This document shows, one piece after another, positions 1-64,000 of a stretch of DNA of 64,000 bases. The position numbers were made by a program, and so were the translations under genes. A model generated the notes under the pieces. It was given only the letters and a program-made list of their open reading frames with translations, did not search any database and was not told where the DNA came from. The stretch spans positions 62,001 to 126,000 of the forward strand of contig JALEZD010000018.1 in NCBI GenBank assembly GCA_022772735.1, read 5' to 3'. The DNA comes from Erysipelotrichaceae bacterium (GTDB lineage Bacteria > Bacillota_I > Bacilli_A > Erysipelotrichales > Erysipelotrichaceae). Positions within the stretch are counted from its first letter, which is position 1. Each line of letters opens with the position of its first letter.

Positions 1-974
1 GTGTAAATACCTACAATAGATACAGACACAATAAAATAATTAAAAATATTCGTCATACTATAAATTTCAAATAATCCATCTATATCTTTTTCTTCGTGTA
101 AAAAGTTTGCGAATGAATCTCTTAATGAAATAATAATTGATGAAATTAATTCAGCAAATATATTTATAATCATCATATAGTTATTTATATATCCAATAAC
201 ACTTGAACCTAATTTATTAGCAATAATAAAATTATCTGTTGAATAATAAATAAAATTATAAAAAACATGATACAAAAAGTTTTTACTTTGTTTAATAATT
301 TTTGAATCTAAAATCTCTTTAAATGATACTTTTGGAAGATGTTTTAAATATGGATGTAGTTTATTTGTTATATAAACGTTTATAATATTTAAACCTAATG
401 TTTGCATAAATATAGCAAGTAAATACATTATGTAACTTTTAAAAATAAAAACAGCAACTGCCTTTAAAATAAACACAAAAACATCTAATAAAATATTAGC
501 TAAATTCACTTTCCACTTTTGTTGACTAACAGTTACTATATTTGTTTTATGTATAAAAAAGTATTTAGATACACTATTTAAAAGTAAAATTATATAACTT
601 GAATATATTACAAAATAATTATCATATTCAATAATAAACATATTATATATAAATGGCATAAAAATTAATGATACTAAAAATATTATTAAACCAATATAAA
701 AATATATCTTTTTAAACGCAGCTACTAACCATTTAACTTTTTCTTCATCTTTTTCATTAATTGGTTTATATAAGTTATATACAAGTATAGCTGCAAATCC
801 TATATCTATTAATCCAATCGAATAAAAAAGTCCATTAAAAAGATCAGAAACTCCTAATAAAGTTACTGACAAGTTATCCAAAAACAATTTTCTTGTAACA
901 AAGTTTAAAACTAGTGCAAGTAATTGCATTAAAATAACAGTAAATATATTTAAAAACGAATTTTTACTTCTCAT
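1..974 (-). CDS. Polysaccharide flippase (Wzx-like), 3' end outside window
   Basis: An open reading frame runs from an ATG at 974 to the window edge without a stop, about 324 codons. An AGAAGGA ribosome site lies just upstream. The start reads MRSKNSFLNIF and the protein is a series of hydrophobic segments with lysine-rich loops. Near residue 48 it has DLFNGLFYSIGLIDIGFAA-type residues, the pattern of the first helices of MOP-superfamily O-unit flippases. Such proteins move undecaprenyl-linked repeat units across the membrane. It is the last visible gene of the module that begins with the priming transferase at 5103, 10 bp after the preceding GT2 gene. It is one of three flippase genes in the window. 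The substrate cannot be told from sequence. Confidence 0.8.
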   Translation of the reverse strand, partial: MRSKNSFLNIFTVILMQLLALVLNFVTRKLFLDNLSVTLLGVSDLFNGLFYSIGLIDIGFAAILVYNLYKPINEKDEEKVKWLVAAFKKIYFYIGLIIFLVSLIFMPFIYNMFIIEYDNYFVIYSSYIILLLNSVSKYFFIHKTNIVTVSQQKWKVNLANILLDVFVFILKAVAVFIFKSYIMYLLAIFMQTLGLNIINVYITNKLHPYLKHLPKVSFKEILDSKIIKQSKNFLYHVFYNFIYYSTDNFIIANKLGSSVIGYINNYMMIINIFAELISSIIISLRDSFANFLHEEKDIDGLFEIYSMTNIFNYFIVSVSIVGIY

Positions 975-984
975 ACTTTTCCTT

Positions 985-1899
985 CTATAAAATATTATGA
1001 TAAATTAAAAAACAAAACAATTTCTTTAATAAATCAATTTTATAATATCTCATAATATTTTTATAGTATACACTAATAAATTTTTTAATTGAATTTAATT
1101 CGGTTAGTTCATTTTGTTCTTTTCTTAAAACTCTATAAATATCTGTATTATATTTAACTGCCATCTTTAAAACATCATATTTTATATTTAAGTTTTCTTC
1201 AAATGAAAAATTTGTTTTTTCTCTGTAAATTTTTGCAATACACTTTGCATTAAAATTATCATTTTTTTTGTTTTGAGTAATACTATTTACATTATCTACC
1301 CTATACCAATATAATTGTTGATTACTTAAAACAAACTTATTAATTTTATAAGTAATTTTATAAAGTATAGCTAAATCTTCAAAATGCATACCTACAGGAA
1401 ATTTTATGTTATCAAAAAGTTCTTTCTTAAAAAGTTTATCCCACACATGAGAGCATATTTCATCTAACATTATCTTATCAAAAACTTCTTTTCCATATAC
1501 TTTAGTATCTAAAAAATTATTTTTTATTTTTTCATTACTTCTAACAAAGTCAACCATCGAAATATCTGCATCATTTTCCTTTATTAATTTGTGTAAAACA
1601 CTAAACATTTCAGGAAATATCTTGTCATCACTATCAACAAATCCAATATAATCACCTGTTGCCTTATCAATTCCAAAGTTTCTGGCATCAGATAACCCTC
1701 CATTAGGTTTTGAATAAAGTTTTATTCTTTCATCTTGTTTTGAAAAATTTTCTGCGATTAACAATGAATTGTCAGTAGAACCATCATTTACTAAAATTAT
1801 TTCTAAATTTTTATATGTTTGATTTATTATACTTTCAATACACTCTTTCAAATATTTTTCAACATTGTATATAGGAACTACTACACTAATTTTGTCCAT
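985..1899 (-). CDS. Glycosyltransferase family 2
   Basis: This 304-residue protein has a standard GT-A (GT2) N-terminal domain. It opens with VVVPIYN, has VNDGS at 37-41, the acceptor/metal region GGLSDARN near 67-74 and the DxD motif DSDD at 89-92. The C-terminal 150 residues are variable, as usual for capsule GT2 enzymes, and end in a basic, hydrophobic tail that may touch the membrane. Such enzymes add one sugar from a nucleotide donor to a lipid-linked oligosaccharide on the cytoplasmic face. It overlaps the end of the upstream GT4 gene by 14 bp, so the two are probably translationally coupled. Its closest relative in the window is the GT2 at 24457-25419, which shares the same N-terminal pattern. 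Donor and acceptor are unknown. Confidence 0.88.
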   Translation of the reverse strand: MDKISVVVPIYNVEKYLKECIESIINQTYKNLEIILVNDGSTDNSLLIAENFSKQDERIKLYSKPNGGLSDARNFGIDKATGDYIGFVDSDDKIFPEMFSVLHKLIKENDADISMVDFVRSNEKIKNNFLDTKVYGKEVFDKIMLDEICSHVWDKLFKKELFDNIKFPVGMHFEDLAILYKITYKINKFVLSNQQLYWYRVDNVNSITQNKKNDNFNAKCIAKIYREKTNFSFEENLNIKYDVLKMAVKYNTDIYRVLRKEQNELTELNSIKKFISVYYKNIMRYYKIDLLKKLFCFLIYHNIL

Positions 1900-2974
1900 G
1901 ATTTAAAACCTCACTAATAACCCTAACAAAATCGCTTACTGTATTTTCTATAGTATATTCTTTAATACCTAATAAAGATTTTTTAGATAATTCAGTTTTT
2001 AAGTCATCGTTTTCTACAAGTAAATTTATTGCTTTAGCGAATTCTTCAACATTTTCATTTTCAACAATTATTGCATTATTAAAATTATTATTAAACTCTA
2101 TTGCAGCAACACATTTATCACTTGAAATAATAGGTAAACCAAATGACATAGCTTCATTAATTACTAATCCCCAAATATCATATCTTGTTGGAAATACAAA
2201 GATATCTGCCATTGCATAATATTCATTCAGTTCTTCTTTATTTTTAAATCCAACAAAATTTATATTATCAAGATTATTATCATTAATTATTTTTAATACT
2301 TCTTCCTGTGGTTTTCCACCTGCAATATATAATTTTATTTTTTTATTAACTTTTATCATTGATTTAACTAAAATATCATAACCTTTTCTATTTATTTGTT
2401 GACCAACTGAAAAAAGCATTATCTCTTCACCAATATTATGTTTTTTTCTTAGCTCTGATTTGTTTTTTATTAAACTTTCATTATTTTTTAAATCAGATTT
2501 TGTCAAAGAAGAAAATCTATAATTAAAAATTTTATTTTCATCCACATTATAATATTTATAATATTTGTTTACTTCTTTTCCTGAGCTTAAAAAATAATTA
2601 CACTTATTCATAAAATAAGAAATAATATAATCTAGTATTCCTCTTTTTATTACTAATCCACCATCTGCAAGCATTATTACAGGCTTTTTATATTTATTAA
2701 ATTTATGTGTTGCATATATACACATTTTATTTGAATAATCTGCGTTTATTAATAAATCGCAAGTATTAACTTCTTTATCAATAACTTTTTTGTAATTTTT
2801 ATCTAAATATTGTACTTTTACATTACCAAAATCGCTTGAATACCAAGAGTCTTCTCTATCATTTTCTTTTCTTCTTTCAAATAATGCGTGTATCTCTAAC
2901 TCTTCACTCATGAGTTTCATTACATTTACTTTATAAGGAGATGGTATATTTGAAATCCAACATATTTTAAACAT
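1886..2974 (-). CDS. Glycosyltransferase family 4
   Basis: A 362-residue GT-B enzyme. The C-terminal Rossmann domain holds the GT4 retaining-enzyme signature: FSVGQQINRKG near 188, a YIAGGKP stretch, and FPTRYDIWGLVINEAMSFG, which contains the E-x7-E donor-binding pair. The N-terminal acceptor domain begins with CWISNIPSPYK, typical of sugar transferases acting on lipid-linked intermediates. The start is supported by GGAGG six bases before the ATG. The gene directly abuts the upstream GT2 gene (start at 2974, neighbour stop at 2975) and overlaps the downstream GT2, so it belongs to the same operon. The transferred sugar cannot be predicted. Confidence 0.88.
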   Translation of the reverse strand: MFKICWISNIPSPYKVNVMKLMSEELEIHALFERRKENDREDSWYSSDFGNVKVQYLDKNYKKVIDKEVNTCDLLINADYSNKMCIYATHKFNKYKKPVIMLADGGLVIKRGILDYIISYFMNKCNYFLSSGKEVNKYYKYYNVDENKIFNYRFSSLTKSDLKNNESLIKNKSELRKKHNIGEEIMLFSVGQQINRKGYDILVKSMIKVNKKIKLYIAGGKPQEEVLKIINDNNLDNINFVGFKNKEELNEYYAMADIFVFPTRYDIWGLVINEAMSFGLPIISSDKCVAAIEFNNNFNNAIIVENENVEEFAKAINLLVENDDLKTELSKKSLLGIKEYTIENTVSDFVRVISEVLNHGQN

Positions 2975-3775
2975 TTAATACCTCCCTTTATTTTTAAGTT
3001 TAAATCTTATCCAATTAGGTAATAGAGCAAATAAATACGGTTTAAGGTATATAAAATCATTAAAAAAATTTAACTTTAATTTTTTTCTGTAATATTTTCT
3101 TAACTCAACTGCTTTTTTTATTGATTTAATATTACGCTTTTTGTAATCATTTAATGATTCACTATATCTTACAAGTGGAATATTTATATTTGCTCCTTTA
3201 TATCCATTTATAAAAAATCTATACCATAAATCTAAATCTTCACATCTTTTACAAAACTCACTATTATCATATCCATTTAAATCTTTTAAAACATTTTTTT
3301 TAATCATTATTGTTGGATGATGAAATGGATATCCTCCACTAGTTAATGTATTGATAGTTGGGTTTAGCACAATTTTTCTTGTATTAATAATATTTTCGCC
3401 ATCAAAAATATCCATATAACTTCCAACACAGTCAATCGATGGATTATCTATTAAATATTGAACTTGTATTTTTAATCTATCTATATAACAAACATCATCA
3501 TCATCAATTCTAGCTATATATTCACCTTCAGCAATCTCCAAACATCTGTTTAGCGCACCTGCAAGTGTTAATGATTTTTCATTTTTTATTATTTTAAATA
3601 TATTTGGATATTTATTATAATATTCATTCAAAATTGAAAAAGTATCATCATTTGATGCATCATCACAAACAACAATTTCAAAATCATTAAACGATTGATT
3701 TAATATTGAATTGAAAAGGTTATGTAATTTTAATGAACCATTATGTGTTCCAATTATAAATGATACCTTCTTCAT
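2975..3775 (-). CDS. Glycosyltransferase family 2
   Basis: A 266-residue GT2 enzyme. The N-terminus reads SFIIGTHNG, then VVCDDASNDDT and a DxD region RIDDDD at about residues 91-96, followed by HHP and WYRF-type residues common in rhamnosyl- or galactosyl-type capsule transferases. It lacks any long membrane domain. It starts 2 bp after the priming transferase gene, which makes it a good candidate for adding the second sugar of the repeat unit. That role is inferred from gene order only. Confidence 0.87.
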   Translation of the reverse strand: MKKVSFIIGTHNGSLKLHNLFNSILNQSFNDFEIVVCDDASNDDTFSILNEYYNKYPNIFKIIKNEKSLTLAGALNRCLEIAEGEYIARIDDDDVCYIDRLKIQVQYLIDNPSIDCVGSYMDIFDGENIINTRKIVLNPTINTLTSGGYPFHHPTIMIKKNVLKDLNGYDNSEFCKRCEDLDLWYRFFINGYKGANINIPLVRYSESLNDYKKRNIKSIKKAVELRKYYRKKLKLNFFNDFIYLKPYLFALLPNWIRFKLKNKGRY

Positions 3776-3777
3776 TT

Positions 3778-5103
3778 TTAAAATCCTTCTGTACTTTCTT
3801 TAATAAAAATAGTTTTAATTGTCATTAAAATAATTTTAATGTCTAAAAATAATGAATAATTTTCAATATACATTAAATCTAAAAGTAATTTGTCTTTTAA
3901 AGTTGTATTGTATTTACCATAAACTTGTGCATATCCTGTTAAACCTGCCTTTACTTTTAATCTATGTTCAAATTCAGGTAACTCTTTGTATATGTTTTCT
4001 GCAAGTTCTGGTCTTTCAGGTCTAGGTCCAACAATTGACATATCACCATTTAAAATGTTCAAAAGCTGTGGAATTTCATCCAATCTAAATTTTCTAATAA
4101 TTTTACCAATTTTTGTAATTCTATCATCACCCTCTTTAGCAACAAGAGCTTTACCATCTTTTTCAGCGTCAATTCTCATCGATCTAAACTTATATATCAT
4201 AAACTCTTTCCCATATTGAGTTAATCTTACTTGTTTATAAAATACTGGACCATTATCATTAATTTTTATTAAGATTGAAACAACAAGCATAATAGGAGAA
4301 AAAATAATTAGTGCAATAAGAGATAACAACACATCAAAAAATCTTTTTATTATTTTTTCTAATTGAGATGGTCCAAACTTGTTTAAACAAAATAATGGAG
4401 TATCAATCAAATGTAGCTTTTCAGCATTATTCATAATTATTTCATTATTGGTTGGAATTAAATAAATACTTTTACTAGATTTATAGCATTCATTTATTAT
4501 ATAATTTTTTTCATTTTTATTTATATCAAGAATTAATATATAATCATACAAATGAATTTTATCAATTACTGCTGAAAATGTATTATCTTTAACTGAAATA
4601 ATATCTTTAAAATTAAAATTTAAATCACCATTTTTCTTTAATTTATTAAGAACTGTCAAGTAGTCATCTTCATAAATTAATAAAGTATCTTTTGCAGGAA
4701 ATTTAGAATATAAAAATTTCCACTCTAAATAAACTATTAAACAGCCAATAAAAATTTGTATTGTTGCGATTATTGATGAATACAAAATATTTAATAAATG
4801 ATTAGCAATTAATGAGTTTTGAATATATACAATTAACGAAGTAAAAATAAGTGATAAAGAAACTGACCACATCAAATCAGAGACTTTTGAAAATGAAAGT
4901 TTATAGCCACCATATATACCCATAAAAACACTTAAAATTACTGCATAAAGTACCATTATCAATATATATCCTTTAGCAAAAAAAACAATTTCATTTGTAA
5001 AAAATACTCTAAGCATTATGAAATATGAAATTGTAAGTATTATCAAAAGAATTAAGTTTAAAAATAATTCTATTGACTTTTGTGTTCTAACTTTTTTATT
5101 CAT
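3778..5103 (-). CDS. Priming undecaprenyl-phosphate sugar-phosphate transferase (WbaP/CapM-type)
   Basis: This 441-residue membrane protein transfers a sugar-1-phosphate to undecaprenyl phosphate, the first step of repeat-unit assembly. It has four to five N-terminal transmembrane segments (about 12-130), a middle CoA-binding-like domain, then the bacterial sugar transferase domain: KRFFD at 253, a re-entrant hydrophobic segment, FRSM at 306-309, LDEIPQ at 341-346 and VGPRPER at 358-364. These are the family's invariant motifs. It is the first gene after a hairpin at 5168-5187, so it probably heads its own transcription unit. It is the only priming enzyme in the window, so all the polysaccharide modules may depend on it or on one outside. 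Which sugar it transfers is not readable from sequence. Confidence 0.95.
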   Translation of the reverse strand: MNKKVRTQKSIELFLNLILLIILTISYFIMLRVFFTNEIVFFAKGYILIMVLYAVILSVFMGIYGGYKLSFSKVSDLMWSVSLSLIFTSLIVYIQNSLIANHLLNILYSSIIATIQIFIGCLIVYLEWKFLYSKFPAKDTLLIYEDDYLTVLNKLKKNGDLNFNFKDIISVKDNTFSAVIDKIHLYDYILILDINKNEKNYIINECYKSSKSIYLIPTNNEIIMNNAEKLHLIDTPLFCLNKFGPSQLEKIIKRFFDVLLSLIALIIFSPIMLVVSILIKINDNGPVFYKQVRLTQYGKEFMIYKFRSMRIDAEKDGKALVAKEGDDRITKIGKIIRKFRLDEIPQLLNILNGDMSIVGPRPERPELAENIYKELPEFEHRLKVKAGLTGYAQVYGKYNTTLKDKLLLDLMYIENYSLFLDIKIILMTIKTIFIKESTEGF

Positions 5104-5167
5104 ATTTTCCTTTTCTAGTAAAACTAAAGCATTACCTTATAGTAATATACCATTAAATAATATAAAT

Positions 5168-5187
5168 GTCACCTCAACAAAGGTGAC
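5168..5187 (-). terminator. Hairpin between two polysaccharide transcription units
   Basis: A perfect 7-bp inverted repeat, GTCACCT / AGGTGAC with a 6-base loop, follows the stop codon of the GT6 gene at 5196. On the minus strand it is followed by an AT-rich stretch but not a clean run of T, so termination would be partial. It lies in the 92-bp gap before the priming transferase and probably separates the two operons. Confidence 0.5.
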
Positions 5188-5195
5188 ATAAACTT

Positions 5196-6017
5196 TTAAC
5201 CATATATTCCAATTTTTCTTAAGAGTTTTGCAACAAAAATATCTACTTTAGGTTTTTGGTTTGAAATTTTAACTTTAATCTTATTTAAAACAAAAGTATT
5301 TTGCTTTCTCAAACTATCTAATGGAAAATATCTTTCCTTGTTTCTCATTAGTATATTTATTTCATAATTTAATTTTAAAGATTCAGGATATACATAAGAA
5401 ACATCTAAAATTGTATATTCTTTGTTAATAATATATTTGTTTAAATATGACTCATCATGCCATATTGCAATAATATTTTTAGATATATCTTTATCAATTT
5501 CATTTGATAATATATTACTTATATTATAAAATTCTTTCCCTGTTGCACCGAAAAAACATGCTTGTATGTAATGTTTACCTTCTTCTCCCCAATTTACATT
5601 TGCCCAACATTTTTTATTTCTATCAAGAGGATATTCATATTTATCTTTAGTATTTACATACTTAAAATGTTTTGCAACAATTATATCACCTTTTGTTGGA
5701 ATAATACATTTATCAATATCCTTAACAAACATAGCATTTGCATTAAAAAAATACACATAATCATATTTTTTTATATCTTCTTTTACAGTCATAAACATTT
5801 TAAATCTCAACAAAGTATTATATGGCCAGCCTAAATCTTCAAAGTAAATAAAGCTTACATTATCAAAACTATTTGATTCAATCATTTCTTTATTATCAGT
5901 AAAAACATAAAAATGTTTTCGATCATTTTTAAACAAATGTTTTATAGCTGATTCGTAAAATTCTTCAAAAAAGCAACTATACTTACCAATACAAATGTAA
6001 AATATGCCAATATTCAT
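5196..6017 (-). CDS. Family GT6 glycosyltransferase (ABO blood-group-like) with NxN motif
   Basis: A 273-residue protein with the hallmark of family GT6, the family of human blood-group A/B transferases: WHDESYLNKY at 186-195, preceded by the acceptor-site region QACFFGATGKEFY. Where vertebrate enzymes carry a metal-binding DxD, this one has FNANAMF, giving N92-A93-N94. The NxN replacement is known from bacterial GT6 members such as the Bacteroides ovatus enzyme, which works without a metal ion. GT6 enzymes add alpha-1,3 Gal or GalNAc with retention of configuration. The length matches the compact bacterial form, without the vertebrate membrane anchor. It is the last gene of the long minus-strand operon starting at 18443 and abuts the gene before it. 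Family assignment is strong; the donor is unknown. Confidence 0.9.
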   Translation of the reverse strand: MNIGIFYICIGKYSCFFEEFYESAIKHLFKNDRKHFYVFTDNKEMIESNSFDNVSFIYFEDLGWPYNTLLRFKMFMTVKEDIKKYDYVYFFNANAMFVKDIDKCIIPTKGDIIVAKHFKYVNTKDKYEYPLDRNKKCWANVNWGEEGKHYIQACFFGATGKEFYNISNILSNEIDKDISKNIIAIWHDESYLNKYIINKEYTILDVSYVYPESLKLNYEINILMRNKERYFPLDSLRKQNTFVLNKIKVKISNQKPKVDIFVAKLLRKIGIYG

Positions 6018-6818
6018 CTAAATGTCCTTTCCAAAAATAAATTCTATATTTTTTAAAAACAAATCTATTTTTATCATCAATCTGTTGATAATACTTTTTT
6101 TTCTTAATTCCATTGGATTTTTTATTTCATTCCTTGGAGTTATAAAATTTAATTTTTTTCCAATTTTTTGTTCTAATCTTAATTTTTCTTCTAAATTAAT
6201 GTATCCTTGTACAATTAAAAATCCATTATTATATATATATGGTCCATTAATATTGGGAACTTGAGAGATAAATTTGTAATTATCACTAATTTTTTTTGCA
6301 CGAATTGAACCATAATACTCAGCAGTCCATGGAGTATCACTAGGCTTTAATAGTGAAATTAGTACCTTTTTATTCCAAATCCCTGCTTGAAGATTCAATA
6401 AATATTTACCCTTTTTATATCTTTTCTCAAATCCATACAAGTTTATATTTTCATATTTTTTATCAGTTCTTATTACAGAAAAAGACGCATTAGCAACATT
6501 ATTTTCTTTCATGAATTTTAATATTTCATTAATTCTTTCATAATCAACAGTTTCTTCAACAATGTAATCATCAAGTATTAGAAATACATAATCATTTTCC
6601 AATTTGCTTAAAGTTTCAATAAATCTACTTCCCCATTCTTTAGAATCGGATGTTAAAACTTTACTTACAATTGGGCTGTATATTTTATCAATATGTTCCA
6701 TACCAACAAATAATTTTCTGTTAATATTACTCCAGTGAATATTAATTTGTTCTAAAAGTATATTGACAACATCTAAATTCTTGTCACAGCTCATAATCAA
6801 TACATCATAATCATTCAT
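6018..6818 (-). CDS. Probable glycosyltransferase, family not assigned
   Basis: A 266-residue protein without an obvious named family. The N-terminus YDVLIMSCDKNLD resembles the first strand of a GT-A fold, and FLILDDY near residues 81-87 looks like a DxD-type donor site. WGSRFIETL and PWTAEYYGSIRA-type residues recall capsule transferases found next to GT8 genes. It overlaps the upstream GT8 gene by 4 bp (ATGA) and abuts the GT6 gene downstream, so a role in the same sugar chain is likely. There are no membrane segments. Function is inferred from fold hints and context only. Confidence 0.6.
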   Translation of the reverse strand: MNDYDVLIMSCDKNLDVVNILLEQINIHWSNINRKLFVGMEHIDKIYSPIVSKVLTSDSKEWGSRFIETLSKLENDYVFLILDDYIVEETVDYERINEILKFMKENNVANASFSVIRTDKKYENINLYGFEKRYKKGKYLLNLQAGIWNKKVLISLLKPSDTPWTAEYYGSIRAKKISDNYKFISQVPNINGPYIYNNGFLIVQGYINLEEKLRLEQKIGKKLNFITPRNEIKNPMELRKKSIINRLMIKIDLFLKNIEFIFGKDI

Positions 6819-7765
6819 TTTATACCTCGTATTTTATTAACAAAACTATTAAATGTTATATAAAACCAATATGGAGTATTATAGAAGATAAATGCCATAA
6901 ACTTATATCCAAAAGAGTATGAAATATCTTCTTTTTCTAATCCAATTTCAATCATATTTTTTTCAAAATCAATTTTTCTTGGATGCCTACACATATTAAA
7001 CCACGGTCTTGCATAAAATGCTCCAGTATAGTGTATTATTTTTGCATTTTTTTGAGCTGCTTCTATATCACTTTTTTTATATTTTTTTCTGAAAATTGAT
7101 CTTTTACATGCTGAGAATACATCACCAACATAAAATTGACTTGTAACATTAAAAGTGTGATCAAGAAAATATATTTTATTTTTACAAACACCATTTATTG
7201 TTCCTTGGTCATGATAAGCAACTTGTCCATTATGATTTCTAATAAACTCTATAAACTTTTCAACGAGATTATCCTTATTAATTTGTTTTATATTTATCAG
7301 TAAAACACCTGCATTTATGTAATTATCATATTCACATAAACCCACATCTATTCTAGCTTGTTTTGATACCGGATCAATTACACCTGCTACATAATTATCT
7401 TTAATATCTATTTCAAAAAGTTCATTTAATGGTGCAGTAACTATTGTGTCACTATCTAAATATAATGCTCTATCAATATAACTAAGTATTTCTGGAATAA
7501 ATAGTCTAGCATATGTGCTAAGTGAATCGTTTAGTTTTAATGTATTTTTTGATATATTCTCAAGATATTCTGAAACATCAAAAAAAGAATAATTAATCCC
7601 CTTATCATCTAAATATTTTTTAACTCTTTCTATGTTTTGAGCAGATAAATTTGTATACATAATATTTATCTTTGAGTTGTTATTATATTTAATGAGTGAG
7701 TTTAGTGAAACTAAAAATATGTTAACAAAATTATCATCTATAGAATACACAAAATTATTTTCCAT
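6815..7765 (-). CDS. Glycosyltransferase family 8 (LgtC-like)
   Basis: A 316-residue GT8 enzyme, a retaining galactosyl- or glucosyltransferase type. Visible motifs are YSIDDNFV at the start, LYLDSDTIV with the DxD metal site near residue 105, the substrate region YINAGVLLIN, YHDQGTIN and the C-terminal HYTG-x4-RPW that binds the metal and nucleotide. The last 30 residues are aromatic and basic, as in the membrane-associated tail of LgtC. A second GT8 gene lies directly upstream with 11 bp overlap; the pair probably arose by duplication. AGGAG eight bases before the ATG supports the start. Confidence 0.93.
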   Translation of the reverse strand: MENNFVYSIDDNFVNIFLVSLNSLIKYNNNSKINIMYTNLSAQNIERVKKYLDDKGINYSFFDVSEYLENISKNTLKLNDSLSTYARLFIPEILSYIDRALYLDSDTIVTAPLNELFEIDIKDNYVAGVIDPVSKQARIDVGLCEYDNYINAGVLLINIKQINKDNLVEKFIEFIRNHNGQVAYHDQGTINGVCKNKIYFLDHTFNVTSQFYVGDVFSACKRSIFRKKYKKSDIEAAQKNAKIIHYTGAFYARPWFNMCRHPRKIDFEKNMIEIGLEKEDISYSFGYKFMAFIFYNTPYWFYITFNSFVNKIRGIK

Positions 7766-8714
7766 TTTTTAGACTCCTAATCTTTTCTACAATTTTATTA
7801 AAAACATCGAATGTTTTTGAATCAACATTATAATAAAGTCTTGTTAATACAAAATAAATTTTACTCATTTTGTTCTTTTTACGTGAAACACTATCTGGTA
7901 ATAAACTCAAATAATATTCATAACGGTCTTTTTTAACATGAACACAATATTCATTCCATGGATGACAACCAAACATTCCTGTATAGTGAATGATTACAGG
8001 GGTATCAATAGCATTTTTATATTCATCAGGCTTGTAAAAACCTTTTTCAAAGTTCACAAAAGATTTTCCCTTCCTCTTCATCAACATTTGAGATGTAACA
8101 TTATATTTAGGATGAACATAAACTGCACGTTTAGATAATAAATTATTCATTGTACCTTGATCCATATAATGAACTACACCATTTTTTTCATTTATAAAAT
8201 CTATGCACTTATTTTCAATTCCCAATTCTCTCCACTTTTTTGCATTTATTAATATTACACCTGCATTAAAATAATTATCTTCTTCTTTTAGGCCTACTTT
8301 TAATTTTGTATCTGGTGTAGTGATTTCATCAACCACAGCAACCACATTATTCTCAAACTCAATATTATAAAAATCAAAAATATCTCCATCAATTACTGTA
8401 TCAGCATCGATAAAAAGAACTCTATCCAAATCATCTAATTTATTTGCAATAAATATCTTTGCGTATGTCAAATTCCAATTTGCATCAGTTTTTGCAATAC
8501 CATCAATAATTTTTAACTCATTTGATATATTATAAAATATTATTTTACAATCATAATTTCCAACAATTTGTTTAAGGGTTTCTTTTTGTGAATCGCTAAA
8601 GTTATTTTCAAAAACATTAATAGAAACTTCTTTATTATTTTCTAATAAAGATTTAATTGAAACTGTTAGTGGTACAAAAAATTCTGAGTTTGATACATAA
8701 GCAACATTAATCAT
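7755..8714 (-). CDS. Glycosyltransferase family 8 (LgtC-like), second copy
   Basis: A 319-residue GT8 enzyme with the same architecture as its neighbour: VLFIDADTVIDGD (DxD form DAD), YFNAGVILIN, VHYMDQGTMN and IIHYTG with HPWNEY near the C-terminus. The DAD rather than DSD triplet and the HPW rather than RPW ending show clear divergence from the adjacent paralogue, so the two likely add different residues or linkages. GAGGTG precedes the ATG. It sits 12 bp after the acyltransferase gene in the same operon. Confidence 0.93.
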   Translation of the reverse strand: MINVAYVSNSEFFVPLTVSIKSLLENNKEVSINVFENNFSDSQKETLKQIVGNYDCKIIFYNISNELKIIDGIAKTDANWNLTYAKIFIANKLDDLDRVLFIDADTVIDGDIFDFYNIEFENNVVAVVDEITTPDTKLKVGLKEEDNYFNAGVILINAKKWRELGIENKCIDFINEKNGVVHYMDQGTMNNLLSKRAVYVHPKYNVTSQMLMKRKGKSFVNFEKGFYKPDEYKNAIDTPVIIHYTGMFGCHPWNEYCVHVKKDRYEYYLSLLPDSVSRKKNKMSKIYFVLTRLYYNVDSKTFDVFNKIVEKIRSLKNGK

Positions 8715-8726
8715 TATAATTACACC

Positions 8727-9788
8727 TCACATTAAATTTGGTAAATAAACGCTAATTTTTTGATATAGCCATTTTGACAAATCATTCAAAAGCTTTTCAA
8801 ATAAAAATCTAATTAATTTATCAAGCAATAGACATACACAAAAAACAAGTATAGATGAAAAAAAGCTATATAATATTAATAACATACTATTTTCAATTCC
8901 AGAAATATATAAAATATTTTTCCATATTATATCTCTTGTAAAAACATTATCATGAAGGAGATAAATACCAAAACAGCTACTAGATATTAAAGAAATATAT
9001 TTATGCTCGTTTATATGTATTTTTTCAAAATATATAAATATTTCTATTGCGACTATAGAAAATAAAAATCTTTGCATTTCATAATAGTATGAATATATTT
9101 TAATCGGAGAAATCATATTTGTAGATGAAATATATAATACTGCAATCAAACTTATTAACAATACTACAAAATTTATTAAAAAGAATTTTTTTGTTTTTAA
9201 TTCAATTCCAAATATTTTTATATATCCACCAGTTATATACCACAATATAGCCCATCTTAAATTATCATAAATTATATTTTGTCCTGTCAAAGATATACCT
9301 GCAATAGAAATAAATAAAATTATGATTAATACTTTTGATTCATTTTTGTTTAAAGAAAAAAACAGCCTGTTTATAAATGGAGAAAATAAAATCAAAAAAA
9401 CATAAACAGAAGCAAACCAATTCAGTTGAAATAAAATAGGAAAAAACGACCTGAAAATCAGTGACCAATTCAATAAATTTCTAAAAAAGAAAATTGTAAA
9501 TATTAAAAGTATTATATTATATAACCAAGTTTTTAAAATTATGTATATAATCTTTTTTATTCCTTTAAATTCTATTTGAGGTGATTTTTCACATAAAAAG
9601 TATCCAGTAATCATAAAAAATAAAATATTACCTATTCCACCACCCAATCTTATAAATTGCAGAAATAGTCTATTAAAATCAAAAATATATAGATTTTCCC
9701 ATTTACCGTGAACTGAAAAGTGTGATACAACAATCAAAAACATAGAAATAATCCTAAGTAGTTCAAAGTTCATCATTTTATTTTTCAT
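8727..9788 (-). CDS. Acyltransferase family 3 membrane O-acyltransferase
   Basis: A 353-residue integral membrane protein with about ten hydrophobic segments. The N-terminal NFELLRIISMFLIVVSHF holds the arginine and histidine of the acyltransferase-3 (OafA/YrhL) active site, and FFMITGYFLC follows in the second helix. These enzymes add O-acetyl or similar groups to extracellular or lipid-linked polysaccharide. There is no C-terminal SGNH domain. AGGAG eight bases before the ATG supports this start, and the gene overlaps the flippase by 11 bp. The likely role is decorating the repeat unit made by this operon. Confidence 0.87.
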   Translation of the reverse strand: MKNKMMNFELLRIISMFLIVVSHFSVHGKWENLYIFDFNRLFLQFIRLGGGIGNILFFMITGYFLCEKSPQIEFKGIKKIIYIILKTWLYNIILLIFTIFFFRNLLNWSLIFRSFFPILFQLNWFASVYVFLILFSPFINRLFFSLNKNESKVLIIILFISIAGISLTGQNIIYDNLRWAILWYITGGYIKIFGIELKTKKFFLINFVVLLISLIAVLYISSTNMISPIKIYSYYYEMQRFLFSIVAIEIFIYFEKIHINEHKYISLISSSCFGIYLLHDNVFTRDIIWKNILYISGIENSMLLILYSFFSSILVFCVCLLLDKLIRFLFEKLLNDLSKWLYQKISVYLPNLM

Positions 9789-11319
9789 GTTTTACTCTCC
9801 TAACTGTATTTACTAGATAAATCAAAACATCTTTTAATTTAGAATTCTTGATATTAAAAATATAATATAAAAATAAAGTTATAATAAATACAATAATCGC
9901 ATTCACAATGAAAGCAATATAATTGTTAGATATTCTAATATTATGAATAATAAAGTAGTTAGATATTAAAATTAATATATATTGAAAAACATAATAAACA
10001 TAAAATTTAAAAAAATCAAAAATTTTATCATTTAAATTCGCATGTTTTAAAAACACATATGGTTCCCAAAAAAAACTTATAATTAGAAAAGATAAAACTG
10101 TACCTAAAACAACTCCTGTTATTCCATATTTTTTTACAAGAAGTATAGATAACAAAATATTTAATAAAGCTTCAATTAACGGTCTAATTTGATCTTTTTC
10201 TAAAATACCCATATTATGCTTGAAAGTGTATATTACCTCTTTCATTCTCATTAAAATAAAATGAAATCCTAAAATCAAAGGGAATGAAATATTTTCAATA
10301 AACTCTACCCCTGCCCATTCGCTGATGAATGGTTGAACTAAAAATGTATATAATTGTGAAACAAAAAGTCCTATAGTAAAATTTATCAATAATACCTTAT
10401 GTAATAAATTATATATCGATTCTTTTGATTCAGAAGCACTATAATTACCAACTGAAGCAGAAATAGAGTTAATAAATATTCCCATAAATGAACCTAAATT
10501 ACTAGTAATGAATACATAATTTGTATAAATACCTGTACCACTTAAACCTAAAAAAGTTGCGATTATCATTCTGTCAGAAGAGTTAATAATTATTGAAGAG
10601 ATACTATTACTAAATAAAGCAATTGTTTTTTTTATTATAGATTTTTTTTCATCTTTTTCTAAATCTTTTGTACAATTTTCACTAAGTATTGGGTACAAAT
10701 GCTTTGATGAATAATTTAATGATAAATTTAATAAGATTGTAATAATAAATTGTAAGATTAGGTATATGTAATAGTTTTGGAATAATAGTAAGGAAATACA
10801 TTGAGATAAAATCAAAATAAAATCAAACATTATTTTTCTCTTATCAATAATATGCTGTTTTTCATTAATAAACAGAAACTGTATATTAGGAAAATAAAAA
10901 TATGGAAAAGCAGCATTAAATAAAACAATAATAAATATAAAATTATAATTTAGATTTAGCGTAGACGATTTAATAAAATAGTTTAAAAATGGTAGTACAC
11001 TTAAACCTAACACAATAAATAATACACCGATAAAAATATATATTTTTCTAAAAAAAGATAAGTATTGTTTTATTTTTTCATCATCACTTTTTGCAATGGA
11101 TGTATACAATGCAACAGCCATACTTGCACCAAACCCCAATTCAGTCATGGCTAAATACATAAGAATATCATTAAACAAACCATTTACCCCTAAATATTGA
11201 ACACCAAGTTTCTTGATAAATATAGTTTGTAAAATAAATTTAAAAACAATTAACAAAATCTGCCTAATTAAACCGAACGAAAAATTGTTAAATACTGATT
11301 TAACTCTACTTTTACTCAT
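9778..11319 (-). CDS. Polysaccharide flippase (Wzx-like)
   Basis: A 513-residue MOP-superfamily protein with about 12-14 membrane segments. The N-terminal segments read SFGLIRQILLIVFKF, then LGVQYLGVNGLFNDILMYLAMTELGFGASM, the common start of Gram-positive capsule flippases; SNSISSIIINSSDRMIIATFLG is the typical mid-protein motif with a buried charged residue. It would export the repeat unit built by the rfbFGH/GT module in which it lies. It overlaps both neighbours slightly (11 bp and 8 bp). It resembles the partial flippase at 1-974 more than the one at 26459. Confidence 0.92.
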   Translation of the reverse strand: MSKSRVKSVFNNFSFGLIRQILLIVFKFILQTIFIKKLGVQYLGVNGLFNDILMYLAMTELGFGASMAVALYTSIAKSDDEKIKQYLSFFRKIYIFIGVLFIVLGLSVLPFLNYFIKSSTLNLNYNFIFIIVLFNAAFPYFYFPNIQFLFINEKQHIIDKRKIMFDFILILSQCISLLLFQNYYIYLILQFIITILLNLSLNYSSKHLYPILSENCTKDLEKDEKKSIIKKTIALFSNSISSIIINSSDRMIIATFLGLSGTGIYTNYVFITSNLGSFMGIFINSISASVGNYSASESKESIYNLLHKVLLINFTIGLFVSQLYTFLVQPFISEWAGVEFIENISFPLILGFHFILMRMKEVIYTFKHNMGILEKDQIRPLIEALLNILLSILLVKKYGITGVVLGTVLSFLIISFFWEPYVFLKHANLNDKIFDFFKFYVYYVFQYILILISNYFIIHNIRISNNYIAFIVNAIIVFIITLFLYYIFNIKNSKLKDVLIYLVNTVRRVKHEK

Positions 11320-12193
11320 ATATTTGCCTTAAAGCATATTTGATTTTTCTAAAAAAATTTACTAATGATAATTTTAATTTATGTATTTTGTATCTAAATA
11401 TACTAATTTCCTTTTCTTTATATTCGTTCTTTTTCCCAATAGCTGAATAAAATATATCTCTATATTCTCTAAAATCAACAATATTAAAAATATCTGGTTT
11501 TTCTCTATATGCCATTAAAAGTATAGTTTGATCTTGGTCACAAAAACCACATCTATTTAAAGAAAGCATAGACTCTCTCATCAAATGCCAAAAATCTTTA
11601 GCATATTTACAAGGTAATTGAATAGTTGCTCCTGTTATATAATTTTTTGTCCATTTTATAATGTTAAAAATTGGATTATCATCAAATTCAATAACTTTAT
11701 ACATTTGTATTTTATCAATAAAACTAAAATTCAAACTAGAATTAAAATCATAATTGTAATAATGCCATCCAAAATCATGCCATACAAGTATATTACTACT
11801 ATCTACAATTTCAGAAACCTCTTTTAAACAGAAATACTTTAACATCATCACATAATTGTAAGTATGTGACTGTGTTTCAGGTCTATTTTTATTATATCTA
11901 TAATTAATATAACAAGGATTTGTCATTGATTTTTTTATACTCAAGTATAAATCCTCATCACATTTTAAATAATCTTCAAAAACTATAATTTTTGTTTTAT
12001 CTTTCAATCCATAATCTTCTCTTATTTTTAATAACTTGCTTTCATATTTAGGAACAGTAAAAATATACATAAAGTTATGTATCATAGCCCATTCTTTGAA
12101 GTAATTAATATAATCATCATCACTTCTTTCAAATCCACTCCAACTTTCTCTTCCTAAAGGGATAAACATAGTAACGATTATAGTATTGCTCAT
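11312..12193 (-). CDS. HtrL/YibB-type (WlaTC-like) putative glycosyltransferase
   Basis: A 293-residue protein resembling the HtrL/YibB Pfam family. Matches are the opening TMFIPLGRESW followed by ERSDDDYINYFKEW, then YNYVMMLKYF, and the acidic WHDFGWHYY, corresponding to the W-x-D-x-G-Y motif of the family. A later CDQDQTI segment is also typical. Members occur in lipopolysaccharide, lipooligosaccharide and capsule loci and are thought to be glycosyltransferases, although their reactions are poorly defined. It overlaps the flippase gene by 8 bp. A 37-bp gap separates it from the GT2 gene upstream. The assignment rests on motif memory rather than an alignment. Confidence 0.65.
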   Translation of the reverse strand: MSNTIIVTMFIPLGRESWSGFERSDDDYINYFKEWAMIHNFMYIFTVPKYESKLLKIREDYGLKDKTKIIVFEDYLKCDEDLYLSIKKSMTNPCYINYRYNKNRPETQSHTYNYVMMLKYFCLKEVSEIVDSSNILVWHDFGWHYYNYDFNSSLNFSFIDKIQMYKVIEFDDNPIFNIIKWTKNYITGATIQLPCKYAKDFWHLMRESMLSLNRCGFCDQDQTILLMAYREKPDIFNIVDFREYRDIFYSAIGKKNEYKEKEISIFRYKIHKLKLSLVNFFRKIKYALRQIYE

Positions 12194-12230
12194 AATGTCT
12201 CCTCACTTATAAAAGTATAACATATATAAA

Positions 12231-13262
12231 TTATACTTTCTTCATAGTAATTAAAATGTACAGTTTATAAATAAACAACGAGATCTTTCTAATTGTATTA
12301 AACACTACGAATGAAAAACTATTATCTAAATTATACTTTTCATCAAGATATCCTGCATTTTCATAATCATTATTTTCTAAAAGTATCTTTTTTGCAATAT
12401 TGGCATACCACATAACTTGCCCATTGTATATAAACTTATTTAACATTTTAAAATAAACCTTATTTTTAAATATTTCTTTAAAAACATGCTCTCCAATTTC
12501 AACTTCTTTTAATACTGCTTGTGGATTTCTTCCAATGTTAACTTCCATTCTATATACAAATAGCTTTGAATGTAGTTTGTATATATTTAAACTTTCGTAA
12601 TTCTCCAAATAAAATAACCAGTCAGATATTGGCCAATATTTTTCAATTGAAAAACCCGCTGTTTTTAAAACTGCACTCTTTTTAAAATAGCAACCACTAG
12701 TCCCATATGCCATAGTTCCAGTCAAATAATTAAATATTAATGGATATTTGTATATTTTCCCTGAAAGAATTTTATTAGTATTTGTATAGCAAATTTCATT
12801 ATTTGACATATTATATTGCAATGGTATTAGTATATCAATATCATTCTTTTTGCTAATAATACTATCAATCACACAAAAGTAGTTTTCACACAAAAAATCA
12901 TCATCATGAATGAAAATAGTATTTTCTGATTTAGAAAGTTCAAAACACCTATTCCAATTTCCAAACATACCTAAATTTTTTTCATGTACATAATAAAAAA
13001 CCGATATAGATAAATTACTAATCCAATTTAAAAACTCTTTTTTTTCTTCATTATCTTCAACATTATTATCACATACAACAACACATAATCTATTTAAATT
13101 GAAATTAATTTGCCGAGTAATGCTATTTATCGTTTCTTTCAAAAGTTCATATCTATTATATGTTGGAATTGACACACAAAAATCAAATGTTGAGTTAATG
13201 TCTACATTTTTGTATACTAATTTACTTTTTATGTTTTGTTTATCGTTAAAATTGTTAATCAT
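12231..13262 (-). CDS. Glycosyltransferase family 2, candidate dideoxyhexosyl transferase
   Basis: A GT2 enzyme of 343 residues from the preferred start. The GT-A core shows CVSIPTYNRYELL, VVCDNN, NLGMFGNWNRC and the DxD site IHDDDF. An ATG at 13301 would give 356 residues but overlaps the neighbouring gene by 47 bp. The ATG at 13262 lies inside the last codons of the epimerase gene, an arrangement of translational coupling, and keeps the whole GT domain. Because it directly follows rfbF-rfbG-rfbH and the epimerase, it is the best positional candidate to transfer the 3,6-dideoxyhexose, as GT2-type abequosyltransferases do in Salmonella. That role is inference. Confidence 0.85.
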   Translation of the reverse strand: MINNFNDKQNIKSKLVYKNVDINSTFDFCVSIPTYNRYELLKETINSITRQINFNLNRLCVVVCDNNVEDNEEKKEFLNWISNLSISVFYYVHEKNLGMFGNWNRCFELSKSENTIFIHDDDFLCENYFCVIDSIISKKNDIDILIPLQYNMSNNEICYTNTNKILSGKIYKYPLIFNYLTGTMAYGTSGCYFKKSAVLKTAGFSIEKYWPISDWLFYLENYESLNIYKLHSKLFVYRMEVNIGRNPQAVLKEVEIGEHVFKEIFKNKVYFKMLNKFIYNGQVMWYANIAKKILLENNDYENAGYLDEKYNLDNSFSFVVFNTIRKISLFIYKLYILITMKKV

Positions 13263-14163
13263 CTTCTGAAACCATACTATTATAAGTCTGTAAAATTCCA
13301 TCCTTAAAGCTTGTCTTATTTACAAATCCTAGAGAATATAATTCATCTTTATTAAATTGTGAATAATCAAGATGAACACCTTTTTTATCTTCATTAAAAT
13401 GTAAAAGATTTTCATTGCCTAAAACTTCAATAATTTCAGTAATATAATCTTTTAATTTTTTTCTATCTTTACTTCCTATATAATACTCTTTTAAATTTTC
13501 TCCTCTTTCTGCAATAAATCTTAATGCTTCTACTGCATCATCAATATATATGAAGTCATACTCTTGCGTACATGATGAAAGCTCCACAATCTTTTTAGAC
13601 AATATACTATTTAATATATAACTTATTAAGCCTACATCTTTACGTCTTAAACCATAAACATTTGAAAACATCGCACAATTGTATTTAATTTGAAAAACAT
13701 TAGAATAGTATAAAGTTATCATATGTGAATATAATTTCGAAAATCCGTAAATAGAATTATTATTAAATACTATTTTTTTATAATCAAAAACACTGTCTCT
13801 ACATTCATATTCCATTATGCTACCTGCATAAATAAACTTACTGACATTAATTTTATAACAAAACTCTAGTAACTGATATGAGTTTTTTATATTTTCCATT
13901 TGTATATCAAAATTGTTTCTATTGTTATCAGAAACACCTATCCATGCCAAATGGAAAAAATAATCGACTTTTTTATCAATACACTTTTTAATATATTCAA
14001 TATTATTTAGATTTGTTTTTATATGACAATAGTTTTTATGTGTTATTTTTGATTCAGAAATATCAATTCCAAAAACAAAGTATTTACTACTTAATAAATT
14101 TTCTGTCAACTTTTTGCCTATAAATCCACTTGAACCACTTACAATTGCAACATTATTGTACAT
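13255..14163 (-). CDS. NAD(P)-dependent epimerase/dehydratase, candidate CDP-dideoxyhexose synthase
   Basis: A 302-residue extended short-chain dehydrogenase. The Rossmann motif GSSGFIG is at 9-15, a serine/threonine region near YAGSIMEYE and the catalytic YxxxK as YGFSK. It lies immediately after rfbH, overlapping it by 11 bp. In Salmonella the same position is held by CDP-abequose synthase (RfbJ) or CDP-paratose synthase (RfbS), C4 ketoreductases of this superfamily. I infer that this enzyme reduces the C4 keto group to finish the CDP-3,6-dideoxyhexose. Which epimer forms cannot be told. AAGGA upstream of the ATG supports the start. Confidence 0.8.
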   Translation of the reverse strand: MYNNVAIVSGSSGFIGKKLTENLLSSKYFVFGIDISESKITHKNYCHIKTNLNNIEYIKKCIDKKVDYFFHLAWIGVSDNNRNNFDIQMENIKNSYQLLEFCYKINVSKFIYAGSIMEYECRDSVFDYKKIVFNNNSIYGFSKLYSHMITLYYSNVFQIKYNCAMFSNVYGLRRKDVGLISYILNSILSKKIVELSSCTQEYDFIYIDDAVEALRFIAERGENLKEYYIGSKDRKKLKDYITEIIEVLGNENLLHFNEDKKGVHLDYSQFNKDELYSLGFVNKTSFKDGILQTYNSMVSEDD

Positions 14164-15484
14164 GAAAATAATCCTTTATAACCTTAACCATATATTCAAG
14201 TTTTTGTTTTGTCATTTTAGGAGATAATCCTATCCAAAAAGTGTTATACAATATCTTATTTGTATTTTCCAAATTTCCTACAACTCTATAAGCTGTTTCA
14301 TCATCTCTTATGGAATCAAAGCAAGGATGCAAAATCATATTAGAAGAAAATAACATTCTTGTTTGTATATTATGACTCTCTATATGTTTTACAAGATCAT
14401 TTCTGTTTATTCCATCCCTGACTGTTATAATAAAACCAAACCAACTTGGATCAGAATTATCAGCTGGAACTGGTAAAATCAATTTATCTTCTAAACATTT
14501 CAATCCATTATAAAGTATTTTATAGTTTTCTTTTCTTACTCTTACAAAATCATTAATTTTATCTAATTGTGCAACACCTATCGCAGCCTGCATTTCAGTA
14601 ACTTTTAAATTATATCCAAAATGTGAATAAACGTATTTATGATCATATCCAATAGGAAGTTGTCCATACTGTTTATCAAATCTTCTTCCACATGCATTGT
14701 CTTGACCACTTTTGCATACACAATCTCTTCCCCAATCTCTAAATGAAAGCATTATTTTATATAAAAGAGAATTGTTTGTATATACTGCACCTCCTTCACC
14801 CATAGTCATGTGATGAGGAGGATAAAAACTAGATGTTCCTATATCACCAATTGTTCCTGTAAGTTTTGTAGTTCCATCAATATTATAAGTAGATCCTAAT
14901 GCATCACAGTTATCTTCTATTAACCATAGATTATTCTCTTCACAAAATTTCTTAACTTCTCCAATATTAAATGGATTTCCCAATGTATGAGCAATCATTA
15001 CTGCCTTTGTTTTTGAAGACAAAGCTCTTTTTAAGTCAGAAACTTTTATATTATATGAAGGTATATCTATGTCAAGAAAAACAGGTATTGCACCATAATT
15101 TAGTATTGGAGTTATTGTAGTTGGAAAACCAGCAGCAACTGTTATAACTTCATCACCTCTTTTTATTTGCCTTTCTTTTAAAAGAGGAGATGTAAGAGCC
15201 ATAAATGCCAATAAATTTGCACTAGAACCACTATTAACTAAAGCACAATGTTTTACTCCTAAATATTTAGAAAAATCTTTCTCAAATTTGTCACAGTATC
15301 TTCCTGAAGTTAACCAAAAATCGAGTGCAGAATCTACTAAATTTACCATTTCTTTTTCATCAAAAACCCTTCCAGCATATGAAATTCTGTCTCCTGCTTT
15401 GAAGTTATCATCTTCAACCATATGCTTTTTATAATAGTTTTTTACTAATTCTAATATTTCTTTCTTATCTTCATTCATTCCCAT
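14153..15484 (-). CDS. rfbH: CDP-4-dehydro-6-deoxyglucose 3-dehydrase (E1)
   Basis: E1 removes the 3-hydroxyl of CDP-4-keto-6-deoxyglucose. The family is an aminotransferase fold that lost the PLP-binding lysine and gained a [2Fe-2S] centre. Both features are visible: FYPPHHMTMGEGG has histidine in place of lysine (228-229 counting from the upstream ATG at 15496). The cysteine set is C259-x-C261-x7-C269 plus C197 in EDNCDALG. The ATG at 15484 is preferred because GGAG lies six bases before it; the one at 15496 places the ribosome site inside the gene. It overlaps rfbG by 14 bp. The electron-supplying reductase (E3, RfbI/DdhD) is not in the window. Confidence 0.95.
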   Translation of the reverse strand: MGMNEDKKEILELVKNYYKKHMVEDDNFKAGDRISYAGRVFDEKEMVNLVDSALDFWLTSGRYCDKFEKDFSKYLGVKHCALVNSGSSANLLAFMALTSPLLKERQIKRGDEVITVAAGFPTTITPILNYGAIPVFLDIDIPSYNIKVSDLKRALSSKTKAVMIAHTLGNPFNIGEVKKFCEENNLWLIEDNCDALGSTYNIDGTTKLTGTIGDIGTSSFYPPHHMTMGEGGAVYTNNSLLYKIMLSFRDWGRDCVCKSGQDNACGRRFDKQYGQLPIGYDHKYVYSHFGYNLKVTEMQAAIGVAQLDKINDFVRVRKENYKILYNGLKCLEDKLILPVPADNSDPSWFGFIITVRDGINRNDLVKHIESHNIQTRMLFSSNMILHPCFDSIRDDETAYRVVGNLENTNKILYNTFWIGLSPKMTKQKLEYMVKVIKDYFHVQ

Positions 15485-16541
15485 AATTTTCTCCATCTAC
15501 ATAATTTTCTATCTGTTTAAGAGTTACATCAAACATGTTCTCACCTAAAAACGATTTTTTCTCCCATTCAATTGTAAGTTTTAAAGCATCGTCTATAGAA
15601 AGTTTGGGTTCCCACCCCAAAACTTTTGAAGCTTTAGAAATATCTAACTTCAAATAGTTTGCTTCATGTGGACCAAATTTATTAGTAATTACATAATTTG
15701 CATCTTTCCCCCATAATGCACAAAATTTTTTTACTAATTCTTCTGTGTTTATACAATTATTTTTATTTGGACCAATATTATAACTGCCGGAATAAAAATT
15801 ATTATCGTACTGTTTCATTGCAAGTAGTAAGTAAAAATAGTTTGCTTCTAAAACATGTTGGTATGGTCTTATTGAATTTGGGTTCCTTACTTCTATGTTT
15901 TCATTCATTAATGTGTATTTTATACAATCTGGTATTATTCTATTACAAGATGAATCCCCACCACCAATAACATTTCCAGCACGGCAGGTAGAAACAGCAA
16001 TATTACTACTTCTAAAAAAAGAGTTTATATAACTACTAGTTACCAATTCTGAGCATGACTTACTATTGGAATAAGGATCAAAACCATTTAGTTTATCATC
16101 TTCGTTAAAATAATAATCAGCTTTCTCAAAGTTTTGATAAACTTTATCCGTAGTAACATTTATAAACGATTTAACGCTCTTCACATTTCTGATACATTCA
16201 CATATGTTGACTGTTCCCATCACATTAACTTCATATGTATATTTTGGATTTTCATATGAGTCAATAACAAGTGGTTGAGCTGCAAGGTGAAAAACTATTT
16301 CAGGTTCAAATCTATTAAATATTTCAAAAAGTTTATTATAATCTCTGATATCAACAATATTTGAGTTTAACTTTTTAGATAATTCAAGTTTAGAAAAAAT
16401 CCCATCATCAACTGGTTCAAGAGAAACCCCACAAACATTAGCACCCATATTTAAAAGCATTGTGCTTAACCATCCCCCTTTAAAACCTGTATGTCCTGTA
16501 ACAAGAACTCTTTTTCCACAATAAAATTCTTTTATATTCAT
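15471..16541 (-). CDS. rfbG: CDP-glucose 4,6-dehydratase
   Basis: The second enzyme of the CDP-6-deoxy-hexose pathway. This extended SDR has the NAD motif GHTGFKG, followed by the family signature GGWLSTMLL, a VTTDKVYQN segment, and the catalytic YSNSK of YxxxK near the usual place. HLAAQPLV and the NVMGTVNICE segment are also typical. An ATG at 16577 would overlap rfbF by 35 bp. The ATG at 16541, just after the rfbF stop and reading MNIKEFYCGKRV, fits the family length (356 residues) and is preferred. It is sandwiched between rfbF and rfbH in the same order as in Gram-negative 3,6-dideoxyhexose clusters. Confidence 0.95.
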   Translation of the reverse strand: MNIKEFYCGKRVLVTGHTGFKGGWLSTMLLNMGANVCGVSLEPVDDGIFSKLELSKKLNSNIVDIRDYNKLFEIFNRFEPEIVFHLAAQPLVIDSYENPKYTYEVNVMGTVNICECIRNVKSVKSFINVTTDKVYQNFEKADYYFNEDDKLNGFDPYSNSKSCSELVTSSYINSFFRSSNIAVSTCRAGNVIGGGDSSCNRIIPDCIKYTLMNENIEVRNPNSIRPYQHVLEANYFYLLLAMKQYDNNFYSGSYNIGPNKNNCINTEELVKKFCALWGKDANYVITNKFGPHEANYLKLDISKASKVLGWEPKLSIDDALKLTIEWEKKSFLGENMFDVTLKQIENYVDGENYGNE

Positions 16542-16542
16542 A

Positions 16543-17316
16543 TTACCAAACCATCCATGGTGCATTATTTGTTTCAATTAAATTTTCCAATTTATTTTTA
16601 TCTCTTATTGTATCCATACATTGCCAAAAACCTCTATGTTTATATGCAGAAAGCTTATTCTCATTAACTAAAGTTTCAATGGTATATTTTTCAAATATAG
16701 TGCCATCGCCATCTATATAATCAAAAATTTTCTTGTCTGCAACCATGTATCCCCCATTTATCCATTCTGTATCAAATTTACTTTTTTCTCTAAACGAAGA
16801 AACTTTGCCATTTTCACATATATCTAAAATTCCAAATCTACTTTCTATTTCAACAGCACTCAATGTCAAAATAGAATTAGATTTATTATGAAATTCTATT
16901 AAACTTAATAAATCCACATTTGATAATCCATCACCATAAGTTAATAGGAACTTTTCTTCAGAAATATAATCTTTTATTCTTTTTATTCTTCCACCAGTCA
17001 TTGTATCTAGACCAGTATCAACAACTGTAACTTTCCATGGTTCACTTTTATTAGAATGAATAATTATATTATCACTTTTACCAAAATCAAAAGTCACATC
17101 CGACATTGTTAAACAATAATCTCTAAACCATCTTTTAATATATTCTTGTTTATATCCTGCACATATTATGAATTCATTAAACCCATAAGAACTATAATAT
17201 TTCATTATATGCCACATTATTGGTTTACCACATATTTCAATCATTGGTTTTGGTTTTAAATATGATTCTTCACTAATTCTTGTTCCATAGCCTCCAGCAA
17301 GTATGACAACTTTCAT
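16543..17316 (-). CDS. rfbF: Glucose-1-phosphate cytidylyltransferase
   Basis: This enzyme makes CDP-glucose from CTP and glucose-1-phosphate, opening the CDP-dideoxyhexose pathway. The 257-residue length is exact for the family. The nucleotidyl-transferase motif LAGGYGTR is at 6-13, followed by KPKPMIEICGKPIMWH, then the family-specific WFRDYCL and VDTGLDTMTGGRIKR, and YGDGLSNVD with the metal-binding aspartates. The start codon overlaps the stop of the upstream GT4 gene as TAATG, indicating coupled translation. With rfbG and rfbH it forms a complete CDP-4-keto-3,6-dideoxyglucose route apart from the E3 reductase. Confidence 0.97.
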   Translation of the reverse strand: MKVVILAGGYGTRISEESYLKPKPMIEICGKPIMWHIMKYYSSYGFNEFIICAGYKQEYIKRWFRDYCLTMSDVTFDFGKSDNIIIHSNKSEPWKVTVVDTGLDTMTGGRIKRIKDYISEEKFLLTYGDGLSNVDLLSLIEFHNKSNSILTLSAVEIESRFGILDICENGKVSSFREKSKFDTEWINGGYMVADKKIFDYIDGDGTIFEKYTIETLVNENKLSAYKHRGFWQCMDTIRDKNKLENLIETNNAPWMVW

Positions 17317-18443
17317 TAATTGATACTCCCTTCATTTATTAAATCTTTATATATTTTATCATATGATTCAATAACATTTTGTACTTTATTTTTTTCGGAT
17401 TTTATTAAATTGTTTTCACTTATTAAACTGCAAATGTTTTTATCTCCATACATTTTTTTTATTTTAATAATATAATCTTGAACTGTATTATCACACAAAA
17501 ACCCATTTTCGCCATCAATAATTAAATCATTATTTCCTCTAATATTACTTACTATACATGGAAGTCCACATTCCATAGCTTCCATAATTGAAACTGGTAA
17601 TCCCTCTCTTAAAGACGGAAATATAAATACATCACTGGCATTCAATAAATCAAAAATATCATTTCTAAATCCCAAAAGTTTGACTCTATCATCCAATTTG
17701 TTTTCTATTATGTATTTTTTATAGTAATTCATTAATTTTCCATCACCAACAATTATATATTTTATATCTTTCAGCTCATCATCTTTTAAAGTATCAATTA
17801 CCACCTTATGATTTTTATTTTTATTTAGTTCTCCAACAGAAATCAAAACAAAATCATCCTTTGAAAATCCAAGTTCACTTCTAATATCTTTGTTATTGAT
17901 AACTCTATTACTAAAATCTACACCAACCCCATTTACAAAATATGTTTCTTTCGCATGAAACTTACTTATTGCCAATCTATAATCTTCACTATTTATTGTA
18001 ATTAAAACATCTGTAATTTTAGATAATTCCTTCTCTATTGGATAATAAATTAACCAATTTATTAAAGATGATCCCTTATAAAAATGAAAACCATGCGCTG
18101 TATATATTACTTTACAACCAGTTTTTCTAGAATTTCTTGCCGCAAGTCTAGTTAAAACACCACCAACAGGAGTATGTGTATGAATTATTGAAAACTTTTC
18201 TTCATCAATTATTTTTTTCAACTTTTTATACGCAACTATATTGTCTTTATCCATAGGATTGCGTGAAAATGGCAAATCGATATATTTGTCACAATAAGGG
18301 ATATCTATTTCTTTGCTATCAGTATCATTTCTGGCAATTACCCATACTTCAAATCCATTTTCTTTAAACCATTTCAAATAGGGTATATGAAATTTCAATA
18401 TATGTCCTTTTAATACTGTTGCGCTAAATAAAACTTTTCTCAT
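17316..18443 (-). CDS. Glycosyltransferase family 4
   Basis: A 375-residue GT-B enzyme. The N-terminal domain reads SATVLKGHILKFHIPYLKWFKENG, typical of EpsD/CapM-type capsule transferases, with HTHTPVGG and YTAHGFHFYKG in the acceptor cleft. The C-terminal domain has VGELNKNKNH and FPSLREGLPVSIMEAMECGLP with the E-x7-E pair. It is the first gene of the minus-strand module carrying rfbFGH. AGAGG precedes the ATG. A divergently transcribed polymerase starts only 56 bp away, so the intergenic space must hold both promoters. Confidence 0.92.
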   Translation of the reverse strand: MRKVLFSATVLKGHILKFHIPYLKWFKENGFEVWVIARNDTDSKEIDIPYCDKYIDLPFSRNPMDKDNIVAYKKLKKIIDEEKFSIIHTHTPVGGVLTRLAARNSRKTGCKVIYTAHGFHFYKGSSLINWLIYYPIEKELSKITDVLITINSEDYRLAISKFHAKETYFVNGVGVDFSNRVINNKDIRSELGFSKDDFVLISVGELNKNKNHKVVIDTLKDDELKDIKYIIVGDGKLMNYYKKYIIENKLDDRVKLLGFRNDIFDLLNASDVFIFPSLREGLPVSIMEAMECGLPCIVSNIRGNNDLIIDGENGFLCDNTVQDYIIKIKKMYGDKNICSLISENNLIKSEKNKVQNVIESYDKIYKDLINEGSIN

Positions 18444-18499
18444 CTTAACCTCTTACTATATGATACAATTTTACTATATTAAAGGGAAAAAACAAATTT
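18444..18499. promoter_or_regulatory. Short divergent promoter region
   Basis: This 56-bp gap separates the minus-strand GT4 gene and the plus-strand polymerase, so promoters for both must lie in or near it. AT-rich -10-like hexamers occur (TATAGT on the minus strand, TACTAT on the plus strand), but no -35 of good quality is visible for either. The individual boxes are therefore uncertain. Confidence 0.35.
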
Positions 18500-19807
18500 A
18501 TGACAAACATTTTAAAGTTAAAACAAATTTACAAATATATTTTTATATTGTATTACTTAATGACAAAAATACATTTATTTAGATTTAATTTTCATTTTTT
18601 GGATAATATCTATATTATTTCAATTTTTACGATATTTGCATTTATACTAGTATTTATGGAAATAATTGAAAAATTAAAGAAAAAAACTAATATTTTCTCA
18701 AAAGAATTAGTTTTAGGTTCAATATTCATTTTAATTTACATAATTTCAACATTGTTAAATTCAAATAGAATTCCAATAATAAGTTCATCTTATTTGTTTA
18801 TTTTCTTTAGTATTTTTTACAGTAATGATGGTAGCTATAATTTAGATACACTTATGAATGAAACTAAAAATATTTGTATTTTAATTTCAACAGCAATATC
18901 TATACCATCACTATTATCAATATTTATTGCCTTATTTGAAAAATATACAAATATAATAATATTAAATACTACCTCTTTTTATCATAATACACGATTAATT
19001 GGTGCAATAAACTTTTATCAGAATCCTAATCAGGTTGCGATAAACTCTTTTATTGGTTTAATATGCTCGCTAATTGTATATAACAGATTTAAAAAAGATA
19101 AAATATATATTATTTTCTGTTTAACAAATATAATATATATTTTATTTTCAGATTCAAGGTCAGCTCTTCTTGCACTAATATCCCTCATAATACTATCTGT
19201 AATATATATATTCAAAAAAAATCATATTAATAAAAAACTTTTAATAACTATACTAACAATTGTTATAGGTTTTGTGTTATCTTTTTCTATTTATATGAGT
19301 ACAACAAATGAAAAAAGAAATATCTTTAGGCAAATAAACCAAATAAAATCAGCATATACAATAAACGACTTATTAAACATAGTTACTAACCAGAGATATT
19401 CTTTATATAAAGAAGCAATATCAATAGGGATTTCATCACCAATATATGGATATGGCTCTAATTCATTTGTTAAAAAGAGTATGGAAGTTTATAAAGATAA
19501 ATCAATTGCAGCAATTTACACTAGTGAGGATACTCATAACATTTTTGTTTCAACATTTTTTTATACAGGAATAATTGGATTGACAATAATTATTTATATT
19601 TTTGTACTATTGTCAAAAGAATGTGTAATACTCATAAAAAATACAAGTGAAATAACTTCATATTTGTTTGTTTCTTGTTTAGTTGGAATATTTATATATT
19701 CCAACTTAGATTTAAATGTAATTTTTAGAACTCAGTTTAACGCTGTTGTTTTTTGGATGTTTGCAGGCTACATAAAAACTTATAATAATTTATCATTAAA
19801 AATATAA
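18500..19807 (+). CDS. O-antigen polymerase/ligase-like (Wzy) membrane protein
   Basis: A 435-residue protein with about 12 membrane segments. The Wzy_C-type periplasmic signature appears near residues 310-350: SPIYGYGSNSF, then EDTHNIFVSTFFYTG. It also has the membrane-embedded NPNQVAINSF and FSDSRSALLAL, where the arginine is a hallmark of the family. Wzy proteins join flipped repeat units into polymer on the outer face of the membrane. It points away from the rfbFGH module but lies at its head and may serve it. It is clearly homologous along its length to the minus-strand gene at 19780-21027, with which it overlaps tail to tail by 28 bp. Confidence 0.87.
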   Translation: MTNILKLKQIYKYIFILYYLMTKIHLFRFNFHFLDNIYIISIFTIFAFILVFMEIIEKLKKKTNIFSKELVLGSIFILIYIISTLLNSNRIPIISSSYLFIFFSIFYSNDGSYNLDTLMNETKNICILISTAISIPSLLSIFIALFEKYTNIIILNTTSFYHNTRLIGAINFYQNPNQVAINSFIGLICSLIVYNRFKKDKIYIIFCLTNIIYILFSDSRSALLALISLIILSVIYIFKKNHINKKLLITILTIVIGFVLSFSIYMSTTNEKRNIFRQINQIKSAYTINDLLNIVTNQRYSLYKEAISIGISSPIYGYGSNSFVKKSMEVYKDKSIAAIYTSEDTHNIFVSTFFYTGIIGLTIIIYIFVLLSKECVILIKNTSEITSYLFVSCLVGIFIYSNLDLNVIFRTQFNAVVFWMFAGYIKTYNNLSLKI

Positions 19808-21027
19808 CCTGATACTAGCCAAAAAATATAACCACTTACTTGAATGTGAAAAAGTATATTTACATCTAAAATTGAATAGAATAAAACGCCTACAACTATA
19901 GAAAAGCAGCCAACAAATAATTGAAAATTATCATGTATTCTAATTAATGATTTTTTAATAATCTTATAAAACAAATAAGAAATACAAGTTGTTCCCAAAA
20001 TTCCAGTATAGTAAAAAAGCGAAAGGAATATATTATGTGGATTTTCGCCAGTAAAAACTGCTGCATATGATTTATCTCCAAAATGACTAATACTATTTTG
20101 CACAAAAGTATTTAAACCATTCCCAATTATCGGAGACTTACAACCAAGAAAAAATGCTTCGCTATACATAGAAAACCTATAATTAGTTAGTTTATCTAAA
20201 ATAATTTTTAAATTATTATTATCTTGAGCTACAAAACTACTCTCTATTCTTTTTCCATTTATAAGCATAAAAACTAATAATATCATTACCAATATTACTA
20301 TTACGACATATTTTAAATTAATATTAGAATTAACTGCTATACTTTTAGCCAAAAATAATTTTATCAAAAACACTAAAAATACAACTAAAATTAGAGATAA
20401 AATTGTTGATCTAGAATCGGATAAAAATACAACTAATAACCCTGAAATAATGTATATAGAATATAAAATTTTATTTTCAACAAATTTTATAAATGAAATT
20501 GCTATCCCAATAAATGCCATAATCGCAACACCATTAGGCGTATCATAATAACGTATTAAGCCAATTAATCTTGTATTTTGATAATAAGATGTTAATCCAA
20601 ACATTGAAAACCCAATTTGTTCCAAAAAAGCAAATAAAATAGTTGTTAAAGAAACAATTGATATTGAATGACATAAAATACTAAATACAATATTTGATTC
20701 TACTTTTACATCATCATCCCCAATAAAAAACAACAGATAAAAAATTATTATATTACTAACAACATTAAAAAAAGGAATTCTGCCTACATTTATGTAAGAT
20801 GTCAAAACACAAAGAACTATAAATAAAAATGGAATTATTACATATTTATTTAAAAGTTTTTTATAATTTCCATAATATTTTTTTATATATAAAAGTATTG
20901 TAAATAGTGCAAAAATACTCATAGGTATTGTTACACTTAAACCATGTAAGTTATACCCAAAAACATTTATTCTAGATAATAGTAAATAAACAATAAAAAT
21001 AATTCTTAAAATAGATAAATTACTCAT
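19780..21027 (-). CDS. O-antigen polymerase/ligase-like (Wzy) membrane protein, paralogue
   Basis: A polytopic protein of about 415 residues. Matching blocks with the plus-strand gene at 18500 are YYQNTRLIGLIRYY, FLSDSRSTILSL, SPIIGNGLNTFVQ and ENPHNIFLSLFYYTG, in the same order, so both belong to one subfamily of Wzy_C proteins. An in-frame ATG exists at 21039, but GGTGA is better spaced for the ATG at 21027 (MSNLSILRII). It ends the FucNAc/sialyl module running from capE and overlaps the upstream GT4 gene. The 3' end reads 28 bp into the convergent paralogue. Confidence 0.87.
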   Translation of the reverse strand: MSNLSILRIIFIVYLLLSRINVFGYNLHGLSVTIPMSIFALFTILLYIKKYYGNYKKLLNKYVIIPFLFIVLCVLTSYINVGRIPFFNVVSNIIIFYLLFFIGDDDVKVESNIVFSILCHSISIVSLTTILFAFLEQIGFSMFGLTSYYQNTRLIGLIRYYDTPNGVAIMAFIGIAISFIKFVENKILYSIYIISGLLVVFLSDSRSTILSLILVVFLVFLIKLFLAKSIAVNSNINLKYVVIVILVMILLVFMLINGKRIESSFVAQDNNNLKIILDKLTNYRFSMYSEAFFLGCKSPIIGNGLNTFVQNSISHFGDKSYAAVFTGENPHNIFLSLFYYTGILGTTCISYLFYKIIKKSLIRIHDNFQLFVGCFSIVVGVLFYSILDVNILFHIQVSGYIFWLVSGYIFNDKLL

Positions 21028-22198
21028 ATATTTCACCATAAAGTTTTAAATATTCCTCACACATGTCTTTGTCACTCACAAAAATCTCTTTTTCAAATTC
21101 CGTATTTTCTATAACGGTTTTTACTTTTTCTAAATCAAACTTTTCAACAACATAATTTGATGTTTCACTACTTCCACCTGTTTTATAAGTAACAACTGGT
21201 AATCCACAAGCTCTAGCTTCTAAATTTACTGTTGGGTATGTATCTTCTAATGTTAAATTTAAAAAAACATCTGAATTACTATACCATTTAACTAAATCAT
21301 CTACACAATTTGTTCTTTCAATACCCATTATATTTTTGGGTAGCTTAGATATTTGACTTTTATCTAAACCTATAAGTACAATCACAAATTTATCATCAAT
21401 AATTTTTGATAGTTTAATATATTCTTTTAAACCTTTTTGTTTTGTAAATAACGAAGAAACACCTAATATTATTTTTTTATTAATTAAATTGTTTTTAATT
21501 TTAAAATCTTTATCAATAATAGGTTTAAAAATATTTGTATCAATAGAATTATTTATTACCTTGATTTCTTTTTCCTTAAAAAATGACTCTTTTAAGGTTT
21601 CTTTTAACCAAATTGAAGGTGTAATAATTGTTAATTTATCTAAATCAAAAACACTTTTTTTCAAATAAAAATTATTTTTAGAATTACTAAAAACCCTATA
21701 AGGATAAACATTTCTAAACTCACAATTAATGCATCCTTTTTTCCATTTGTCACAATTGTTATATTCAAAATGCGAACAAAATCCAGTAAATGCCCAGCAA
21801 TCATGCATAGTCCAAATAACTTTTCTGTTATATTTTTTTAAAAAGTCAAAAAAAGTATGATAATTCAAATAAAATCCATGAATATTATGCAAATGAATAA
21901 TATTCGGATTTATTTCCTTAATTTTTTTAATTATTTCTTCTGTGTTTTTATTAGAATAAAGACCATGTTTATCAAATATTAAACCTTTTATAATATGTTC
22001 TTTTTCTTCAAATTTATTATAAATTTTAAATACATTTTTAAAATTAGAAAATTCTTTCTTTTCCTTTCCTATTGCACCATCACGAGAAAAAATCACATAG
22101 CTTTCGATCTCGTTTTTTAAACAAGAATTATGAATATTAGAAACTATGCGACCTGTGCTGCCATATTCATAAACCGAATTTAGCTGCAATATCCTCAT
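21020..22198 (-). CDS. Glycosyltransferase family 4
   Basis: A 392-residue GT-B enzyme of the WcaC-like type. The N-terminus MRILQLNSVYEYGSTGRI is characteristic, as are HLHNIHGFYLNY and the cysteine-rich MHDCWAFTGFCSHF followed by CDKWKKGCINC near residues 140-170. A cysteine cluster of this kind is seen in several O-antigen transferases. The donor-binding part is degenerate: FLNLTLEDTYPTVNLEARACGLP keeps the E-x7-E spacing with NLEARACG. It starts 1 bp before the capG stop and overlaps the polymerase gene, so it belongs to the same operon. A FucNAc donor is possible from context only. Confidence 0.9.
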   Translation of the reverse strand: MRILQLNSVYEYGSTGRIVSNIHNSCLKNEIESYVIFSRDGAIGKEKKEFSNFKNVFKIYNKFEEKEHIIKGLIFDKHGLYSNKNTEEIIKKIKEINPNIIHLHNIHGFYLNYHTFFDFLKKYNRKVIWTMHDCWAFTGFCSHFEYNNCDKWKKGCINCEFRNVYPYRVFSNSKNNFYLKKSVFDLDKLTIITPSIWLKETLKESFFKEKEIKVINNSIDTNIFKPIIDKDFKIKNNLINKKIILGVSSLFTKQKGLKEYIKLSKIIDDKFVIVLIGLDKSQISKLPKNIMGIERTNCVDDLVKWYSNSDVFLNLTLEDTYPTVNLEARACGLPVVTYKTGGSSETSNYVVEKFDLEKVKTVIENTEFEKEIFVSDKDMCEEYLKLYGEIYE

Positions 22199-23323
22199 CT
22201 ATTTTCTCCAAGTTGTTCTATTTACTATATCAGTATAACTTTGTATTATTTTAACTACTTTTATTGAAACATTTAAATCTTGATAATCATTAGCCAAAAC
22301 AAACGGTTCATTATTTTTTTCCATTGAAGTTGAAACTTCAATAGCTTGTTCAATAGACTCTGTTGTTATTCCACCAATTATCACACTTCCTGCATCAAGT
22401 GCTTCAGGTCTTTCTGTACTAGTTCTTATTAAAACACCATTAAACTTTAACATTGCACTTTCTTCAGAAAGAGTTCCACTATCACTTAAAACACAAAATG
22501 CATTTTTTTGTAGTTTATTATAGTCAAAAAAACCAAAAGGTTTTAAATTTTTAACTCTTTCATCAAAAACAAAGTTTCTTTTTTCAATAAATTTTTTACT
22601 TCTTGGATGAGTAGAATATATTATTGGCATATTATATCTTTTCGCAACATTATTTATTGCATTCATTAAAGACATAAAGTTTTCTTCAATATCAATATTT
22701 TCTTCCCTATGTGCTGAAACAAGAATATATTTTCCTTTTTCTAGATTGAGTTCTTCTAAAACTTTACTATTGTCAATGCTTTCCATGTGTGCATGTAAAA
22801 CTTCATTCATTGGAGAACCTGTCACAAATATTGTTTTTCCATCAATTCCTTCTTCAATCAAATATCTTCTAGAATTCTCTGTATATGGCAAATTAATATC
22901 AGAAATCGAATCAACAATTTTTCTATTTATCATTTCTGAAACATTCCAATCCCAGCATCTATTACCAGCTTCCATATGAAAGATAGGTGTTTTCAACCTT
23001 TTAGCGCTAATTGCACTTAAAGCACTATTAGTATCTCCTAAAACTAAAACTGCATCAGGCTTTTCTTTTGAAATAACATCGTAACTTTTTGAAATGATGT
23101 TACCCATAGTTTCCCCTAAATCTTTGCCAACTGCTTCTAAATAATAATCAGGTTTTCTCAAATTAAGCTCATTAAAAAATATATCATTTAATTCAACTGC
23201 ATAATTTTGTCCTGTATGAACTAAAATATGATTAAAATATTTATCACATGCTTTAATTGTTTCAGATAGCCTAATTATTTCAGGTCTTGTACCTAATATA
23301 GTCATAAGTTTTAATTTTTTCAT
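22199..23323 (-). CDS. capG: UDP-N-acetyl-L-fucosamine synthase (2-epimerase, CapG/FnlC/WbjD)
   Basis: A 374-residue member of the UDP-GlcNAc 2-epimerase superfamily. The motifs are LGTRPEIIRL at the N-terminus, HTGQNY, LGDTNSALSA, HMEAGNRCWDWNVSEMINR and SDSGTLSEES with the catalytic-site glutamates. NRCWDWNVSEM and the direct linkage to capF distinguish the CapG/FnlC branch from the WecB branch, which usually has AGLRT at this place. It catalyses the last step to UDP-L-FucNAc, C2 inversion of UDP-N-acetyl-L-pneumosamine. The ATG has AGGAGG upstream and the gene follows capF by 2 bp. Confidence 0.93.
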   Translation of the reverse strand: MKKLKLMTILGTRPEIIRLSETIKACDKYFNHILVHTGQNYAVELNDIFFNELNLRKPDYYLEAVGKDLGETMGNIISKSYDVISKEKPDAVLVLGDTNSALSAISAKRLKTPIFHMEAGNRCWDWNVSEMINRKIVDSISDINLPYTENSRRYLIEEGIDGKTIFVTGSPMNEVLHAHMESIDNSKVLEELNLEKGKYILVSAHREENIDIEENFMSLMNAINNVAKRYNMPIIYSTHPRSKKFIEKRNFVFDERVKNLKPFGFFDYNKLQKNAFCVLSDSGTLSEESAMLKFNGVLIRTSTERPEALDAGSVIIGGITTESIEQAIEVSTSMEKNNEPFVLANDYQDLNVSIKVVKIIQSYTDIVNRTTWRK

Positions 23324-23325
23324 AT

Positions 23326-24420
23326 TTAAACCTCCTCATAATATGTGTCTGGATTATTAACATCAAAAAGCTCATTTGCCCACATAATTGTAATCATATC
23401 TTCGCTTCCAACATTTTCAATATTATGTGTGTATCCAACTGGTATATCAATTACTTCCAATTTATTACCATTTACTTTATATTCTATTATTTCAGATTCA
23501 CCAATTTTTCTAAATCTAATAATACCTTCACCCTTTACAACCAAAAATTTTTCATTTTTACTGTGATGCCAATGATTACCTTTTATTATATTGGGCTTAG
23601 AGATATTAACAGAAACTTGACCTCTATCATTTGTTTTTAAAAACTCTGTAAACGATCCTCTAAAATCACACTTCATTTCTAAAGGATACCCAAAATCATT
23701 TACATCTAAATAACTTAAATATGTTGAATATAGTTTTTTACTAAATCCACTCATTTCAGGTATTAATAAATTCTTTCTGCTTTCTTTAAATGAATATAAC
23801 AAATCCGCAACTTCACCAATTGTTTTTTTATATGCAGGTCTTATATAAAGAATGTTAGAAGAGCCTTCACTTTCAAAACAGTTTATAAACCCATTAACAA
23901 TATCATCAATATAAACAAATGAAATTTCTGCATCTGGATCATTTATTTTTATTTCTAAATTATTCGCAATATTATAACAAAAAGTAGCTATAACTGAATT
24001 ATAGTTTGGTTTACACCATTTCCCAAACGCATTTTCAAGTCGAAATACAAACACATTTGCTCCTGTATCCTTTGCATAATTAAAAACCAAATCTTCAGCC
24101 ATTTTCTTACTTTTACCATAATCATTATCTTTTTCTGCCTGAATAGATGAGCTCAAAATAATAGGAGTTTTGCAATTTTTATTTTTTAACAGTTCAATAA
24201 GTCTATATGTTAAATTTGTATTGCCATTATAAAATTCTTCATTATTAAGCGGTCTATTAACCCCTGCTAAATGTATTACAAAGTCACACTCATTAACACA
24301 ATCTTCCAAAGTGTTTTTTGTATCTCTATCAAAACAAATGAAATCTATTTTTTTAATTTTTAAAGTTTCACACAAATTTTTGCCAATAAACCCACTTGAA
24401 CCTGTTACTAATACCTTCAT
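23326..24420 (-). CDS. capF: UDP-2-acetamido-2,6-dideoxy-hexulose reductase with cupin domain (CapF/FnlB/WbjC)
   Basis: A 364-residue bifunctional enzyme of the UDP-L-FucNAc pathway. The N-terminal SDR domain (about 1-240) has GSSGFIG at 7-13 and the active-site pair SSS and YGKSK. The C-terminal cupin domain (about 255-364) shows GNHWHHSKNEKFLVV with the zinc ligands and GYTHNIEN, as in Staphylococcus aureus CapF. The cupin half epimerises C3 and the SDR half reduces C4 using NADPH. It lies 2 bp before capG, while the first enzyme CapE is encoded 6.5 kb upstream in the same orientation, so the pathway is complete but split. Confidence 0.97.
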   Translation of the reverse strand: MKVLVTGSSGFIGKNLCETLKIKKIDFICFDRDTKNTLEDCVNECDFVIHLAGVNRPLNNEEFYNGNTNLTYRLIELLKNKNCKTPIILSSSIQAEKDNDYGKSKKMAEDLVFNYAKDTGANVFVFRLENAFGKWCKPNYNSVIATFCYNIANNLEIKINDPDAEISFVYIDDIVNGFINCFESEGSSNILYIRPAYKKTIGEVADLLYSFKESRKNLLIPEMSGFSKKLYSTYLSYLDVNDFGYPLEMKCDFRGSFTEFLKTNDRGQVSVNISKPNIIKGNHWHHSKNEKFLVVKGEGIIRFRKIGESEIIEYKVNGNKLEVIDIPVGYTHNIENVGSEDMITIMWANELFDVNNPDTYYEEV

Positions 24421-24456
24421 ATAATCACCTATTAAATTCTAACATATATACACATT

Positions 24457-25419
24457 TTAATTGAAATAATTTTGTTTTGAATGATATACTTTGTCATTAA
24501 ATTTTAAAATTAAAAGTTTTATTTTTCTTTTTAAAGACACATTTAAAAAAACTCTAAAAAAATTTTTATTAAACTTATTTTTAACTATTTTGGATAATTT
24601 AATTTCATTTATTTTCCTTAGTGAAAAACTGTGATATGACAATAGACACATATAAGCATAGTATGTAGATATAAGTGGATATTGTTTACTTTTCAATATA
24701 TTTATTCTTTCCTCAAAAGCCTCTATACTATCTAAATTTTTTAAAGAATATTTACTATTTACAATGCTTCCTTTTCTGACTCTATAAACATATAGTTCCT
24801 TATTCAAATATCCAACTTTATTCGCAGCCAAATACAATTTATACGTAGTATATTCATCTTCATGTAATTTACCAAATGGAAATCTAATATTTTTAAATAA
24901 TTTTTTTTCAAATATTTTCCCATGAGAAACAGTAAAGTTTAAACTATATCCATTATTATTGTCATACAGCTTTTCAATACATTCAAAAGGAGAAAATACC
25001 GTACAAAATTGTGAATCACATATAATTGATTTAAAATTCATATCCTTCTTATATTTTAAACTAGTCACACAAATTTCAACATTCAATTTAACAAGAGTAT
25101 TATACAAATCATATATGAAACTATCCATAACATAATCGTCAGAATCTATAAAAACTATATATTCCCCATTTGATACATCAATTCCAAAATTCCTTGCGTC
25201 CGATAATCCACCATTTTTTTTATTGAATATTTTAAATCTGTCATCATTTATTATTAATTTGCTCGCAATATCGACACTATTATCAACACTTCCATCATCT
25301 ATTAATAATACTTCAATATTTTTATAAGTCTGATTTTTAATACTAATAACACATTCCTCTATATAATTTTCAACATTATAAATTGGAACAATCACGCTAA
25401 TTAAAGGGTTATTCTTCAT
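24457..25419 (-). CDS. Glycosyltransferase family 2
   Basis: A 320-residue GT2 enzyme. It opens with ISVIVPIYNVENYIEE, then LIDDGSVDNS, GGLSDARNFGID and FIDSDD (DxD at about 92-94). The C-terminal third is basic and hydrophobic (SLKRKIKLLILKF). The N-terminal half closely follows the GT2 gene at 985-1899, suggesting an old duplication or independent recruitment of the same subfamily. AAGAGGTGA precedes the ATG, and the gene overlaps the upstream GT2 by 11 bp. A 36-bp gap separates it from capF. Donor sugar unknown; UDP-L-FucNAc is one possibility by context. Confidence 0.9.
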   Translation of the reverse strand: MKNNPLISVIVPIYNVENYIEECVISIKNQTYKNIEVLLIDDGSVDNSVDIASKLIINDDRFKIFNKKNGGLSDARNFGIDVSNGEYIVFIDSDDYVMDSFIYDLYNTLVKLNVEICVTSLKYKKDMNFKSIICDSQFCTVFSPFECIEKLYDNNNGYSLNFTVSHGKIFEKKLFKNIRFPFGKLHEDEYTTYKLYLAANKVGYLNKELYVYRVRKGSIVNSKYSLKNLDSIEAFEERINILKSKQYPLISTYYAYMCLLSYHSFSLRKINEIKLSKIVKNKFNKNFFRVFLNVSLKRKIKLLILKFNDKVYHSKQNYFN

Positions 25420-26431
25420 TTATTTCACCTCTTAACTTAAAATCTAAAATAACTATAATTGAATATAACCATTTAGATTTTTGAAATATATAATTTAAAA
25501 TACCATATTTACTGTATCCTACTAAATGCCTCAAATTTTCATCATAAAACTTTCTGTATTTAGTTCCTTCCAGTTTTCCCCAAATATTTTTTGCATAATT
25601 TGATATTTTTTTATTTTCAAAATATTCTATTCTAATACCTATATTAATATTCCCAATAAAACTTTCCAATAAATATTCATTTTTTAAATATTTAATTAAA
25701 TTAAAACATTTACTATCGTATTCAAACTTTTTTATTATTCGTATAACTGTAAACATAATATCAAACTTTTTCACATCAAAACTATGAGTAACAGAACCTT
25801 TTCTTTTTATCCAGTGAAACATTATGTTTTCTAATACTTTTACATATCCTGCCATATATAAACACATTATAAAAAATTCTTGGTCTTCTCCATTTGTACA
25901 ATCTACAGGATATTCTAAACTATTATTTTTTAAAAAACTATTTTTATATAAAGTATTACCAGTGCATATATACAATTTACCTCTATAGTATTTTTTTATT
26001 GCATCAAATCCCTTTATTATAGATTGCTCATTTATATTTGTTCGTAAGATCTTACCATTGTAATACCCATAGTCATAACTATAAATAATTAAATCAAAAT
26101 CATTATCATTCTCTTTGACAACCTTTACTAAATTATTCTCAATTACATCATCACAGTCTAAAAACAGTATATATTTGCCTATAGAATTTGACATCCCTAT
26201 ATTTCTAGCATTAGATACACCCATATTACTATCTAATTTGATAAGTTTAAACTTGCCTTCTAAGTTATTCTTTAAAATATATTCTTCTATTAGCGAACAT
26301 GTGTTATCACTAGAATAATCATCCACAATAATAACCTCATAATCACTACAAGTTTGATTGATTATACTATCAAATGTCCTACAAATAAATTCACTAGAAT
26401 TAAATGATGGAATTACAAAAGAAACTAACAT
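25409..26431 (-). CDS. Glycosyltransferase family 2
   Basis: A 340-residue GT2 enzyme with SFVIPSFNSSEFI, IVDDYSSDNT, GVSNARNIGM and the DxD site FLDCDD near 90-95. The downstream GEDQEFF and HWIKRKGSVTHSF segments are common in GT2 enzymes of streptococcal-type capsules. The start is supported by a purine-rich GGGGAGGG seven bases before the ATG. It overlaps the next GT2 gene by 11 bp, and the flippase lies 27 bp upstream. It probably adds one internal residue of the repeat unit made by the FucNAc/sialyl module. Confidence 0.9.
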   Translation of the reverse strand: MLVSFVIPSFNSSEFICRTFDSIINQTCSDYEVIIVDDYSSDNTCSLIEEYILKNNLEGKFKLIKLDSNMGVSNARNIGMSNSIGKYILFLDCDDVIENNLVKVVKENDNDFDLIIYSYDYGYYNGKILRTNINEQSIIKGFDAIKKYYRGKLYICTGNTLYKNSFLKNNSLEYPVDCTNGEDQEFFIMCLYMAGYVKVLENIMFHWIKRKGSVTHSFDVKKFDIMFTVIRIIKKFEYDSKCFNLIKYLKNEYLLESFIGNINIGIRIEYFENKKISNYAKNIWGKLEGTKYRKFYDENLRHLVGYSKYGILNYIFQKSKWLYSIIVILDFKLRGEINEE

Positions 26432-26458
26432 AAATATCCCTCCCCATAAATTTATCTG

Positions 26459-27835
26459 TCAACTTTTTAAATTAAATTTAAAAAACCAAACAGTAATAAA
26501 ACTCAAAATACACACACAAACTAACCATCTTATAAATAAATCACTAATAAAATAGCCAGTGAAAACCGAATAAATTATCACTATACAGGCAAAAAGAATA
26601 TAATCCCTTAATTTAAATTCATCATACCCGTATTTTGTTTTTACAATAAAATGATGAAACAACAAAAGTAATATACTAGCCATCATAGTAGAAATTGCAG
26701 CACCCAATATTCCATATTTATTAATCAAAAAATAATTAAAAACGATATTAAATAATGCACTAATAAATGTACCTACAGGTATTAATTTAGTATTTTCATT
26801 ATAAAACTGAATATTAACTGGAAATGTATACAAATAACTAAAATAATATCCAATAGTTAAAACAATAATTATTATTTTATTATTTTTATAAGCACCATTA
26901 CCTAATATATCCACAAGTTCTGGAAAAACAGATAAAAATCCAATAGTTAAAATTGTTGCAATTAAAACATATCTCTTTTTATATAAATTTATTTTATTAA
27001 AATTTTCTTCCTTTTTTTCTTTAAAATACCAAGGAATCCAAACAGAATTCACAGAATTTAAAACAATATTTAATATCATTGCTATTGTAAATGAAAAGCT
27101 ATATAACGCTACACTTTCTTTATTCAAATACATATCTATCATAATTTTATCAGTTTGACTAATAATTTGATGCGAAATCATATGAAATACAAGTGGAATA
27201 GAAGTAAATAATATGAAATTAAAATTTTTTATCCTAAAAGTAAATTTATTTTTTCTAATCAAATAAAACCAAAAAGAAAAACAAACTATTGCTCCTGGAA
27301 TCAAACCACCAATAACTCTAGAATAAAATCCACTATTAATTTTAAAAATAAGAAAAATACTTATTGCCACATTTATAAATAAGGAAAATGCAGAGATAAA
27401 TAGATTTAAAATGCTTTTTTGATTTTGCATTAAATATTGGGAAACACTTATCTGAATAAAATGAAAATAGCTCTGTATCGCAATAAAAACTATAATAAAT
27501 TTGTCAAAATTTAATATCATAGATATAAACTTATTAAAAAATATAAATAATAGTATAAGAAACAAAAATGAAATACTTGAAATTTTAATCGCATCTAAAA
27601 CATATTCGTCATAATCTTCATCAAATTTTATTTTTGCAATGCTAAAAGTTCCATATGTCTGCAATCCAAAAATAATTGAAAGAATTGCAACCCAAGATGA
27701 AAAAAGACTAAAACTCCCATAATCAGTTAAACTCATATATTTTGTGTAAATAGGTAGGGTTATAAATGATACACCTTGTATTAAAACATTCCCGATAGTA
27801 TATATAAAGCCTGTTTTAAATAGTTTATTCTTCAT
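26459..27835 (-). CDS. Polysaccharide flippase (Wzx/RfbX-like)
   Basis: A 458-residue protein with about 12-14 membrane segments. LFKTGFIYTIGNVLIQGVSFITLPIYTKYMS is the classic RfbX-type start, and SQTDKIMIDMYL is the mid-protein helix with charged residues. It is of a different subfamily from the flippase at 9778-11319, so the two probably handle different repeat units. The ATG at 27835 lies inside the last codons of neuA; a GTG directly before it is a possible start one codon longer. Its place just after neuA and the sialyltransferase suggests that it exports a unit ending in an acidic sugar. Confidence 0.92.
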   Translation of the reverse strand: MKNKLFKTGFIYTIGNVLIQGVSFITLPIYTKYMSLTDYGSFSLFSSWVAILSIIFGLQTYGTFSIAKIKFDEDYDEYVLDAIKISSISFLFLILLFIFFNKFISMILNFDKFIIVFIAIQSYFHFIQISVSQYLMQNQKSILNLFISAFSLFINVAISIFLIFKINSGFYSRVIGGLIPGAIVCFSFWFYLIRKNKFTFRIKNFNFILFTSIPLVFHMISHQIISQTDKIMIDMYLNKESVALYSFSFTIAMILNIVLNSVNSVWIPWYFKEKKEENFNKINLYKKRYVLIATILTIGFLSVFPELVDILGNGAYKNNKIIIIVLTIGYYFSYLYTFPVNIQFYNENTKLIPVGTFISALFNIVFNYFLINKYGILGAAISTMMASILLLLFHHFIVKTKYGYDEFKLRDYILFACIVIIYSVFTGYFISDLFIRWLVCVCILSFITVWFFKFNLKS

Positions 27836-29048
27836 CACAATTTATAAATCTCTCAATCATTTTATGTATTACACAATTTGCATCATCATTAAAATTCAAG
27901 CCATCCAAAGAATATTTATATCTAAGATTGTTATCTTTTGACAAGTAATCATTTAAATCTATATAACTAATACTATTGTTCATAGCATAGCTGCTTAACC
28001 ACTCGTTAAATTTAATTATTTCATTATTATCTCTTAATCTAAATAATGTATATATAACAGATGATAAATAAATTTTAATATTTTTAAAGTATTCTAAAAT
28101 ATTAATCATATATTTTTGTATTTCATTTTGACTATGACCAATCATAAAATCATTAACTCCTAGTGAAATAAAAACTTTATCTATTTTCTTAGTATCAAAT
28201 AAATACAAATTATCATTTAATATTTTTAAACTTACCCCATCAACAGAACAGTTATTAAAACCATCAATATTAATATTCATAAATCTTGAATCACTTAAAA
28301 TAATGTTTCCAACTTTTTTTAAACTACTATATCTTTTATTAAAAATACCTTTATTTATTTCTTCTCTTCTTTTGTAATCAAAAAATATATTTCCTAAACA
28401 GCTATTAAAATCATAAATATCGTCAATATCTAATGCAGTTTTTTTATCCATTAAATATGCTTTTGTTTTATCAGTCATATAACAACCGTTTTTTAAATAA
28501 TAATCTTTTCTAGATATATATATTGAGCCATTTGGATAGTAAACAACTTTATTGTTTTGTCTTCTGTATTGATTATCACTTCCTATATTATCTTTGATAT
28601 AACCATTTTCATCCAATTCAGTAAATAACTTTAGTGCTTTGCTACTTTCAACAAAACTAACAACATTCTCACAATCACTACTATAAAAAAGATTTAATGC
28701 ATTTTTAATATCATCTTTATTTCTAAATGGTGATGTTGCCTGCAATAAAACAAAAACTTGTTTTTCATCGAATTTTTTCAAAAAATCTTTGTTAACGTCA
28801 AAAGATGTTGCATAGTCATCAGATAACTTCTTTGATCTTAAAACAACATTAATTCCTCGTTCTTCACATATTTCTTTGTAAAGCAAAGAATCTGTGCTGA
28901 CATAAATATCTTCTTTTAAAAAACAGCCAGACTCAATTGCTGCATCAATTGTATGAAATATTAGTGGTTTAAAAGCAAGATACAACATATTTTTGTTTGG
29001 TAGTCCTTTAGAACCACTTCTTGCCGGTATAATGCAAACTGGTCTCAT
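27825..29048 (-). CDS. neuA: CMP-sialic acid synthetase fused to SGNH-type esterase-like domain (NeuA-like)
   Basis: A 407-residue protein in two parts. Residues 1-225 are an acylneuraminate cytidylyltransferase: IIPARSGSKGLPNKN at 6-20, LLQATSPFR at 101-109 and a late LDIDD. They activate a nonulosonic acid with CTP. Residues 245-407 resemble an SGNH hydrolase, with SDS at 252-254 and GVND at 297-300. Group B Streptococcus NeuA has the same layout and nearly the same length; its second domain removes O-acetyl groups from sialic acid. Here the final D-x-x-H motif reads DGLN (382-385), so the catalytic histidine seems to be missing. No neuB, neuC or neuD is visible. AGGAG precedes the ATG. Confidence 0.88.
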   Translation of the reverse strand: MRPVCIIPARSGSKGLPNKNMLYLAFKPLIFHTIDAAIESGCFLKEDIYVSTDSLLYKEICEERGINVVLRSKKLSDDYATSFDVNKDFLKKFDEKQVFVLLQATSPFRNKDDIKNALNLFYSSDCENVVSFVESSKALKLFTELDENGYIKDNIGSDNQYRRQNNKVVYYPNGSIYISRKDYYLKNGCYMTDKTKAYLMDKKTALDIDDIYDFNSCLGNIFFDYKRREEINKGIFNKRYSSLKKVGNIILSDSRFMNINIDGFNNCSVDGVSLKILNDNLYLFDTKKIDKVFISLGVNDFMIGHSQNEIQKYMINILEYFKNIKIYLSSVIYTLFRLRDNNEIIKFNEWLSSYAMNNSISYIDLNDYLSKDNNLRYKYSLDGLNFNDDANCVIHKMIERFINCDEE

Positions 29049-29050
29049 AT

Positions 29051-29980
29051 TTATCTCCTATCTACAATCTTTTTAAATTCATTTATAAAAATTTTTTCTT
29101 CTACAAAATCAATAAATTCCAATGCAGAAGATGAATATGTTATACCCTTCTTAAATTTAAGATTAGATGAAAAAGATAAAATTTCAATTGGAAACTTTCT
29201 ATCAAGTATTTTTACATCTGAGATTTTTAAATAATCAACATTATCTCTTGGATGTACTTTAATATATATTTTAAAATTATTTTTATAAGTATTGCATACA
29301 TCATTATATATCGCAAATTGTTCATCTTCACTTTCAACCAACCCATCTTTAAAAAGTGGCTGAGTGAGAATCAAAATAGAATTTTCTTCAAGACTAACAT
29401 TATGCACATTAAAAATATTGTCAATAATATTTTTTTTATCATTATATTGTTTTTCAAACAAAACTTTCCTTGGCAGTTCAAGAAATTTATTATTTCGATT
29501 GTCACTTGGTAAATCATTTAAATCATTGACTTCTATGTCTATACAAAATCTACTATATCCTTTAAATTTAGTTTTATTTAAAAAGAAACATTTCAACTTG
29601 TAATAAAAGCTATCTGAAGGGTTTAAAAAATCATATTTGAAACTATTATAACCATCTTCTATTAAATGATATTTTATTTTATTTCTATGTAAAAACTCTC
29701 CTATAAAACTGTAATCATTAAAAATGTAAACGTTATTGCTTTTCAAAAAATTCAACTCACTTTTTACACTGTTTGAGTATATAGGAAACTTTGAGTAATA
29801 TTTTCTATCTTTTAAAACATAGATATTTTTAAATATTTTCAATTTTAAAATATCATCTTTTAAATTTTCAGCATTATAAATTGAATCCATCAAAACTAAT
29901 ACATTATTTTTAGAGGTATCTATTTTTAAAATAGTTATCATTAAATGATATAAAGTAAAACAAATATAAATATCTTTCAA
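29051..29980 (-). CDS. Probable sialyltransferase (GT52/CpsK-like)
   Basis: A 309-residue protein. The start MKDIYICFTLYHLMI and the later LILTQPLFKDG and YIKVHPRDNVDY segments match the layout of bacterial sialyltransferases of the GT52 type, where the K-x-HPR block contacts CMP-sialic acid. A serine pair near YSSSALEF close to the C-terminus is also common. It starts two bases upstream of neuA, which would supply CMP-sugar, and this linkage is the strongest support. The start codon is TTG at 29980, with AAGGGGGG about eight bases upstream and no competing ATG in phase. Family choice between GT52 and related groups is uncertain. Confidence 0.7.
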   Translation of the reverse strand: MKDIYICFTLYHLMITILKIDTSKNNVLVLMDSIYNAENLKDDILKLKIFKNIYVLKDRKYYSKFPIYSNSVKSELNFLKSNNVYIFNDYSFIGEFLHRNKIKYHLIEDGYNSFKYDFLNPSDSFYYKLKCFFLNKTKFKGYSRFCIDIEVNDLNDLPSDNRNNKFLELPRKVLFEKQYNDKKNIIDNIFNVHNVSLEENSILILTQPLFKDGLVESEDEQFAIYNDVCNTYKNNFKIYIKVHPRDNVDYLKISDVKILDRKFPIEILSFSSNLKFKKGITYSSSALEFIDFVEEKIFINEFKKIVDRR

Positions 29981-29998
29981 AATAGTACCCCCCTTAAA

Positions 29999-30778
29999 TT
30001 AATTTATAACATTATCTATTCTTTCCCTTTTTGATTTATATAAAAAATCCATTATTCCACAAAGTTGAAATTTACATAATGATAATGACCATCTAGCCTC
30101 AATATTTGTTCTTTGAATTTTATAGTTATCTGTATCCGAATAAACAAGTTGATTATTTGTCATAAATGAATACTTATAATTTTCTTTAATAATTTCATGT
30201 GCTTGCTTTGTATATGTTTCTTCTTCTCCTCCACACCAACAAAATATATCAACTTTATTATTTAGAATTTTTTGTAAGTCTTCTTTTGATTGGACAATTT
30301 CGTATTGTAATAAATCTAAGGAATCATTTTTGTTCATTCTGTGGTGTGTATAAGTATGACATCCCACAACATGTCCCCTATTTACTAAATCTATTACTTC
30401 ATCGTAATTCATATAACCTTCATTATTTAATAGACCTACTGAAACAAAAAAATACCCTGTAAACCCATTTTCTTCTAAAATAGTTACTGCATTTTCATAG
30501 TTGTTTTTTAAACCATCATCAAAAGTAATTATTATACCTGGTTTGCTTAAAACTAATTCATCATTTTTAAATAATTCAAATTTCTTAAAATCTATATTTT
30601 CATAATTTTGTTTAAAAAATTCTATTTGTTTTTTAAATGTATTAATTTCTTCTCTTGGAGTTCTGTGATAATTGATTATTCTTATAGAATTATTTTTAAT
30701 TAATTTTTTATTTAAAAAATTTAAAATACCAAAACTATCTAAAACTACTGAAATTAAATTTTTTATTTTTTCTATCAT
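29999..30778 (-). CDS. Polysaccharide deacetylase (NodB/CE4 family)
   Basis: A 259-residue enzyme with a CE4 core: RIINYHR, the metal/base motif ITFDDG near 85-90, GCHTYTHH with the two zinc histidines, and CWCGGEE in place of the usual R-x-P-x-G segment. CE4 enzymes remove N- or O-acetyl groups from polysaccharide. No signal peptide or membrane anchor is obvious, so it may act on a cytoplasmic lipid-linked or nucleotide intermediate. The altered third motif suggests a non-classical substrate. GGGGTGAT precedes the ATG. A folded intergenic element lies between it and capE upstream. Confidence 0.85.
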   Translation of the reverse strand: MIEKIKNLISVVLDSFGILNFLNKKLIKNNSIRIINYHRTPREEINTFKKQIEFFKQNYENIDFKKFELFKNDELVLSKPGIIITFDDGLKNNYENAVTILEENGFTGYFFVSVGLLNNEGYMNYDEVIDLVNRGHVVGCHTYTHHRMNKNDSLDLLQYEIVQSKEDLQKILNNKVDIFCWCGGEEETYTKQAHEIIKENYKYSFMTNNQLVYSDTDNYKIQRTNIEARWSLSLCKFQLCGIMDFLYKSKRERIDNVIN

Positions 30779-30828
30779 TGAATCACCCCACTAAACTATA
30801 CATTTTTAATAACTATTATTCAAATAAA

Positions 30829-30902
30829 AATAAGAGTAAGTGAGTTGAATCCCAAAATTAGTAGAGCCTAATAGAGGTGTTCAATTCAGTATCACTCTTA
30901 TT
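30829..30902 (-). other. Structured intergenic element spanning the capE stop
   Basis: A 9-bp perfect inverted repeat (AATAAGAGT / ACTCTTATT) encloses 56 bases that hold a second imperfect arm (TTGAA / TTCAA) and a 5-bp hairpin ATTAG-GCTCTA-CTAAT. On the minus strand the outer stem is followed by TTTTTATTTG, so it could end or attenuate transcription after capE. The capE stop codon lies inside the outer stem. It is more elaborate than the other terminators in the window, so a regulatory RNA or a small transposon-derived element is also possible. Confidence 0.5.
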
Positions 30903-31920
30903 TATAATTATTAAACAAATCTAACTTCAATAATAATTGTTTCATTTCCTCAACAGTTAATCTTTGAGTATTATGTGAATCATATTCCTCTAAAATATTA
31001 ATTTTTTCATTTCCTTTAGAAAAATATTTATCATAGTTTAAATCTCTATTATCTGCAGGAATTCTATAATAATCACCCATGTCTTCAGCTTTAGCCATTT
31101 CTTCACTTGTTACTAAAACCTCGTATAATTTTTCACCATGTCTAGTTCCTATAAAAGCCTTACCTGTATTTGAGTTTGTTAAAGAAATTATCGCATCAGC
31201 TAAAACATCAATCGTTGCTGCTGGAGCTTTTTGAACAAATGTATCGCCTTGATTACCATGTTCAAATGCATAAAGTACCAAATCAACCGCATCCTCTAAT
31301 GTCATCATAAATCTTGTCATATCCGGATTAGTTATCGTAATTGGCTTCCCATTAGAAATTTGTTCTAAGAAAAGTGGAATGACACTACCACGAGATGCCA
31401 TAACATTGCCATATCTTGTACAACATATAACTGTATCATCATCACTCATTTGTCTACTTCTTGCAACAACATTTTTTTCCATTAATGCTTTAGTCATCCC
31501 CATTGCATTAATTGGATATGCAGCTTTATCTGTACTTAAAAATATTGCTCTTTTAACTTTATTTTTTACACATGCACTTATTACATTATCACTTCCAATT
31601 ACATTAGTTTTAACTGCTTCAATTGGATAAAATTCACAAGATGGAACTTGTTTTAGTGCAGCCGCATGAAATACATAATCTACATCTTTAAACGCATTAA
31701 CTATTGAATTATAATCTCTAACATCTCCAATATAAAATTTCAACTTCTCAGCCAATTTCGGAGATTTACTTTGATACTCATGTCTCATATCATCTTGTTT
31801 TTTTTCATCACGAGATAATATTCTAATTTCTTTTATATCAGTTTCTAAAAAACGCTTTGCTACTGCATTCCCAAATGAACCAGTACCACCTGTTATAAGT
31901 AACGTTTTACCTTCAAACAT
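30898..31920 (-). CDS. capE: UDP-GlcNAc 4,6-dehydratase/5-epimerase (CapE/FnlA/WbjB)
   Basis: The first enzyme of UDP-L-FucNAc synthesis; it converts UDP-GlcNAc to a 4-keto-6-deoxy sugar with inversion at C5. The 340-residue SDR has GGTGSFG near the N-terminus, HAAALKQVPSCE, STDKAAYPINAMGMTK and CTRYGNVM, the diagnostic blocks of the inverting dehydratases; the YxxxK tyrosine is replaced by methionine (MGMTK), as in this group. An ATG at 31935 is in frame but is itself part of the ribosome site GGAGG, which is spaced eight bases from the ATG at 31920; the latter is preferred. It probably heads the operon that runs down to 19780. Confidence 0.96.
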   Translation of the reverse strand: MFEGKTLLITGGTGSFGNAVAKRFLETDIKEIRILSRDEKKQDDMRHEYQSKSPKLAEKLKFYIGDVRDYNSIVNAFKDVDYVFHAAALKQVPSCEFYPIEAVKTNVIGSDNVISACVKNKVKRAIFLSTDKAAYPINAMGMTKALMEKNVVARSRQMSDDDTVICCTRYGNVMASRGSVIPLFLEQISNGKPITITNPDMTRFMMTLEDAVDLVLYAFEHGNQGDTFVQKAPAATIDVLADAIISLTNSNTGKAFIGTRHGEKLYEVLVTSEEMAKAEDMGDYYRIPADNRDLNYDKYFSKGNEKINILEEYDSHNTQRLTVEEMKQLLLKLDLFNNYK

Positions 31921-31948
31921 GATTAATTCCTCCATTTACTACTATAGT

Positions 31949-31954
31949 ATTATA
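31949..31954 (-). promoter_or_regulatory. Possible capE -10 box
   Basis: A perfect TATAAT on the minus strand lies 28 bp before the capE ATG. No good -35 box lies 16-18 bp further upstream, so the promoter may be activator-dependent or weak. It would separate capE transcription from the Fic gene upstream. Confidence 0.35.
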
Positions 31955-31995
31955 ATATTAATTTAACAATGTATCTAGTAAATACTTGTTTTATT

Positions 31996-32040
31996 TCACA
32001 AAATGATTTTTAAAAAATTGAATTTCATTTCAAAAGTCAT
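31996..32040 (-). CDS. 14-codon ORF with perfect ribosome site (leader peptide or remnant)
   Basis: On the minus strand, AAGGAGG is followed after six bases by ATG and 13 more codons (MTFEMKFNFLKIIL), then TGA. It lies 30 bp after the Fic stop and about 75 bp before the capE start. The ribosome site is as good as any in the window, which is unusual for a chance ORF. It may be the truncated start of a gene lost when the Fic segment was inserted, or a leader peptide for capE. There is no homology evidence. Confidence 0.3.
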   Translation of the reverse strand: MTFEMKFNFLKIIL

Positions 32041-32070
32041 AAGTAACCTCCTTATTCAAAAAAAGGCCGG

Positions 32071-32964
32071 TTAATCCTTCAACATATCTAAATACATATC
32101 TAATCTTGCATTGATGTATCCTGCAAACAGATTTTCCATCGCAGAAAGATTATGTTTTACATGATACTCATCAAATGCGTTGTAATAGGCAATTCTATCT
32201 GTAAACTTAATATCGATAGGTGGAAACCCTGCTTTCATCAATTCAAGATTTACAAGTAGTCTTCCGGTTCTGCCATTACCATCAATGAAAGGATGTATAC
32301 CCTCAAACTCGATATGGAAACGAGCCAGTTTTGTTACGATATGTTCTGTGCTTGCAGCAAAATCACGCAACAGCTGTTCCATCTTCAATTCAATAAGATA
32401 CGGCTGCACAGGTTCATGCTGAGCACCCATAATACGAACTGGAACTCTACGATATACGCCGCGATCTTCTTTCTTATCAGCAAGAACGAGATAGTGAATC
32501 TGTTTTATAATGCTCTCGCTAATCAAAACATTATCTTTCACAAGCTCACTCACAAAATCAAATGCATCTTTATGGCCAACTGCCTCCATATGGTCCTTTA
32601 ATGGTTTCTGGTCAATTGTGAGACCTCGGAGTACCAAGTCTGTTTCTCTCAGGGTAAGTGTATTTCCTTCGATGGCATTAGAGTTGTACGTGTATTCCAC
32701 GATAAACTCCTCATTAAGCCTTGCTACTTCTCCTGCCGTTAAAGGTCTTCTACCGTTCAATTCAATTTTTTTACGGTCGATTTGCGCCAAAAGGCTCTCC
32801 TTTGATTTGTAACGACCATCAGCAGGTTTTTTTGCATCCACAGGAATTTTCCAACCACGTCCTTCCTGGTATGCTCCCGGAATTTTCCCTTCAGCGCAAA
32901 GAACTCGGATTCTTCTATCAGAAATGCCCCATTTTTCAGAAGTCTGTTTTACTGTCATAAACAT
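32071..32964 (-). CDS. Fic-domain protein with N-terminal DNA-binding domain
   Basis: Fic enzymes transfer AMP or another phosphate-containing group to target proteins. This 297-residue protein has the full active motif HPFIDGNGRTGR at 224-235 and, upstream, the autoinhibitory motif SNAIEGN at 95-101, which marks a class II (self-inhibited) Fic. Residues 1-45 look like a MerR/excisionase-type winged helix (TVKQTSEKWGISDRRIRVLC, then GRGWKIP). GGAGGG seven bases before the ATG fixes the start. Codon use and base composition differ sharply from the flanking capsule genes: two 60-base lines inside count 38% and 50% G+C against about 20% in one line of the adjacent polymerase gene. This suggests transfer from another genome. 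No antitoxin gene is adjacent. Confidence 0.93.
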   Translation of the reverse strand: MFMTVKQTSEKWGISDRRIRVLCAEGKIPGAYQEGRGWKIPVDAKKPADGRYKSKESLLAQIDRKKIELNGRRPLTAGEVARLNEEFIVEYTYNSNAIEGNTLTLRETDLVLRGLTIDQKPLKDHMEAVGHKDAFDFVSELVKDNVLISESIIKQIHYLVLADKKEDRGVYRRVPVRIMGAQHEPVQPYLIELKMEQLLRDFAASTEHIVTKLARFHIEFEGIHPFIDGNGRTGRLLVNLELMKAGFPPIDIKFTDRIAYYNAFDEYHVKHNLSAMENLFAGYINARLDMYLDMLKD

Positions 32965-32989
32965 AGACTATCCCTCCAATCTAAGATAT

Positions 32990-33068
32990 AGTATACCACT
33001 TTAACGGAACAATACTAATAATATCGGAATAATATTTCTTAGAATAACGGAATAATATAGGAATAAAC
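32990..33068 (-). promoter_or_regulatory. Promoter of the Fic gene with repeated upstream boxes
   Basis: An extended -10 box (TG-G-TATACT, 32990-32995 for the hexamer) lies before the Fic ribosome site with no good -35. Upstream are three close copies of a CGGAA-CAATA / CGGAATAATA box at about 33004-33014, 33024-33034 and 33047-33057, plus a weaker one at 33059-33068. The 20-23 bp spacing puts the copies on roughly the same DNA face. They are likely binding sites for the Fic protein's own N-terminal domain. Confidence 0.55.
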
Positions 33069-33104
33069 ATTAGAAATGGAATGTATCTATTATTTTTATA
33101 GTTC

Positions 33105-34310
33105 TTATTTTTCACTTATTTTATTATATTTAAAAAAACACACACCAATAAAATACCAAAACAAAACGCTTATAATTCTATCATCAAATAAAATACCAAT
33201 ATCTAAAAGCCCAATTATCAAACAACCAAATACAACAGACACATCAAAATACTCTTTAATTTTAAAAGTATTTTTTATATGTTTAAAAATCATAAAAATA
33301 AACGCAACTAATCCAATCAAACCACAATAAGAGAGTAGAGTTAATACTATATTATGTGTATCTTCCCAATTACCACTAATAAATGTTGAGTTTTTATCTA
33401 GAAACTCAATAGCTGCATATCTTAAATTGTTTACTCCAACCCCAAAAATAGGTCTTTGTAAAAAAACATTAAATGCCTCCTCCCAAACATAATATCTTCC
33501 ACCACTTATTACATGAAAAAATTGTTTATCTAATCCTTTACCCATATACTTATATAACCACTGATACCTAAAAAGTGTATAACTAACAATAAAAATTCCA
33601 ACTCCAATACCCATATATATTATTAGTTTTTTATTTTTAGTTTTAATATACCCATTAAACATTATTAAAAATGCCAATGCAAGATAGGCAGATCTACATC
33701 CACTTATTAAAAGTAAAAATATTTGTAACACAATATTTAAATAAACAACTTTATTTTTTATAAGTTTATAAGAAAATACAATAGATGCAAAACACCAATA
33801 AGCTAATTGATTTGGGTTTAAATAAAGCCCTGTATATCTTGCACCTTTAATAAGTTCAAAAAACTCATTTTGATTTGTAGAAACAGAATTATATAAAGAA
33901 ATACACCCCATAATAAATGTAAATATAACGATTAGATAACCAATAATTTTCATTTCATTTTCTATATAATTTTTTTTAAGAGAAGGTACATACGGTAACA
34001 TAGAAAAAATCAAATTCGCTGTTATAAGTATGTATACAAAACTGTATAAATTGTTGTATTTGATATTAATAATGGATGAAAAAATACATATTATTAGAAA
34101 AATGGATTCATATTTATATTTATTGAAATAACCCTTAAAATCAATAATCATTAAATAAAAATTATAAATCCCAACAACTGACAAAACTCCCCAAAAAATT
34201 AAAGAGCCATTAATAAAAGGTAGCTGTAAAACCGTAGTCATAGCCATGAAAAACACTAAAATTTTTATAATTAATTGTATACTTATATACTCAGATAATC
34301 TATTCAACAT
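33105..34310 (-). CDS. O-antigen polymerase/ligase-like (Wzy) membrane protein, third copy
   Basis: A 401-residue polytopic protein with about 11-12 membrane segments. NPNQLAYW, LLISGCRSAYLAL and the C-terminal RPIFGVGVNNLRYAA followed by WEDTHNIVLTLLSYCG give the same Wzy_C layout as the two polymerases near 19800, but the sequence is more distant (GCRS replaces SDSRS). It follows the acetyltransferase gene by 4 bp. AGAAGGGG precedes the ATG. Downstream on the same strand lies the Fic gene, so this two-gene unit may be the cut-off remains of a further capsule module. Confidence 0.87.
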   Translation of the reverse strand: MLNRLSEYISIQLIIKILVFFMAMTTVLQLPFINGSLIFWGVLSVVGIYNFYLMIIDFKGYFNKYKYESIFLIICIFSSIINIKYNNLYSFVYILITANLIFSMLPYVPSLKKNYIENEMKIIGYLIVIFTFIMGCISLYNSVSTNQNEFFELIKGARYTGLYLNPNQLAYWCFASIVFSYKLIKNKVVYLNIVLQIFLLLISGCRSAYLALAFLIMFNGYIKTKNKKLIIYMGIGVGIFIVSYTLFRYQWLYKYMGKGLDKQFFHVISGGRYYVWEEAFNVFLQRPIFGVGVNNLRYAAIEFLDKNSTFISGNWEDTHNIVLTLLSYCGLIGLVAFIFMIFKHIKNTFKIKEYFDVSVVFGCLIIGLLDIGILFDDRIISVLFWYFIGVCFFKYNKISEK

Positions 34311-34314
34311 AAAA

Positions 34315-35313
34315 TTATCCCCTTCTAATAATCTTTCTTATTTTTTTAATAATAGAACTAACATTTTCATTTCTTTTGATTAATCTTAAAGTAAAGACAC
34401 TAATTTTATATTTGAGTATGTTTATAATATTTAAAAATCTATTCTTATAAACCATATATGGATAAAGCTCAACCATTTTACCACCAAATCTCTTTTTATA
34501 ATCAGTTATTTCAAACATAAAATGGAAATTTGATTCATCATTTTTATTATCAATACAAAATTCAATTATTTTATACAAACTTACTTGACCAACATTATAA
34601 AAATCAAATTCAATATTAGAACCTATATCAGTTAAAAAATAATCTTTCCCTACATCATGTACAAGAGAAAATGCTTCTGGAATACCATTCAAAAATAAAA
34701 CAGACAAAATCCCACATTCTCTAGCTGTATTATGTAAACAATTTATATATTCAAAATCTGTATTTTTATTTATACCTTTTTTATTAGTTAATCTTTCATC
34801 ATTAAACTTAACCATTTTATTAATTAAATCTAAAGTTATTTCGTTTTTGATATATATTTTACTTTCAATAACAAACTCTTTATTTAATCTGCTTATATAA
34901 TACCTTAAATGTTTTTTTGTTTTTTTGCCTAATAAATTATTGTACTCATCAATAGTATTAGGTAAACGCATTAAAACATCAGAATTTACTCCTGTTAAAA
35001 CAGGATTAAAATTTTTTGATTCATATTTTGTATATAAATGATCTATAAATATGCAATCAACATTGAAATTTTTAAAAATATATTCCAATAAATTATCCAA
35101 AATAGATGAATCAATACTTCTCATCGCAACATATAATTCGCATTTTTTATCAATTGATGCATATATTTCAATATTATTAATTGTAAATTTATAAATATTT
35201 TTAATTTTTTTAATATATTTAAAACATGAAATTGATGAGTAAAAACTCTTTGATTGCATATCATATTCATAATCAGTAATTAATTCATCAATTTTCTCAA
35301 CAAATACTTCCAT
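34315..35313 (-). CDS. GNAT-superfamily acyltransferase (BioF2/FemAB-like)
   Basis: A 332-residue protein with two weakly similar halves. MRLPNTIDEYNNLLGKKTKKHLRYYISRL near 115-145 matches the start of the acetyltransferase-6 (BioF2-like) domain, and the block GIPEAFSLVHDVGKDYFLTDIG followed by YNVGQVSLYKIIEFC is the acyl-CoA-binding core. FEITDYKKRFGG is the usual near-C-terminal block. Proteins of this type sit in exopolysaccharide loci and are thought to acylate amino sugars; the FemAB relatives instead use aminoacyl-tRNA. No membrane segment is present. It is the first gene of a unit divergent from the GT4 operon. Confidence 0.7.
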   Translation of the reverse strand: MEVFVEKIDELITDYEYDMQSKSFYSSISCFKYIKKIKNIYKFTINNIEIYASIDKKCELYVAMRSIDSSILDNLLEYIFKNFNVDCIFIDHLYTKYESKNFNPVLTGVNSDVLMRLPNTIDEYNNLLGKKTKKHLRYYISRLNKEFVIESKIYIKNEITLDLINKMVKFNDERLTNKKGINKNTDFEYINCLHNTARECGILSVLFLNGIPEAFSLVHDVGKDYFLTDIGSNIEFDFYNVGQVSLYKIIEFCIDNKNDESNFHFMFEITDYKKRFGGKMVELYPYMVYKNRFLNIINILKYKISVFTLRLIKRNENVSSIIKKIRKIIRRG

Positions 35314-35351
35314 ATTTTACCTCCCCTTTATGATAACTTTTAATAAGAAAA

Positions 35352-35380
35352 ATGACAATAATTATAAAATTTACTATAAT
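35352..35380 (+). promoter_or_regulatory. Strong promoter of the GT4 operon
   Basis: ATGACA (five of six matches to the -35 consensus) at 35352-35357 and a perfect TATAAT at 35375-35380 are separated by exactly 17 bp. The GTG start of the first GT4 gene lies 26 bp after the -10 box. Confidence 0.8.
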
Positions 35381-35406
35381 ATCTATATTGAAATGAGGAC
35401 TAAATT

Positions 35407-36630
35407 GTGAACATTTTACTAATAACTCCAAAATTCCCAAAAAAAATAAATGAAGCATTTAATATTACAAACAGTCCTCTTGGTGGATGGATTGATGGAT
35501 TAATTAATAATATAGATACTTCTATTTTAAATTTATCTATTTCTGTATTTGATGAAGGTAAAATAAATAACATAAAACACATAAAAACAGATAATATTGA
35601 TGCATATAAAATTGATTACAAAGACAACTCAATAATCGAAAAATTTTTTAATGAAAACATATATGATATTATTCATGTAGTAGGAATAGAACATAAATAC
35701 ATAAAAGACATTATGAACTATTTACCATTTGAAAAAACTTTACTAAATATCACTGGAATTCAATATGAATATGAAAAGTATTTTTTTAATGATTTTTCAA
35801 AATATAATCCTTTAAAAAATCCATTTTTATCGTTAAATATGTTTATTCAACATAAAATTATTCAATCAAGAGGGAAAGTTGAAAAAGAAATACTTAAAAG
35901 ATGTAAATATGTTGTCGGTAGAACAGAATTTGATAAAAAAAGCGTATTAACAATCAATCCATCATTAAAATATTTCTCATGTAATGAAATACTTAGAGAT
36001 TCATTTTACACAAGCCAAAAATGGAATATTGAAAAATGCACACCCAAGACCATCTTTGTATCTCAAGGTTCACACCCAATAAAAGCTGCACATAAAGTGA
36101 TAGAAATGGTTAATATTTTAAAAGAAAAATATCCTGAAATTAAATGTTATATAGCTGGCGAAAACATAGTTAGATCAAAATCTATTTTGACTTTTTTGGG
36201 TTCTAACTACGCTTCAATAATTAAATCGTTAATAAAAAAATATAAATTAAAAGAAAATATCATATACACAGGTTTTTTAAATGAAGAAGAAATGGTTAAA
36301 AAAATGTTGGGATGCAATGTATTTTTAATGCCATCTTCAATAGAAAATAGCGTAAACAGTTTACAAGAAGCAATGCTTTTAGGGATGCCCTGTGTTAGCA
36401 GTTTAGTTGGTGGTGTTAGCTCATTAGTTGATAAAAACAGCTGCTTAACATACAAATTTAATGACATAAATGATGCTGTAATAAAAATAAGTATGATTTT
36501 AGATAACACTCATCTTTCATCAATACTTGGAGAGAGTGCAATAAAAAGAATTAATAAAATAGCTGATAAAGAAGTCAATATAAAAGAATTAATCAGTATT
36601 TATAAAAATATTATAGAGGATAAGAAATGA
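35407..36630 (+). CDS. Glycosyltransferase family 4
   Basis: A 407-residue GT-B enzyme beginning at a GTG codon (NILLITPKFPKK follows), with TGAGGA ten bases upstream. The C-terminal donor domain has VSQGSHPIKAAH, the YIAGENIV stretch, and FLMPSSIENSVNSLQEAMLLGMP with the E-x7-E pair; NSVNSLQEA is a variant typical of exopolysaccharide transferases. It is the first of three GT4 genes joined by ATGA overlaps, a compact operon on the strand opposite most of the locus. Substrate unknown. Confidence 0.9.
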   Translation: MNILLITPKFPKKINEAFNITNSPLGGWIDGLINNIDTSILNLSISVFDEGKINNIKHIKTDNIDAYKIDYKDNSIIEKFFNENIYDIIHVVGIEHKYIKDIMNYLPFEKTLLNITGIQYEYEKYFFNDFSKYNPLKNPFLSLNMFIQHKIIQSRGKVEKEILKRCKYVVGRTEFDKKSVLTINPSLKYFSCNEILRDSFYTSQKWNIEKCTPKTIFVSQGSHPIKAAHKVIEMVNILKEKYPEIKCYIAGENIVRSKSILTFLGSNYASIIKSLIKKYKLKENIIYTGFLNEEEMVKKMLGCNVFLMPSSIENSVNSLQEAMLLGMPCVSSLVGGVSSLVDKNSCLTYKFNDINDAVIKISMILDNTHLSSILGESAIKRINKIADKEVNIKELISIYKNIIEDKK

Positions 36631-37760
36631 AGGTATGCTACTACTCATCACTAGTAAGTGAAAGGTTATATAAAAAATTGTATACAAAAAAAGAAAAACC
36701 TGGTATGCAAGCACAAACATTTAATAGATTAATTGTAGAAGGTTTAATAAAAAATAACATATTTGTCAAATGCTTTTCTGTAATACCAACTTCTAAAGAA
36801 CTTTTTGATTTGAATTATTTAAATGAAAAAAGCGAACATTTTTTTAAGTACTACAAAGTTTTTAATTTTCCTATCATAAAGGATGTTTATATACTATTAA
36901 AATCGTATTTTCAAACATTATATAATTTGATCATTGATAAAGAAATCGTATGTGTTATTGATGTTTTATGTTCAACAAGTGGATTAGGTGCGTCTATTGC
37001 ATGTAAACATCTAAAAAAAGATTGTATTGGAATTGTAACAGATTTACCTGAATTTTTAACAAGTAATAAACTATATATTAACATGGTTTATAAAACAATT
37101 AAAAACTGCAATAAATACATATTCTTAACTCAGCCTATGAATAATCTTCTAAATAAAAACAATAAACCTTATCAAATAGTAGAAGGACTATGTATTGAAA
37201 ACGAATTTAAAACAAATAACAGAGAAAAAGTTTTTATGTATGCTGGAAGCCTTGATAAAGTAAATGGAATAAGCACATTGATTGAAGCATTTTTACAAGT
37301 TGACACTAATTTTCAATTACATATATATGGTTCAGGAGATTATGAAGAACAAATAAATAAAATTTCTAAAGAAAAAACTAATATTAAATTTTTTGGTTTA
37401 GTTGACAGGGATATTATTCTTGAAAAAATAAAAAATGTATACTTTTTAATCAATCCAAGAAGCACCACAAACGAAATGGTTAAATATTCATTTCCAAGTA
37501 AAAATATGGAATATTTAGCTAGTGGTACTCCTTTCCTATGTACAAAATTACCATGTATACCAAGTGATTATCTTGAGTATATTAATTTATTTGAAAATGA
37601 TGATGTTGAGGGTATAAAAAAAGGATTAGAAAAAGTCTTAAATGTTGATTATTCTACATTAGTGAATAAAGCTGAAAAAGGAAAAGAGTTTATTATTAAA
37701 AATAAGAATAACATTAGCCAAACTAAAAAAATAATTAATCTAATTGGAGATAAGAGATGA
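36627..37760 (+). CDS. Glycosyltransferase family 4
   Basis: A 377-residue GT-B enzyme. The N-terminal part includes PGMQAQTFNRLIVEGL, seen in exopolysaccharide transferases, and the C-terminal part has MYAGSLDKVNGI, YGSGDYEEQI and PSKNMEYLASGTP. In the last block the first glutamate of E-x7-E is replaced by another residue (FPSKNMEYLASG), as in the KME-YLA subgroup of GT4. It shares ATGA overlaps with both neighbours. Relaxed conservation of the signature makes the donor even harder to guess. Confidence 0.87.
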   Translation: MKVCYYSSLVSERLYKKLYTKKEKPGMQAQTFNRLIVEGLIKNNIFVKCFSVIPTSKELFDLNYLNEKSEHFFKYYKVFNFPIIKDVYILLKSYFQTLYNLIIDKEIVCVIDVLCSTSGLGASIACKHLKKDCIGIVTDLPEFLTSNKLYINMVYKTIKNCNKYIFLTQPMNNLLNKNNKPYQIVEGLCIENEFKTNNREKVFMYAGSLDKVNGISTLIEAFLQVDTNFQLHIYGSGDYEEQINKISKEKTNIKFFGLVDRDIILEKIKNVYFLINPRSTTNEMVKYSFPSKNMEYLASGTPFLCTKLPCIPSDYLEYINLFENDDVEGIKKGLEKVLNVDYSTLVNKAEKGKEFIIKNKNNISQTKKIINLIGDKR

Positions 37761-38902
37761 AGCTATTATTTATTTCAAATTTTATTAATCATCATCAATT
37801 ACCAATATGTAATGAACTCTTTAATATACTAGGTAATAATTTTAAGTTTGTCGCTTGTGAAGAAATACCTGATGATAAATTAAAACTAGGATACAGTAAT
37901 TTTGAATTACCTTACTTGATAGATGGTAGAAATAAAGAAGATGTATATCCTCTTTTAGAAGAATTTGATGTACTTCTTGCAGGAAGCTGTCCTCATGAAT
38001 ATATGGACTATTATATTGATAGAAAAAAATTAATTTTCATTTATTCTGAAAGAATATTCAAAGATGGAACATGGCATAAATACTCACCACTAGCACATTA
38101 CAATATGTATAAATTTTATAATAAAAAATTTAATGACAATATGTATCTTCTTTGTGCAAGTGCATATACATCAAGTGATTATAACGATTTTAATTCATTT
38201 AAAAATGCTTGTTTAAAATGGGGATACTTTCCACCTATATCAAATAAATCAATAGATGAAATAGAAAATATAAAAAAATCAAATTCAATTATTTGGGTAG
38301 GAAGATTTATTGATTGGAAACATCCCGAACAAGCCATAAACCTAGGTAAATATTTAAAAGTTAAAAACTATGATTTTCAAATAAATATTATTGGAGATGG
38401 AATATTAAAAGAAAAATTACAAAAACAAATAAATGACTTAAATTTGGATAAACACATTAAAATTCATGGTCCAAAACCTTTTTTAGAAGTCAGAAAATAT
38501 ATGGAAGAATGTAAGATATTCATATTTACAAGCGATTTTAATGAAGGTTGGGGTGCAGTATTAAATGAAGCAATGTCAAGTGGTTGTGCATGTATTTCAA
38601 GCTATAAAGCTGGTTCAAGTTTATATTTGATAAATAATTCAAATGGAATAATTTATGATAATACTCAAAAAAGTTTAAATGAAAGTGTAGAAAAATATTT
38701 GTTAGATGAAAACCTACGAAAACAACACTCTAAAAACGCATATGAAACCATAACTAATACATGGAACTATAAAGTTGCCGCAACAAGATTGGTAAAACTA
38801 TCAAAATCTATTTTAGAAAAAAATATATTAAAATTTGAAACTGGACCATTAAGTAAAGCAGAAATTATAACAAATAAAAAAGCTAAGCATTTTATTAAAT
38901 AA
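37757..38902 (+). CDS. Glycosyltransferase family 4
   Basis: A 381-residue GT-B enzyme and the last gene of the three-gene operon. The acceptor domain begins LLFISNFINHHQLPICNEL, and the donor domain has WVGRFIDWKHPEQ, IIGDGILKEKL, and FTSDFNEGWGAVLNEAMSSG with E-x7-E. It resembles the GT4 at 1886-2974 in the NEAMS block. The stop codon lies inside the loop of the terminator that follows, so the operon ends very tightly. Confidence 0.9.
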   Translation: MKLLFISNFINHHQLPICNELFNILGNNFKFVACEEIPDDKLKLGYSNFELPYLIDGRNKEDVYPLLEEFDVLLAGSCPHEYMDYYIDRKKLIFIYSERIFKDGTWHKYSPLAHYNMYKFYNKKFNDNMYLLCASAYTSSDYNDFNSFKNACLKWGYFPPISNKSIDEIENIKKSNSIIWVGRFIDWKHPEQAINLGKYLKVKNYDFQINIIGDGILKEKLQKQINDLNLDKHIKIHGPKPFLEVRKYMEECKIFIFTSDFNEGWGAVLNEAMSSGCACISSYKAGSSLYLINNSNGIIYDNTQKSLNESVEKYLLDENLRKQHSKNAYETITNTWNYKVAATRLVKLSKSILEKNILKFETGPLSKAEIITNKKAKHFIK

Positions 38903-38917
38903 GCTTAGCTTTTTTTA
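38880..38917. terminator. Bidirectional rho-independent terminator
   Basis: A 9-bp perfect stem AAGCTAAGC / GCTTAGCTT (38880-38888 and 38903-38911) has a 14-base loop and is followed by seven T on the plus strand. A-rich sequence on the other side gives a T run for the minus strand too. It serves both the GT4 operon and the convergent pepF. The GT4 stop codon sits in the loop. Confidence 0.9.
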
Positions 38918-40711
38918 CTATCCTAACAATTTTTCTAATTCGTCAAGTCTTTCTTCAAATATTTTTATTGTATTTTCAATATAATCAGCCTTTGTCATAT
39001 CTACTCCAGCTTCCTTCATAACATTAATTGGATAATCACTAATTCCAGCTTTTAAGAAACCAAAATATTTATCAACATATTCTTTATTTCCACTTAAAAT
39101 GCGTGATGCAAGGGCACTTGCGGCAGAAAATCCTGTTGCATATTGGAATACATAATAGTTGTAATAAAAGTGAGGTATTCTAGACCATTCTTTTGAAATA
39201 TAATCATCTTGTTCAACTGATGCATAATATTTTGCGTTTAACTTTTTGTACTCTTCTGTTAAAAAGTCATGTGTTAATGGTACTCCTAATGCATCTTGTT
39301 CATGAATAAAATGTTCAAATTCAGCAAATTGTGTTTGTCTAAAAACTGTCCCTTTAACTCCATCTAAATAATGATTTAAAACATATTTTCTAACTTCAGG
39401 ATTTGTTTCAGTTTTTAACAAGTATTCTGTCAATAAGTTTTCATTTGTTGTAGACGCAATTTCTGCAAGGAAAATAGGATAACTTCCATAAGTATGACTT
39501 TGGTTTTTATGAGTGTAGTAACTATGCATACTATGTCCAAGTTCATGCACAAGAGTATAAAGTTGATCTACAGAATCATGCCAATTCATCAAAATATAAG
39601 GAGCACTATCATAAACACCTGAAGAATATGCACCACTTCTTTTCCCTTCATTTTCAGTCCAGTCAATCCATCTTTCATCAAATGCACGCTTCAATAAATT
39701 AACATACTCTTCACCTAAAGGTGCTAATGCTTTTAATGTTATTTCTTTTGCTTGTTCGATAGTATAACTAATTGGAGCTTTTCCAATCATAGGCGTATAC
39801 ACATCATACATATACATTTTTTCTAATTTTAATGATTTTTTTCTTAAATTCAAATATCTTTGGAAAAGTGTAAGATTATTGTTTATTACATTAACTAAAG
39901 TGTCATAAACTTCTTCAGGCACAAAGTTTTCTGAAAGTGATGCATGTCTTGCAGAGTTATACCCTCTTACCTTTGCTTGGAAGTTATGATTTTTGACTGT
40001 TGTACTTAGTGTAGATGCAAATGTATTTTTTAAATTCCCAAATGTTGTATACATCATCTCATACGCTTCTTTTCTAAGAGCTCTATTATCAGATTCTAAA
40101 AGTTGTGCATATAAACCATTTGTTAATCTTTGTTTGCTTCCATCTTCAAGTGTTACTTCTCCATGTTTCAAATCCGCATTAGAAAGCTTTGAAGCAATAT
40201 CTGCAGGAGAACTCAAAATTTCTTGTGCACCTGCCAATAAAGCCTCTTCTTTATCAGATAATATAAATTTCTTTTTACTTAAAAGTCTTTCAAAAAAGTG
40301 TTCATATCTTCTTAGTTCTTCATTTTCCTCAAAAAAACTTTCTAAAGTTTGTTTGTCTATACTTAACATTTCAGGTACAAATGGTGCAGTAATTTCACCA
40401 TATTTCACGTATACATTTACAGTTTTCGCATACATTGCTTGATATGTTGAGTTAGCTGTATCTTGATCGGCTTTTAAATGTGAATAAACATAGGCTAATT
40501 CTAGTCTTCTTTCAAACTCTTCTTGTACTTTTAATGCATTTAATAAACTACTTGCACTTTTTTTAAAAGTTCCTGATAGCTTTTTTATTTCTTCCAAATC
40601 ATTATTTAATTTAGTCACTTCTTTTTCTTGTTCTTCATCACTTTTATAAATTAAAGTTAAATCCCATGTTAAATCTTTACTAACTTCATCTCTTTTTAAT
40701 TGTCTACTCAT
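38918..40711 (-). CDS. pepF: Oligoendopeptidase F
   Basis: A cytoplasmic M3B zinc metallopeptidase that cuts oligopeptides of about 7-17 residues. The zinc site LVHELGHSMHSYY is near residue 385 with the third ligand in AEIASTTNE about 25 residues later; DSAPYILMNW and PHFYYNYYVFQYATG are family blocks around the substrate cleft. Length 597 residues from the preferred ATG at 40711 (MSRQLKRDEV), which has AGGAGG six bases upstream. An upstream in-frame ATG at 40765 lies in the promoter and is unlikely. The gene stands alone between a promoter and a shared terminator. Confidence 0.97.
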   Translation of the reverse strand: MSRQLKRDEVSKDLTWDLTLIYKSDEEQEKEVTKLNNDLEEIKKLSGTFKKSASSLLNALKVQEEFERRLELAYVYSHLKADQDTANSTYQAMYAKTVNVYVKYGEITAPFVPEMLSIDKQTLESFFEENEELRRYEHFFERLLSKKKFILSDKEEALLAGAQEILSSPADIASKLSNADLKHGEVTLEDGSKQRLTNGLYAQLLESDNRALRKEAYEMMYTTFGNLKNTFASTLSTTVKNHNFQAKVRGYNSARHASLSENFVPEEVYDTLVNVINNNLTLFQRYLNLRKKSLKLEKMYMYDVYTPMIGKAPISYTIEQAKEITLKALAPLGEEYVNLLKRAFDERWIDWTENEGKRSGAYSSGVYDSAPYILMNWHDSVDQLYTLVHELGHSMHSYYTHKNQSHTYGSYPIFLAEIASTTNENLLTEYLLKTETNPEVRKYVLNHYLDGVKGTVFRQTQFAEFEHFIHEQDALGVPLTHDFLTEEYKKLNAKYYASVEQDDYISKEWSRIPHFYYNYYVFQYATGFSAASALASRILSGNKEYVDKYFGFLKAGISDYPINVMKEAGVDMTKADYIENTIKIFEERLDELEKLLG

Positions 40712-40736
40712 ACTTCCTCCTAGTTTAATGATATAA

Positions 40737-40765
40737 AATATATCACACAAAAATAATTCATTCAA
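40737..40765 (-). promoter_or_regulatory. pepF promoter
   Basis: On the minus strand TTGAAT (40760-40765) and TATATT (40737-40742) are 17 bp apart, with TG one base before the -10 (extended -10). It begins five bases after the end of the ArsR-like gene. Confidence 0.75.
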
Positions 40766-40770
40766 TTTTC

Positions 40771-41751
40771 TTAAATAAAGTCTTTATTAAATTTATAAAT
40801 AACCTTTTTTAATAATTCTTTATTAACTTTGTATTTCAGCTCGCTATTTTCAATATTACTTGCGATTAAAAGATGTGATTCAAGCAATTTCTTTATATGA
40901 AACGATACTGCAGCACTAGATATATTAAGTTTATTCGCAATTTCAATAGATTTCATATCCGTTTGTACCAAATACTTTAATACATCATATCTACTTTTAT
41001 CACTTAATATCTTTAAAATTTCAAATACAGTTTCATCATTTTTTTTGTTTGTAAATGATTTTTCAAATAATGTTCCAACTACTAACATCTCTTCAAACAT
41101 ATAAGAAAATGTTAACAATATAGGGCTTAATACACAAATAAACTTAATATTTTCAATAACTTTATGATTTAGTTTTTTATCAAATATTTTTATATTTTCA
41201 ATAAAATTATTTAAGTTAAAATTAATTTTAAATTCTTCTCTTTCTTTTTTATATTTTTTATAATATGGTGTATAAACTTTTTCAGTAAATTTCAATAAAT
41301 CCACGTATTTTTTCATCATTTCTACTGGGTTTAATATAACTTTTACTACTTTCCACTTTTGCGCAACTGTATCATATAAATCGGAAAACTTATTTATCAT
41401 TTTCTCCTTATTTAAAGTTTCATCATCACTCATCAAAGTTAATATATCATTTTCACTCATATTTAAAAGGTTTGTATAAAAATCATCTGTATTTTCTATT
41501 TTTTTACCTTCTTCTAAAAAATGTATTAAAATTTTTAACATAAACACAATATTATCTTCTATCAAAAAATTTTCATCCACGAAATCAAGTTTATCTTTGA
41601 ACAAATTTTTTATAGCAAATATATCTTCTTTATAATCTTTAAGAATATTTTCTTTTTTTTCAGACATATAATCATCTTTTACAAAGAAATTTGTAACAAA
41701 CAAAATTTCAACAATTTTATTTATACCTTCACTCGAAAACTTATTTATCAT
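40771..41751 (-). CDS. ArsR-like HTH regulator with long N-terminal domain
   Basis: A 326-residue protein. The last 80 residues are a winged helix of ArsR type: ILSDKSRYDVLKYLVQ, then the recognition helix IANKLNISSAAVSFHIKKL and a wing. Residues 1-240 are charged and helical with a hydrophobic stretch near 205-230 and have no known family that I recognise. Typical ArsR regulators are only about 100 residues, so the N-terminal part is probably a sensing or dimerisation domain. It overlaps the MFS gene by 11 bp, a pairing common in Bacillota where the regulator controls its own transporter. AAGGAG precedes the ATG. Confidence 0.85.
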   Translation of the reverse strand: MINKFSSEGINKIVEILFVTNFFVKDDYMSEKKENILKDYKEDIFAIKNLFKDKLDFVDENFLIEDNIVFMLKILIHFLEEGKKIENTDDFYTNLLNMSENDILTLMSDDETLNKEKMINKFSDLYDTVAQKWKVVKVILNPVEMMKKYVDLLKFTEKVYTPYYKKYKKEREEFKINFNLNNFIENIKIFDKKLNHKVIENIKFICVLSPILLTFSYMFEEMLVVGTLFEKSFTNKKNDETVFEILKILSDKSRYDVLKYLVQTDMKSIEIANKLNISSAAVSFHIKKLLESHLLIASNIENSELKYKVNKELLKKVIYKFNKDFI

Positions 41752-42988
41752 TCAACTCACTCCTTTTTAGTTTTATAAAAATCAATAACATAATTAACCA
41801 AACAATAAATATTATAGAAATAATATTTGTGTTCAAAAATGTAATTACCCAAGAAAATATCAATGATATAAAAATCATTCCAATTTGTGCATATGTATTC
41901 AATATTCCTAATATTGATGCCAAATTATCCTTTGGAAGACTATTTATAGTTCTTGCATTTAACTTAGGCTGAAGTGCTGTTACAAATACAACTTCTATAG
42001 ATAAAAATATTGATAACAAATATATATTACGAAAGTAAAAACTTAAAAATACCCCTACAGCCGATATTAAACCATAAAACAAAAGTGACAATAAGCTAAA
42101 TTTTTTGAATATATTTGTACTTAACATTCCACCCATTATTGAAAAAACAGTTAATAATATAGATATAGTTGAAATTGTAATTTGTGGATTTACAAAAACG
42201 AAATTTTTATATTCACTTATCATAAGTAAAATCATTGGATTTATAACAGTAAATACTCCATTAATAAATGGTGCAATTAAAAACACACTAAATAAATCAG
42301 GAAATTTTTTTAATTCATCAAACGTTTTTTTAAAGTTATTAATAAAATCTGCATATATATTTCTTTTTTCATTTATAGGTGAAACCACATTATCGCTAAT
42401 TAAATTTTTCAATTTTTTTCTTATAGTTAAAATTATTATCATTGAAATAATAAATGTTCCAGCATTTATATATGCTAATTGTTGATAAGTAAAAATTCCA
42501 ACCAAAATTGCACTAATTGTTCTAAAAACAATATTTAATATATTTGATGCTGTTTGTCTAAATGCACTTGCTGACTCTCTATCTTCATCATTGATAATTT
42601 TAACTGAAATGGGAATAAATAAACTTGATTCATATTGACCAGAAATATCTGATACAAAATTTAAAATAGAAATTAAAATCAATATAAATAGCGATGGATT
42701 AAAACCAAGTAAAACCCCTATTGTCAAATATAAAACAGCTCTTAAACACAAGGTGTATATTATTTTATCAACTTTATTTTTTGTCTTATCAGCAAAATAT
42801 CCAGAAATAAAAGTAGTAAGAGTAGGAATTGTTTCTGAAATAGAAACAATTGCGATTGCATATTTTGGATTAGGCAATAATAAAACATAATTCATAAGTA
42901 CCAAATAAAATAACACATCTCCAAAATTTGAAATCATATCCGATACAAAAGAAGTCATGTATAGTTTGTTATGTAATATCTTTTTCAT
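41741..42988 (-). CDS. Major facilitator superfamily transporter
   Basis: A 415-residue protein with about 12 membrane segments. The N-terminal part reads FVSDMISNFGDVLFYLVLMNYVLLL, and SGYFADKTKNKVDK after the second helix is the MFS loop 2-3 motif (G-x-x-x-D-x-x-x-R/K). FVSDISGQYESSLFIPI and SASAFRQTASNIL are similar to macrolide-efflux-type and related drug exporters. It is the first gene of a two-gene unit with the ArsR-like regulator. Direction and substrate are unknown. Regulation is suggested by two near-identical operator-like repeats just after the promoter. Confidence 0.88.
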   Translation of the reverse strand: MKKILHNKLYMTSFVSDMISNFGDVLFYLVLMNYVLLLPNPKYAIAIVSISETIPTLTTFISGYFADKTKNKVDKIIYTLCLRAVLYLTIGVLLGFNPSLFILILISILNFVSDISGQYESSLFIPISVKIINDEDRESASAFRQTASNILNIVFRTISAILVGIFTYQQLAYINAGTFIISMIIILTIRKKLKNLISDNVVSPINEKRNIYADFINNFKKTFDELKKFPDLFSVFLIAPFINGVFTVINPMILLMISEYKNFVFVNPQITISTISILLTVFSIMGGMLSTNIFKKFSLLSLLFYGLISAVGVFLSFYFRNIYLLSIFLSIEVVFVTALQPKLNARTINSLPKDNLASILGILNTYAQIGMIFISLIFSWVITFLNTNIISIIFIVWLIMLLIFIKLKRSELNDK

Positions 42989-43003
42989 AGCTAATCACCT
43001 TTT

Positions 43004-43042
43004 AATAAACATACATTTATTTTTTTATTAAACATATATTTA
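43004..43042. promoter_or_regulatory. Two operator-like repeats before the MFS/ArsR genes
   Basis: Two 16-bp copies at 43004-43019 and 43027-43042 match at 14 positions and are 23 bp apart. Each centres on a near-palindrome of the form TAAAC-ATA-(C/T)-ATTTA. They lie between the -10 box and the MFS start codon, where a bound ArsR-family protein would block transcription. Confidence 0.6.
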
Positions 43043-43052
43043 ACAATTAAAT

Positions 43053-43079
43053 ATTATACATTACCTTATGTTAAGTCAA
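43053..43079 (-). promoter_or_regulatory. Promoter of the MFS/ArsR unit
   Basis: Minus-strand TTGACT (43074-43079) and perfect TATAAT (43053-43058) have a 15-bp spacer, shorter than the ideal 17. A short spacer is typical of regulated promoters. Confidence 0.65.
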
Positions 43080-43112
43080 TACTAAAAATTTAATTAAACA
43101 CTCACTTAAATA

Positions 43113-43910
43113 TTATTTTAATTCTAACGATTTAGATACATAACATTTATATTCTTTTTTATTGCAAAAATCATAAATTTTATTTTTAAGTTTATCATCA
43201 GTTGTATATTCTATAAGATAAACATCTATATTATTATTGTCGCAGGTGTCTATATAAGTTTTATAATATTCAAAACCATTTTTTCTTTCTCTAAAACTAC
43301 TGTTTTCAAAATCAATTTCTGTAAATACTGTTTCTTGATTAATACCTTTTATAAAACTATAGATGTTTTTATATTTATTTAAATACTCTAATACATAAGT
43401 ATCTCCACCATTTATTATTAAATTAGAATTTATATTAGCTATGCTTTTAAGTATTAGTGTGATTGAATTAAAAACTTCATCATTATGATATTCATAATAC
43501 ACATCACAGTTATCAATGAAAAAACCATCAACCCCTTTTTCATTTAAATTTTTTGCCAATCCAATAATAAATTGTTGCCATTTTTCATTTACAATATCTA
43601 CCCAATATTCTCCATCCCAATTTTTATATTCTTTTAATGTCAAATCTTCATACTTTTTATAGTAATCTCTAAAAGTTTCTATAGAACCAATGTTTAAATA
43701 CGAATAAACCTTTATTCCATTTCTTTTTAAAAACGAAATATTTTCTGATGTTAAATATTGTGCATCAACAACAACCATTTTATAATCAATTAATTTATTT
43801 ATGCTTGAAGAATCTAAATTCAAAAAAACTCCGTACTCATTATAATTTACATTTTTAAAACAACCACACACAACTATTAAAACAAATATACAAACTATTT
43901 TTTTAATCAT
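43113..43910 (-). CDS. GH114-like lipoprotein (endo-alpha-1,4-polygalactosaminidase family)
   Basis: A 265-residue exported protein. MIKKIVCIFVLIVVCGCF is a signal peptide with a lipobox-like VCGC, so it is likely lipid-anchored. The rest looks like a TIM barrel of the GH114/TM1410 family: MVVVDAQYL, GIKVYSYLNIGSIE, EYWVDIVNEKW, GVDGFFIDNCDVYY with candidate catalytic acids, and LIINGGDTY. Known members cleave galactosamine-containing exopolymers. The preferred ATG at 43910 has GGGTGAT upstream; a GTG at 43925 is part of that site. It stands alone. A role in trimming the cell's own capsule is possible but inferred. Confidence 0.8.
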   Translation of the reverse strand: MIKKIVCIFVLIVVCGCFKNVNYNEYGVFLNLDSSSINKLIDYKMVVVDAQYLTSENISFLKRNGIKVYSYLNIGSIETFRDYYKKYEDLTLKEYKNWDGEYWVDIVNEKWQQFIIGLAKNLNEKGVDGFFIDNCDVYYEYHNDEVFNSITLILKSIANINSNLIINGGDTYVLEYLNKYKNIYSFIKGINQETVFTEIDFENSSFRERKNGFEYYKTYIDTCDNNNIDVYLIEYTTDDKLKNKIYDFCNKKEYKCYVSKSLELK

Positions 43911-44009
43911 AAATTTATCACCCACTTACCATTAAACTATAACTAATATTTTTAAAAATCAAATTAATTTTTAATTTGTTAAAAGCCTTAATAATCAAAT
44001 TCTACATAA

Positions 44010-44038
44010 TTGAGAAAACGCTTACTAAATAGTATAAT
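44010..44038 (+). promoter_or_regulatory. Promoter with cre-like operator for the GH2 operon
   Basis: TTGAGA (44010-44015) and perfect TATAAT (44033-44038) are exactly 17 bp apart. The spacer carries GAAAACGCTTACT, which fits the CcpA/LacI-family catabolite-response consensus with one or two mismatches on its left side. Glucose repression or control by a dedicated LacI-family protein is likely for a glycosidase operon. Confidence 0.75.
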
Positions 44039-44083
44039 AAAAAAAATTAACTAAATAAAATTTTTACAACATTAGGAGGCAAA

Positions 44084-46408
44084 ATGATAAAAATAAATAA
44101 TGATTGGGAATTCATTGAAAAATGGAATGATAGCTTTATAAACGGAATTGAATTTGATAAAAAAATCAGAATCCCACATACTGTAGAAGAACTTCCACTT
44201 CACTATGCAAATTCTGATTCTTATCAAAAAATTTGTGGATATAAAAAAAGAATATTCTTTGACTCTAAAAACAAAGATGAAAGACATTTTATTAAATTTG
44301 ATGGTGCCGCTCATATTGCAACAGTATATTTAAATGATACTAAAATCATAACAAATAAATGTGGATACACATCATTTACTTGTGAAATAACCGAAAATAT
44401 TATTTATGATAAAGAAAATACAATAACTGTTAAACTTGACTCCTATGAATCAAATAACATACCTCCATTTGGTTTTGTAATAGATTATTTAACATATGGT
44501 GGCATTTATAGAGATGTATGGTTAATAAATAAACCAAAACAATTTATTAAAGATGTTTTTATAAAAACCCCTTCATTAAACGACTTAGAAATAGAAGTAG
44601 AGTTCGATGGATTAAAAGATGAAACGACATATTTAGTTAAGATTTTTTTAGAAGATGAAGAGATAATAAACAAAACTTTTAGTACAAATACTAAAATTGC
44701 TAAATTACACATAGAAAATACTAAACCATGGAGTATTGACTCTCCAACTATATATAAATGCATTGTCACACTTAAGGAAGATACATTTGAAACAACTTTT
44801 GGATTTAGAACTTTAAAAGTTACACAAAATCAATTTCTTTTAAATGATAAACCTGTTTTTATTATGGGACTTAACAGGCATCAAAGTTATCCATATATTG
44901 GTTATGCTGCAACAAGCTCCTTACAAAAGGAAGATGCAAAAATTTTAAAACACGAATTAAAATGTAATGCAGTTAGAACATCACACTATCCACAAAGTCA
45001 CTATTTTATAGATGAGTGTGATAAGCTAGGTATTTTAGTATTTATAGAAATCCCTGGATGGCAACATATTGGGGATGAAAATTGGAAAAAACAAGTTTTA
45101 ATAAATACCGAAGAAATGGTTAAACAATATAGAAATCATCCATCAATTATAATATGGGGAGTAAGAATTAACGAATCTGTTGACGATGATAAATTGTATG
45201 AAAAAACAAATAAAATCGCAAAAAATTTAGATCCAACAAGACTAACTGGTGGTGTACGCTATATCACAAAAAGTAATCTTCTAGAAGATATTTATACATT
45301 TAATGATTTTTCACATAATGGGACAAATAAAGGTGCATTAAATAAAAAAGAAGTAATGACAAATGTAAATAAACCATTACTTATAACAGAATCAAACGGG
45401 CATATGTTTCCGACAAAATCTTTCGATACTCAATCTAGACTTCAAGAACACGCACTAAGACATGCAAGAGTTTTAAATGATGCAATAAAAGACAAACAAC
45501 ATATCGGTGTATTCCAATGGTGTATGTTTGATTATGCAACACATAAAGACTTTGGTTCTGGTGATAGAATTTGTTATCACGGTGTGCTAGATAGCTTTAG
45601 AAATCCAAAACTTGCTGCCAGCGTATATTCAAGCCAACAAGATAATGAAGCCATACTTGAAGTAAGTACATCAATGGATATTGGAGATTATAATGCAGGG
45701 AATATAGACAATTTTTATATATTCACAAATGCAGATGAAATTAAAATGTATAAAAATGATCAATACATTTCAACATACAAAAATAGCCCTTTTTCTTCTT
45801 TAACTCATGGTCCAATTTTAATTGAAGATATAATAGGTAAACAGTTAGAATCAAATGAAAATTTCACATATAAACAAGCAGAAACAATAAAAAAATGTTT
45901 ACTTGCAGTGAAAAAATATGGTACTAATCTTCCTTTAAAATATAAATTATTATTTGGATGGGCAATGCTTAGATATAAGATGTCATATGATGATGGAGTT
46001 AAACTATATGGCAAATATATTTCAAGTTGGGGACAAGATTCAATAAAATATAGATTTGATGCAATAAAAAATAACAAAGTTATAAAATCAGTTACTAGAT
46101 GCCCAAATACAAATTTACATTTAGATATTAAAGTTTCAAATACAATATTATATGAAGGTGATACATATGATATGTCTTTAGTAAGAATTAAAGTATTAGA
46201 TATGTATAATAATGTTGCAAGATATGCGCAAATCCCAATAAATGTTGAAATAGTAGGACCAGCAGAAATAATTGGACCAAAAACTATAGTCGCTGAAGGT
46301 GGGATGTGTGGATTATTTATAAAAACAATTGGAGAAACAGGAAATGCACAATTAAAAATAAAAGCATTAGATTTAGAAGAAAAAACAATAAACTTTACAA
46401 TAAAATAA
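44084..46408 (+). CDS. Glycoside hydrolase family 2 (beta-galactosidase/glucuronidase-like)
   Basis: A 774-residue cytoplasmic glycosidase without signal peptide. The N-terminal sugar-binding domain (about 1-145) ends in YGGIYRDVWL, a GH2 landmark; a beta-sandwich (150-245) precedes the TIM barrel with MGLNRHQSYP, RTSHYPQS, the acid/base E364 in GVRINES and the likely nucleophile E436 in ITESNGH. The final 200 residues form extra domains of unclear role. The ESNGHMFPTK variant at the nucleophile sets it apart from classical LacZ and UidA, so the substrate could be a plant or host beta-glycoside. AGGAGG precedes the ATG. It is followed 41 bp later by an alcohol dehydrogenase in the same operon. 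Confidence 0.92.
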   Translation: MIKINNDWEFIEKWNDSFINGIEFDKKIRIPHTVEELPLHYANSDSYQKICGYKKRIFFDSKNKDERHFIKFDGAAHIATVYLNDTKIITNKCGYTSFTCEITENIIYDKENTITVKLDSYESNNIPPFGFVIDYLTYGGIYRDVWLINKPKQFIKDVFIKTPSLNDLEIEVEFDGLKDETTYLVKIFLEDEEIINKTFSTNTKIAKLHIENTKPWSIDSPTIYKCIVTLKEDTFETTFGFRTLKVTQNQFLLNDKPVFIMGLNRHQSYPYIGYAATSSLQKEDAKILKHELKCNAVRTSHYPQSHYFIDECDKLGILVFIEIPGWQHIGDENWKKQVLINTEEMVKQYRNHPSIIIWGVRINESVDDDKLYEKTNKIAKNLDPTRLTGGVRYITKSNLLEDIYTFNDFSHNGTNKGALNKKEVMTNVNKPLLITESNGHMFPTKSFDTQSRLQEHALRHARVLNDAIKDKQHIGVFQWCMFDYATHKDFGSGDRICYHGVLDSFRNPKLAASVYSSQQDNEAILEVSTSMDIGDYNAGNIDNFYIFTNADEIKMYKNDQYISTYKNSPFSSLTHGPILIEDIIGKQLESNENFTYKQAETIKKCLLAVKKYGTNLPLKYKLLFGWAMLRYKMSYDDGVKLYGKYISSWGQDSIKYRFDAIKNNKVIKSVTRCPNTNLHLDIKVSNTILYEGDTYDMSLVRIKVLDMYNNVARYAQIPINVEIVGPAEIIGPKTIVAEGGMCGLFIKTIGETGNAQLKIKALDLEEKTINFTIK

Positions 46409-46449
46409 TTAACTTTATTAATTTGTGAAATGTATAAAAGGAGAAAAAT

Positions 46450-47616
46450 ATGCATAACTTTGTTTACGAAATACCTACAAAAGTATACTTTGGTCAAGAT
46501 CAAATAAACAATCTAGGAAAAGAAGTTTTAAAATATGGTAAAAATGTTTTAATTACATATGGTGGAGGTTCAATAATAAAAAACGGACTTTATGATAAAG
46601 TTGTTTCTATTCTTAAAAACCATGACATTAATATTTACAAGCTTTCAGGAATAAAACCAAATCCTAGAATAGAATCTGTAAAAGAAGGTGCAAAAATATG
46701 TAAAGAAAATAATATTGATGTTATTTTAGCAATTGGTGGAGGTTCAACAATTGATGCTTCAAAATTCATTGCAGCAAGTGCTTGTAGTGATATTGATCCT
46801 TGGGATTTTTTCAGTAAAAAAGCCCCTATAACTAGTGCATTACCTATTATCACAATATTAACACTAGCAGCTACTGGATCTGAAATGAACTCAACAGGTG
46901 TATTATCAAATACTCAAACAAATCAAAAAATGGGTAGAGATAGTGAAATGCTTATTCCTAAAGTTTCATTTTTAGATCCAACAAATACATTCACAGTAGA
47001 TAAATATCAAACTGCTTGTGGAAGTGCTGATATACTTGCACATATAATAGAAGTTTATTTCAACAATGAAAATGACTTATATATGCTTGATTCAATAATG
47101 GAAGCTTTAATGAAAACAGTTATTAAGTTTACACCAATTGCACTAAATAAACCTGATGATTACACTGCTCGAGCAAATTTAATGTGGGCTTCATCTTGGG
47201 CAATTAATGGTTTTATTGATGGTGCAAAACAACATTCTTGGAGTGCACATTCAATTGAACATCAACTATCTGCATATTACGATATAACACATGGATTAGG
47301 ACTTGCAATAATAATTCCAAAATGGTTGAATTACTGCCTTAGTGAAAATACTGTTGATAAATATTGTCAGTTTGCCATTAATGTATTTAATATAAATCCA
47401 AATTTAGATAAATTTGAAATTGCAAAATTAGGCATTGAAAAACTTAGTGATTTTTTCTACTCAACATTAAACTTAAATAAAACTCTAAGTGAAATAAATA
47501 TTGATGATACATACTTTGAAGAAATGGCAAAAAAAGCATGTAAAGGTGATAAAATTAACGGTTTTAAAACATTAACAGAAACCGATGTAATAAACATATA
47601 TAAAATGTGTTTGTAA
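46450..47616 (+). CDS. Iron-containing alcohol dehydrogenase (butanol dehydrogenase-like)
   Basis: A 388-residue group III dehydrogenase. VLITYGGGSIIKNGLYDKV and AIGGGSTIDASKFIA bind NAD(P)H; TLAATGSEMNSTGV is family-specific; the iron ligands are in DILAHIIE, SAHSIEHQLSAYYDITHG. The pattern is closest to YqhD/BdhA-type butanol or aldehyde reductases. It probably reduces an aldehyde while recycling a cofactor in fermentation. It is in the operon of the GH2 enzyme, although the metabolic link is not evident. AAGGAG precedes the ATG and a terminator follows the stop codon. Confidence 0.93.
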   Translation: MHNFVYEIPTKVYFGQDQINNLGKEVLKYGKNVLITYGGGSIIKNGLYDKVVSILKNHDINIYKLSGIKPNPRIESVKEGAKICKENNIDVILAIGGGSTIDASKFIAASACSDIDPWDFFSKKAPITSALPIITILTLAATGSEMNSTGVLSNTQTNQKMGRDSEMLIPKVSFLDPTNTFTVDKYQTACGSADILAHIIEVYFNNENDLYMLDSIMEALMKTVIKFTPIALNKPDDYTARANLMWASSWAINGFIDGAKQHSWSAHSIEHQLSAYYDITHGLGLAIIIPKWLNYCLSENTVDKYCQFAINVFNINPNLDKFEIAKLGIEKLSDFFYSTLNLNKTLSEINIDDTYFEEMAKKACKGDKINGFKTLTETDVINIYKMCL

Positions 47617-47631
47617 AGTTATATAACTAAT

Positions 47632-47682
47632 AGAAAATCAAGAGATTAATCATTATGATAATCTTGAAGTTTTCTATTTTTT
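47632..47682 (+). terminator. Rho-independent terminator of the GH2/adh operon
   Basis: AGAAAATCAAG...ATTA pairs with TAATCTTGA..TTTTCT (small bulges, about 15 bp) around a 10-base loop and is followed by ATTTTTTT. The right-hand half is part of a 38-bp repeat that recurs beyond the second Fic gene. Confidence 0.85.
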
Positions 47683-47686
47683 TATC
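47649..47686 (+). repeat. 38-bp direct repeat, copy 1
   Basis: This copy overlaps the adh terminator (its loop, right arm and T run). It matches the copy at 48776-48813 at 35 of 38 positions, same orientation. Together the copies bracket the Fic gene and its control region. Confidence 0.8.
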
Positions 47687-47752
47687 TGTTTCATATATTA
47701 AAAAATTATGTAATATAAAATTTAAATAAAACGATTATATTACTGAAATAAG

Positions 47753-48676
47753 TTATTTATTGTTAGAATAATTAATATCAAATCTATCAAGCAAAAACTT
47801 TATTGTATCCTGACCATCACAACAAGTATCAATTAAATAGGCTGAATCATTTAAAAACTCTTTTAATCCACGATAATAAAAATGCTTTTTCCTATCTTCA
47901 ATTATAAACGGAATTAAATTATGCTTGAGACACTCTTTAAATGCAATTAGTCGTCCAACACGACCATTACCATCTTGAAATGGATGAATACACTCAAATT
48001 TAAAATGAAATGTAATAATATCTTCAAATGATATGTTTTCTTTTTTGTTATAGTCTTCAAGAAGTTGCTTAATATCATTTGATACACTCTTCGGTGAAGA
48101 TGTTTCAATACCACCCACAAAATTTGGTTTCATTTTATATTCACCTACATTGAACCAAGATAAAGATTCATCTTTGGTTCTACTTTTTAATAAATAATGT
48201 AGATGCTTAATAATATCCTCTGTCAAATAATCTTCGGCTATGTCAATGCAATAATCAATCGCCCTAAAATGATTAACTGTTTCAATAATATCATCTACTG
48301 ACATATTTTCTTCAGCACTTAATGTATTTGTTTCAAATATACGCCTTATCTGATCTTCACTTAAAGTACTTCCTTCAATGTGATTGGAATTATAAGTCAT
48401 ACGAATTTGTAACTCATGATATAATCCACCTGATATTCTATGTTCTTTTTCTTCTCTTAATCTTTGAAGAATTGGATTATTCGATACTATAGTGTATAGC
48501 ATATTTTCGTGGCATTCAAAATAAGCACATAACTTTTTAATAACAGTTGATGCAATTTTCTCACCTTTAGAAATTTTAACAAGTGTACGTGATGAAATAT
48601 TCAACAATTTCGTTAAATCTGATTTATTTAAGTTATGTTTTTTTAATAATTGTTTTAATCCATTATATTGATACAT
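47753..48676 (-). CDS. Fic-domain protein with XRE-type N-terminal HTH
   Basis: A 307-residue Fic protein in three parts: residues 1-60 form a Cro/CI-type helix-turn-helix (KSDLTKLLNISSRTLVKISKG), the inhibitory motif SNHIEGS is at 99-105, and the catalytic motif HPFQDGNGRVGR at 233-244. All key Fic residues (His, Asp, Asn, both Arg) are present, so it should be able to modify proteins with AMP or a related group once inhibition is relieved. An ATG at 48682 exists, but AGGAG is spaced properly (6 bases) only for the ATG at 48676. A palindrome surrounds its promoter. The gene is a cargo-like unit between direct repeats. Confidence 0.93.
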   Translation of the reverse strand: MYQYNGLKQLLKKHNLNKSDLTKLLNISSRTLVKISKGEKIASTVIKKLCAYFECHENMLYTIVSNNPILQRLREEKEHRISGGLYHELQIRMTYNSNHIEGSTLSEDQIRRIFETNTLSAEENMSVDDIIETVNHFRAIDYCIDIAEDYLTEDIIKHLHYLLKSRTKDESLSWFNVGEYKMKPNFVGGIETSSPKSVSNDIKQLLEDYNKKENISFEDIITFHFKFECIHPFQDGNGRVGRLIAFKECLKHNLIPFIIEDRKKHFYYRGLKEFLNDSAYLIDTCCDGQDTIKFLLDRFDINYSNNK

Positions 48677-48690
48677 AGTCATCTCCTAAA

Positions 48691-48729
48691 TCTTTACTTA
48701 TTATATCTAAATACGATAAAAAGTAAAGA
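48691..48729 (-). promoter_or_regulatory. Promoter and palindromic operator of the second Fic gene
   Basis: TTTACT (48722-48727) and perfect TATAAT (48700-48705) on the minus strand are 16 bp apart. A 9-bp perfect inverted repeat TCTTTACTT / AAGTAAAGA (48691-48699 and 48721-48729) brackets them, one arm covering the -35 box. This is a classical layout for autorepression by the gene's own HTH domain. Confidence 0.75.
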
Positions 48730-48775
48730 TTTTAAAAGGTTATGTAAATATATTATCTAAAAATTAAAAATATTT

Positions 48776-48813
48776 ATCATTATGGTAATCTTGAAATTTT
48801 CTATTTTTTTATT
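48776..48813 (+). repeat. 38-bp direct repeat, copy 2
   Basis: This copy differs from 47649-47686 at three positions and lacks the left terminator arm. It contributes the -35 box and spacer of the kbl promoter. Confidence 0.8.
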
Positions 48814-48819
48814 TATAAT
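48791..48819 (+). promoter_or_regulatory. kbl operon promoter
   Basis: TTGAAA (48791-48796) and perfect TATAAT (48814-48819) are 17 bp apart. The -35 and nearly all of the spacer are inside copy 2 of the 38-bp repeat. Confidence 0.75.
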
Positions 48820-48869
48820 CCTTTATAAGAGAATGTTTTTTTAAAAATGTACTCGAGAGGTGGACAATA

Positions 48870-50072
48870 ATGACTGATAAAAAGAAAAATATAACTCTAG
48901 AAAATTTCTTAGATGAAAAACTAAATGATTTAAAATCAAAAGGTTTATACAACGAAATTAAAATTTTAGATGGACAAAATGGTGCAGAAATTCAGATAGA
49001 AGGCAAAACTTTAGTCAACTTATCATCAAATAACTATCTTGGATTTGCGACAGATCAAAGAATAAAAAAAGCAGCAGAAGATGCATGCAAAGAATATGGT
49101 GCTGGTGCTGGTGCTGTTAGAAGTATAAATGGAAGTTTAGAAGTTCACAGAAAACTAGAAGAAACAATTGCAAAATTAAAAGGTACAGAAGCTGCAATTG
49201 CTTTTCAATCAGGATTCAACTGTAACATGGGGGCAATTAGTGCTGTAATGAATGAAAAAGATGCAATACTTTCAGACGCATTAAACCATGCATCTATTAT
49301 TGATGGTTGTAGATTATCTAAAGCAAAAATAATTCGTGTAGCCCATTCTGATATGGAAGATTTATACAACAAAGCAAAGGAAGCTCGTGAATCAGGATTA
49401 TTTGAAAAAATCATGTATATAACTGATGGTGTTTTTTCAATGGATGGTGATTTAGCTAAGCTACCAGAAATTGTAAAAATAGCAAAAGAATTTGATTTAA
49501 TTACATATGTTGATGATGCTCATGGTTCTGGAGTTATGGGAAATGGCGCAGGAACAGTAAAACATTTTCATTTAGAGAAAGAAATTGACTTTCAAATGGG
49601 AACTCTTTCAAAAGCAATAGGAGTTGTAGGTGGTTATGTTGCAGGTTCAAAAAAATTAATTGACTGGTTAAAAGTTGCTGCTAGACCATTTTTGTTCTCT
49701 ACTGCACTTACTCCAGCTGATGCTGCTGCTGCAACAAAAGCAATAGAATTAATGATTGATTCAAAAAAACAACAAGAAGCATTATGGAATAATGGCAATT
49801 ATTTAAAAGAGCAATTGAAAGATTTAGGATTTGATATTGGTCAATCAGAAACTCCAATTACCCCAGTAATTTTAAAAGATGAAAAGTTAGCACAAACGTT
49901 TTCTAAAATGCTTTATGAAGAAGGAGTTTATGCTAAGGCTATCGTTTATCCTACTGTACCATTAAATACCGCTCGTATTCGTAATATGCCTACTGCTGCA
50001 CACACAAAAGAGATGTTAGATAAGGCAATAAAGGCTTATGAAAAAGTCGGAAAAAAATTAAATGTTATTTAA
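48870..50072 (+). CDS. kbl: Glycine C-acetyltransferase (2-amino-3-ketobutyrate CoA ligase)
   Basis: A PLP enzyme that splits 2-amino-3-ketobutyrate with CoA into glycine and acetyl-CoA. Its 400 residues match the Kbl/BioF family length. [37 protein letters not shown] (DDAH at 215-218) and the PLP lysine K248 in TLSKAIG are all present. BioF is a possible confusion, but the next gene encodes the threonine dehydrogenase that makes its substrate, which settles the role. GAGGTGG precedes the ATG. Confidence 0.95.
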
Positions 50073-50084
50073 AGGGAGGTAAAT

Positions 50085-51041
50085 ATGAATAGAGTATTGA
50101 TTACAGGTTCTTTAGGACAAATAGGTTCAGAACTATGTACATTTTTAAGACAATATTTAGGAAGTGATAATGTTCTAGCAACCGATATAAGAAAGATAGA
50201 ATCTCATCCTGTATGCACTAATGGAAACTTTAAAATATTAGATGTACTTGATGGTGATAATTTTGAAAAAATTGTTGAAGAATTTAAACCAGACACATTA
50301 ATTCATTTAGCTGCACTTTTATCTGCAACCGCTGAAAAAAATCCACAATTTGCATGGAAGTTAAATATTGATGGTCTATTTACAGCATTAGAAATCTCTA
50401 AGAAATACAATTTAAAATTCTTTATACCTTCTTCAATTGCTGCATTTGGTGATAACACACCAAAAATTGATACACCACAAGATACTATACAAAGACCAAG
50501 TAGTATGTATGGAATAACAAAAGTTTCTGGAGAACTACTATGTGATTATTATCATACAAAATATGGTGTAGACACTAGAAGTTTAAGATTGCCTGGAATA
50601 ATTTCATATGATACTTTACCTGGTGGAGGAACAACAGATTATGCTGTTGAAATATTTTATGATGCCCTTTCAAAAGGTTTGTATAAATGTTATATAGATG
50701 AAAATAGCTCTATGGATATGATGTACATGCCAGATACAATTAAAGCAATCGTACAACTTTTAGAAGCACCATCTGAAAATTTAAAACATCGCAACGCATA
50801 CAATGTAAGTGCAATGAGCTTTACACCAAAACAAATTGCACAATCAATTAAAAAACATTTGCCAAATTTTGAAATTGTATATGAAGTAGATCCAATTAGA
50901 CAAAATATTGCAAATTCTTGGCCAGATAGTATCAATAGTGATTGTGCAAAAAATGAATGGGGTTTTTCTGCAGATTATAAATTAGATGAGATGGTTGAAG
51001 ATATGCTAGCTAAACTAAAAGAAAAAGGTATAGGCTGTTAA
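50085..51041 (+). CDS. tdh: L-threonine 3-dehydrogenase, SDR type
   Basis: A 318-residue extended SDR that oxidises L-threonine to 2-amino-3-ketobutyrate with NAD. The motif GSLGQIGSEL is at 8-17, LIHLAALLSATAEKNP follows, and PSSIAAFG with the catalytic YGITK complete the active site. These blocks characterise the epimerase-like TDH found in Bacillota and Flavobacteria, distinct from the zinc-dependent enterobacterial enzyme. It follows kbl by 12 bp with GGGAGG before the ATG. Confidence 0.93.
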   Translation: MNRVLITGSLGQIGSELCTFLRQYLGSDNVLATDIRKIESHPVCTNGNFKILDVLDGDNFEKIVEEFKPDTLIHLAALLSATAEKNPQFAWKLNIDGLFTALEISKKYNLKFFIPSSIAAFGDNTPKIDTPQDTIQRPSSMYGITKVSGELLCDYYHTKYGVDTRSLRLPGIISYDTLPGGGTTDYAVEIFYDALSKGLYKCYIDENSSMDMMYMPDTIKAIVQLLEAPSENLKHRNAYNVSAMSFTPKQIAQSIKKHLPNFEIVYEVDPIRQNIANSWPDSINSDCAKNEWGFSADYKLDEMVEDMLAKLKEKGIGC

Positions 51042-51503
51042 ATGAAAAAAAAATTATCTAAACTAGAAAATAATAAATTTTTTGTAATTGAGCAATCAGC
51101 ATTACCACAAATATACGAAAAAGTAGTATTCGCAAAAAAACTTTTAGCTAATAAAGAGGCAAAAGATATTCAAGAAGCAATTAAGATTGCAAATATTTCT
51201 CGTTCTGTTTTTTATAAATATAAAGATAAGATACATCTTTTATCAGATACATCAATTGGTAGAAAAGCATCATTAAATATATTGCTTTCACATGAAACAG
51301 GTACACTTTCTAAAGTTTTAGATATATTTGCATCTGCAAAAGTAAACATTTTAACAATATATCAAGGCATACCAATACATCAAATTGCCTCTGTACAATT
51401 AACAATTGATTTAAGTGAAATAAATACAGATATAAAATTGCTTGTTGATAAAATTTCTAATGAAACTTTCGTTTTTAAAGTTGAATTACAAATAGTAGAA
51501 TAA
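51042..51503 (+). CDS. ACT-domain regulator of the PheB/UPF0735 family
   Basis: A 153-residue protein. Residues 30-65 look like a helix-turn-helix (IQEAIKIANISRSVFYKYKD) and 75-153 form an ACT domain (LNILLSHETGTLSKVLDIFASAKVNILTI). ACT domains bind amino acids. UPF0735 proteins occur with amino-acid genes such as hom or pheA in Bacillota. Here it starts on the base after the tdh stop, with only a weak ribosome site, so it is co-translated with the threonine-degrading enzymes. I infer a sensor that adjusts this operon or amino-acid supply to threonine or glycine. Confidence 0.85.
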   Translation: MKKKLSKLENNKFFVIEQSALPQIYEKVVFAKKLLANKEAKDIQEAIKIANISRSVFYKYKDKIHLLSDTSIGRKASLNILLSHETGTLSKVLDIFASAKVNILTIYQGIPIHQIASVQLTIDLSEINTDIKLLVDKISNETFVFKVELQIVE

Positions 51504-51506
51504 GAA

Positions 51507-51551
51507 AATGATATGTGTTGTCTTTAAGAAAGATTAACATATCATTTTTTT
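51507..51551. terminator. Terminator of the kbl-tdh operon
   Basis: A 10-bp perfect stem AATGATATGT / ACATATCATT (51507-51516, 51537-51546) has an inner TCTTT/AAAGA hairpin and seven T after it. On the opposite strand it is followed by TTTTCTTATTC and may also end the convergent operon. Confidence 0.88.
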
Positions 51552-51570
51552 ATAATATAAAATTTTTAAA

Positions 51571-52332
51571 TTAAAACTTACCTAAATTTGTTAAATCATA
51601 TTTATTTGGCATTACTTCTTTATTATCCCAATGTTCAACTATTTTACCATTTTCTAATCTGTATATATCAAAATATGCATAATCTATATTTTGTATATAA
51701 ACTTTCGAGTAAGCAACTACATAATTTCCTTGTCCCATTACCTTAAATACAAAATCATATGTAACATTGTTTTTTAATAAATATTCTTTATAAGCTGATA
51801 TTCCTTGTCCTATATCCTGATTATGTTGTATCAAATTATCTGCAACATAATTCTCAAATAAATCGAAATCCTTATTTTGTAAAATATCAACCAAAAATTT
51901 CCTAATAATTTTTTTGTTTTTTTCAGTTTTATCTATATCACTAACAACAAAATCTCCATATATTGGATCTATTGATTTTACTTCTTTTGGATAATAGTCA
52001 ATCACATCCCAATGTTCAACAATTTTTCCTTCTTCATCAGATTTAAATATATCAGTTGTAATCCACTGTGCCTCACCATCATTTAAATATTGGTGAACAT
52101 GTACAAACACAAAATTTTCATCTTCAATTGCCCTTACGATATTCATCTTTCTTTTAGGATGTCTTTTAAAGAAGTTTTCAAAAAATTTTGCAAAACCTTC
52201 TTTTTCATCAGGTACACCTGTGCTATGTTGGGTATAAGTTTTACCCATATATTTTTCATGTACCTCTTTTATTTCACCATCTTCAATTCCTCTAATATAT
52301 AAATTTTTGGCATTTTCTAATTGTTTAGACAT
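51571..52332 (-). CDS. Tandem SnoaL/NTF2-like protein
   Basis: A 253-residue cytoplasmic protein made of two SnoaL-like (NTF2-fold) repeats, about 1-125 and 135-253. Each ends in a similar strand pair: GKIVEHWDVIDYYPKE in the first and GKIVEHWDNKEVMPNK in the second; both carry an early YxQH-type element (YTQHSTG, LIQHNQD). SnoaL-like proteins range from cyclases to poorly defined stress proteins, and most act as single-domain dimers; here the dimer is fused. It is the last gene of the seven-gene SirTM operon, 9 bp after the transporter gene. Its ligand is unknown. Confidence 0.8.
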   Translation of the reverse strand: MSKQLENAKNLYIRGIEDGEIKEVHEKYMGKTYTQHSTGVPDEKEGFAKFFENFFKRHPKRKMNIVRAIEDENFVFVHVHQYLNDGEAQWITTDIFKSDEEGKIVEHWDVIDYYPKEVKSIDPIYGDFVVSDIDKTEKNKKIIRKFLVDILQNKDFDLFENYVADNLIQHNQDIGQGISAYKEYLLKNNVTYDFVFKVMGQGNYVVAYSKVYIQNIDYAYFDIYRLENGKIVEHWDNKEVMPNKYDLTNLGKF

Positions 52333-52341
52333 ATATTTCTT

Positions 52342-53856
52342 TTACTCCTTAATTAAATTTTCTTTTATCAAATACTCTTTCGCAACTTCAATTGCTGTTT
52401 TTCCTTCTACATCAACTTTATAATTCATTTCACTCATTTCTTTTGATGATATTTTATTAGATAATTTCTCTAAAATCCCTTTTAGTTCAGGATATTTTTT
52501 TAATGTTTCTTGTTTTAATAGAGGTGCTACTTGATATGGTGGGAAAAGTTGTTTATCATCTTCTAAAACTTTAAGGTTATGAGTAATTATTTTACTGTCA
52601 GTTGAAAATGCCTCAACAATATTCACATCATTACCTGCAATAGCTTGATAGCGTAATGATGGCTCCATTGTTTTTACTGTTAAATTTAATCCATATATTT
52701 CCTTCAACCCTAAATTCCCATCTTTTCTATCATTAAATTCAAGTGAGAATCCTGCAATCGCTGTATTTTCTACCTTTTTCAAATCAGAAATCATATTCAA
52801 ATTATTCATAGTCGCATATTCCTGTGTAACTGCTATTGCAAAAGTATTTTGAAATTCACTTGGACTTAAATATACTAAATTATCTTGTTTTAGTATTTCT
52901 TCCCTTGCAATTTCATACACTTCTTGTGGATCATTTGATATACCATCAATTTTTTCATTCAAAAGTGTAGTAGTAATTGTTCCAGTATATTCAGGATATA
53001 TATCTATACTTCCTGATTTTAATGCCTCATATAAAAAACTAGTTTTGCCAAAATTTGGCTTTATTTCTACTTTTATATCAGTTTCATTTTCAATAAGTAA
53101 TTTATACATATTTATAATTATTTCTGGTTCAGCTCCAAGCTTTCCAGCAATAATAAGTTTTTTTGACTCGTTATTTGTAAGTGGAATAAAGCTAAAAACC
53201 AGTGTTAAAATTGAAACAATTAGAGCAGTTAAAATTATTTTAGGCTTTTTATTCTGTAAAAACTTAATTAATGAACTAAAAATAACTGCAAGTAAAGCTG
53301 ATGAAAGTGCACCAATTATTATTAGTGAAGAATTATTTCTATCAATCCCCAAAAGAATAAAAGAACCAAGTCCCCCTGCACCAACTAGTGCAGCAAGTGT
53401 TGCAGTACCAATAATCATAACACTTGCACTTCTTACACCAGACATTAAAATCGGCATAGAAAGTGCTAATTGATATTTTTTAAGTTTTTCCCATCTATTC
53501 ATTCCAAATGCAGTTGCTGCTTCTTCTAATGAAGGGTCAATTTCAGATAATCCTGTAAGTGTACTTTGAAGTATAGGAAAAATTGCATATATAACAAGTG
53601 TTACAACAGCCGGAATTGTTCCTATACCCATAAATGGTATAAAAAGTCCAAGCAAAGCAAGTGATGGAATTGTTTGAAAAATACCAGCAATTTGTAATAG
53701 CCATTCTTTTGTTTTTTTATAATTAGAAAAAATTATTCCTAATGGTACCGCAATAATAATAGCAACCAGTAATGACAACAAAGAAATTTGTAGATGCTCA
53801 AAAAGTGCTAAAACCCAATCAGATTTTTTTTCAATAAATGTTTGTAAAATGTCCAT
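52342..53856 (-). CDS. Osmoprotectant/choline ABC transporter: permease fused to binding protein (OpuC/ChoSB-like)
   Basis: A 504-residue fusion. Residues 1-210 form the permease with the EAA loop EEAATAFGMNRWEKL; residues 225-504 form an OpuAC-type ligand-binding domain on the outer face (LGAEPEIIINMYKLLIE, DIYPEYTGT, and a late RYQAIAGNDVNIVEAFSTDS). Such proteins import glycine betaine, carnitine or choline. The ATPase partner is the gene just upstream. AAGGAG six bases before the ATG supports the start. It is a member of the SirTM operon, linking osmotic or quaternary-amine uptake with ADP-ribosylation by context. Confidence 0.93.
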   Translation of the reverse strand: MDILQTFIEKKSDWVLALFEHLQISLLSLLVAIIIAVPLGIIFSNYKKTKEWLLQIAGIFQTIPSLALLGLFIPFMGIGTIPAVVTLVIYAIFPILQSTLTGLSEIDPSLEEAATAFGMNRWEKLKKYQLALSMPILMSGVRSASVMIIGTATLAALVGAGGLGSFILLGIDRNNSSLIIIGALSSALLAVIFSSLIKFLQNKKPKIILTALIVSILTLVFSFIPLTNNESKKLIIAGKLGAEPEIIINMYKLLIENETDIKVEIKPNFGKTSFLYEALKSGSIDIYPEYTGTITTTLLNEKIDGISNDPQEVYEIAREEILKQDNLVYLSPSEFQNTFAIAVTQEYATMNNLNMISDLKKVENTAIAGFSLEFNDRKDGNLGLKEIYGLNLTVKTMEPSLRYQAIAGNDVNIVEAFSTDSKIITHNLKVLEDDKQLFPPYQVAPLLKQETLKKYPELKGILEKLSNKISSKEMSEMNYKVDVEGKTAIEVAKEYLIKENLIKE

Positions 53857-53859
53857 TTC

Positions 53860-54585
53860 CTACTCCTTTACATTAAAAAATTCTTTAACAAATTCATTAC
53901 TAGGATTGTTTTTTATATCATCAGGTGTTGCTAATTGTACAATTTTGCCTTTTTTCATTAAACAAATCCTATCTGCAAGCTTTATTGCTTCATTCATATC
54001 ATGTGTCACAAAAACAGTTGTCATATGATATTCATTATGAAGTTGTTTTATTAAATCTTGTAGTTGAGATTTACTGATTGGATCAAGTGCAGAAAATGGC
54101 TCATCCATAAGTAATACTTTAGGATTGGATATTATTGCTCTAAGAATTCCAATTCTTTGTTTTTCACCACCAGATAACTCACTAGGTAACCTGTTCATAT
54201 ATTTTTTTGGATCTAGACCAACTTCTCCCAATAACTCTTGTGTCTTTTTTAAAGTAATATTTTTATCCATTTTCTTCATTTCTGGAATAAGCGCAATATT
54301 TTCTGCAACTGTCAAATTTGGAAAAAGTGCTATTTGTTGTAAAACATATCCTGTTTCTAAACGAAGTTCTCTGAGGTTGTAATCTTTTAGTTTTTTATTT
54401 TGAAAAAGGATATCTCCTTCTGTTTGCTCAATTAATCTATTCATTAGTTTTAATGTTGTTGTTTTTCCACTTCCACTTGGTCCAACCAAAACAAAAAATT
54501 CTCCTTCTTTAATTTCAAAATTTATATCATCAAGAATTTTTCCACTTACAGGACAAGTAAGTGATACATTTGTGTAATTTATCAT
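53860..54585 (-). CDS. Osmoprotectant/choline ABC transporter ATPase, CBS-less
   Basis: A 241-residue ATPase. GPSGSGKTT (Walker A), Q-loop LQQIALFPNLT, LSGGEKQRIGI (signature) and LLMDEPFSALD (Walker B) are all present. It ends soon after the D-loop and switch region (VFVTHDMNEA), with no CBS domains. Typical OpuCA proteins carry two CBS domains that sense ionic strength; their lack suggests that uptake is not gated that way. The ATG at 54585 overlaps the sirtuin stop as TGATG and has GGAGG seven bases upstream, preferred over a TTG one codon earlier. Confidence 0.93.
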   Translation of the reverse strand: MINYTNVSLTCPVSGKILDDINFEIKEGEFFVLVGPSGSGKTTTLKLMNRLIEQTEGDILFQNKKLKDYNLRELRLETGYVLQQIALFPNLTVAENIALIPEMKKMDKNITLKKTQELLGEVGLDPKKYMNRLPSELSGGEKQRIGILRAIISNPKVLLMDEPFSALDPISKSQLQDLIKQLHNEYHMTTVFVTHDMNEAIKLADRICLMKKGKIVQLATPDDIKNNPSNEFVKEFFNVKE

Positions 54586-55424
54586 CAATTTTCCTCCTCA
54601 ATCAATATTTTTAAAACTTCTTTAATATCTCTTGTTATTTCAATACATTGGTTATGCATTTCATTAGGAATCATAATTTTTTCTTTATTAATACTTATAA
54701 AATTTGCATTTGGATTTTGTATTGTCATTTTAAGAAATGGATAATGAATTATTGCAGGAGTATTGTATCCTACCCCAAGTTCCAAAAATAAAATATTTTT
54801 CCCTTTATAAAGCTCAATAAAATTTTCATACTCTTTCCTTTGTCTTTTTAATCCTTCGTCTTCTACAAATCTACTATCTATACGCAAATTCATAGTCATA
54901 TTTTCTTTACATATTGGACATTTAGGAATTAGATTAGTTGGAATTTTCATATCCTTTTGTTCATTAATCATTTGCAATACTAATTCTTTATTATCATATG
55001 TTTTTTTATGACAAGGTGTTGAGCATTGAAATAAACCATAATCACCTTGCATATAAAATAACTTGTTTTTTTCAAAACCTGCTTTTTGTAATTGATGGTC
55101 AACATTTGTTGTTATAACAAAATAATCTTTATTCTTCACTATTTTTAATAAATCTTTATAAGGTTCTCCCACCTCTGTATCATATCGATTGTAATAAATA
55201 TGTCTACTCCACCACGCCCAATATTCTTCTATTTTTTCAAATGGATAAAATCCTCCTGAATACATATCTGTTATTCCATATTTTTTATAGAAATCAAAGA
55301 AGTATTTATAAAATCTTTCACCAGCGTAATATAATCCGCTTGATGTTGACATACCTGCTCCAATACCTATCAATATTGCATCTGCATTTTCTAGCTTATC
55401 TTTTAATTTCTTTATTTTATCCAT
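54585..55424 (-). CDS. Class M sirtuin (SirTM), protein ADP-ribosyltransferase
   Basis: A 279-residue member of the macrodomain-linked sirtuins. The NAD site GAGMSTSSG is at 22-30, TTNVD at 105-109, and the sirtuin histidine is replaced: FYMQGDYG places Q126 there. N107, D109 and Q126 keep the spacing of the catalytic N118, D120, Q137 of Staphylococcus aureus SirTM, which attaches ADP-ribose to proteins instead of deacetylating them. Zinc cysteines are C134-x3-C138 and CPIC further on. It overlaps the macrodomain gene by 13 bp. The usual targets, a GcvH-like lipoyl carrier and its ligase, are not nearby, so the substrate is unknown. Confidence 0.93.
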   Translation of the reverse strand: MDKIKKLKDKLENADAILIGIGAGMSTSSGLYYAGERFYKYFFDFYKKYGITDMYSGGFYPFEKIEEYWAWWSRHIYYNRYDTEVGEPYKDLLKIVKNKDYFVITTNVDHQLQKAGFEKNKLFYMQGDYGLFQCSTPCHKKTYDNKELVLQMINEQKDMKIPTNLIPKCPICKENMTMNLRIDSRFVEDEGLKRQRKEYENFIELYKGKNILFLELGVGYNTPAIIHYPFLKMTIQNPNANFISINKEKIMIPNEMHNQCIEITRDIKEVLKILIEEEN

Positions 55425-56188
55425 AGCTTTTCCTTATATATCCTTTCATCTTTATCAGTAAATACATTGAATATAACTTTTATTCTACTATCTGTTTTAT
55501 TCAAAAACTCTTTAACAGTATTTATAGCTATTTCAGCAGCTTGTTCATTTGGAAAATGAAACTCACCAGTAGATATACAACAAAAAGCAATACTTGTAAT
55601 ATTATTTTCTATTGCTTTATTTAAACATGACATATAACATTCTTTTAACTTTTGTTTATGAGAAGTTGTTAGAGCACTAGTGACAACTGGTCCAACAGTA
55701 TGAATAATATATTTACTTGGAAGATTATATGCTGGTGTTATTTTTGCATTTCCAACTTCTTCGTCTTGTTTTTGATTTTTCATTATTGAATTACATTTTA
55801 ATCTAAGCTGTACTCCTGAAAAAGTGTGAATAGCATTATCAATACATTTATGATTTGGAATAAAACAACCAAGCATTTTAGAATTTGCAGCATTTACAAT
55901 CGCATCAACTTTTAATAAAGTAATATCTCCCTTATAAAAGTAAATATTTTCCTCAACTTGTGTTAAATCAGATAATGAGACAATACCCTTTTTAGATATT
56001 TCTTCCTGTAAATACTCATCTTGGATTTTTAGAAACTCTTCAGTTATGGTTTTTGGCTCCCTAATATTAAGTAATGCTCTTAAAAGATTTTTTTCCTCAT
56101 CTTCGCTTTGTGAAAATGAATTGTTTTTATATCTTTCGTCTTCTTTAATAAGATAATCTATTAAATATTTTATTCGTTTACTCTGCAT
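55412..56188 (-). CDS. Zinc-dependent macrodomain ADP-ribosylhydrolase
   Basis: A 258-residue protein that should remove ADP-ribose added by the adjacent SirTM. A helical N-terminal part (1-75) is followed by the macrodomain: GDIT, VDAIVNAANSKMLGC, GNAKITPAYNLPSKYIIHTVGP and CCISTGEFHFP. The zinc-macro signature is complete: C108, H113 and C115 in GCFIPNHKCID. The HTFSG segment matches relatives in staphylococcal and streptococcal SirTM operons. It overlaps the sirtuin gene, so the writer and eraser are made together. Confidence 0.95.
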   Translation of the reverse strand: MQSKRIKYLIDYLIKEDERYKNNSFSQSEDEEKNLLRALLNIREPKTITEEFLKIQDEYLQEEISKKGIVSLSDLTQVEENIYFYKGDITLLKVDAIVNAANSKMLGCFIPNHKCIDNAIHTFSGVQLRLKCNSIMKNQKQDEEVGNAKITPAYNLPSKYIIHTVGPVVTSALTTSHKQKLKECYMSCLNKAIENNITSIAFCCISTGEFHFPNEQAAEIAINTVKEFLNKTDSRIKVIFNVFTDKDERIYKEKLWIK

Positions 56189-56194
56189 TTTTTA

Positions 56195-56653
56195 CTATCC
56201 TTCTACATTCAAAATTAATCTTTCTATATTTTCTTTAAATCTATTATTCAAAATAGTAAAACATTCAATGAGAATTTCTTGTTGCTTCAAGGTTAATTCA
56301 TTCATGGCATCATTTTCAGCTTCTTCCAAACCATCCAATATTTTAGAAGCAAACACTTTTCCTTTTTCTGTTAATTTAACCTTTTTATAACGTTTATCAT
56401 TTTCATTTTCTTCAAAATATATATATTCTTTTTCAAAAAAATTTTTTATTGTTGCATTTACAACTTGTTTTGTAGAATATGTTTTTTTACAAATGGTATT
56501 TTGAGAAATGCCATTAGGATTGTAATAAATCCACATTAAAATCAATAATGATTTACTTTGTAATCCATTTGCTCTTGCATAATATTCATAAAGACAAAAA
56601 TGTTCATCTTTTTTTCTTGCGAATAATTTTGTGTTTTTTAAAACATCATTCAT
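56195..56653 (-). CDS. MarR-family transcriptional regulator
   Basis: A 152-residue winged-helix protein. The recognition helix is in YSTKQVVNATIKNFFEKEY, and the wing is NENDKRYKKVKLTEKG, the classic D-x-R-x-x-x-x-x-L-T-x-x-G pattern. It has three cysteines, near residues 20, 55 and 130, which could allow redox sensing. It is encoded second in the operon, with an 8-bp overlap with the oxidoreductase. A 17-bp perfect palindrome at the operon promoter is the natural binding site. The signal is unknown. Confidence 0.9.
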   Translation of the reverse strand: MNDVLKNTKLFARKKDEHFCLYEYYARANGLQSKSLLILMWIYYNPNGISQNTICKKTYSTKQVVNATIKNFFEKEYIYFEENENDKRYKKVKLTEKGKVFASKILDGLEEAENDAMNELTLKQQEILIECFTILNNRFKENIERLILNVEG

Positions 56654-57602
56654 TAATTATAACCACCTTCCCAAAGCTCTCACTACTTTCTAAATAATCA
56701 TGTGCCTGTTTTATTTCCTCTAATTTAAATATTTTTTCAGGTTTTATTTTTATTTTATAACGCTTAATATATTCAAATAATTCATTCAACTTTTCTTCAG
56801 TAACATTCCCTGAATAAAAAGTTGTTAAATACACATTGTTCTTCAACTCCATAATAGGATCAAAATCTTCTAAATACCAACTACCACCCAACAAACCTGT
56901 ATTACATATAATTCCATTTTCATTTAAGTGAGAAATCGAATTTTTAATGACCTTGGGTCCAATCAAATCAAAAATTTTGTCAAAATTAAGTTTTGTTTCT
57001 AACTTATCATCCATATCTAAAACTACATCATCATATCCATATTCATTTAACTTTTTAGCTTTGTTTTCATATCTTGTACTTCCAAAAAGTTTTATATTTG
57101 GGTACTTTGCTTTTAATAATTTTGCAAAAGCTATTCCTACCCCACTTGTAGCACCTCTAACTAACACTGTATCACCTTCAGAAACTTTTAAGTTTTTTAA
57201 TGATCCATAAGCAGTATAGTAAGTTTCTGGTATACTAGCTAATTCATCCCATTCAATTTCTGTATTAATTTTATATATCTGATTGTTTGGCAAAAGAACA
57301 TACTCAGCATAAGAGCCATCAAATTCTCTTCCCATCTCTCCCATAATTGAAACAACTTTACAATTTATTGGTAGATTTTTTTCATCACTAGTTTCTTCAA
57401 TTATACCTACACATTCAATACCTAAAATTCTAGGAAAAGTAACACTGCTTGAATAACCCTTTCTAGTAAAAATTTCAGATCTATTTATACCAAATCCTTT
57501 TACTTTCACAAGAGACCATCCATCTTTAATTTTTGGCTTTTCAACTTCAACTAATTTCAAAACATCTGAATCACCTTTTTCAAAAACTTTAATTGCTTTC
57601 AT
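56646..57602 (-). CDS. NADPH:quinone oxidoreductase-like MDR dehydrogenase
   Basis: A 318-residue zinc-free medium-chain dehydrogenase. GINRSEIFTRKGYS, the NADPH motif VRGATSGVGIAFAKL and PEKIFKLEEIKQAHDYLESS mark the quinone-reductase/zeta-crystallin group. Such enzymes reduce quinones and reactive carbonyls. It is the first gene of the SirTM operon, with AGGAGG before the ATG, so its expression is probably induced together with the ADP-ribosylation pair, pointing to oxidative or electrophile stress. Confidence 0.9.
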   Translation of the reverse strand: MKAIKVFEKGDSDVLKLVEVEKPKIKDGWSLVKVKGFGINRSEIFTRKGYSSSVTFPRILGIECVGIIEETSDEKNLPINCKVVSIMGEMGREFDGSYAEYVLLPNNQIYKINTEIEWDELASIPETYYTAYGSLKNLKVSEGDTVLVRGATSGVGIAFAKLLKAKYPNIKLFGSTRYENKAKKLNEYGYDDVVLDMDDKLETKLNFDKIFDLIGPKVIKNSISHLNENGIICNTGLLGGSWYLEDFDPIMELKNNVYLTTFYSGNVTEEKLNELFEYIKRYKIKIKPEKIFKLEEIKQAHDYLESSESFGKVVIINE

Positions 57603-57637
57603 AAAATAGCCTCCTATTAGTAAAAAGTATTGGCTAT

Positions 57638-57677
57638 ATATTAATGTATATAACTTAAATAGTCAAATATTTTGACT
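57638..57677 (-). promoter_or_regulatory. Promoter and MarR-type operator of the SirTM operon
   Basis: A perfect palindrome AGTCAAA-TAT-TTTGACT lies at 57661-57677. Its left arm supplies the minus-strand -35 box TTGACT (57661-57666); 17 bp further is TAATAT (57638-57643). A protein bound to the palindrome would block the polymerase, and the MarR protein of this operon is the obvious candidate. Confidence 0.8.
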
Positions 57678-57719
57678 GAATTCTTAGGTAATATATTTAA
57701 AATATATTATTTTTTATAA

Positions 57720-57784
57720 AATAAAAAAGTGATAACTTTTTATCATTCTAAAATTTATTTGTTTTTAGACGATTGAGTTATCAC
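57720..57784 (-). terminator. Nested terminator region after the ECF transporter operon
   Basis: GTGATAACT (57729-57737) pairs with AGTTATCAC (57776-57784); inside is a second stem TCTAAAA / TTTTAGA. On the minus strand the outer stem is followed by TTTTTTATTTT, so it ends the operon whose last stop is at 57825. The loop is unusually long for a plain terminator. Confidence 0.75.
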
Positions 57785-57824
57785 CACTATATATCTCATG
57801 TTTAAATGTATATTATTTTTAATA

Positions 57825-59210
57825 TTAATATGTTTTAAAACACTCTAAATCAAAAACCTGATCTGCTGTCTCATTTAAAAATTCTATATCATGAGAAACA
57901 ATAAATATAATGTTATTTTCTGTTTTCATTTTTTTTATTAATTTAGAAATTTTTATCATATTGTTATAATCCATTCCACTTGTTGGTTCATCAAAAAATA
58001 AAAATCTAGAATTTTTACATAAAACAGATGCAATTGCAACTCTTTGTTTTTGTCCACCAGATAAACACATAGGATGTTTATCTTTTAATTCAATAAGTTT
58101 TAGTTTAGATAGTACTTTATTAACTTCATCTTCCTTTAACTCTTTAATGCCTAACTTCATTTCCTCCTCAACTGAATCAGTAAAAAGTTGATGATTAACA
58201 TCTTGCATTACAAGAGATGAGTTTTTTAATCTATCTTTTTTACCCAAAGTCTTTTCATTAAAAAGTATCTCACATTTCCCTTTTTCTTCTAAACCTGTTA
58301 TCATGCGTAAAAAAGTAGATTTTCCACATCCATTTTTACCAACAATTCCATAAATATTACCTAATCCAAATGAAACATTCTCCATTTTTAATAAACTCTT
58401 ATCTTTAAAATTATAAATAAGCTTTTTAATCATCAAATCTTTTCCACATATATTTTTATTTTTTTCTAAAATTGTTTTGTTTGTTGAACGAAGCCCAAGC
58501 TCTATAAGGTCTTTGCTTGTTAAAGATAAAAATTCATTTTTTGTGAAAATGTTATTGATTGTGCCACTTTGAATAAGAAAAATACGATCCACTACATCAG
58601 TTAAATAATAAATTCTATGTTCTGCGATAATAAGTGTTATACCTCTATCTTTTAAAATTTTTAGCATATCTTTTAATATGTCAATATATTTACAATCCAA
58701 ATTTGATGAAGGCTCATCAAGCACAATAATCTTACATCCAGAAATATAACAAGATGCAACACATAAAATTTGTTTTTCTCCTCCGGATAACTCAAAAATA
58801 CTTCGTCCCAACAAATGATTTATCGGAAAAATTTTTAGCAAATTATCCATACGAAGTTTCATTTCTTCTTTATCAAGTCCTATATTCTCAAGATAAAATA
58901 AAAGTTCCATAGTTGTATTCACATTAAAAAAATGTGTCTTAGGATTTTGAAAAACGCTTGCGATAAAAAGTGAAATTTTATAAAGTTCTAAATTTTTTAT
59001 TTCTTTATCATTAACTTTAATATTCCCTGTAGCAATAACATTTTCATATTCAAAAGCTAAACCATTTATAGAGTTTATAATAGATGATTTACCACTGCCA
59101 CTTTCACCAGTTAAAAGTACACATTCTCCATTTTCCACCTGTAATGTAATATCATTTAATACCTTATTATCTTTACCATAAGATAAAGAGAATTTATCTA
59201 GTATAAGCAT
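57825..59210 (-). CDS. ECF transporter ATPase with two ABC domains
   Basis: A 461-residue protein with two complete ABC modules: Walker A GESGSGKSS, signature LSGGEKQ and LDEPSSNLD in the first; GKNGCGKST, LSGGQKQRVAIA and FDEPTSGMD in the second. It thus replaces the usual EcfA1/EcfA2 pair. The first codon of the longest frame is TTG; GGAGG is correctly spaced for the ATG at 59210. It overlaps ecfT by 13 bp and energises uptake by the S and T subunits of the same operon. Confidence 0.93.
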   Translation of the reverse strand: MLILDKFSLSYGKDNKVLNDITLQVENGECVLLTGESGSGKSSIINSINGLAFEYENVIATGNIKVNDKEIKNLELYKISLFIASVFQNPKTHFFNVNTTMELLFYLENIGLDKEEMKLRMDNLLKIFPINHLLGRSIFELSGGEKQILCVASCYISGCKIIVLDEPSSNLDCKYIDILKDMLKILKDRGITLIIAEHRIYYLTDVVDRIFLIQSGTINNIFTKNEFLSLTSKDLIELGLRSTNKTILEKNKNICGKDLMIKKLIYNFKDKSLLKMENVSFGLGNIYGIVGKNGCGKSTFLRMITGLEEKGKCEILFNEKTLGKKDRLKNSSLVMQDVNHQLFTDSVEEEMKLGIKELKEDEVNKVLSKLKLIELKDKHPMCLSGGQKQRVAIASVLCKNSRFLFFDEPTSGMDYNNMIKISKLIKKMKTENNIIFIVSHDIEFLNETADQVFDLECFKTY

Positions 59211-59890
59211 ATCCAACCTCCTATTACAATAATAGTTATTGATATAGCATAAATAAAGTCAATCATATGTATTCCAACTGTAATATATCTAGTTTTCTTA
59301 ATAGGATTAGCAATACATTTTGTCTCTGCTGCTTTTGAAATATCATCTGCAATATTCGATGAAATGATTAGTAAAGGAACTGCAACATATTCTAAATATT
59401 TAATTGGATTTTTTGTTTCTATTCCCCTTATTTTCATTGCCATCCTAATATTGTTTCTTTCTTCCATAAATGATGGAAAAAAACGAAACATAACCGCTAT
59501 AGGTATAGATATAGTATTAGGTATTTTTAAAAAATCCATTGATGAAACTATACTCCCAACATCTGATGTCACAATTAAAAATTTACCTGCAGAGTAAGGA
59601 ATGTAAAACATTCTAAACACAAATAATAAAGAAAATATCATCTTTATGATAATTGGAAAATTTGCTAATTCTTTAAAATTAGGAATTAAAAACAAAATAC
59701 CAAAAACAACAGTGTTCATTATTCCTTCTTTTTTAAAACCATTTATAAAATACATAATAGAAATAATTAATATAATACACCATTCTAAATAATTGTTTAA
59801 TGAATGTAATACCGTAAATCCTAATAATCCCACAACAAAAAATTTTGTTATGGGATTTGGATTTAATCTATAAGTTTGAGCACAATACAT
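59198..59890 (-). CDS. ECF transporter transmembrane subunit (EcfT)
   Basis: A 230-residue protein with about five membrane segments (PITKFFVVGLLGFTVLH at the start). The two coupling-helix motifs of EcfT are recognisable: the first in RNNIRMAMKIRGI (A-R-G variant RGI) and the second in ISKAAETKCI. They contact the ATPase. Its ATG overlaps the S-component stop by one base. The subunit is shared only with the S gene next to it, so this is a dedicated (group I) ECF system. Confidence 0.88.
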   Translation of the reverse strand: MYCAQTYRLNPNPITKFFVVGLLGFTVLHSLNNYLEWCIILIISIMYFINGFKKEGIMNTVVFGILFLIPNFKELANFPIIIKMIFSLLFVFRMFYIPYSAGKFLIVTSDVGSIVSSMDFLKIPNTISIPIAVMFRFFPSFMEERNNIRMAMKIRGIETKNPIKYLEYVAVPLLIISSNIADDISKAAETKCIANPIKKTRYITVGIHMIDFIYAISITIIVIGGWICLY

Positions 59891-60471
59891 TAAACAATAC
59901 CCGCTTTTATAAAATGCTTTTTAAGAAACATTTTTCCTATATATGCGCCAATAAAACCACCTATAATTGCTCCAGTATAAACTAGTGCCATATGTGGATA
60001 AGTTATTAATCTTTCTAATGCATTAACATATTCTTTCCCCATCATCATAGATATCTCAATATATTTTTCTTTTGCCCAAAGCATTTGCATAAGCGATCCA
60101 CAACACCACGTATTATAAATAGCAAATGCAATCATATTGTATTTGAATGAATTATAATTACCTAATTTTCTTATGATTTCAGCAATAAACATCACTACAA
60201 TTGCATGAACTGCAAGTACATAAGTATGTCCCATTGCAAACATGAGAAGTGGAGAAAGCATCCCAAGTATAAATAGTCCCCAAGGTTTTTGTACTTTTGC
60301 CATAAATAGCATAACTATTGTTCCAGATACAACTCCCAATAATGTGGGATATATCAAAAACAAAATCGGAACCATACCAATCATTCCTACACCAAACATG
60401 ACTACAAAATAAATAACTTCAAATACACCTATGGTAACTAAATCTTTAATTTTTAATCCATTTTCTTTCAT
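59890..60471 (-). CDS. ECF transporter S component, MptD/Trep_Strep family
   Basis: A 193-residue protein with about five or six membrane segments. LKIKDLVTIGVFEVIYFVVMF is the typical start of the Trep_Strep (TIGR02185) S components, followed by a PILFLIYPTLLGVVSGT helix. S components bind the imported compound. AGGAGG lies five bases before the ATG at 60471; a GTG at 60477 overlaps that site and is less likely. In Streptococcus pyogenes a related S protein (SiaF) serves heme uptake; the gene order here is the same, so heme or another tetrapyrrole or metal complex is a reasonable guess. Confidence 0.85.
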   Translation of the reverse strand: MKENGLKIKDLVTIGVFEVIYFVVMFGVGMIGMVPILFLIYPTLLGVVSGTIVMLFMAKVQKPWGLFILGMLSPLLMFAMGHTYVLAVHAIVVMFIAEIIRKLGNYNSFKYNMIAFAIYNTWCCGSLMQMLWAKEKYIEISMMMGKEYVNALERLITYPHMALVYTGAIIGGFIGAYIGKMFLKKHFIKAGIV

Positions 60472-60480
60472 ATTCACCTC

Positions 60481-62202
60481 CTAGTAGCTAAATTCTTCTG
60501 CCAATTTTGTTTTTTGAATTAAATTTCTATAAATTTTCGATTTTTGTAATAACTCGTTATGATTTCCTATTGTTTCAACACATCCATTATCAATTACAAC
60601 AATCTTGTTTACATTTTCAATAGATTTTAACCTATGAGAAATAATAATAACTGTTTTATCCTTGATTAAATTATTCAAGCTATCCTGAATTTTCTTTTCA
60701 TTATCTACATCAAGACTTGCTGAAATTTCATCTAATATTAAAATTGGTGCATCTTTTAGAAAAGCCCTTGCAATAGACAACCTTTGTCTTTCTCCACCTG
60801 ACAATTCTGAGCCATTCTCTCCTATCATTGTATTGAAACCATCTGGCAATTTATCTATAAAATCCATGCAATTCGCAAGTTTTGCTGCCATCTTAACTTC
60901 ATCATCACTAGCACTTTCTTTTCCAAGACGAATATTTTCTAAAATACTTGTATTAAACAAAGTCACATCTTGAAAAACTATAGAAATATCTTTAAATAAA
61001 GAATCTGTAGAAACATTTTTAATATCTTTTCCATCAATCAAAATACTTCCATTATCGTAATCATAAAGCCTTGAAATTAATCTTAAAATAGAAGTTTTCC
61101 CAGAGCCTGATATGCCAACAAGCGCTGTAACTTCACCTTGTTTTGCTGTAAAGCTTACATCTTTTAATACTTGTATATTATCATCATAAGCAAATGATAC
61201 ATTTTTAAATTCTACGTCATATCTGGAAAACGATGTTTTTTCACCTTCTTGAAGAATAGTATTTTTAATTTCCTTAATTCGTTTAACTGCAGGTTCAATA
61301 TAATAAATTTCTGCCAAACCTTCTCTTGAAATATCAAAAAGTTCTTTTATTTTTATTGCACCAATAATATATCCGATAAGATATAAAAGTGTTATTTCAT
61401 TATTAACCAACAGTTTAATACCAACTACTATTACCACTGCAACACTAATATAAGAAAATAATGCAGACAATCCAACAAATATCATTGCGACAAGTTCTGT
61501 ATTAAAATGAATTTTTTCACTCTCTTCCATCTTCTCATACAAAACTTTCTTTATATTTTCTGACTGGTTAAAGCTACTAATCTCTTGTTGTAATTCGATT
61601 GTTTCTTGAAAAAGTTCTGAATTATCTCTTAACACATTAAAATATTTACTAAATGAAGAAACTTCTATTTTCTTTGATAATGGTAAAATAACAAAGCTAA
61701 GAAGTGTAGGAATGATAGCTGCTAACCCTAGTTTCCAATTTCCAATCAGCATAAAAATACCCATAATAGGGAAAAATAACCACATAGCAAATACTTTAGG
61801 TATTGAATGACTAATTGCATGTTCAATTGTTCCTACATCAGACATAATAGTTTGAGATAAATCTGATAAATCATGTTTTGAAAAATAAGCTATTGGAAGC
61901 TCTGATAAATTTTCAGCAATCCCTTTTCTTAAATCTGCGGATTCCTTATATGTTGCATTATATAAGCTAACATACTCTTTAGATAACAAAACATACATGC
62001 ACACTAAAGTCGATATAGCTATTATGATATAATGCCATGTACTAATTACCTTCCCTAAAATCAATTGATTAAATACTGTCATTAAAATGAACATTGGTGC
62101 AATATTAATGAAATATGTTAAAAAACAAAACCAAGTTGATTTGGAAAGATTTTTTGCGCCTTGTTTAGATAAAGAATAACGTTTTTCATAATAGTTTTTC
62201 AT
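60481..62202 (-). CDS. ABC half-transporter (exporter fold), second of pair
   Basis: A 573-residue protein: six membrane helices (about 1-310) then an ATPase with GISGSGKTS, LSGGERQRLSIA and LILDEISASLD. The start at 62202 (MKNYYEKRYSL) has GGAGGG six bases upstream; the longest frame from 62265 would overlap the partner by 80 bp. It forms a heterodimer with the gene before it. Relatives include YbtQ/IrtB-like importers with an exporter fold and streptococcal SiaE. The ATG precedes the partner's stop by 17 bp, so the two are coupled. Confidence 0.92.
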   Translation of the reverse strand: MKNYYEKRYSLSKQGAKNLSKSTWFCFLTYFINIAPMFILMTVFNQLILGKVISTWHYIIIAISTLVCMYVLLSKEYVSLYNATYKESADLRKGIAENLSELPIAYFSKHDLSDLSQTIMSDVGTIEHAISHSIPKVFAMWLFFPIMGIFMLIGNWKLGLAAIIPTLLSFVILPLSKKIEVSSFSKYFNVLRDNSELFQETIELQQEISSFNQSENIKKVLYEKMEESEKIHFNTELVAMIFVGLSALFSYISVAVVIVVGIKLLVNNEITLLYLIGYIIGAIKIKELFDISREGLAEIYYIEPAVKRIKEIKNTILQEGEKTSFSRYDVEFKNVSFAYDDNIQVLKDVSFTAKQGEVTALVGISGSGKTSILRLISRLYDYDNGSILIDGKDIKNVSTDSLFKDISIVFQDVTLFNTSILENIRLGKESASDDEVKMAAKLANCMDFIDKLPDGFNTMIGENGSELSGGERQRLSIARAFLKDAPILILDEISASLDVDNEKKIQDSLNNLIKDKTVIIISHRLKSIENVNKIVVIDNGCVETIGNHNELLQKSKIYRNLIQKTKLAEEFSY

Positions 62203-63940
62203 TAGATACCCTCCAATCATTTGCAGTTTTGTATAAATGTAATAATTTGTTATATAAACCTTCATTTTCTAATAAAAGCTCATTATTACCTCTTTCCACC
62301 ACTTTACCATTTTCTAAAACAATTATTTCATCCACATTTTTGATACTTGTCATTCTATGAGCAATCATGATTACAGTCTTATTTTTCATTAAATTTTTGA
62401 AAGCCTTTTGTAATTCATATTCATTATCAGCATCAATAGAAGCACTAGCTTCATCCATAATAACTATTTTTGACTTCTTTAAAATTGCTCTTGCAATGGC
62501 AATCCTTTGTTTTTCACCACCAGATAAATAAACCCCTTTTGAGCCAATAACTATATTTTCTTTTTCTTTAAATTTAGCAATAATTTCGTCACAACCAGCA
62601 AGGCTAATTGCACTCATAACCTCTTCTCTACTTGCATTTTCATCTGCAAGAGCAACATTGTCATATATTGATTTTTTAAATAACTTGCTATCTTGAAATA
62701 TAAATGAAATATTAGAAACGATTGATTCTTTTGTATATTCTTCAAGTGAATATCCACCTATTTTAATTGCGCCACTGTCTAATTTGTAGAAACCTGATAA
62801 TAGTTTTGCAATAGTGGATTTACCTGAACCAGAAGGTCCTACTAAAGCATAAATTTTATTTTCTTTTAATGATAAAGAAAAATTATCTAAAACCTTGTTT
62901 TCTCCATATGAAAAACTTACATTTTCAAATTCTATATCGAAATTATCAAAATTTTCTTTTTTACCATATGATAATTTATCTTCTTGCATTTTGTTGTACA
63001 AATTTTCTAAATTATCAATTGCATAATTTGCATTAAACAGATTCATACTTGCCCACATAATCTTCATAAATGAAACCATCATAACTCCACTTAAGAAAAA
63101 AATCATAATGAGTTCTAATGTAACGATTTTGGGATCACTAATACCAGTTAAGAAAAAGCTAAGTGGGATACTTATAATTGCAATAAGACCTAAAAATATC
63201 AGTTGATATAAAACATATGGATTTTTACATGATATTGAATACTCATATGCATATTTTGAATAGTCCATAATAGCATCATGAAGTGCCTTAAAAGATTTTA
63301 ATTTTGTTCCAAAAATTTTTACAACTTGCATACCTCTAATATACTCAACGGTTTCTGAACTTAGTCTATCAAGAGATGCTTGATATAGTTTCATAAATTC
63401 ACCATTACCCATCATTCCATTTAATATGAGTCCACTAACAATAGTTAAAATAATAATAACTATTCCTACACGCATACTAACAACAAATGATAGAACAAGT
63501 GCGAAAATCGGTACTAAAAATGCTTGTGAATTATCTGGAAGCATATGTGCAACTGCCATATGAGTTTTAGCAGCATTATCATCTATCGTTTTTCTAATGT
63601 AGCCAGATGAATGTAAATCAAAGAACCGAAAACTCGAATCAGTTAATCCATCAATTCCTCTTTTTCTTAAATTTGTTTCTAAACGAAACGCAAGTACGTG
63701 TGAAGCTAATCCTGATACCAAATACAATAAAGCGCTTAATGTTAAATAAAAAACAATTTGTATTGAATGAAAACTTGCATTTTTAAAATTACCGCTAACA
63801 ATAATTTCATTAAAAAATTTATATATATAATAATATCCGTATATCATAAAGAAAGCTGAAATACTAGATATAATAATTGATAAGTAACCATACAACTTAG
63901 TATCCGATACATATCTAAATAATTTACTATAAACTTTCAT
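62186..63940 (-). CDS. ABC half-transporter (exporter fold), first of pair
   Basis: A 584-residue protein with six membrane helices (about 15-315) and an ATPase with GPSGSGKST, YLSGGEKQRIAIA and VIMDEASASIDAD. LHSSGYIRKTIDDNAAKTH is the first coupling region typical of the YbtP/IrtA/SiaD-like half. The start is certain, with GGGAGG seven bases before the ATG. It is the first gene of the five-gene unit that continues with its partner and the ECF subunits. Confidence 0.92.
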   Translation of the reverse strand: MKVYSKLFRYVSDTKLYGYLSIIISSISAFFMIYGYYYIYKFFNEIIVSGNFKNASFHSIQIVFYLTLSALLYLVSGLASHVLAFRLETNLRKRGIDGLTDSSFRFFDLHSSGYIRKTIDDNAAKTHMAVAHMLPDNSQAFLVPIFALVLSFVVSMRVGIVIIILTIVSGLILNGMMGNGEFMKLYQASLDRLSSETVEYIRGMQVVKIFGTKLKSFKALHDAIMDYSKYAYEYSISCKNPYVLYQLIFLGLIAIISIPLSFFLTGISDPKIVTLELIMIFFLSGVMMVSFMKIMWASMNLFNANYAIDNLENLYNKMQEDKLSYGKKENFDNFDIEFENVSFSYGENKVLDNFSLSLKENKIYALVGPSGSGKSTIAKLLSGFYKLDSGAIKIGGYSLEEYTKESIVSNISFIFQDSKLFKKSIYDNVALADENASREEVMSAISLAGCDEIIAKFKEKENIVIGSKGVYLSGGEKQRIAIARAILKKSKIVIMDEASASIDADNEYELQKAFKNLMKNKTVIMIAHRMTSIKNVDEIIVLENGKVVERGNNELLLENEGLYNKLLHLYKTANDWRVSNEKLL

Positions 63941-64000
63941 AAAAATCCTCCCTTCTTTGATTAAATATATAAATAAACATTTCTTCTAAAAGTCGTCTAT
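63941..64000. other. Upstream edge of the transporter operon
   Basis: Only the GGGAGG ribosome site of the first ABC gene and AT-rich sequence are visible. Any promoter or regulator lies outside the window. Confidence 0.4.

Follow-up and report, generated by a model that had tools for sequence, protein, structure and literature searches.

An intact NXN-type GT6 glycosyltransferase gene in a variable surface polysaccharide locus of an Erysipelotrichaceae bacterium

Gene order at the locus

The stretch of DNA analysed here, referred to as the window, covers 64,000 nucleotides of an Erysipelotrichaceae genome (assembly GCA_022772735.1, contig JALEZD010000018.1). The GT6 gene coincides exactly with a minus-strand open reading frame (ORF), which encodes 273 amino acids and has no internal stop. 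It lies at the end of a run of genes extending from 18443 to 5196 that encodes, in order of transcription, a GT4 glycosyltransferase, RfbF, RfbG, RfbH, an SDR-family protein, a GT2 glycosyltransferase, a YibB-like protein, a Wzx-like protein, an acyltransferase, two GT8 glycosyltransferases, a partner protein and GT6 (Table 1). A hairpin of 10 bp with a T-rich tail lies about 6 nt past the GT6 stop codon (folding energy -14.9 kcal/mol, z -4.5), so that the transcription unit probably ends with GT6. This supports the original prediction of an operon-terminal GT6 gene, and the dideoxyhexose genes that it placed in the same operon are present as well, with rfbF, rfbG and rfbH all scoring above their NCBIfam cut-offs. 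Because the final reductase can be placed no further than the SDR epimerase family, the resulting sugar could be abequose, paratose or another. The idea that the pairing of GT6 with dideoxyhexose genes is unique was discarded, as other GT6 loci carry rfbF, rfbG and rfbH (Capnocytophaga) or rfbF and rfbG (three Paenibacillus and a Treponema).

Comparison with a congener (G002) shows how the operon is set into its surroundings. The homologues of the genes at 21020-22198 and 1886-2974 (56% and 65% identity, respectively) are neighbours in that genome, and the pair is preceded by homologues of FnlC, WbjC and FnlA (82, 72 and 86%). This adjacency places the GT6 operon within an insert of about 18 kb, in a locus with a conserved core for UDP-L-FucNAc synthesis.

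Table 1. Features of the GT6 operon and of the surrounding locus, in window coordinates.
Feature	Position	Strand	Remarks
Inserted segment, about 18 kb, by comparison with congener G002	2975-21019	.	homologues of 1886-2974 and 21020-22198 adjacent in G002
Initiating polyprenyl glycosylphosphotransferase	3778-5103	-	first gene past the hairpin; TIGR03025 338 bits, cut-off 296
Terminator-like hairpin, T-rich tail	5166-5189	-	directly past the GT6 stop codon
GT6 glycosyltransferase, NXN type	5196-6017	-	NAN 92-94; Q152-A153-C154; catalytic Glu189, Lys227, Arg237
Unclassified GT-A-like protein (partner)	6018-6818	-	stop codon abuts GT6 start; abutting homologues in Beduini and two Gemmiger loci
GT8 glycosyltransferase	6815-7765	-	GT6 operon member
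GT8 glycosyltransferase	7755-8714	-	GT6 operon member
Acyltransferase (Acyl_transf_3)	8727-9788	-	GT6 operon member
Wzx-like membrane protein	9778-11319	-	no Pfam match; assigned from its sequence and a weak match to a second flippase-like ORF
HtrL/YibB-family protein, possible glycosyltransferase	11312-12193	-	
GT2 glycosyltransferase	12231-13301	-	
SDR-family sugar epimerase/reductase	13255-14163	-	possible last dideoxyhexose step
rfbH, 3-dehydrase of CDP-3,6-dideoxyhexose pathway	14153-15496	-	NCBIfam 695 bits, cut-off 423
rfbG, CDP-glucose 4,6-dehydratase	15471-16577	-	NCBIfam 404 bits, cut-off 278
rfbF, glucose-1-phosphate cytidylyltransferase	16543-17316	-	NCBIfam 366 bits, cut-off 300
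GT4 glycosyltransferase	17316-18443	-	first gene of the run
FnlC/WecB-like 2-epimerase	22199-23323	-	L-FucNAc pathway; common to congener
WbjC-type reductase	23326-24420	-	L-FucNAc pathway; common to congener
FnlA-type UDP-GlcNAc 4,6-dehydratase/5-epimerase	30898-31935	-	congener about 86%; Beduini GT6 locus 64%

Several other genes of the window deserve mention. Two Wzy_C-type genes lie inside the insert on opposite strands with overlapping 3' ends (18500-19807, plus strand; 19780-21039, minus strand), and a third Wzy-like ORF occupies 33105-34310. At 27825-29980 (minus strand), a protein combining a CMP-sugar synthetase-like part (PseF/CTP_transf_3) with a GDSL-like domain adjoins a polysialyltransferase-family protein, an arrangement that may point to a nonulosonic-acid-like sugar in the locus. 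Between the FnlA gene and the third Wzy-like ORF, a Fic-domain gene with an HTH domain (32071-32964, minus strand; Pfam Fic 6.9e-20) has about 41% G+C within DNA of 20-30% G+C and looks recently acquired, while a second Fic gene (47753-48682) is of ordinary composition. Finally, at 54585-56188 (minus strand), a Sir2-family gene overlaps a macrodomain gene, much like the linked sirtuin and macrodomain genes of other Firmicutes.

Family, active site and phylogeny

The ORF is securely a member of the GT6 family. It matches Pfam GT6 (PF03414) with an E-value of 9.7e-21 (74 bits, cut-off 25), and a PDB sequence search retrieves BoGT6a of Bacteroides ovatus at 2.3e-41 and bovine alpha3GT at about 3e-15; such scores put the similarity far above chance. 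NCBIfam model NF041524 (Gltr_6) is covered in full at 241 bits, narrowly missing its cut-off of 250. The NCBIfam label "glucosyltransferase" is merely a name and was discarded as a guide to the donor. The AlphaFold model, built on a 52-sequence alignment, has a mean pLDDT of 92, and BoGT6a chains head its structural matches in the PDB (TM 0.82 by query, 0.90 by target), ahead of alpha3GT and the ABO enzymes, a result that identifies a GT-A fold of the GT6 type. The conserved WHDES spans Trp186-Ser190 and includes Glu189, and the C-terminal Lys227 is in place. Thus, the GT6 enzyme originally predicted from WHDESYLNKY and QACFFGATG, both found in the translated ORF, is borne out by profile, sequence and fold matches. 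The enzyme is predicted to form an alpha linkage by retaining transfer from a UDP-sugar.

The active site was mapped on an alignment of 83 rows. Residues 92-94 are N-A-N, as had been noted, and align with Asn95-Ala-Asn97 of BoGT6a; NXN takes the place of DXD, and its first Asn is invariant across 81 rows. The BoGT6a residues that contact UDP-GalNAc have been tabulated in a study which also proposes that metal independence arose mainly through the NXN motif and that Lys231 aids the departure of UDP (PMC3961637). Compared with this metal-independent enzyme (PDB 4AYJ, 4CJ8), which shares 35% identity, the window protein is alike in family, fold, NAN motif and catalytic Glu, and keeps all catalytic residues and most donor-site residues: Tyr13, Trp64 (66 in BoGT6a), Asn67 (69), Thr68 (70), Arg71 (73), Asn92-Ala93-Asn94 (95-97), His117 (122), Trp186-His187-Asp188-Glu189 (189-192), Lys227 (231) and Arg237 (243). 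In the donor site, BoGT6a Thr10, Thr134 and His239 are replaced by Ile, Pro and Leu, and the donor tripeptide is changed. From this conserved metal-free site we infer that the enzyme is metal independent in practice, in support of the original assignment to the metal-independent bacterial type. The UDP-sugar would be held without metal by Asn92 and the backbone together with Tyr13, Lys227 and Arg237. The surrounding locus is variable and very poor in G+C, which might suggest that the gene is a silent or degenerating copy with no function, yet the ORF is full-length and free of stops and retains every catalytic residue at an identity of about 50% to the Beduini massiliensis gene, so that loss of function appears highly improbable.

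The phylogeny of bacterial and vertebrate GT6s, proposed as a check on the original prediction, places the enzyme inside the bacterial NXN group. There, it forms a clade with that of Beduini massiliensis (100/99), joined by a Clostridiales MAG (L009; 98/91), and bovine alpha3GT is a long branch outside. Because the tree, whose single vertebrate sequence is bovine alpha3GT, was rooted at its midpoint, the direction of transfer cannot be read from it. The sporadic occurrence expected of bacterial GT6 genes holds: they are present in 5 of 316 genomes of the order and in 2 of 392 genomes of a phylum-wide draw, the window's own included, and two congeners (one of which, G001, is only 80% complete) yielded none. 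A 2014 paper assigns all bacterial GT6s but one to Gram-negative species (PMC3961637); many Bacillota are found among the best 80 of the 157 GT6 loci retrieved here. Viral spread of the clade was also considered and rejected, as one scan of viral contigs returned a single relative at 36% identity and no sign of phage carriage.

Donor sugar and fucose machinery

The tripeptide Q152-A153-C154 is the counterpart of human ABO codons 266-268, which set the donor in vertebrate GT6 enzymes. It differs from the known A/B-type tripeptides (LGG, AGG, MGA and GGA), and no published assay of a QAC enzyme was found. Among 81 bacterial GT6s, only two, those of the window and of Beduini massiliensis, have Ala at the central position, as does bovine alpha3GT with its His-Ala-Ala (HAA). 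Human A transferase carrying HAA makes the B antigen (Gal), whereas AGG and LGG direct synthesis of A (GalNAc) and GGA of both (PMC6351642). Together with the middle Ala of QAC, the HAA result argues for Gal rather than GalNAc, and UDP-Gal is by analogy the likely donor. The presence of GT11 next to some GT6s with Q first and G in the middle of the tripeptide counts against this reading of QAC. GalE, at 435 bits against a cut-off of 262, indicates that UDP-Gal can be made.

The likeness to alpha3GT raises the question of whether the product could be an alpha-Gal mimic, i.e., Gal-alpha1,3-Gal-beta ends on an unfucosylated acceptor that form the anti-Gal epitope. Alpha3GT does not need fucose on its acceptor, the two enzymes share the GT6 fold, the middle Ala is common only to alpha3GT, the Beduini enzyme and the window enzyme, and GalE is present. 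However, alpha3GT has a DVD motif, needs metal, shares merely 25% overall identity and sits on a separate long branch, the window enzyme grouping with bacterial ones; moreover, a linkage within the repeat unit would give no terminal alpha-Gal. We regard this outcome, a special case of the explanation favoured below, as rather doubtful.

The original prediction also proposed host mimicry of the blood-group (ABO) type. A and B antigens require Fuc-alpha1,2-Gal. The neighbourhoods of GT6 genes were surveyed for fucosyltransferases of family GT11, in the best 80 of the 157 GT6 loci plus two, all GT6-bearing. GT11 was detected by a locally built profile and, because this profile had drifted into GT6, an ORF was counted only if its GT11 score exceeded its GT6 score. 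GT11 lies within 5 kb in 36 of the 56 well-flanked loci (those with at least 5 kb on either side, out of 81), and 33 of the 81 have it within 300 bp of GT6 or overlapping. For GT6s with the AGG tripeptide of BoGT6a, GT11 is nearby in 17 loci, and no well-flanked AGG locus lacks it; it adjoins the BoGT6a-type genes of L047, L071 and L079. Some GT6 loci carry ORFs of 580-700 amino acids that match the GT11 profile (L008:6241-7992, L014:6178-8004, L026:3592-5679 and L056:9238-11115), possibly GT11 fused to another domain.

No GT11 was detected genome-wide in Beduini massiliensis or in the window genome, which is 97.5% complete in 27 contigs, so that a GT11 or gmd gene could have been missed. As a positive control, the search did detect a relative (G008) with GT11 adjoining its GT6. 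GT11 was the one fucosyltransferase family searched for. GDP-mannose dehydratase (Gmd) reaches at best 57 bits against a cut-off of 415 in the window genome, and the fucose-salvage model 27.5 bits against 34. At these cut-offs, the machinery (GT11 plus GDP-fucose) for the fucosylated H-type acceptor used by ABO enzymes was not found in this 97.5% complete genome, and Fuc-alpha1,2-Gal is probably not made.

An A or B end on Fuc-alpha1,2-Gal, as made by BoGT6a, H. mustelae BgtA and E. coli O86 WbnI, would fit the family, the fold and most donor-site residues, common to BoGT6a and the window enzyme, and the GT11 carried by most bacterial GT6 loci. Against it stand the absence of detectable GT11 from this genome and that of the nearest relative, the failure of any tested GDP-fucose pathway gene to reach cut-off, and a QAC tripeptide unlike the AGG of BoGT6a. 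With the fucose machinery missing and the donor site different, the ABO claim finds no support here, and such mimicry is quite unlikely. WbnI, the B-antigen galactosyltransferase of E. coli O86 (PMC4202792), compared by description and not by sequence, is likewise a bacterial GT6 serving a surface polysaccharide, in the galactosyltransferase role likely for the window enzyme. Its acceptor is however Fuc-alpha1,2-Gal, and E. coli O86 has the fucosyltransferase WbwK, whose family was not found in the window genome.

The abutting gene and the proposed product

The partner gene ends one base before the GT6 start and matched no Pfam family and no PDB sequence. Its structure model, based on five sequences, is of modest confidence (pLDDT 69.5); the closest folds belong to GT-A glycosyltransferases and to nucleotidyltransferases of a similar Rossmann-like type, and an invariant Asp-Asp pair (83-84) falls at the position of DXD in GT-A enzymes. 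A glycosyltransferase is the likeliest reading of the gene. A homologue with 34% identity adjoins GT6 in Beduini, and more distant ones abut GT6 in two Gemmiger loci (L023 and L048). All four loci have no GT11 within 5 kb: the family occurs in 4 of 20 loci without GT11 and in 0 of 52 with it (Fisher p 0.005), or in 0 of 36 if only well-flanked GT11 loci are counted (p 0.013), a comparison of only two lineages that ignores relatedness. Twelve more genomes of the order carry the family (L099 to L110) with no GT6 in about 1.5 kb on either side, so the protein is not a GT6-only partner. In one of them (L110), it adjoins an FnlA-type gene of 65% identity.

The Beduini gene (L004:7992-8825), the nearest relative at about 50% identity, shares with the window GT6 the QAC tripeptide, an abutting partner, an FnlA-type gene in the locus and a genome without detectable GT11. 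Unlike the window, its locus has no rfb genes within 8 kb on each side and differs in gene order and initiating enzyme. These two loci bear on whether L-FucNAc, or a related 6-deoxy-L-HexNAc, replaces L-fucose in the acceptor and gives a FucNAc analogue of the A or B antigen. The window locus has FnlA, WbjC and FnlC genes, and Beduini is the only other GT6 locus of the set with a close FnlA homologue, which adjoins GT6. Still, the two belong to one clade, the Beduini WbjC-like protein is short with no FnlC within 8 kb, and the FucNAc genes of the window belong to the conserved core and not to the GT6 operon. A FucNAc analogue appears unlikely.

Altogether, these findings lead to a model, held with somewhat better than even confidence, in which a genuine, intact NXN-type GT6 is a probable metal-free alpha-galactosyltransferase that modifies a fucose-free repeat unit in a variable surface polysaccharide. 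The operon would be a variable module inserted into an L-FucNAc polysaccharide locus, and the enzyme would be cytoplasmic, its substrate being the lipid-linked repeat unit from which a Wzx/Wzy-type polysaccharide is built. The Q-A-C tripeptide would favour UDP-Gal, and the sugar would be transferred with retention, giving an alpha linkage. Because the cell seems unable to make a fucosylated end, the acceptor is probably not the H-type end of BoGT6a and the human ABO enzymes; beta-Gal or HexNAc is more likely, and the abutting GT-A-like protein may be what adds or modifies this residue.

In bacteria, GT6 is usually taken as the maker of blood-group-like ends. The survey suggests a candidate rule by which GT6 with an adjoining GT11 would signal a fucosylated ABO-like product, and GT6 in a GT11-free genome another product; if true, it would help to predict which commensals are able to raise anti-A, anti-B or anti-Gal antibodies. 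The analysis also marks a protein family without a Pfam model as a probable glycosyltransferase. More tentatively, this GT6 lineage may have left the fucosylated blood-group niche, pairing with the undescribed glycosyltransferase family of the abutting gene instead of GT11 and using an alpha3GT-like Q-A-C site to place alpha-Gal on a FucNAc- or dideoxyhexose-containing polymer. If so, both the acceptor class within GT6 and the glycosyltransferase family paired with it would be new.

Follow-up and report, generated by a model that had tools for sequence, protein, structure and literature searches.

Background

Fic proteins of class II are inhibited in cis. Among the closest described systems, CccR of Yersinia pseudotuberculosis is a class II Fic protein with a C-terminal helix-turn-helix (HTH) domain that represses its own gene: its footprint, close to the -35 and -10 boxes, covers inverted repeats of 10 bp with 26 bp between them, to which CccR binds as a dimer. 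CccR is T6SS-delivered and AMPylates FtsZ, and no partner antitoxin gene is identified in the accessible part of the report (PMC9755527). CbFic2 of Coxiella burnetii, a class II Fic protein with a C-terminal winged HTH, forms dimers on DNA and is stimulated by it; the assays in the accessible part of that report used random DNA, and no operator is described there (PMC10628234). EcSofic is a class II Fic protein with a separate 47-aa antitoxin, AS1, and both SoFic and EcSofic-AS1 are class II Fics linked to phage defence (PMC12249575, accessible part), as is the PADLOC candidate PDC-S04. Because the class II protein EcSofic has an antitoxin, reading class II as a mark of antitoxin-free systems is argued against. 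In a search of the open-licence literature, we found no autoregulated HTH-Fic protein besides CccR, nor any that has its XRE or HTH_17 head at the N-terminus.

Here we analyse a Fic gene, XRE-Fic, located in a window of 64,000 nucleotides (the whole stretch of DNA analysed) from an Erysipelotrichaceae bacterium. By examining its protein, its promoter and the upstream regions of its relatives in bacterial genomes and viral contigs, we propose that XRE-Fic is, with high probability, a single-gene, self-repressing class II Fic module whose HTH would act on mirror-image half-sites. The principle itself is already known from CccR, as far as the accessible account of that system goes; what the comparison of sequences appears to add is a second architecture, in which operators are matched to interchangeable N-terminal HTH heads.

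The XRE-Fic protein

The gene and its protein-level features, with the ribosome-binding site, are as follows.

47753..48676 (-): XRE-Fic coding sequence, 307 aa (Pfam HTH_26 and Fic; AGGAG before the ATG; start residue shared by relatives)
48683..48687 (-): RBS AGGAG, read directly from the sequence
48512..48658 (-): N-terminal Cro/C1 (XRE) HTH, residues 7-55 (Pfam HTH_26, E 4e-8)
48371..48388 (-): class II inhibitory motif S97-N-H-I-E-G102, residues 97-102, preceding the Fic motif in the same chain
47951..47986 (-): Fic motif HPFQDGNGRVGR (H231-PFQDGNGRVG-R242), residues 231-242 (Pfam Fic; alignment)

The most likely start codon is the ATG at 48676, which has AGGAG at 48687-48683; relatives begin with MYxY. 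The Fic domain covers residues 150-245 (Pfam Fic, E 2e-16) and its motif has the form HPFx[D/E]GN[G/K]R. Each of the 12 XRE and 40 HTH_17 proteins examined has an inhibitory motif of the (S/T)xxxE(G/N) type. The predicted structure (AlphaFold, 25-sequence input; pLDDT 92, pTM 0.82) has the Fic fold, with HTH helices at residues 5-53; the HTH is thus N-terminal, not C-terminal as in the CccR type, and the model ends with the Fic core. Its closest solved structure is CdFic of Clostridium difficile (PDB 4x2c/4x2d/4x2e), which has the same fold as the XRE-Fic core (Z 29.9, 1.7 A over 224 residues, 30% identity) and which a PDB sequence search likewise places nearest; the 235-aa CdFic chain aligns only from XRE-Fic residue 66 on and hence has no N-terminal HTH. 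Judged by domains, motifs and predicted fold, XRE-Fic is best described as a class II Fic core with an XRE head, and the fusion of an XRE-type HTH to a class II Fic domain claimed in the initial annotation is borne out by the Pfam HTH_26 and Fic matches, the S97-N-H-I-E-G102 motif and the CdFic-like fold.

In a PADLOC search the protein matches the defence candidate PDC-S04 (E 4e-102) and SoFic (E 4e-22), two of the class II Fics linked to phage defence. Against the SoFic family NF046030 of NCBIfam it scores 32.1 bits, below the curated cut-off of 550, and no informative name for its Fic core came from PHROGs. A C-terminal domain is described for SoFic and a 47-aa antitoxin for EcSofic (PMC12249575, accessible part), whereas no shared small partner gene was seen in the 13 loci listed (ORFs >= 60 aa). 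As to the separate adjacent antitoxin gene that marks the two-gene Fic modules of class I, there is no small gene between XRE-Fic and its neighbours in the window; a smaller or unlinked partner is conceivable.

An inverted repeat interlocked with the promoter

An inverted repeat with perfect 12-bp arms (AAATCTTTACTT / AAGTAAAGATTT) and a 21-bp spacer lies upstream of XRE-Fic at 48732-48688.

48721..48732 (-): left operator half-site (predicted), AAATCTTTACTT, holding the -35; conserved among XRE-Fic relatives only
48722..48727 (-): -35 hexamer TTTACT, inside the left arm (promoter scan)
48700..48705 (-): -10 hexamer TATAAT, 16 bp from the -35 (promoter scan); the right arm starts at the next base
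48688..48699 (-): right operator half-site (predicted), AAGTAAAGATTT, beginning right after the -10; its AAGTAAAG served as alignment anchor

The repeat had originally been described as a 9-bp palindrome enclosing the -35 and -10 boxes. It is present and interlocked with the promoter, but its arms are 12 bp long and perfect, and they do not lie wholly outside the boxes, as the left arm contains the -35. The number of promoter matches as such is no higher than expected for this AT-rich stretch (12 vs 12.0). The chance of such a repeat is p about 0.006 (180 bp upstream, 500 dinucleotide shuffles); at this promoter by itself the repeat is only suggestive, and we find it compelling through its conservation in relatives.

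A role of the repeat at the RNA level was considered and rejected, because the left arm, which contains the -35, should not be transcribed. A regulon was likewise rejected: since the genome has one copy of the full operator and no excess of half-sites (8 vs 18 in the reversed control), the operator is probably private to XRE-Fic, with no visible regulon in its own genome.

As in CccR, an HTH and a class II Fic domain are joined in one chain, and a widely spaced inverted repeat lies over the gene's own promoter. Unlike CccR, which in the accessible part of its report has a C-terminal HTH and half-sites AGATAATCAT, XRE-Fic has an N-terminal XRE domain, CTTTACTT half-sites 21-24 bp apart and a CdFic-like core.

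Survey of relatives

Relatives turned up at the level of the family (60 of 272 genomes, E <= 1e-20), at that of the order (43 of 315, E <= 1e-60) and in a sample of the phylum (30 of 392); they include a protein of Veillonella sp. 3310 with 71% identity to XRE-Fic and one carried by the gut phage NatCom_17901. The survey comprised 102 loci, of which 87 were usable and 15 were dropped before the counts: a pseudogene (L019), loci at contig edges (L018, L023, L098, L108, L113), a duplicate (L002, of L088) and broken or truncated copies (L079, L083, L097, L111, L114, L115, L118, L119). L062, whose match contains stop codons and whose upstream region is intact, was retained. The usable loci present three N-terminal types on one Fic core (XRE, HTH_17 or none), plus a more distant group around the other Fic gene of the window, called Fic1 here. 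A further set, taken from viral contigs once the motifs were settled, contributed the best 80 of 96 relatives (L185 and L238 dropped, having no start codon); with near-copies accounted for, these 80 hold 11 distinct HTH_17 and 5 distinct XRE upstream regions. An earlier viral scan with a single protein as query found no relatives.

Operator type follows HTH type

Relatives with an XRE head have the pair CTTTACTT...AAGTAAAG, that is, paired TCTTTACTT sites 37-40 bp apart (outer edges, 8-bp core). The pair is found in 10 of the 13 XRE relatives with upstream sequence, including those of Veillonella and a human-gut phage and a broken copy, and is absent in the XRE relatives L017, L063 and L064 and the viral L166. 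HTH_17 relatives, with the same Fic core, have TATCGGCAA...TTGCCGATA instead, a pair present in 34 of 41 rows examined, with a separation of 51-58 bp in 31 loci and of 45-47 bp in 3. The standard pair is missing in the other 7 rows: L065 and L113 are cut short, L027-L029 show inverted repeats of other kinds, and L036 and L059 lack any. In one HTH_17 subclade (L028, L029, L031-L033) the motif is CCGGCTG or TATCGGCTG, and L027 has a different palindrome. The shorter separation is confined to another subclade (L060, L077, L109), whose half-sites stand about one helical turn closer than 51-58 bp.

Across the usable genome loci, at <=1 mismatch, the XRE pair occurs in 8/12 XRE promoters and in 0/40 HTH_17, 0/17 HTH-less and 0/18 Fic1-type promoters, and the HTH_17 pair in 28/40 HTH_17 promoters and in 0/12 XRE, 0/17 HTH-less and 0/18 Fic1-type promoters; shuffled upstream regions give a mean of 0.00 pairs at the same stringency. 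With <=2 mismatches the own pair is found in 10/12 XRE and 34/40 HTH_17 promoters, and two HTH_17 rows show an XRE-like pair. Searching for any significant inverted repeat (p <= 0.05), irrespective of motif, gives 6/12 XRE, 29/40 HTH_17 and 0/17 HTH-less promoters. The viral contigs (best 80 of 96) repeat the pattern at <=1 mismatch (XRE 4/5, HTH_17 15/17, HTH-less 0/56); at <=2 mismatches the same 80 give HTH_17 17/17, with an XRE-like pair at the HTH-less near-copies L203-L207 and an HTH_17-like pair at the HTH-less L192 and L215. The sites thus match the HTH and are absent in HTH-less relatives, and therefore operator and HTH seem to change together, as a self-regulator would show. The survey of HTH-Fic promoters for palindromes that the initial annotation had proposed is strongly positive, with operator types tracking HTH types.

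The number of independent events behind this pattern is small. In a quick tree of 85 Fic cores, nine XRE rows form one clade (support 98), and 40 HTH_17 rows form another (support 95) together with the HTH_17 gene remnant L114; the two clades lie within one group (support 95), and the XRE proteins L018 and L063/L064 fall outside the nine-row clade. Because this tree requires only a few HTH changes, the co-variation would rest on few HTH exchanges, the remainder being conservation within clades. Across the nine XRE promoters identity is 1.0 in the right arm (the anchor) and 0.72 in the left arm at fixed spacing, from which L001 and L014 deviate by 1-2 bp, against 0.30 for the stretch 41-100 bp upstream of the right arm; the left arm may be conserved in part because it belongs to the promoter.

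Used as a stand-alone detector, the exact pair CTTTACTT-N20-26-AAGTAAAG failed, being unspecific in AT-rich genomes, with 14 places in 272 genomes vs 15 for the reversed control, 5 of the 14 being at XRE-Fic promoters. The HTH_17 pair TATCGGC-N37-43-GCCGATA occurs 34 times across 29 of 266 genomes; 13 of these occurrences are at HTH-Fic promoters, and the reversed control has 7. Places with TATCGGCAA and TTGCCGATA on both sides are at Fic promoters in 9 of 9 cases (listing read by eye).

Several XRE promoters, not all, have a further half-site in the same orientation 21 to 42 bp upstream, which may reflect higher-order binding. At the phage-borne XRE-Fic genes L055 and viral L163-L165 and L167, the pair is preceded, 22 bp or about two turns upstream, by an added half-site in the same orientation.

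Proposed mechanism and alternatives

At each of the nine XRE promoters the left half-site coincides with the best -35, and the -10 is followed after 0-1 bp by the right half-site, so that the layout is that of a repressor. The half-site centres, about three turns apart, would fit a dimer with well-separated HTHs. We infer that these mirror-image half-sites are contacted by the XRE domains of a Fic dimer (or a higher oligomer); most likely such a dimer covers its own promoter and represses the XRE-Fic gene. Bound XRE-Fic would cover the -35 and the start-site region, keeping transcription low while the protein is present, and a second brake, the N-terminal inhibitory helix, would keep the AMP-transferase off in cis. 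Were a trigger to release either brake, active and presumably toxic Fic protein would accumulate and modify a target. XRE-Fic could conceivably activate rather than repress.

An alternative is that DNA binding mainly sets the enzyme state, the operator assembling an AMPylating or deAMPylating dimer, as has been proposed for CbFic2. Although CbFic2 is indeed stimulated by DNA and dimerises on it, the assays described in the accessible part of the report were made with random DNA (PMC10628234), and the interlock of site and promoter at every one of the nine XRE promoters is simply explained by transcription control only; we consider this reading improbable. About as improbable is that the repeat is the site of another host regulator, or a selected promoter sequence, and that the Fic HTH does something else. 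The left half-site does coincide with the -35 hexamer, and binding by XRE-Fic is a prediction only; against this, the site switches with the HTH on a similar Fic core and is missing in HTH-less relatives, it is kept across genera, in Veillonella and in phages, its mirror-image right arm is not a promoter element, and the half-sites have no excess elsewhere in the genome. That the palindrome arose by chance or is a mobile-repeat remnant, as its modest p of 0.006 and the direct repeats flanking the gene might suggest, is effectively refuted by cross-species conservation, fixed spacing, co-variation with the HTH and recurrence on viral loci (best 80 of 96).

The self-repressing module could be taken further, in a more speculative version that we hold to be unlikely as a whole. 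One chain would then be toxin, antitoxin and repressor at once, with operator occupancy coupled to enzyme state: the promoter-bound dimer would be inhibited or deAMPylating, and loss of DNA contact (upon phage attack or replication arrest) would both derepress the gene and free the AMP-transferase, a design that the lineage would have re-used, pairing a different operator with each of at least two unrelated DNA-binding domains. CbFic2 and XRE-Fic are both class II Fic proteins with an HTH, and in CbFic2, by the accessible account, DNA binding, dimerisation and enzyme activity are coupled. XRE-Fic supplies a defined operator DNA for asking whether DNA binding controls Fic activity, which has been addressed in CbFic2 so far on random DNA in the accessible part of that report.

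More generally, each HTH-Fic gene of this group, bacterial or phage-borne, appears to form a self-repressing module by itself, and the one demonstrated case of CccR becomes a testable rule, namely that the HTH type predicts the operator in this Fic group. The natural exchange of XRE and HTH_17 on one Fic core, with matching operators, amounts to a ready-made domain swap.

The second Fic gene of the window

The window holds another Fic gene, Fic1 (32071-32964), which is a real gene with an HTH_17 domain (Pfam, E 4.6e-6); two genomes of another genus have counterparts of it with 91% identity.

33048-33052, 33025-33029 and 33005-33009: three direct TTCCG repeats upstream of Fic1, spaced 20-23 bp; candidate operator of another geometry

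The repeats stand at about -88, -65 and -45 in 8 of 18 Fic1-type relatives examined (L088-L093, L095 and L096, the window's own locus among the eight). Because Fic1 has its own conserved TTCCG element, both Fic genes of the window appear to have upstream motifs specific to their HTH type. XRE-Fic and Fic1 had been put forward as two independent HTH-Fic genes with apparent self-operators and unrelated DNA-binding domains: HTH_17 is indeed an unrelated HTH, but the motif consists of direct TTCCG repeats and not of a palindrome. The broader suggestion of a design recurring across Fic genes gains support from the comparison of promoters in relatives.

Genomic setting and possible mobility

The neighbours of XRE-Fic (window 46450-51503) are a convergent gene for an iron-type alcohol dehydrogenase (ADH) and a divergent set of kbl, an NAD-dependent dehydrogenase gene and an ACT-domain gene. 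In the same-genus genomes G270 and G271 the ADH gene was found in both, the kbl/Fic region in neither, and no copy of the flanking repeat described below was found near the ADH gene. At two XRE relatives (L015, L017), YefM-YoeB-like pairs, recognised by eye, lie directly upstream of the XRE-Fic gene.

A 41-bp direct repeat (48772-48812 and 47645-47685, same strand; ungapped match 32 of 41) flanks XRE-Fic and its promoter. Its 30-bp core has exactly two copies in the genome (<=3 mismatches; reversed control 0); the downstream copy forms a terminator-like hairpin (z -2.25) and the upstream copy does not. The locus looks like a one-gene insertion of about 1.1 kb with a duplicated flank. An exact 64-bp direct repeat (G069:C25:23381-23444 and 24527-24590) likewise surrounds the HTH_17-Fic gene of L029, with only these two copies in its genome and none in three others of the genus, and L112 has a similar repeat pair, longer but imperfect. 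Such flanking repeats at single Fic genes hint at a shared route of movement without a recombinase gene.
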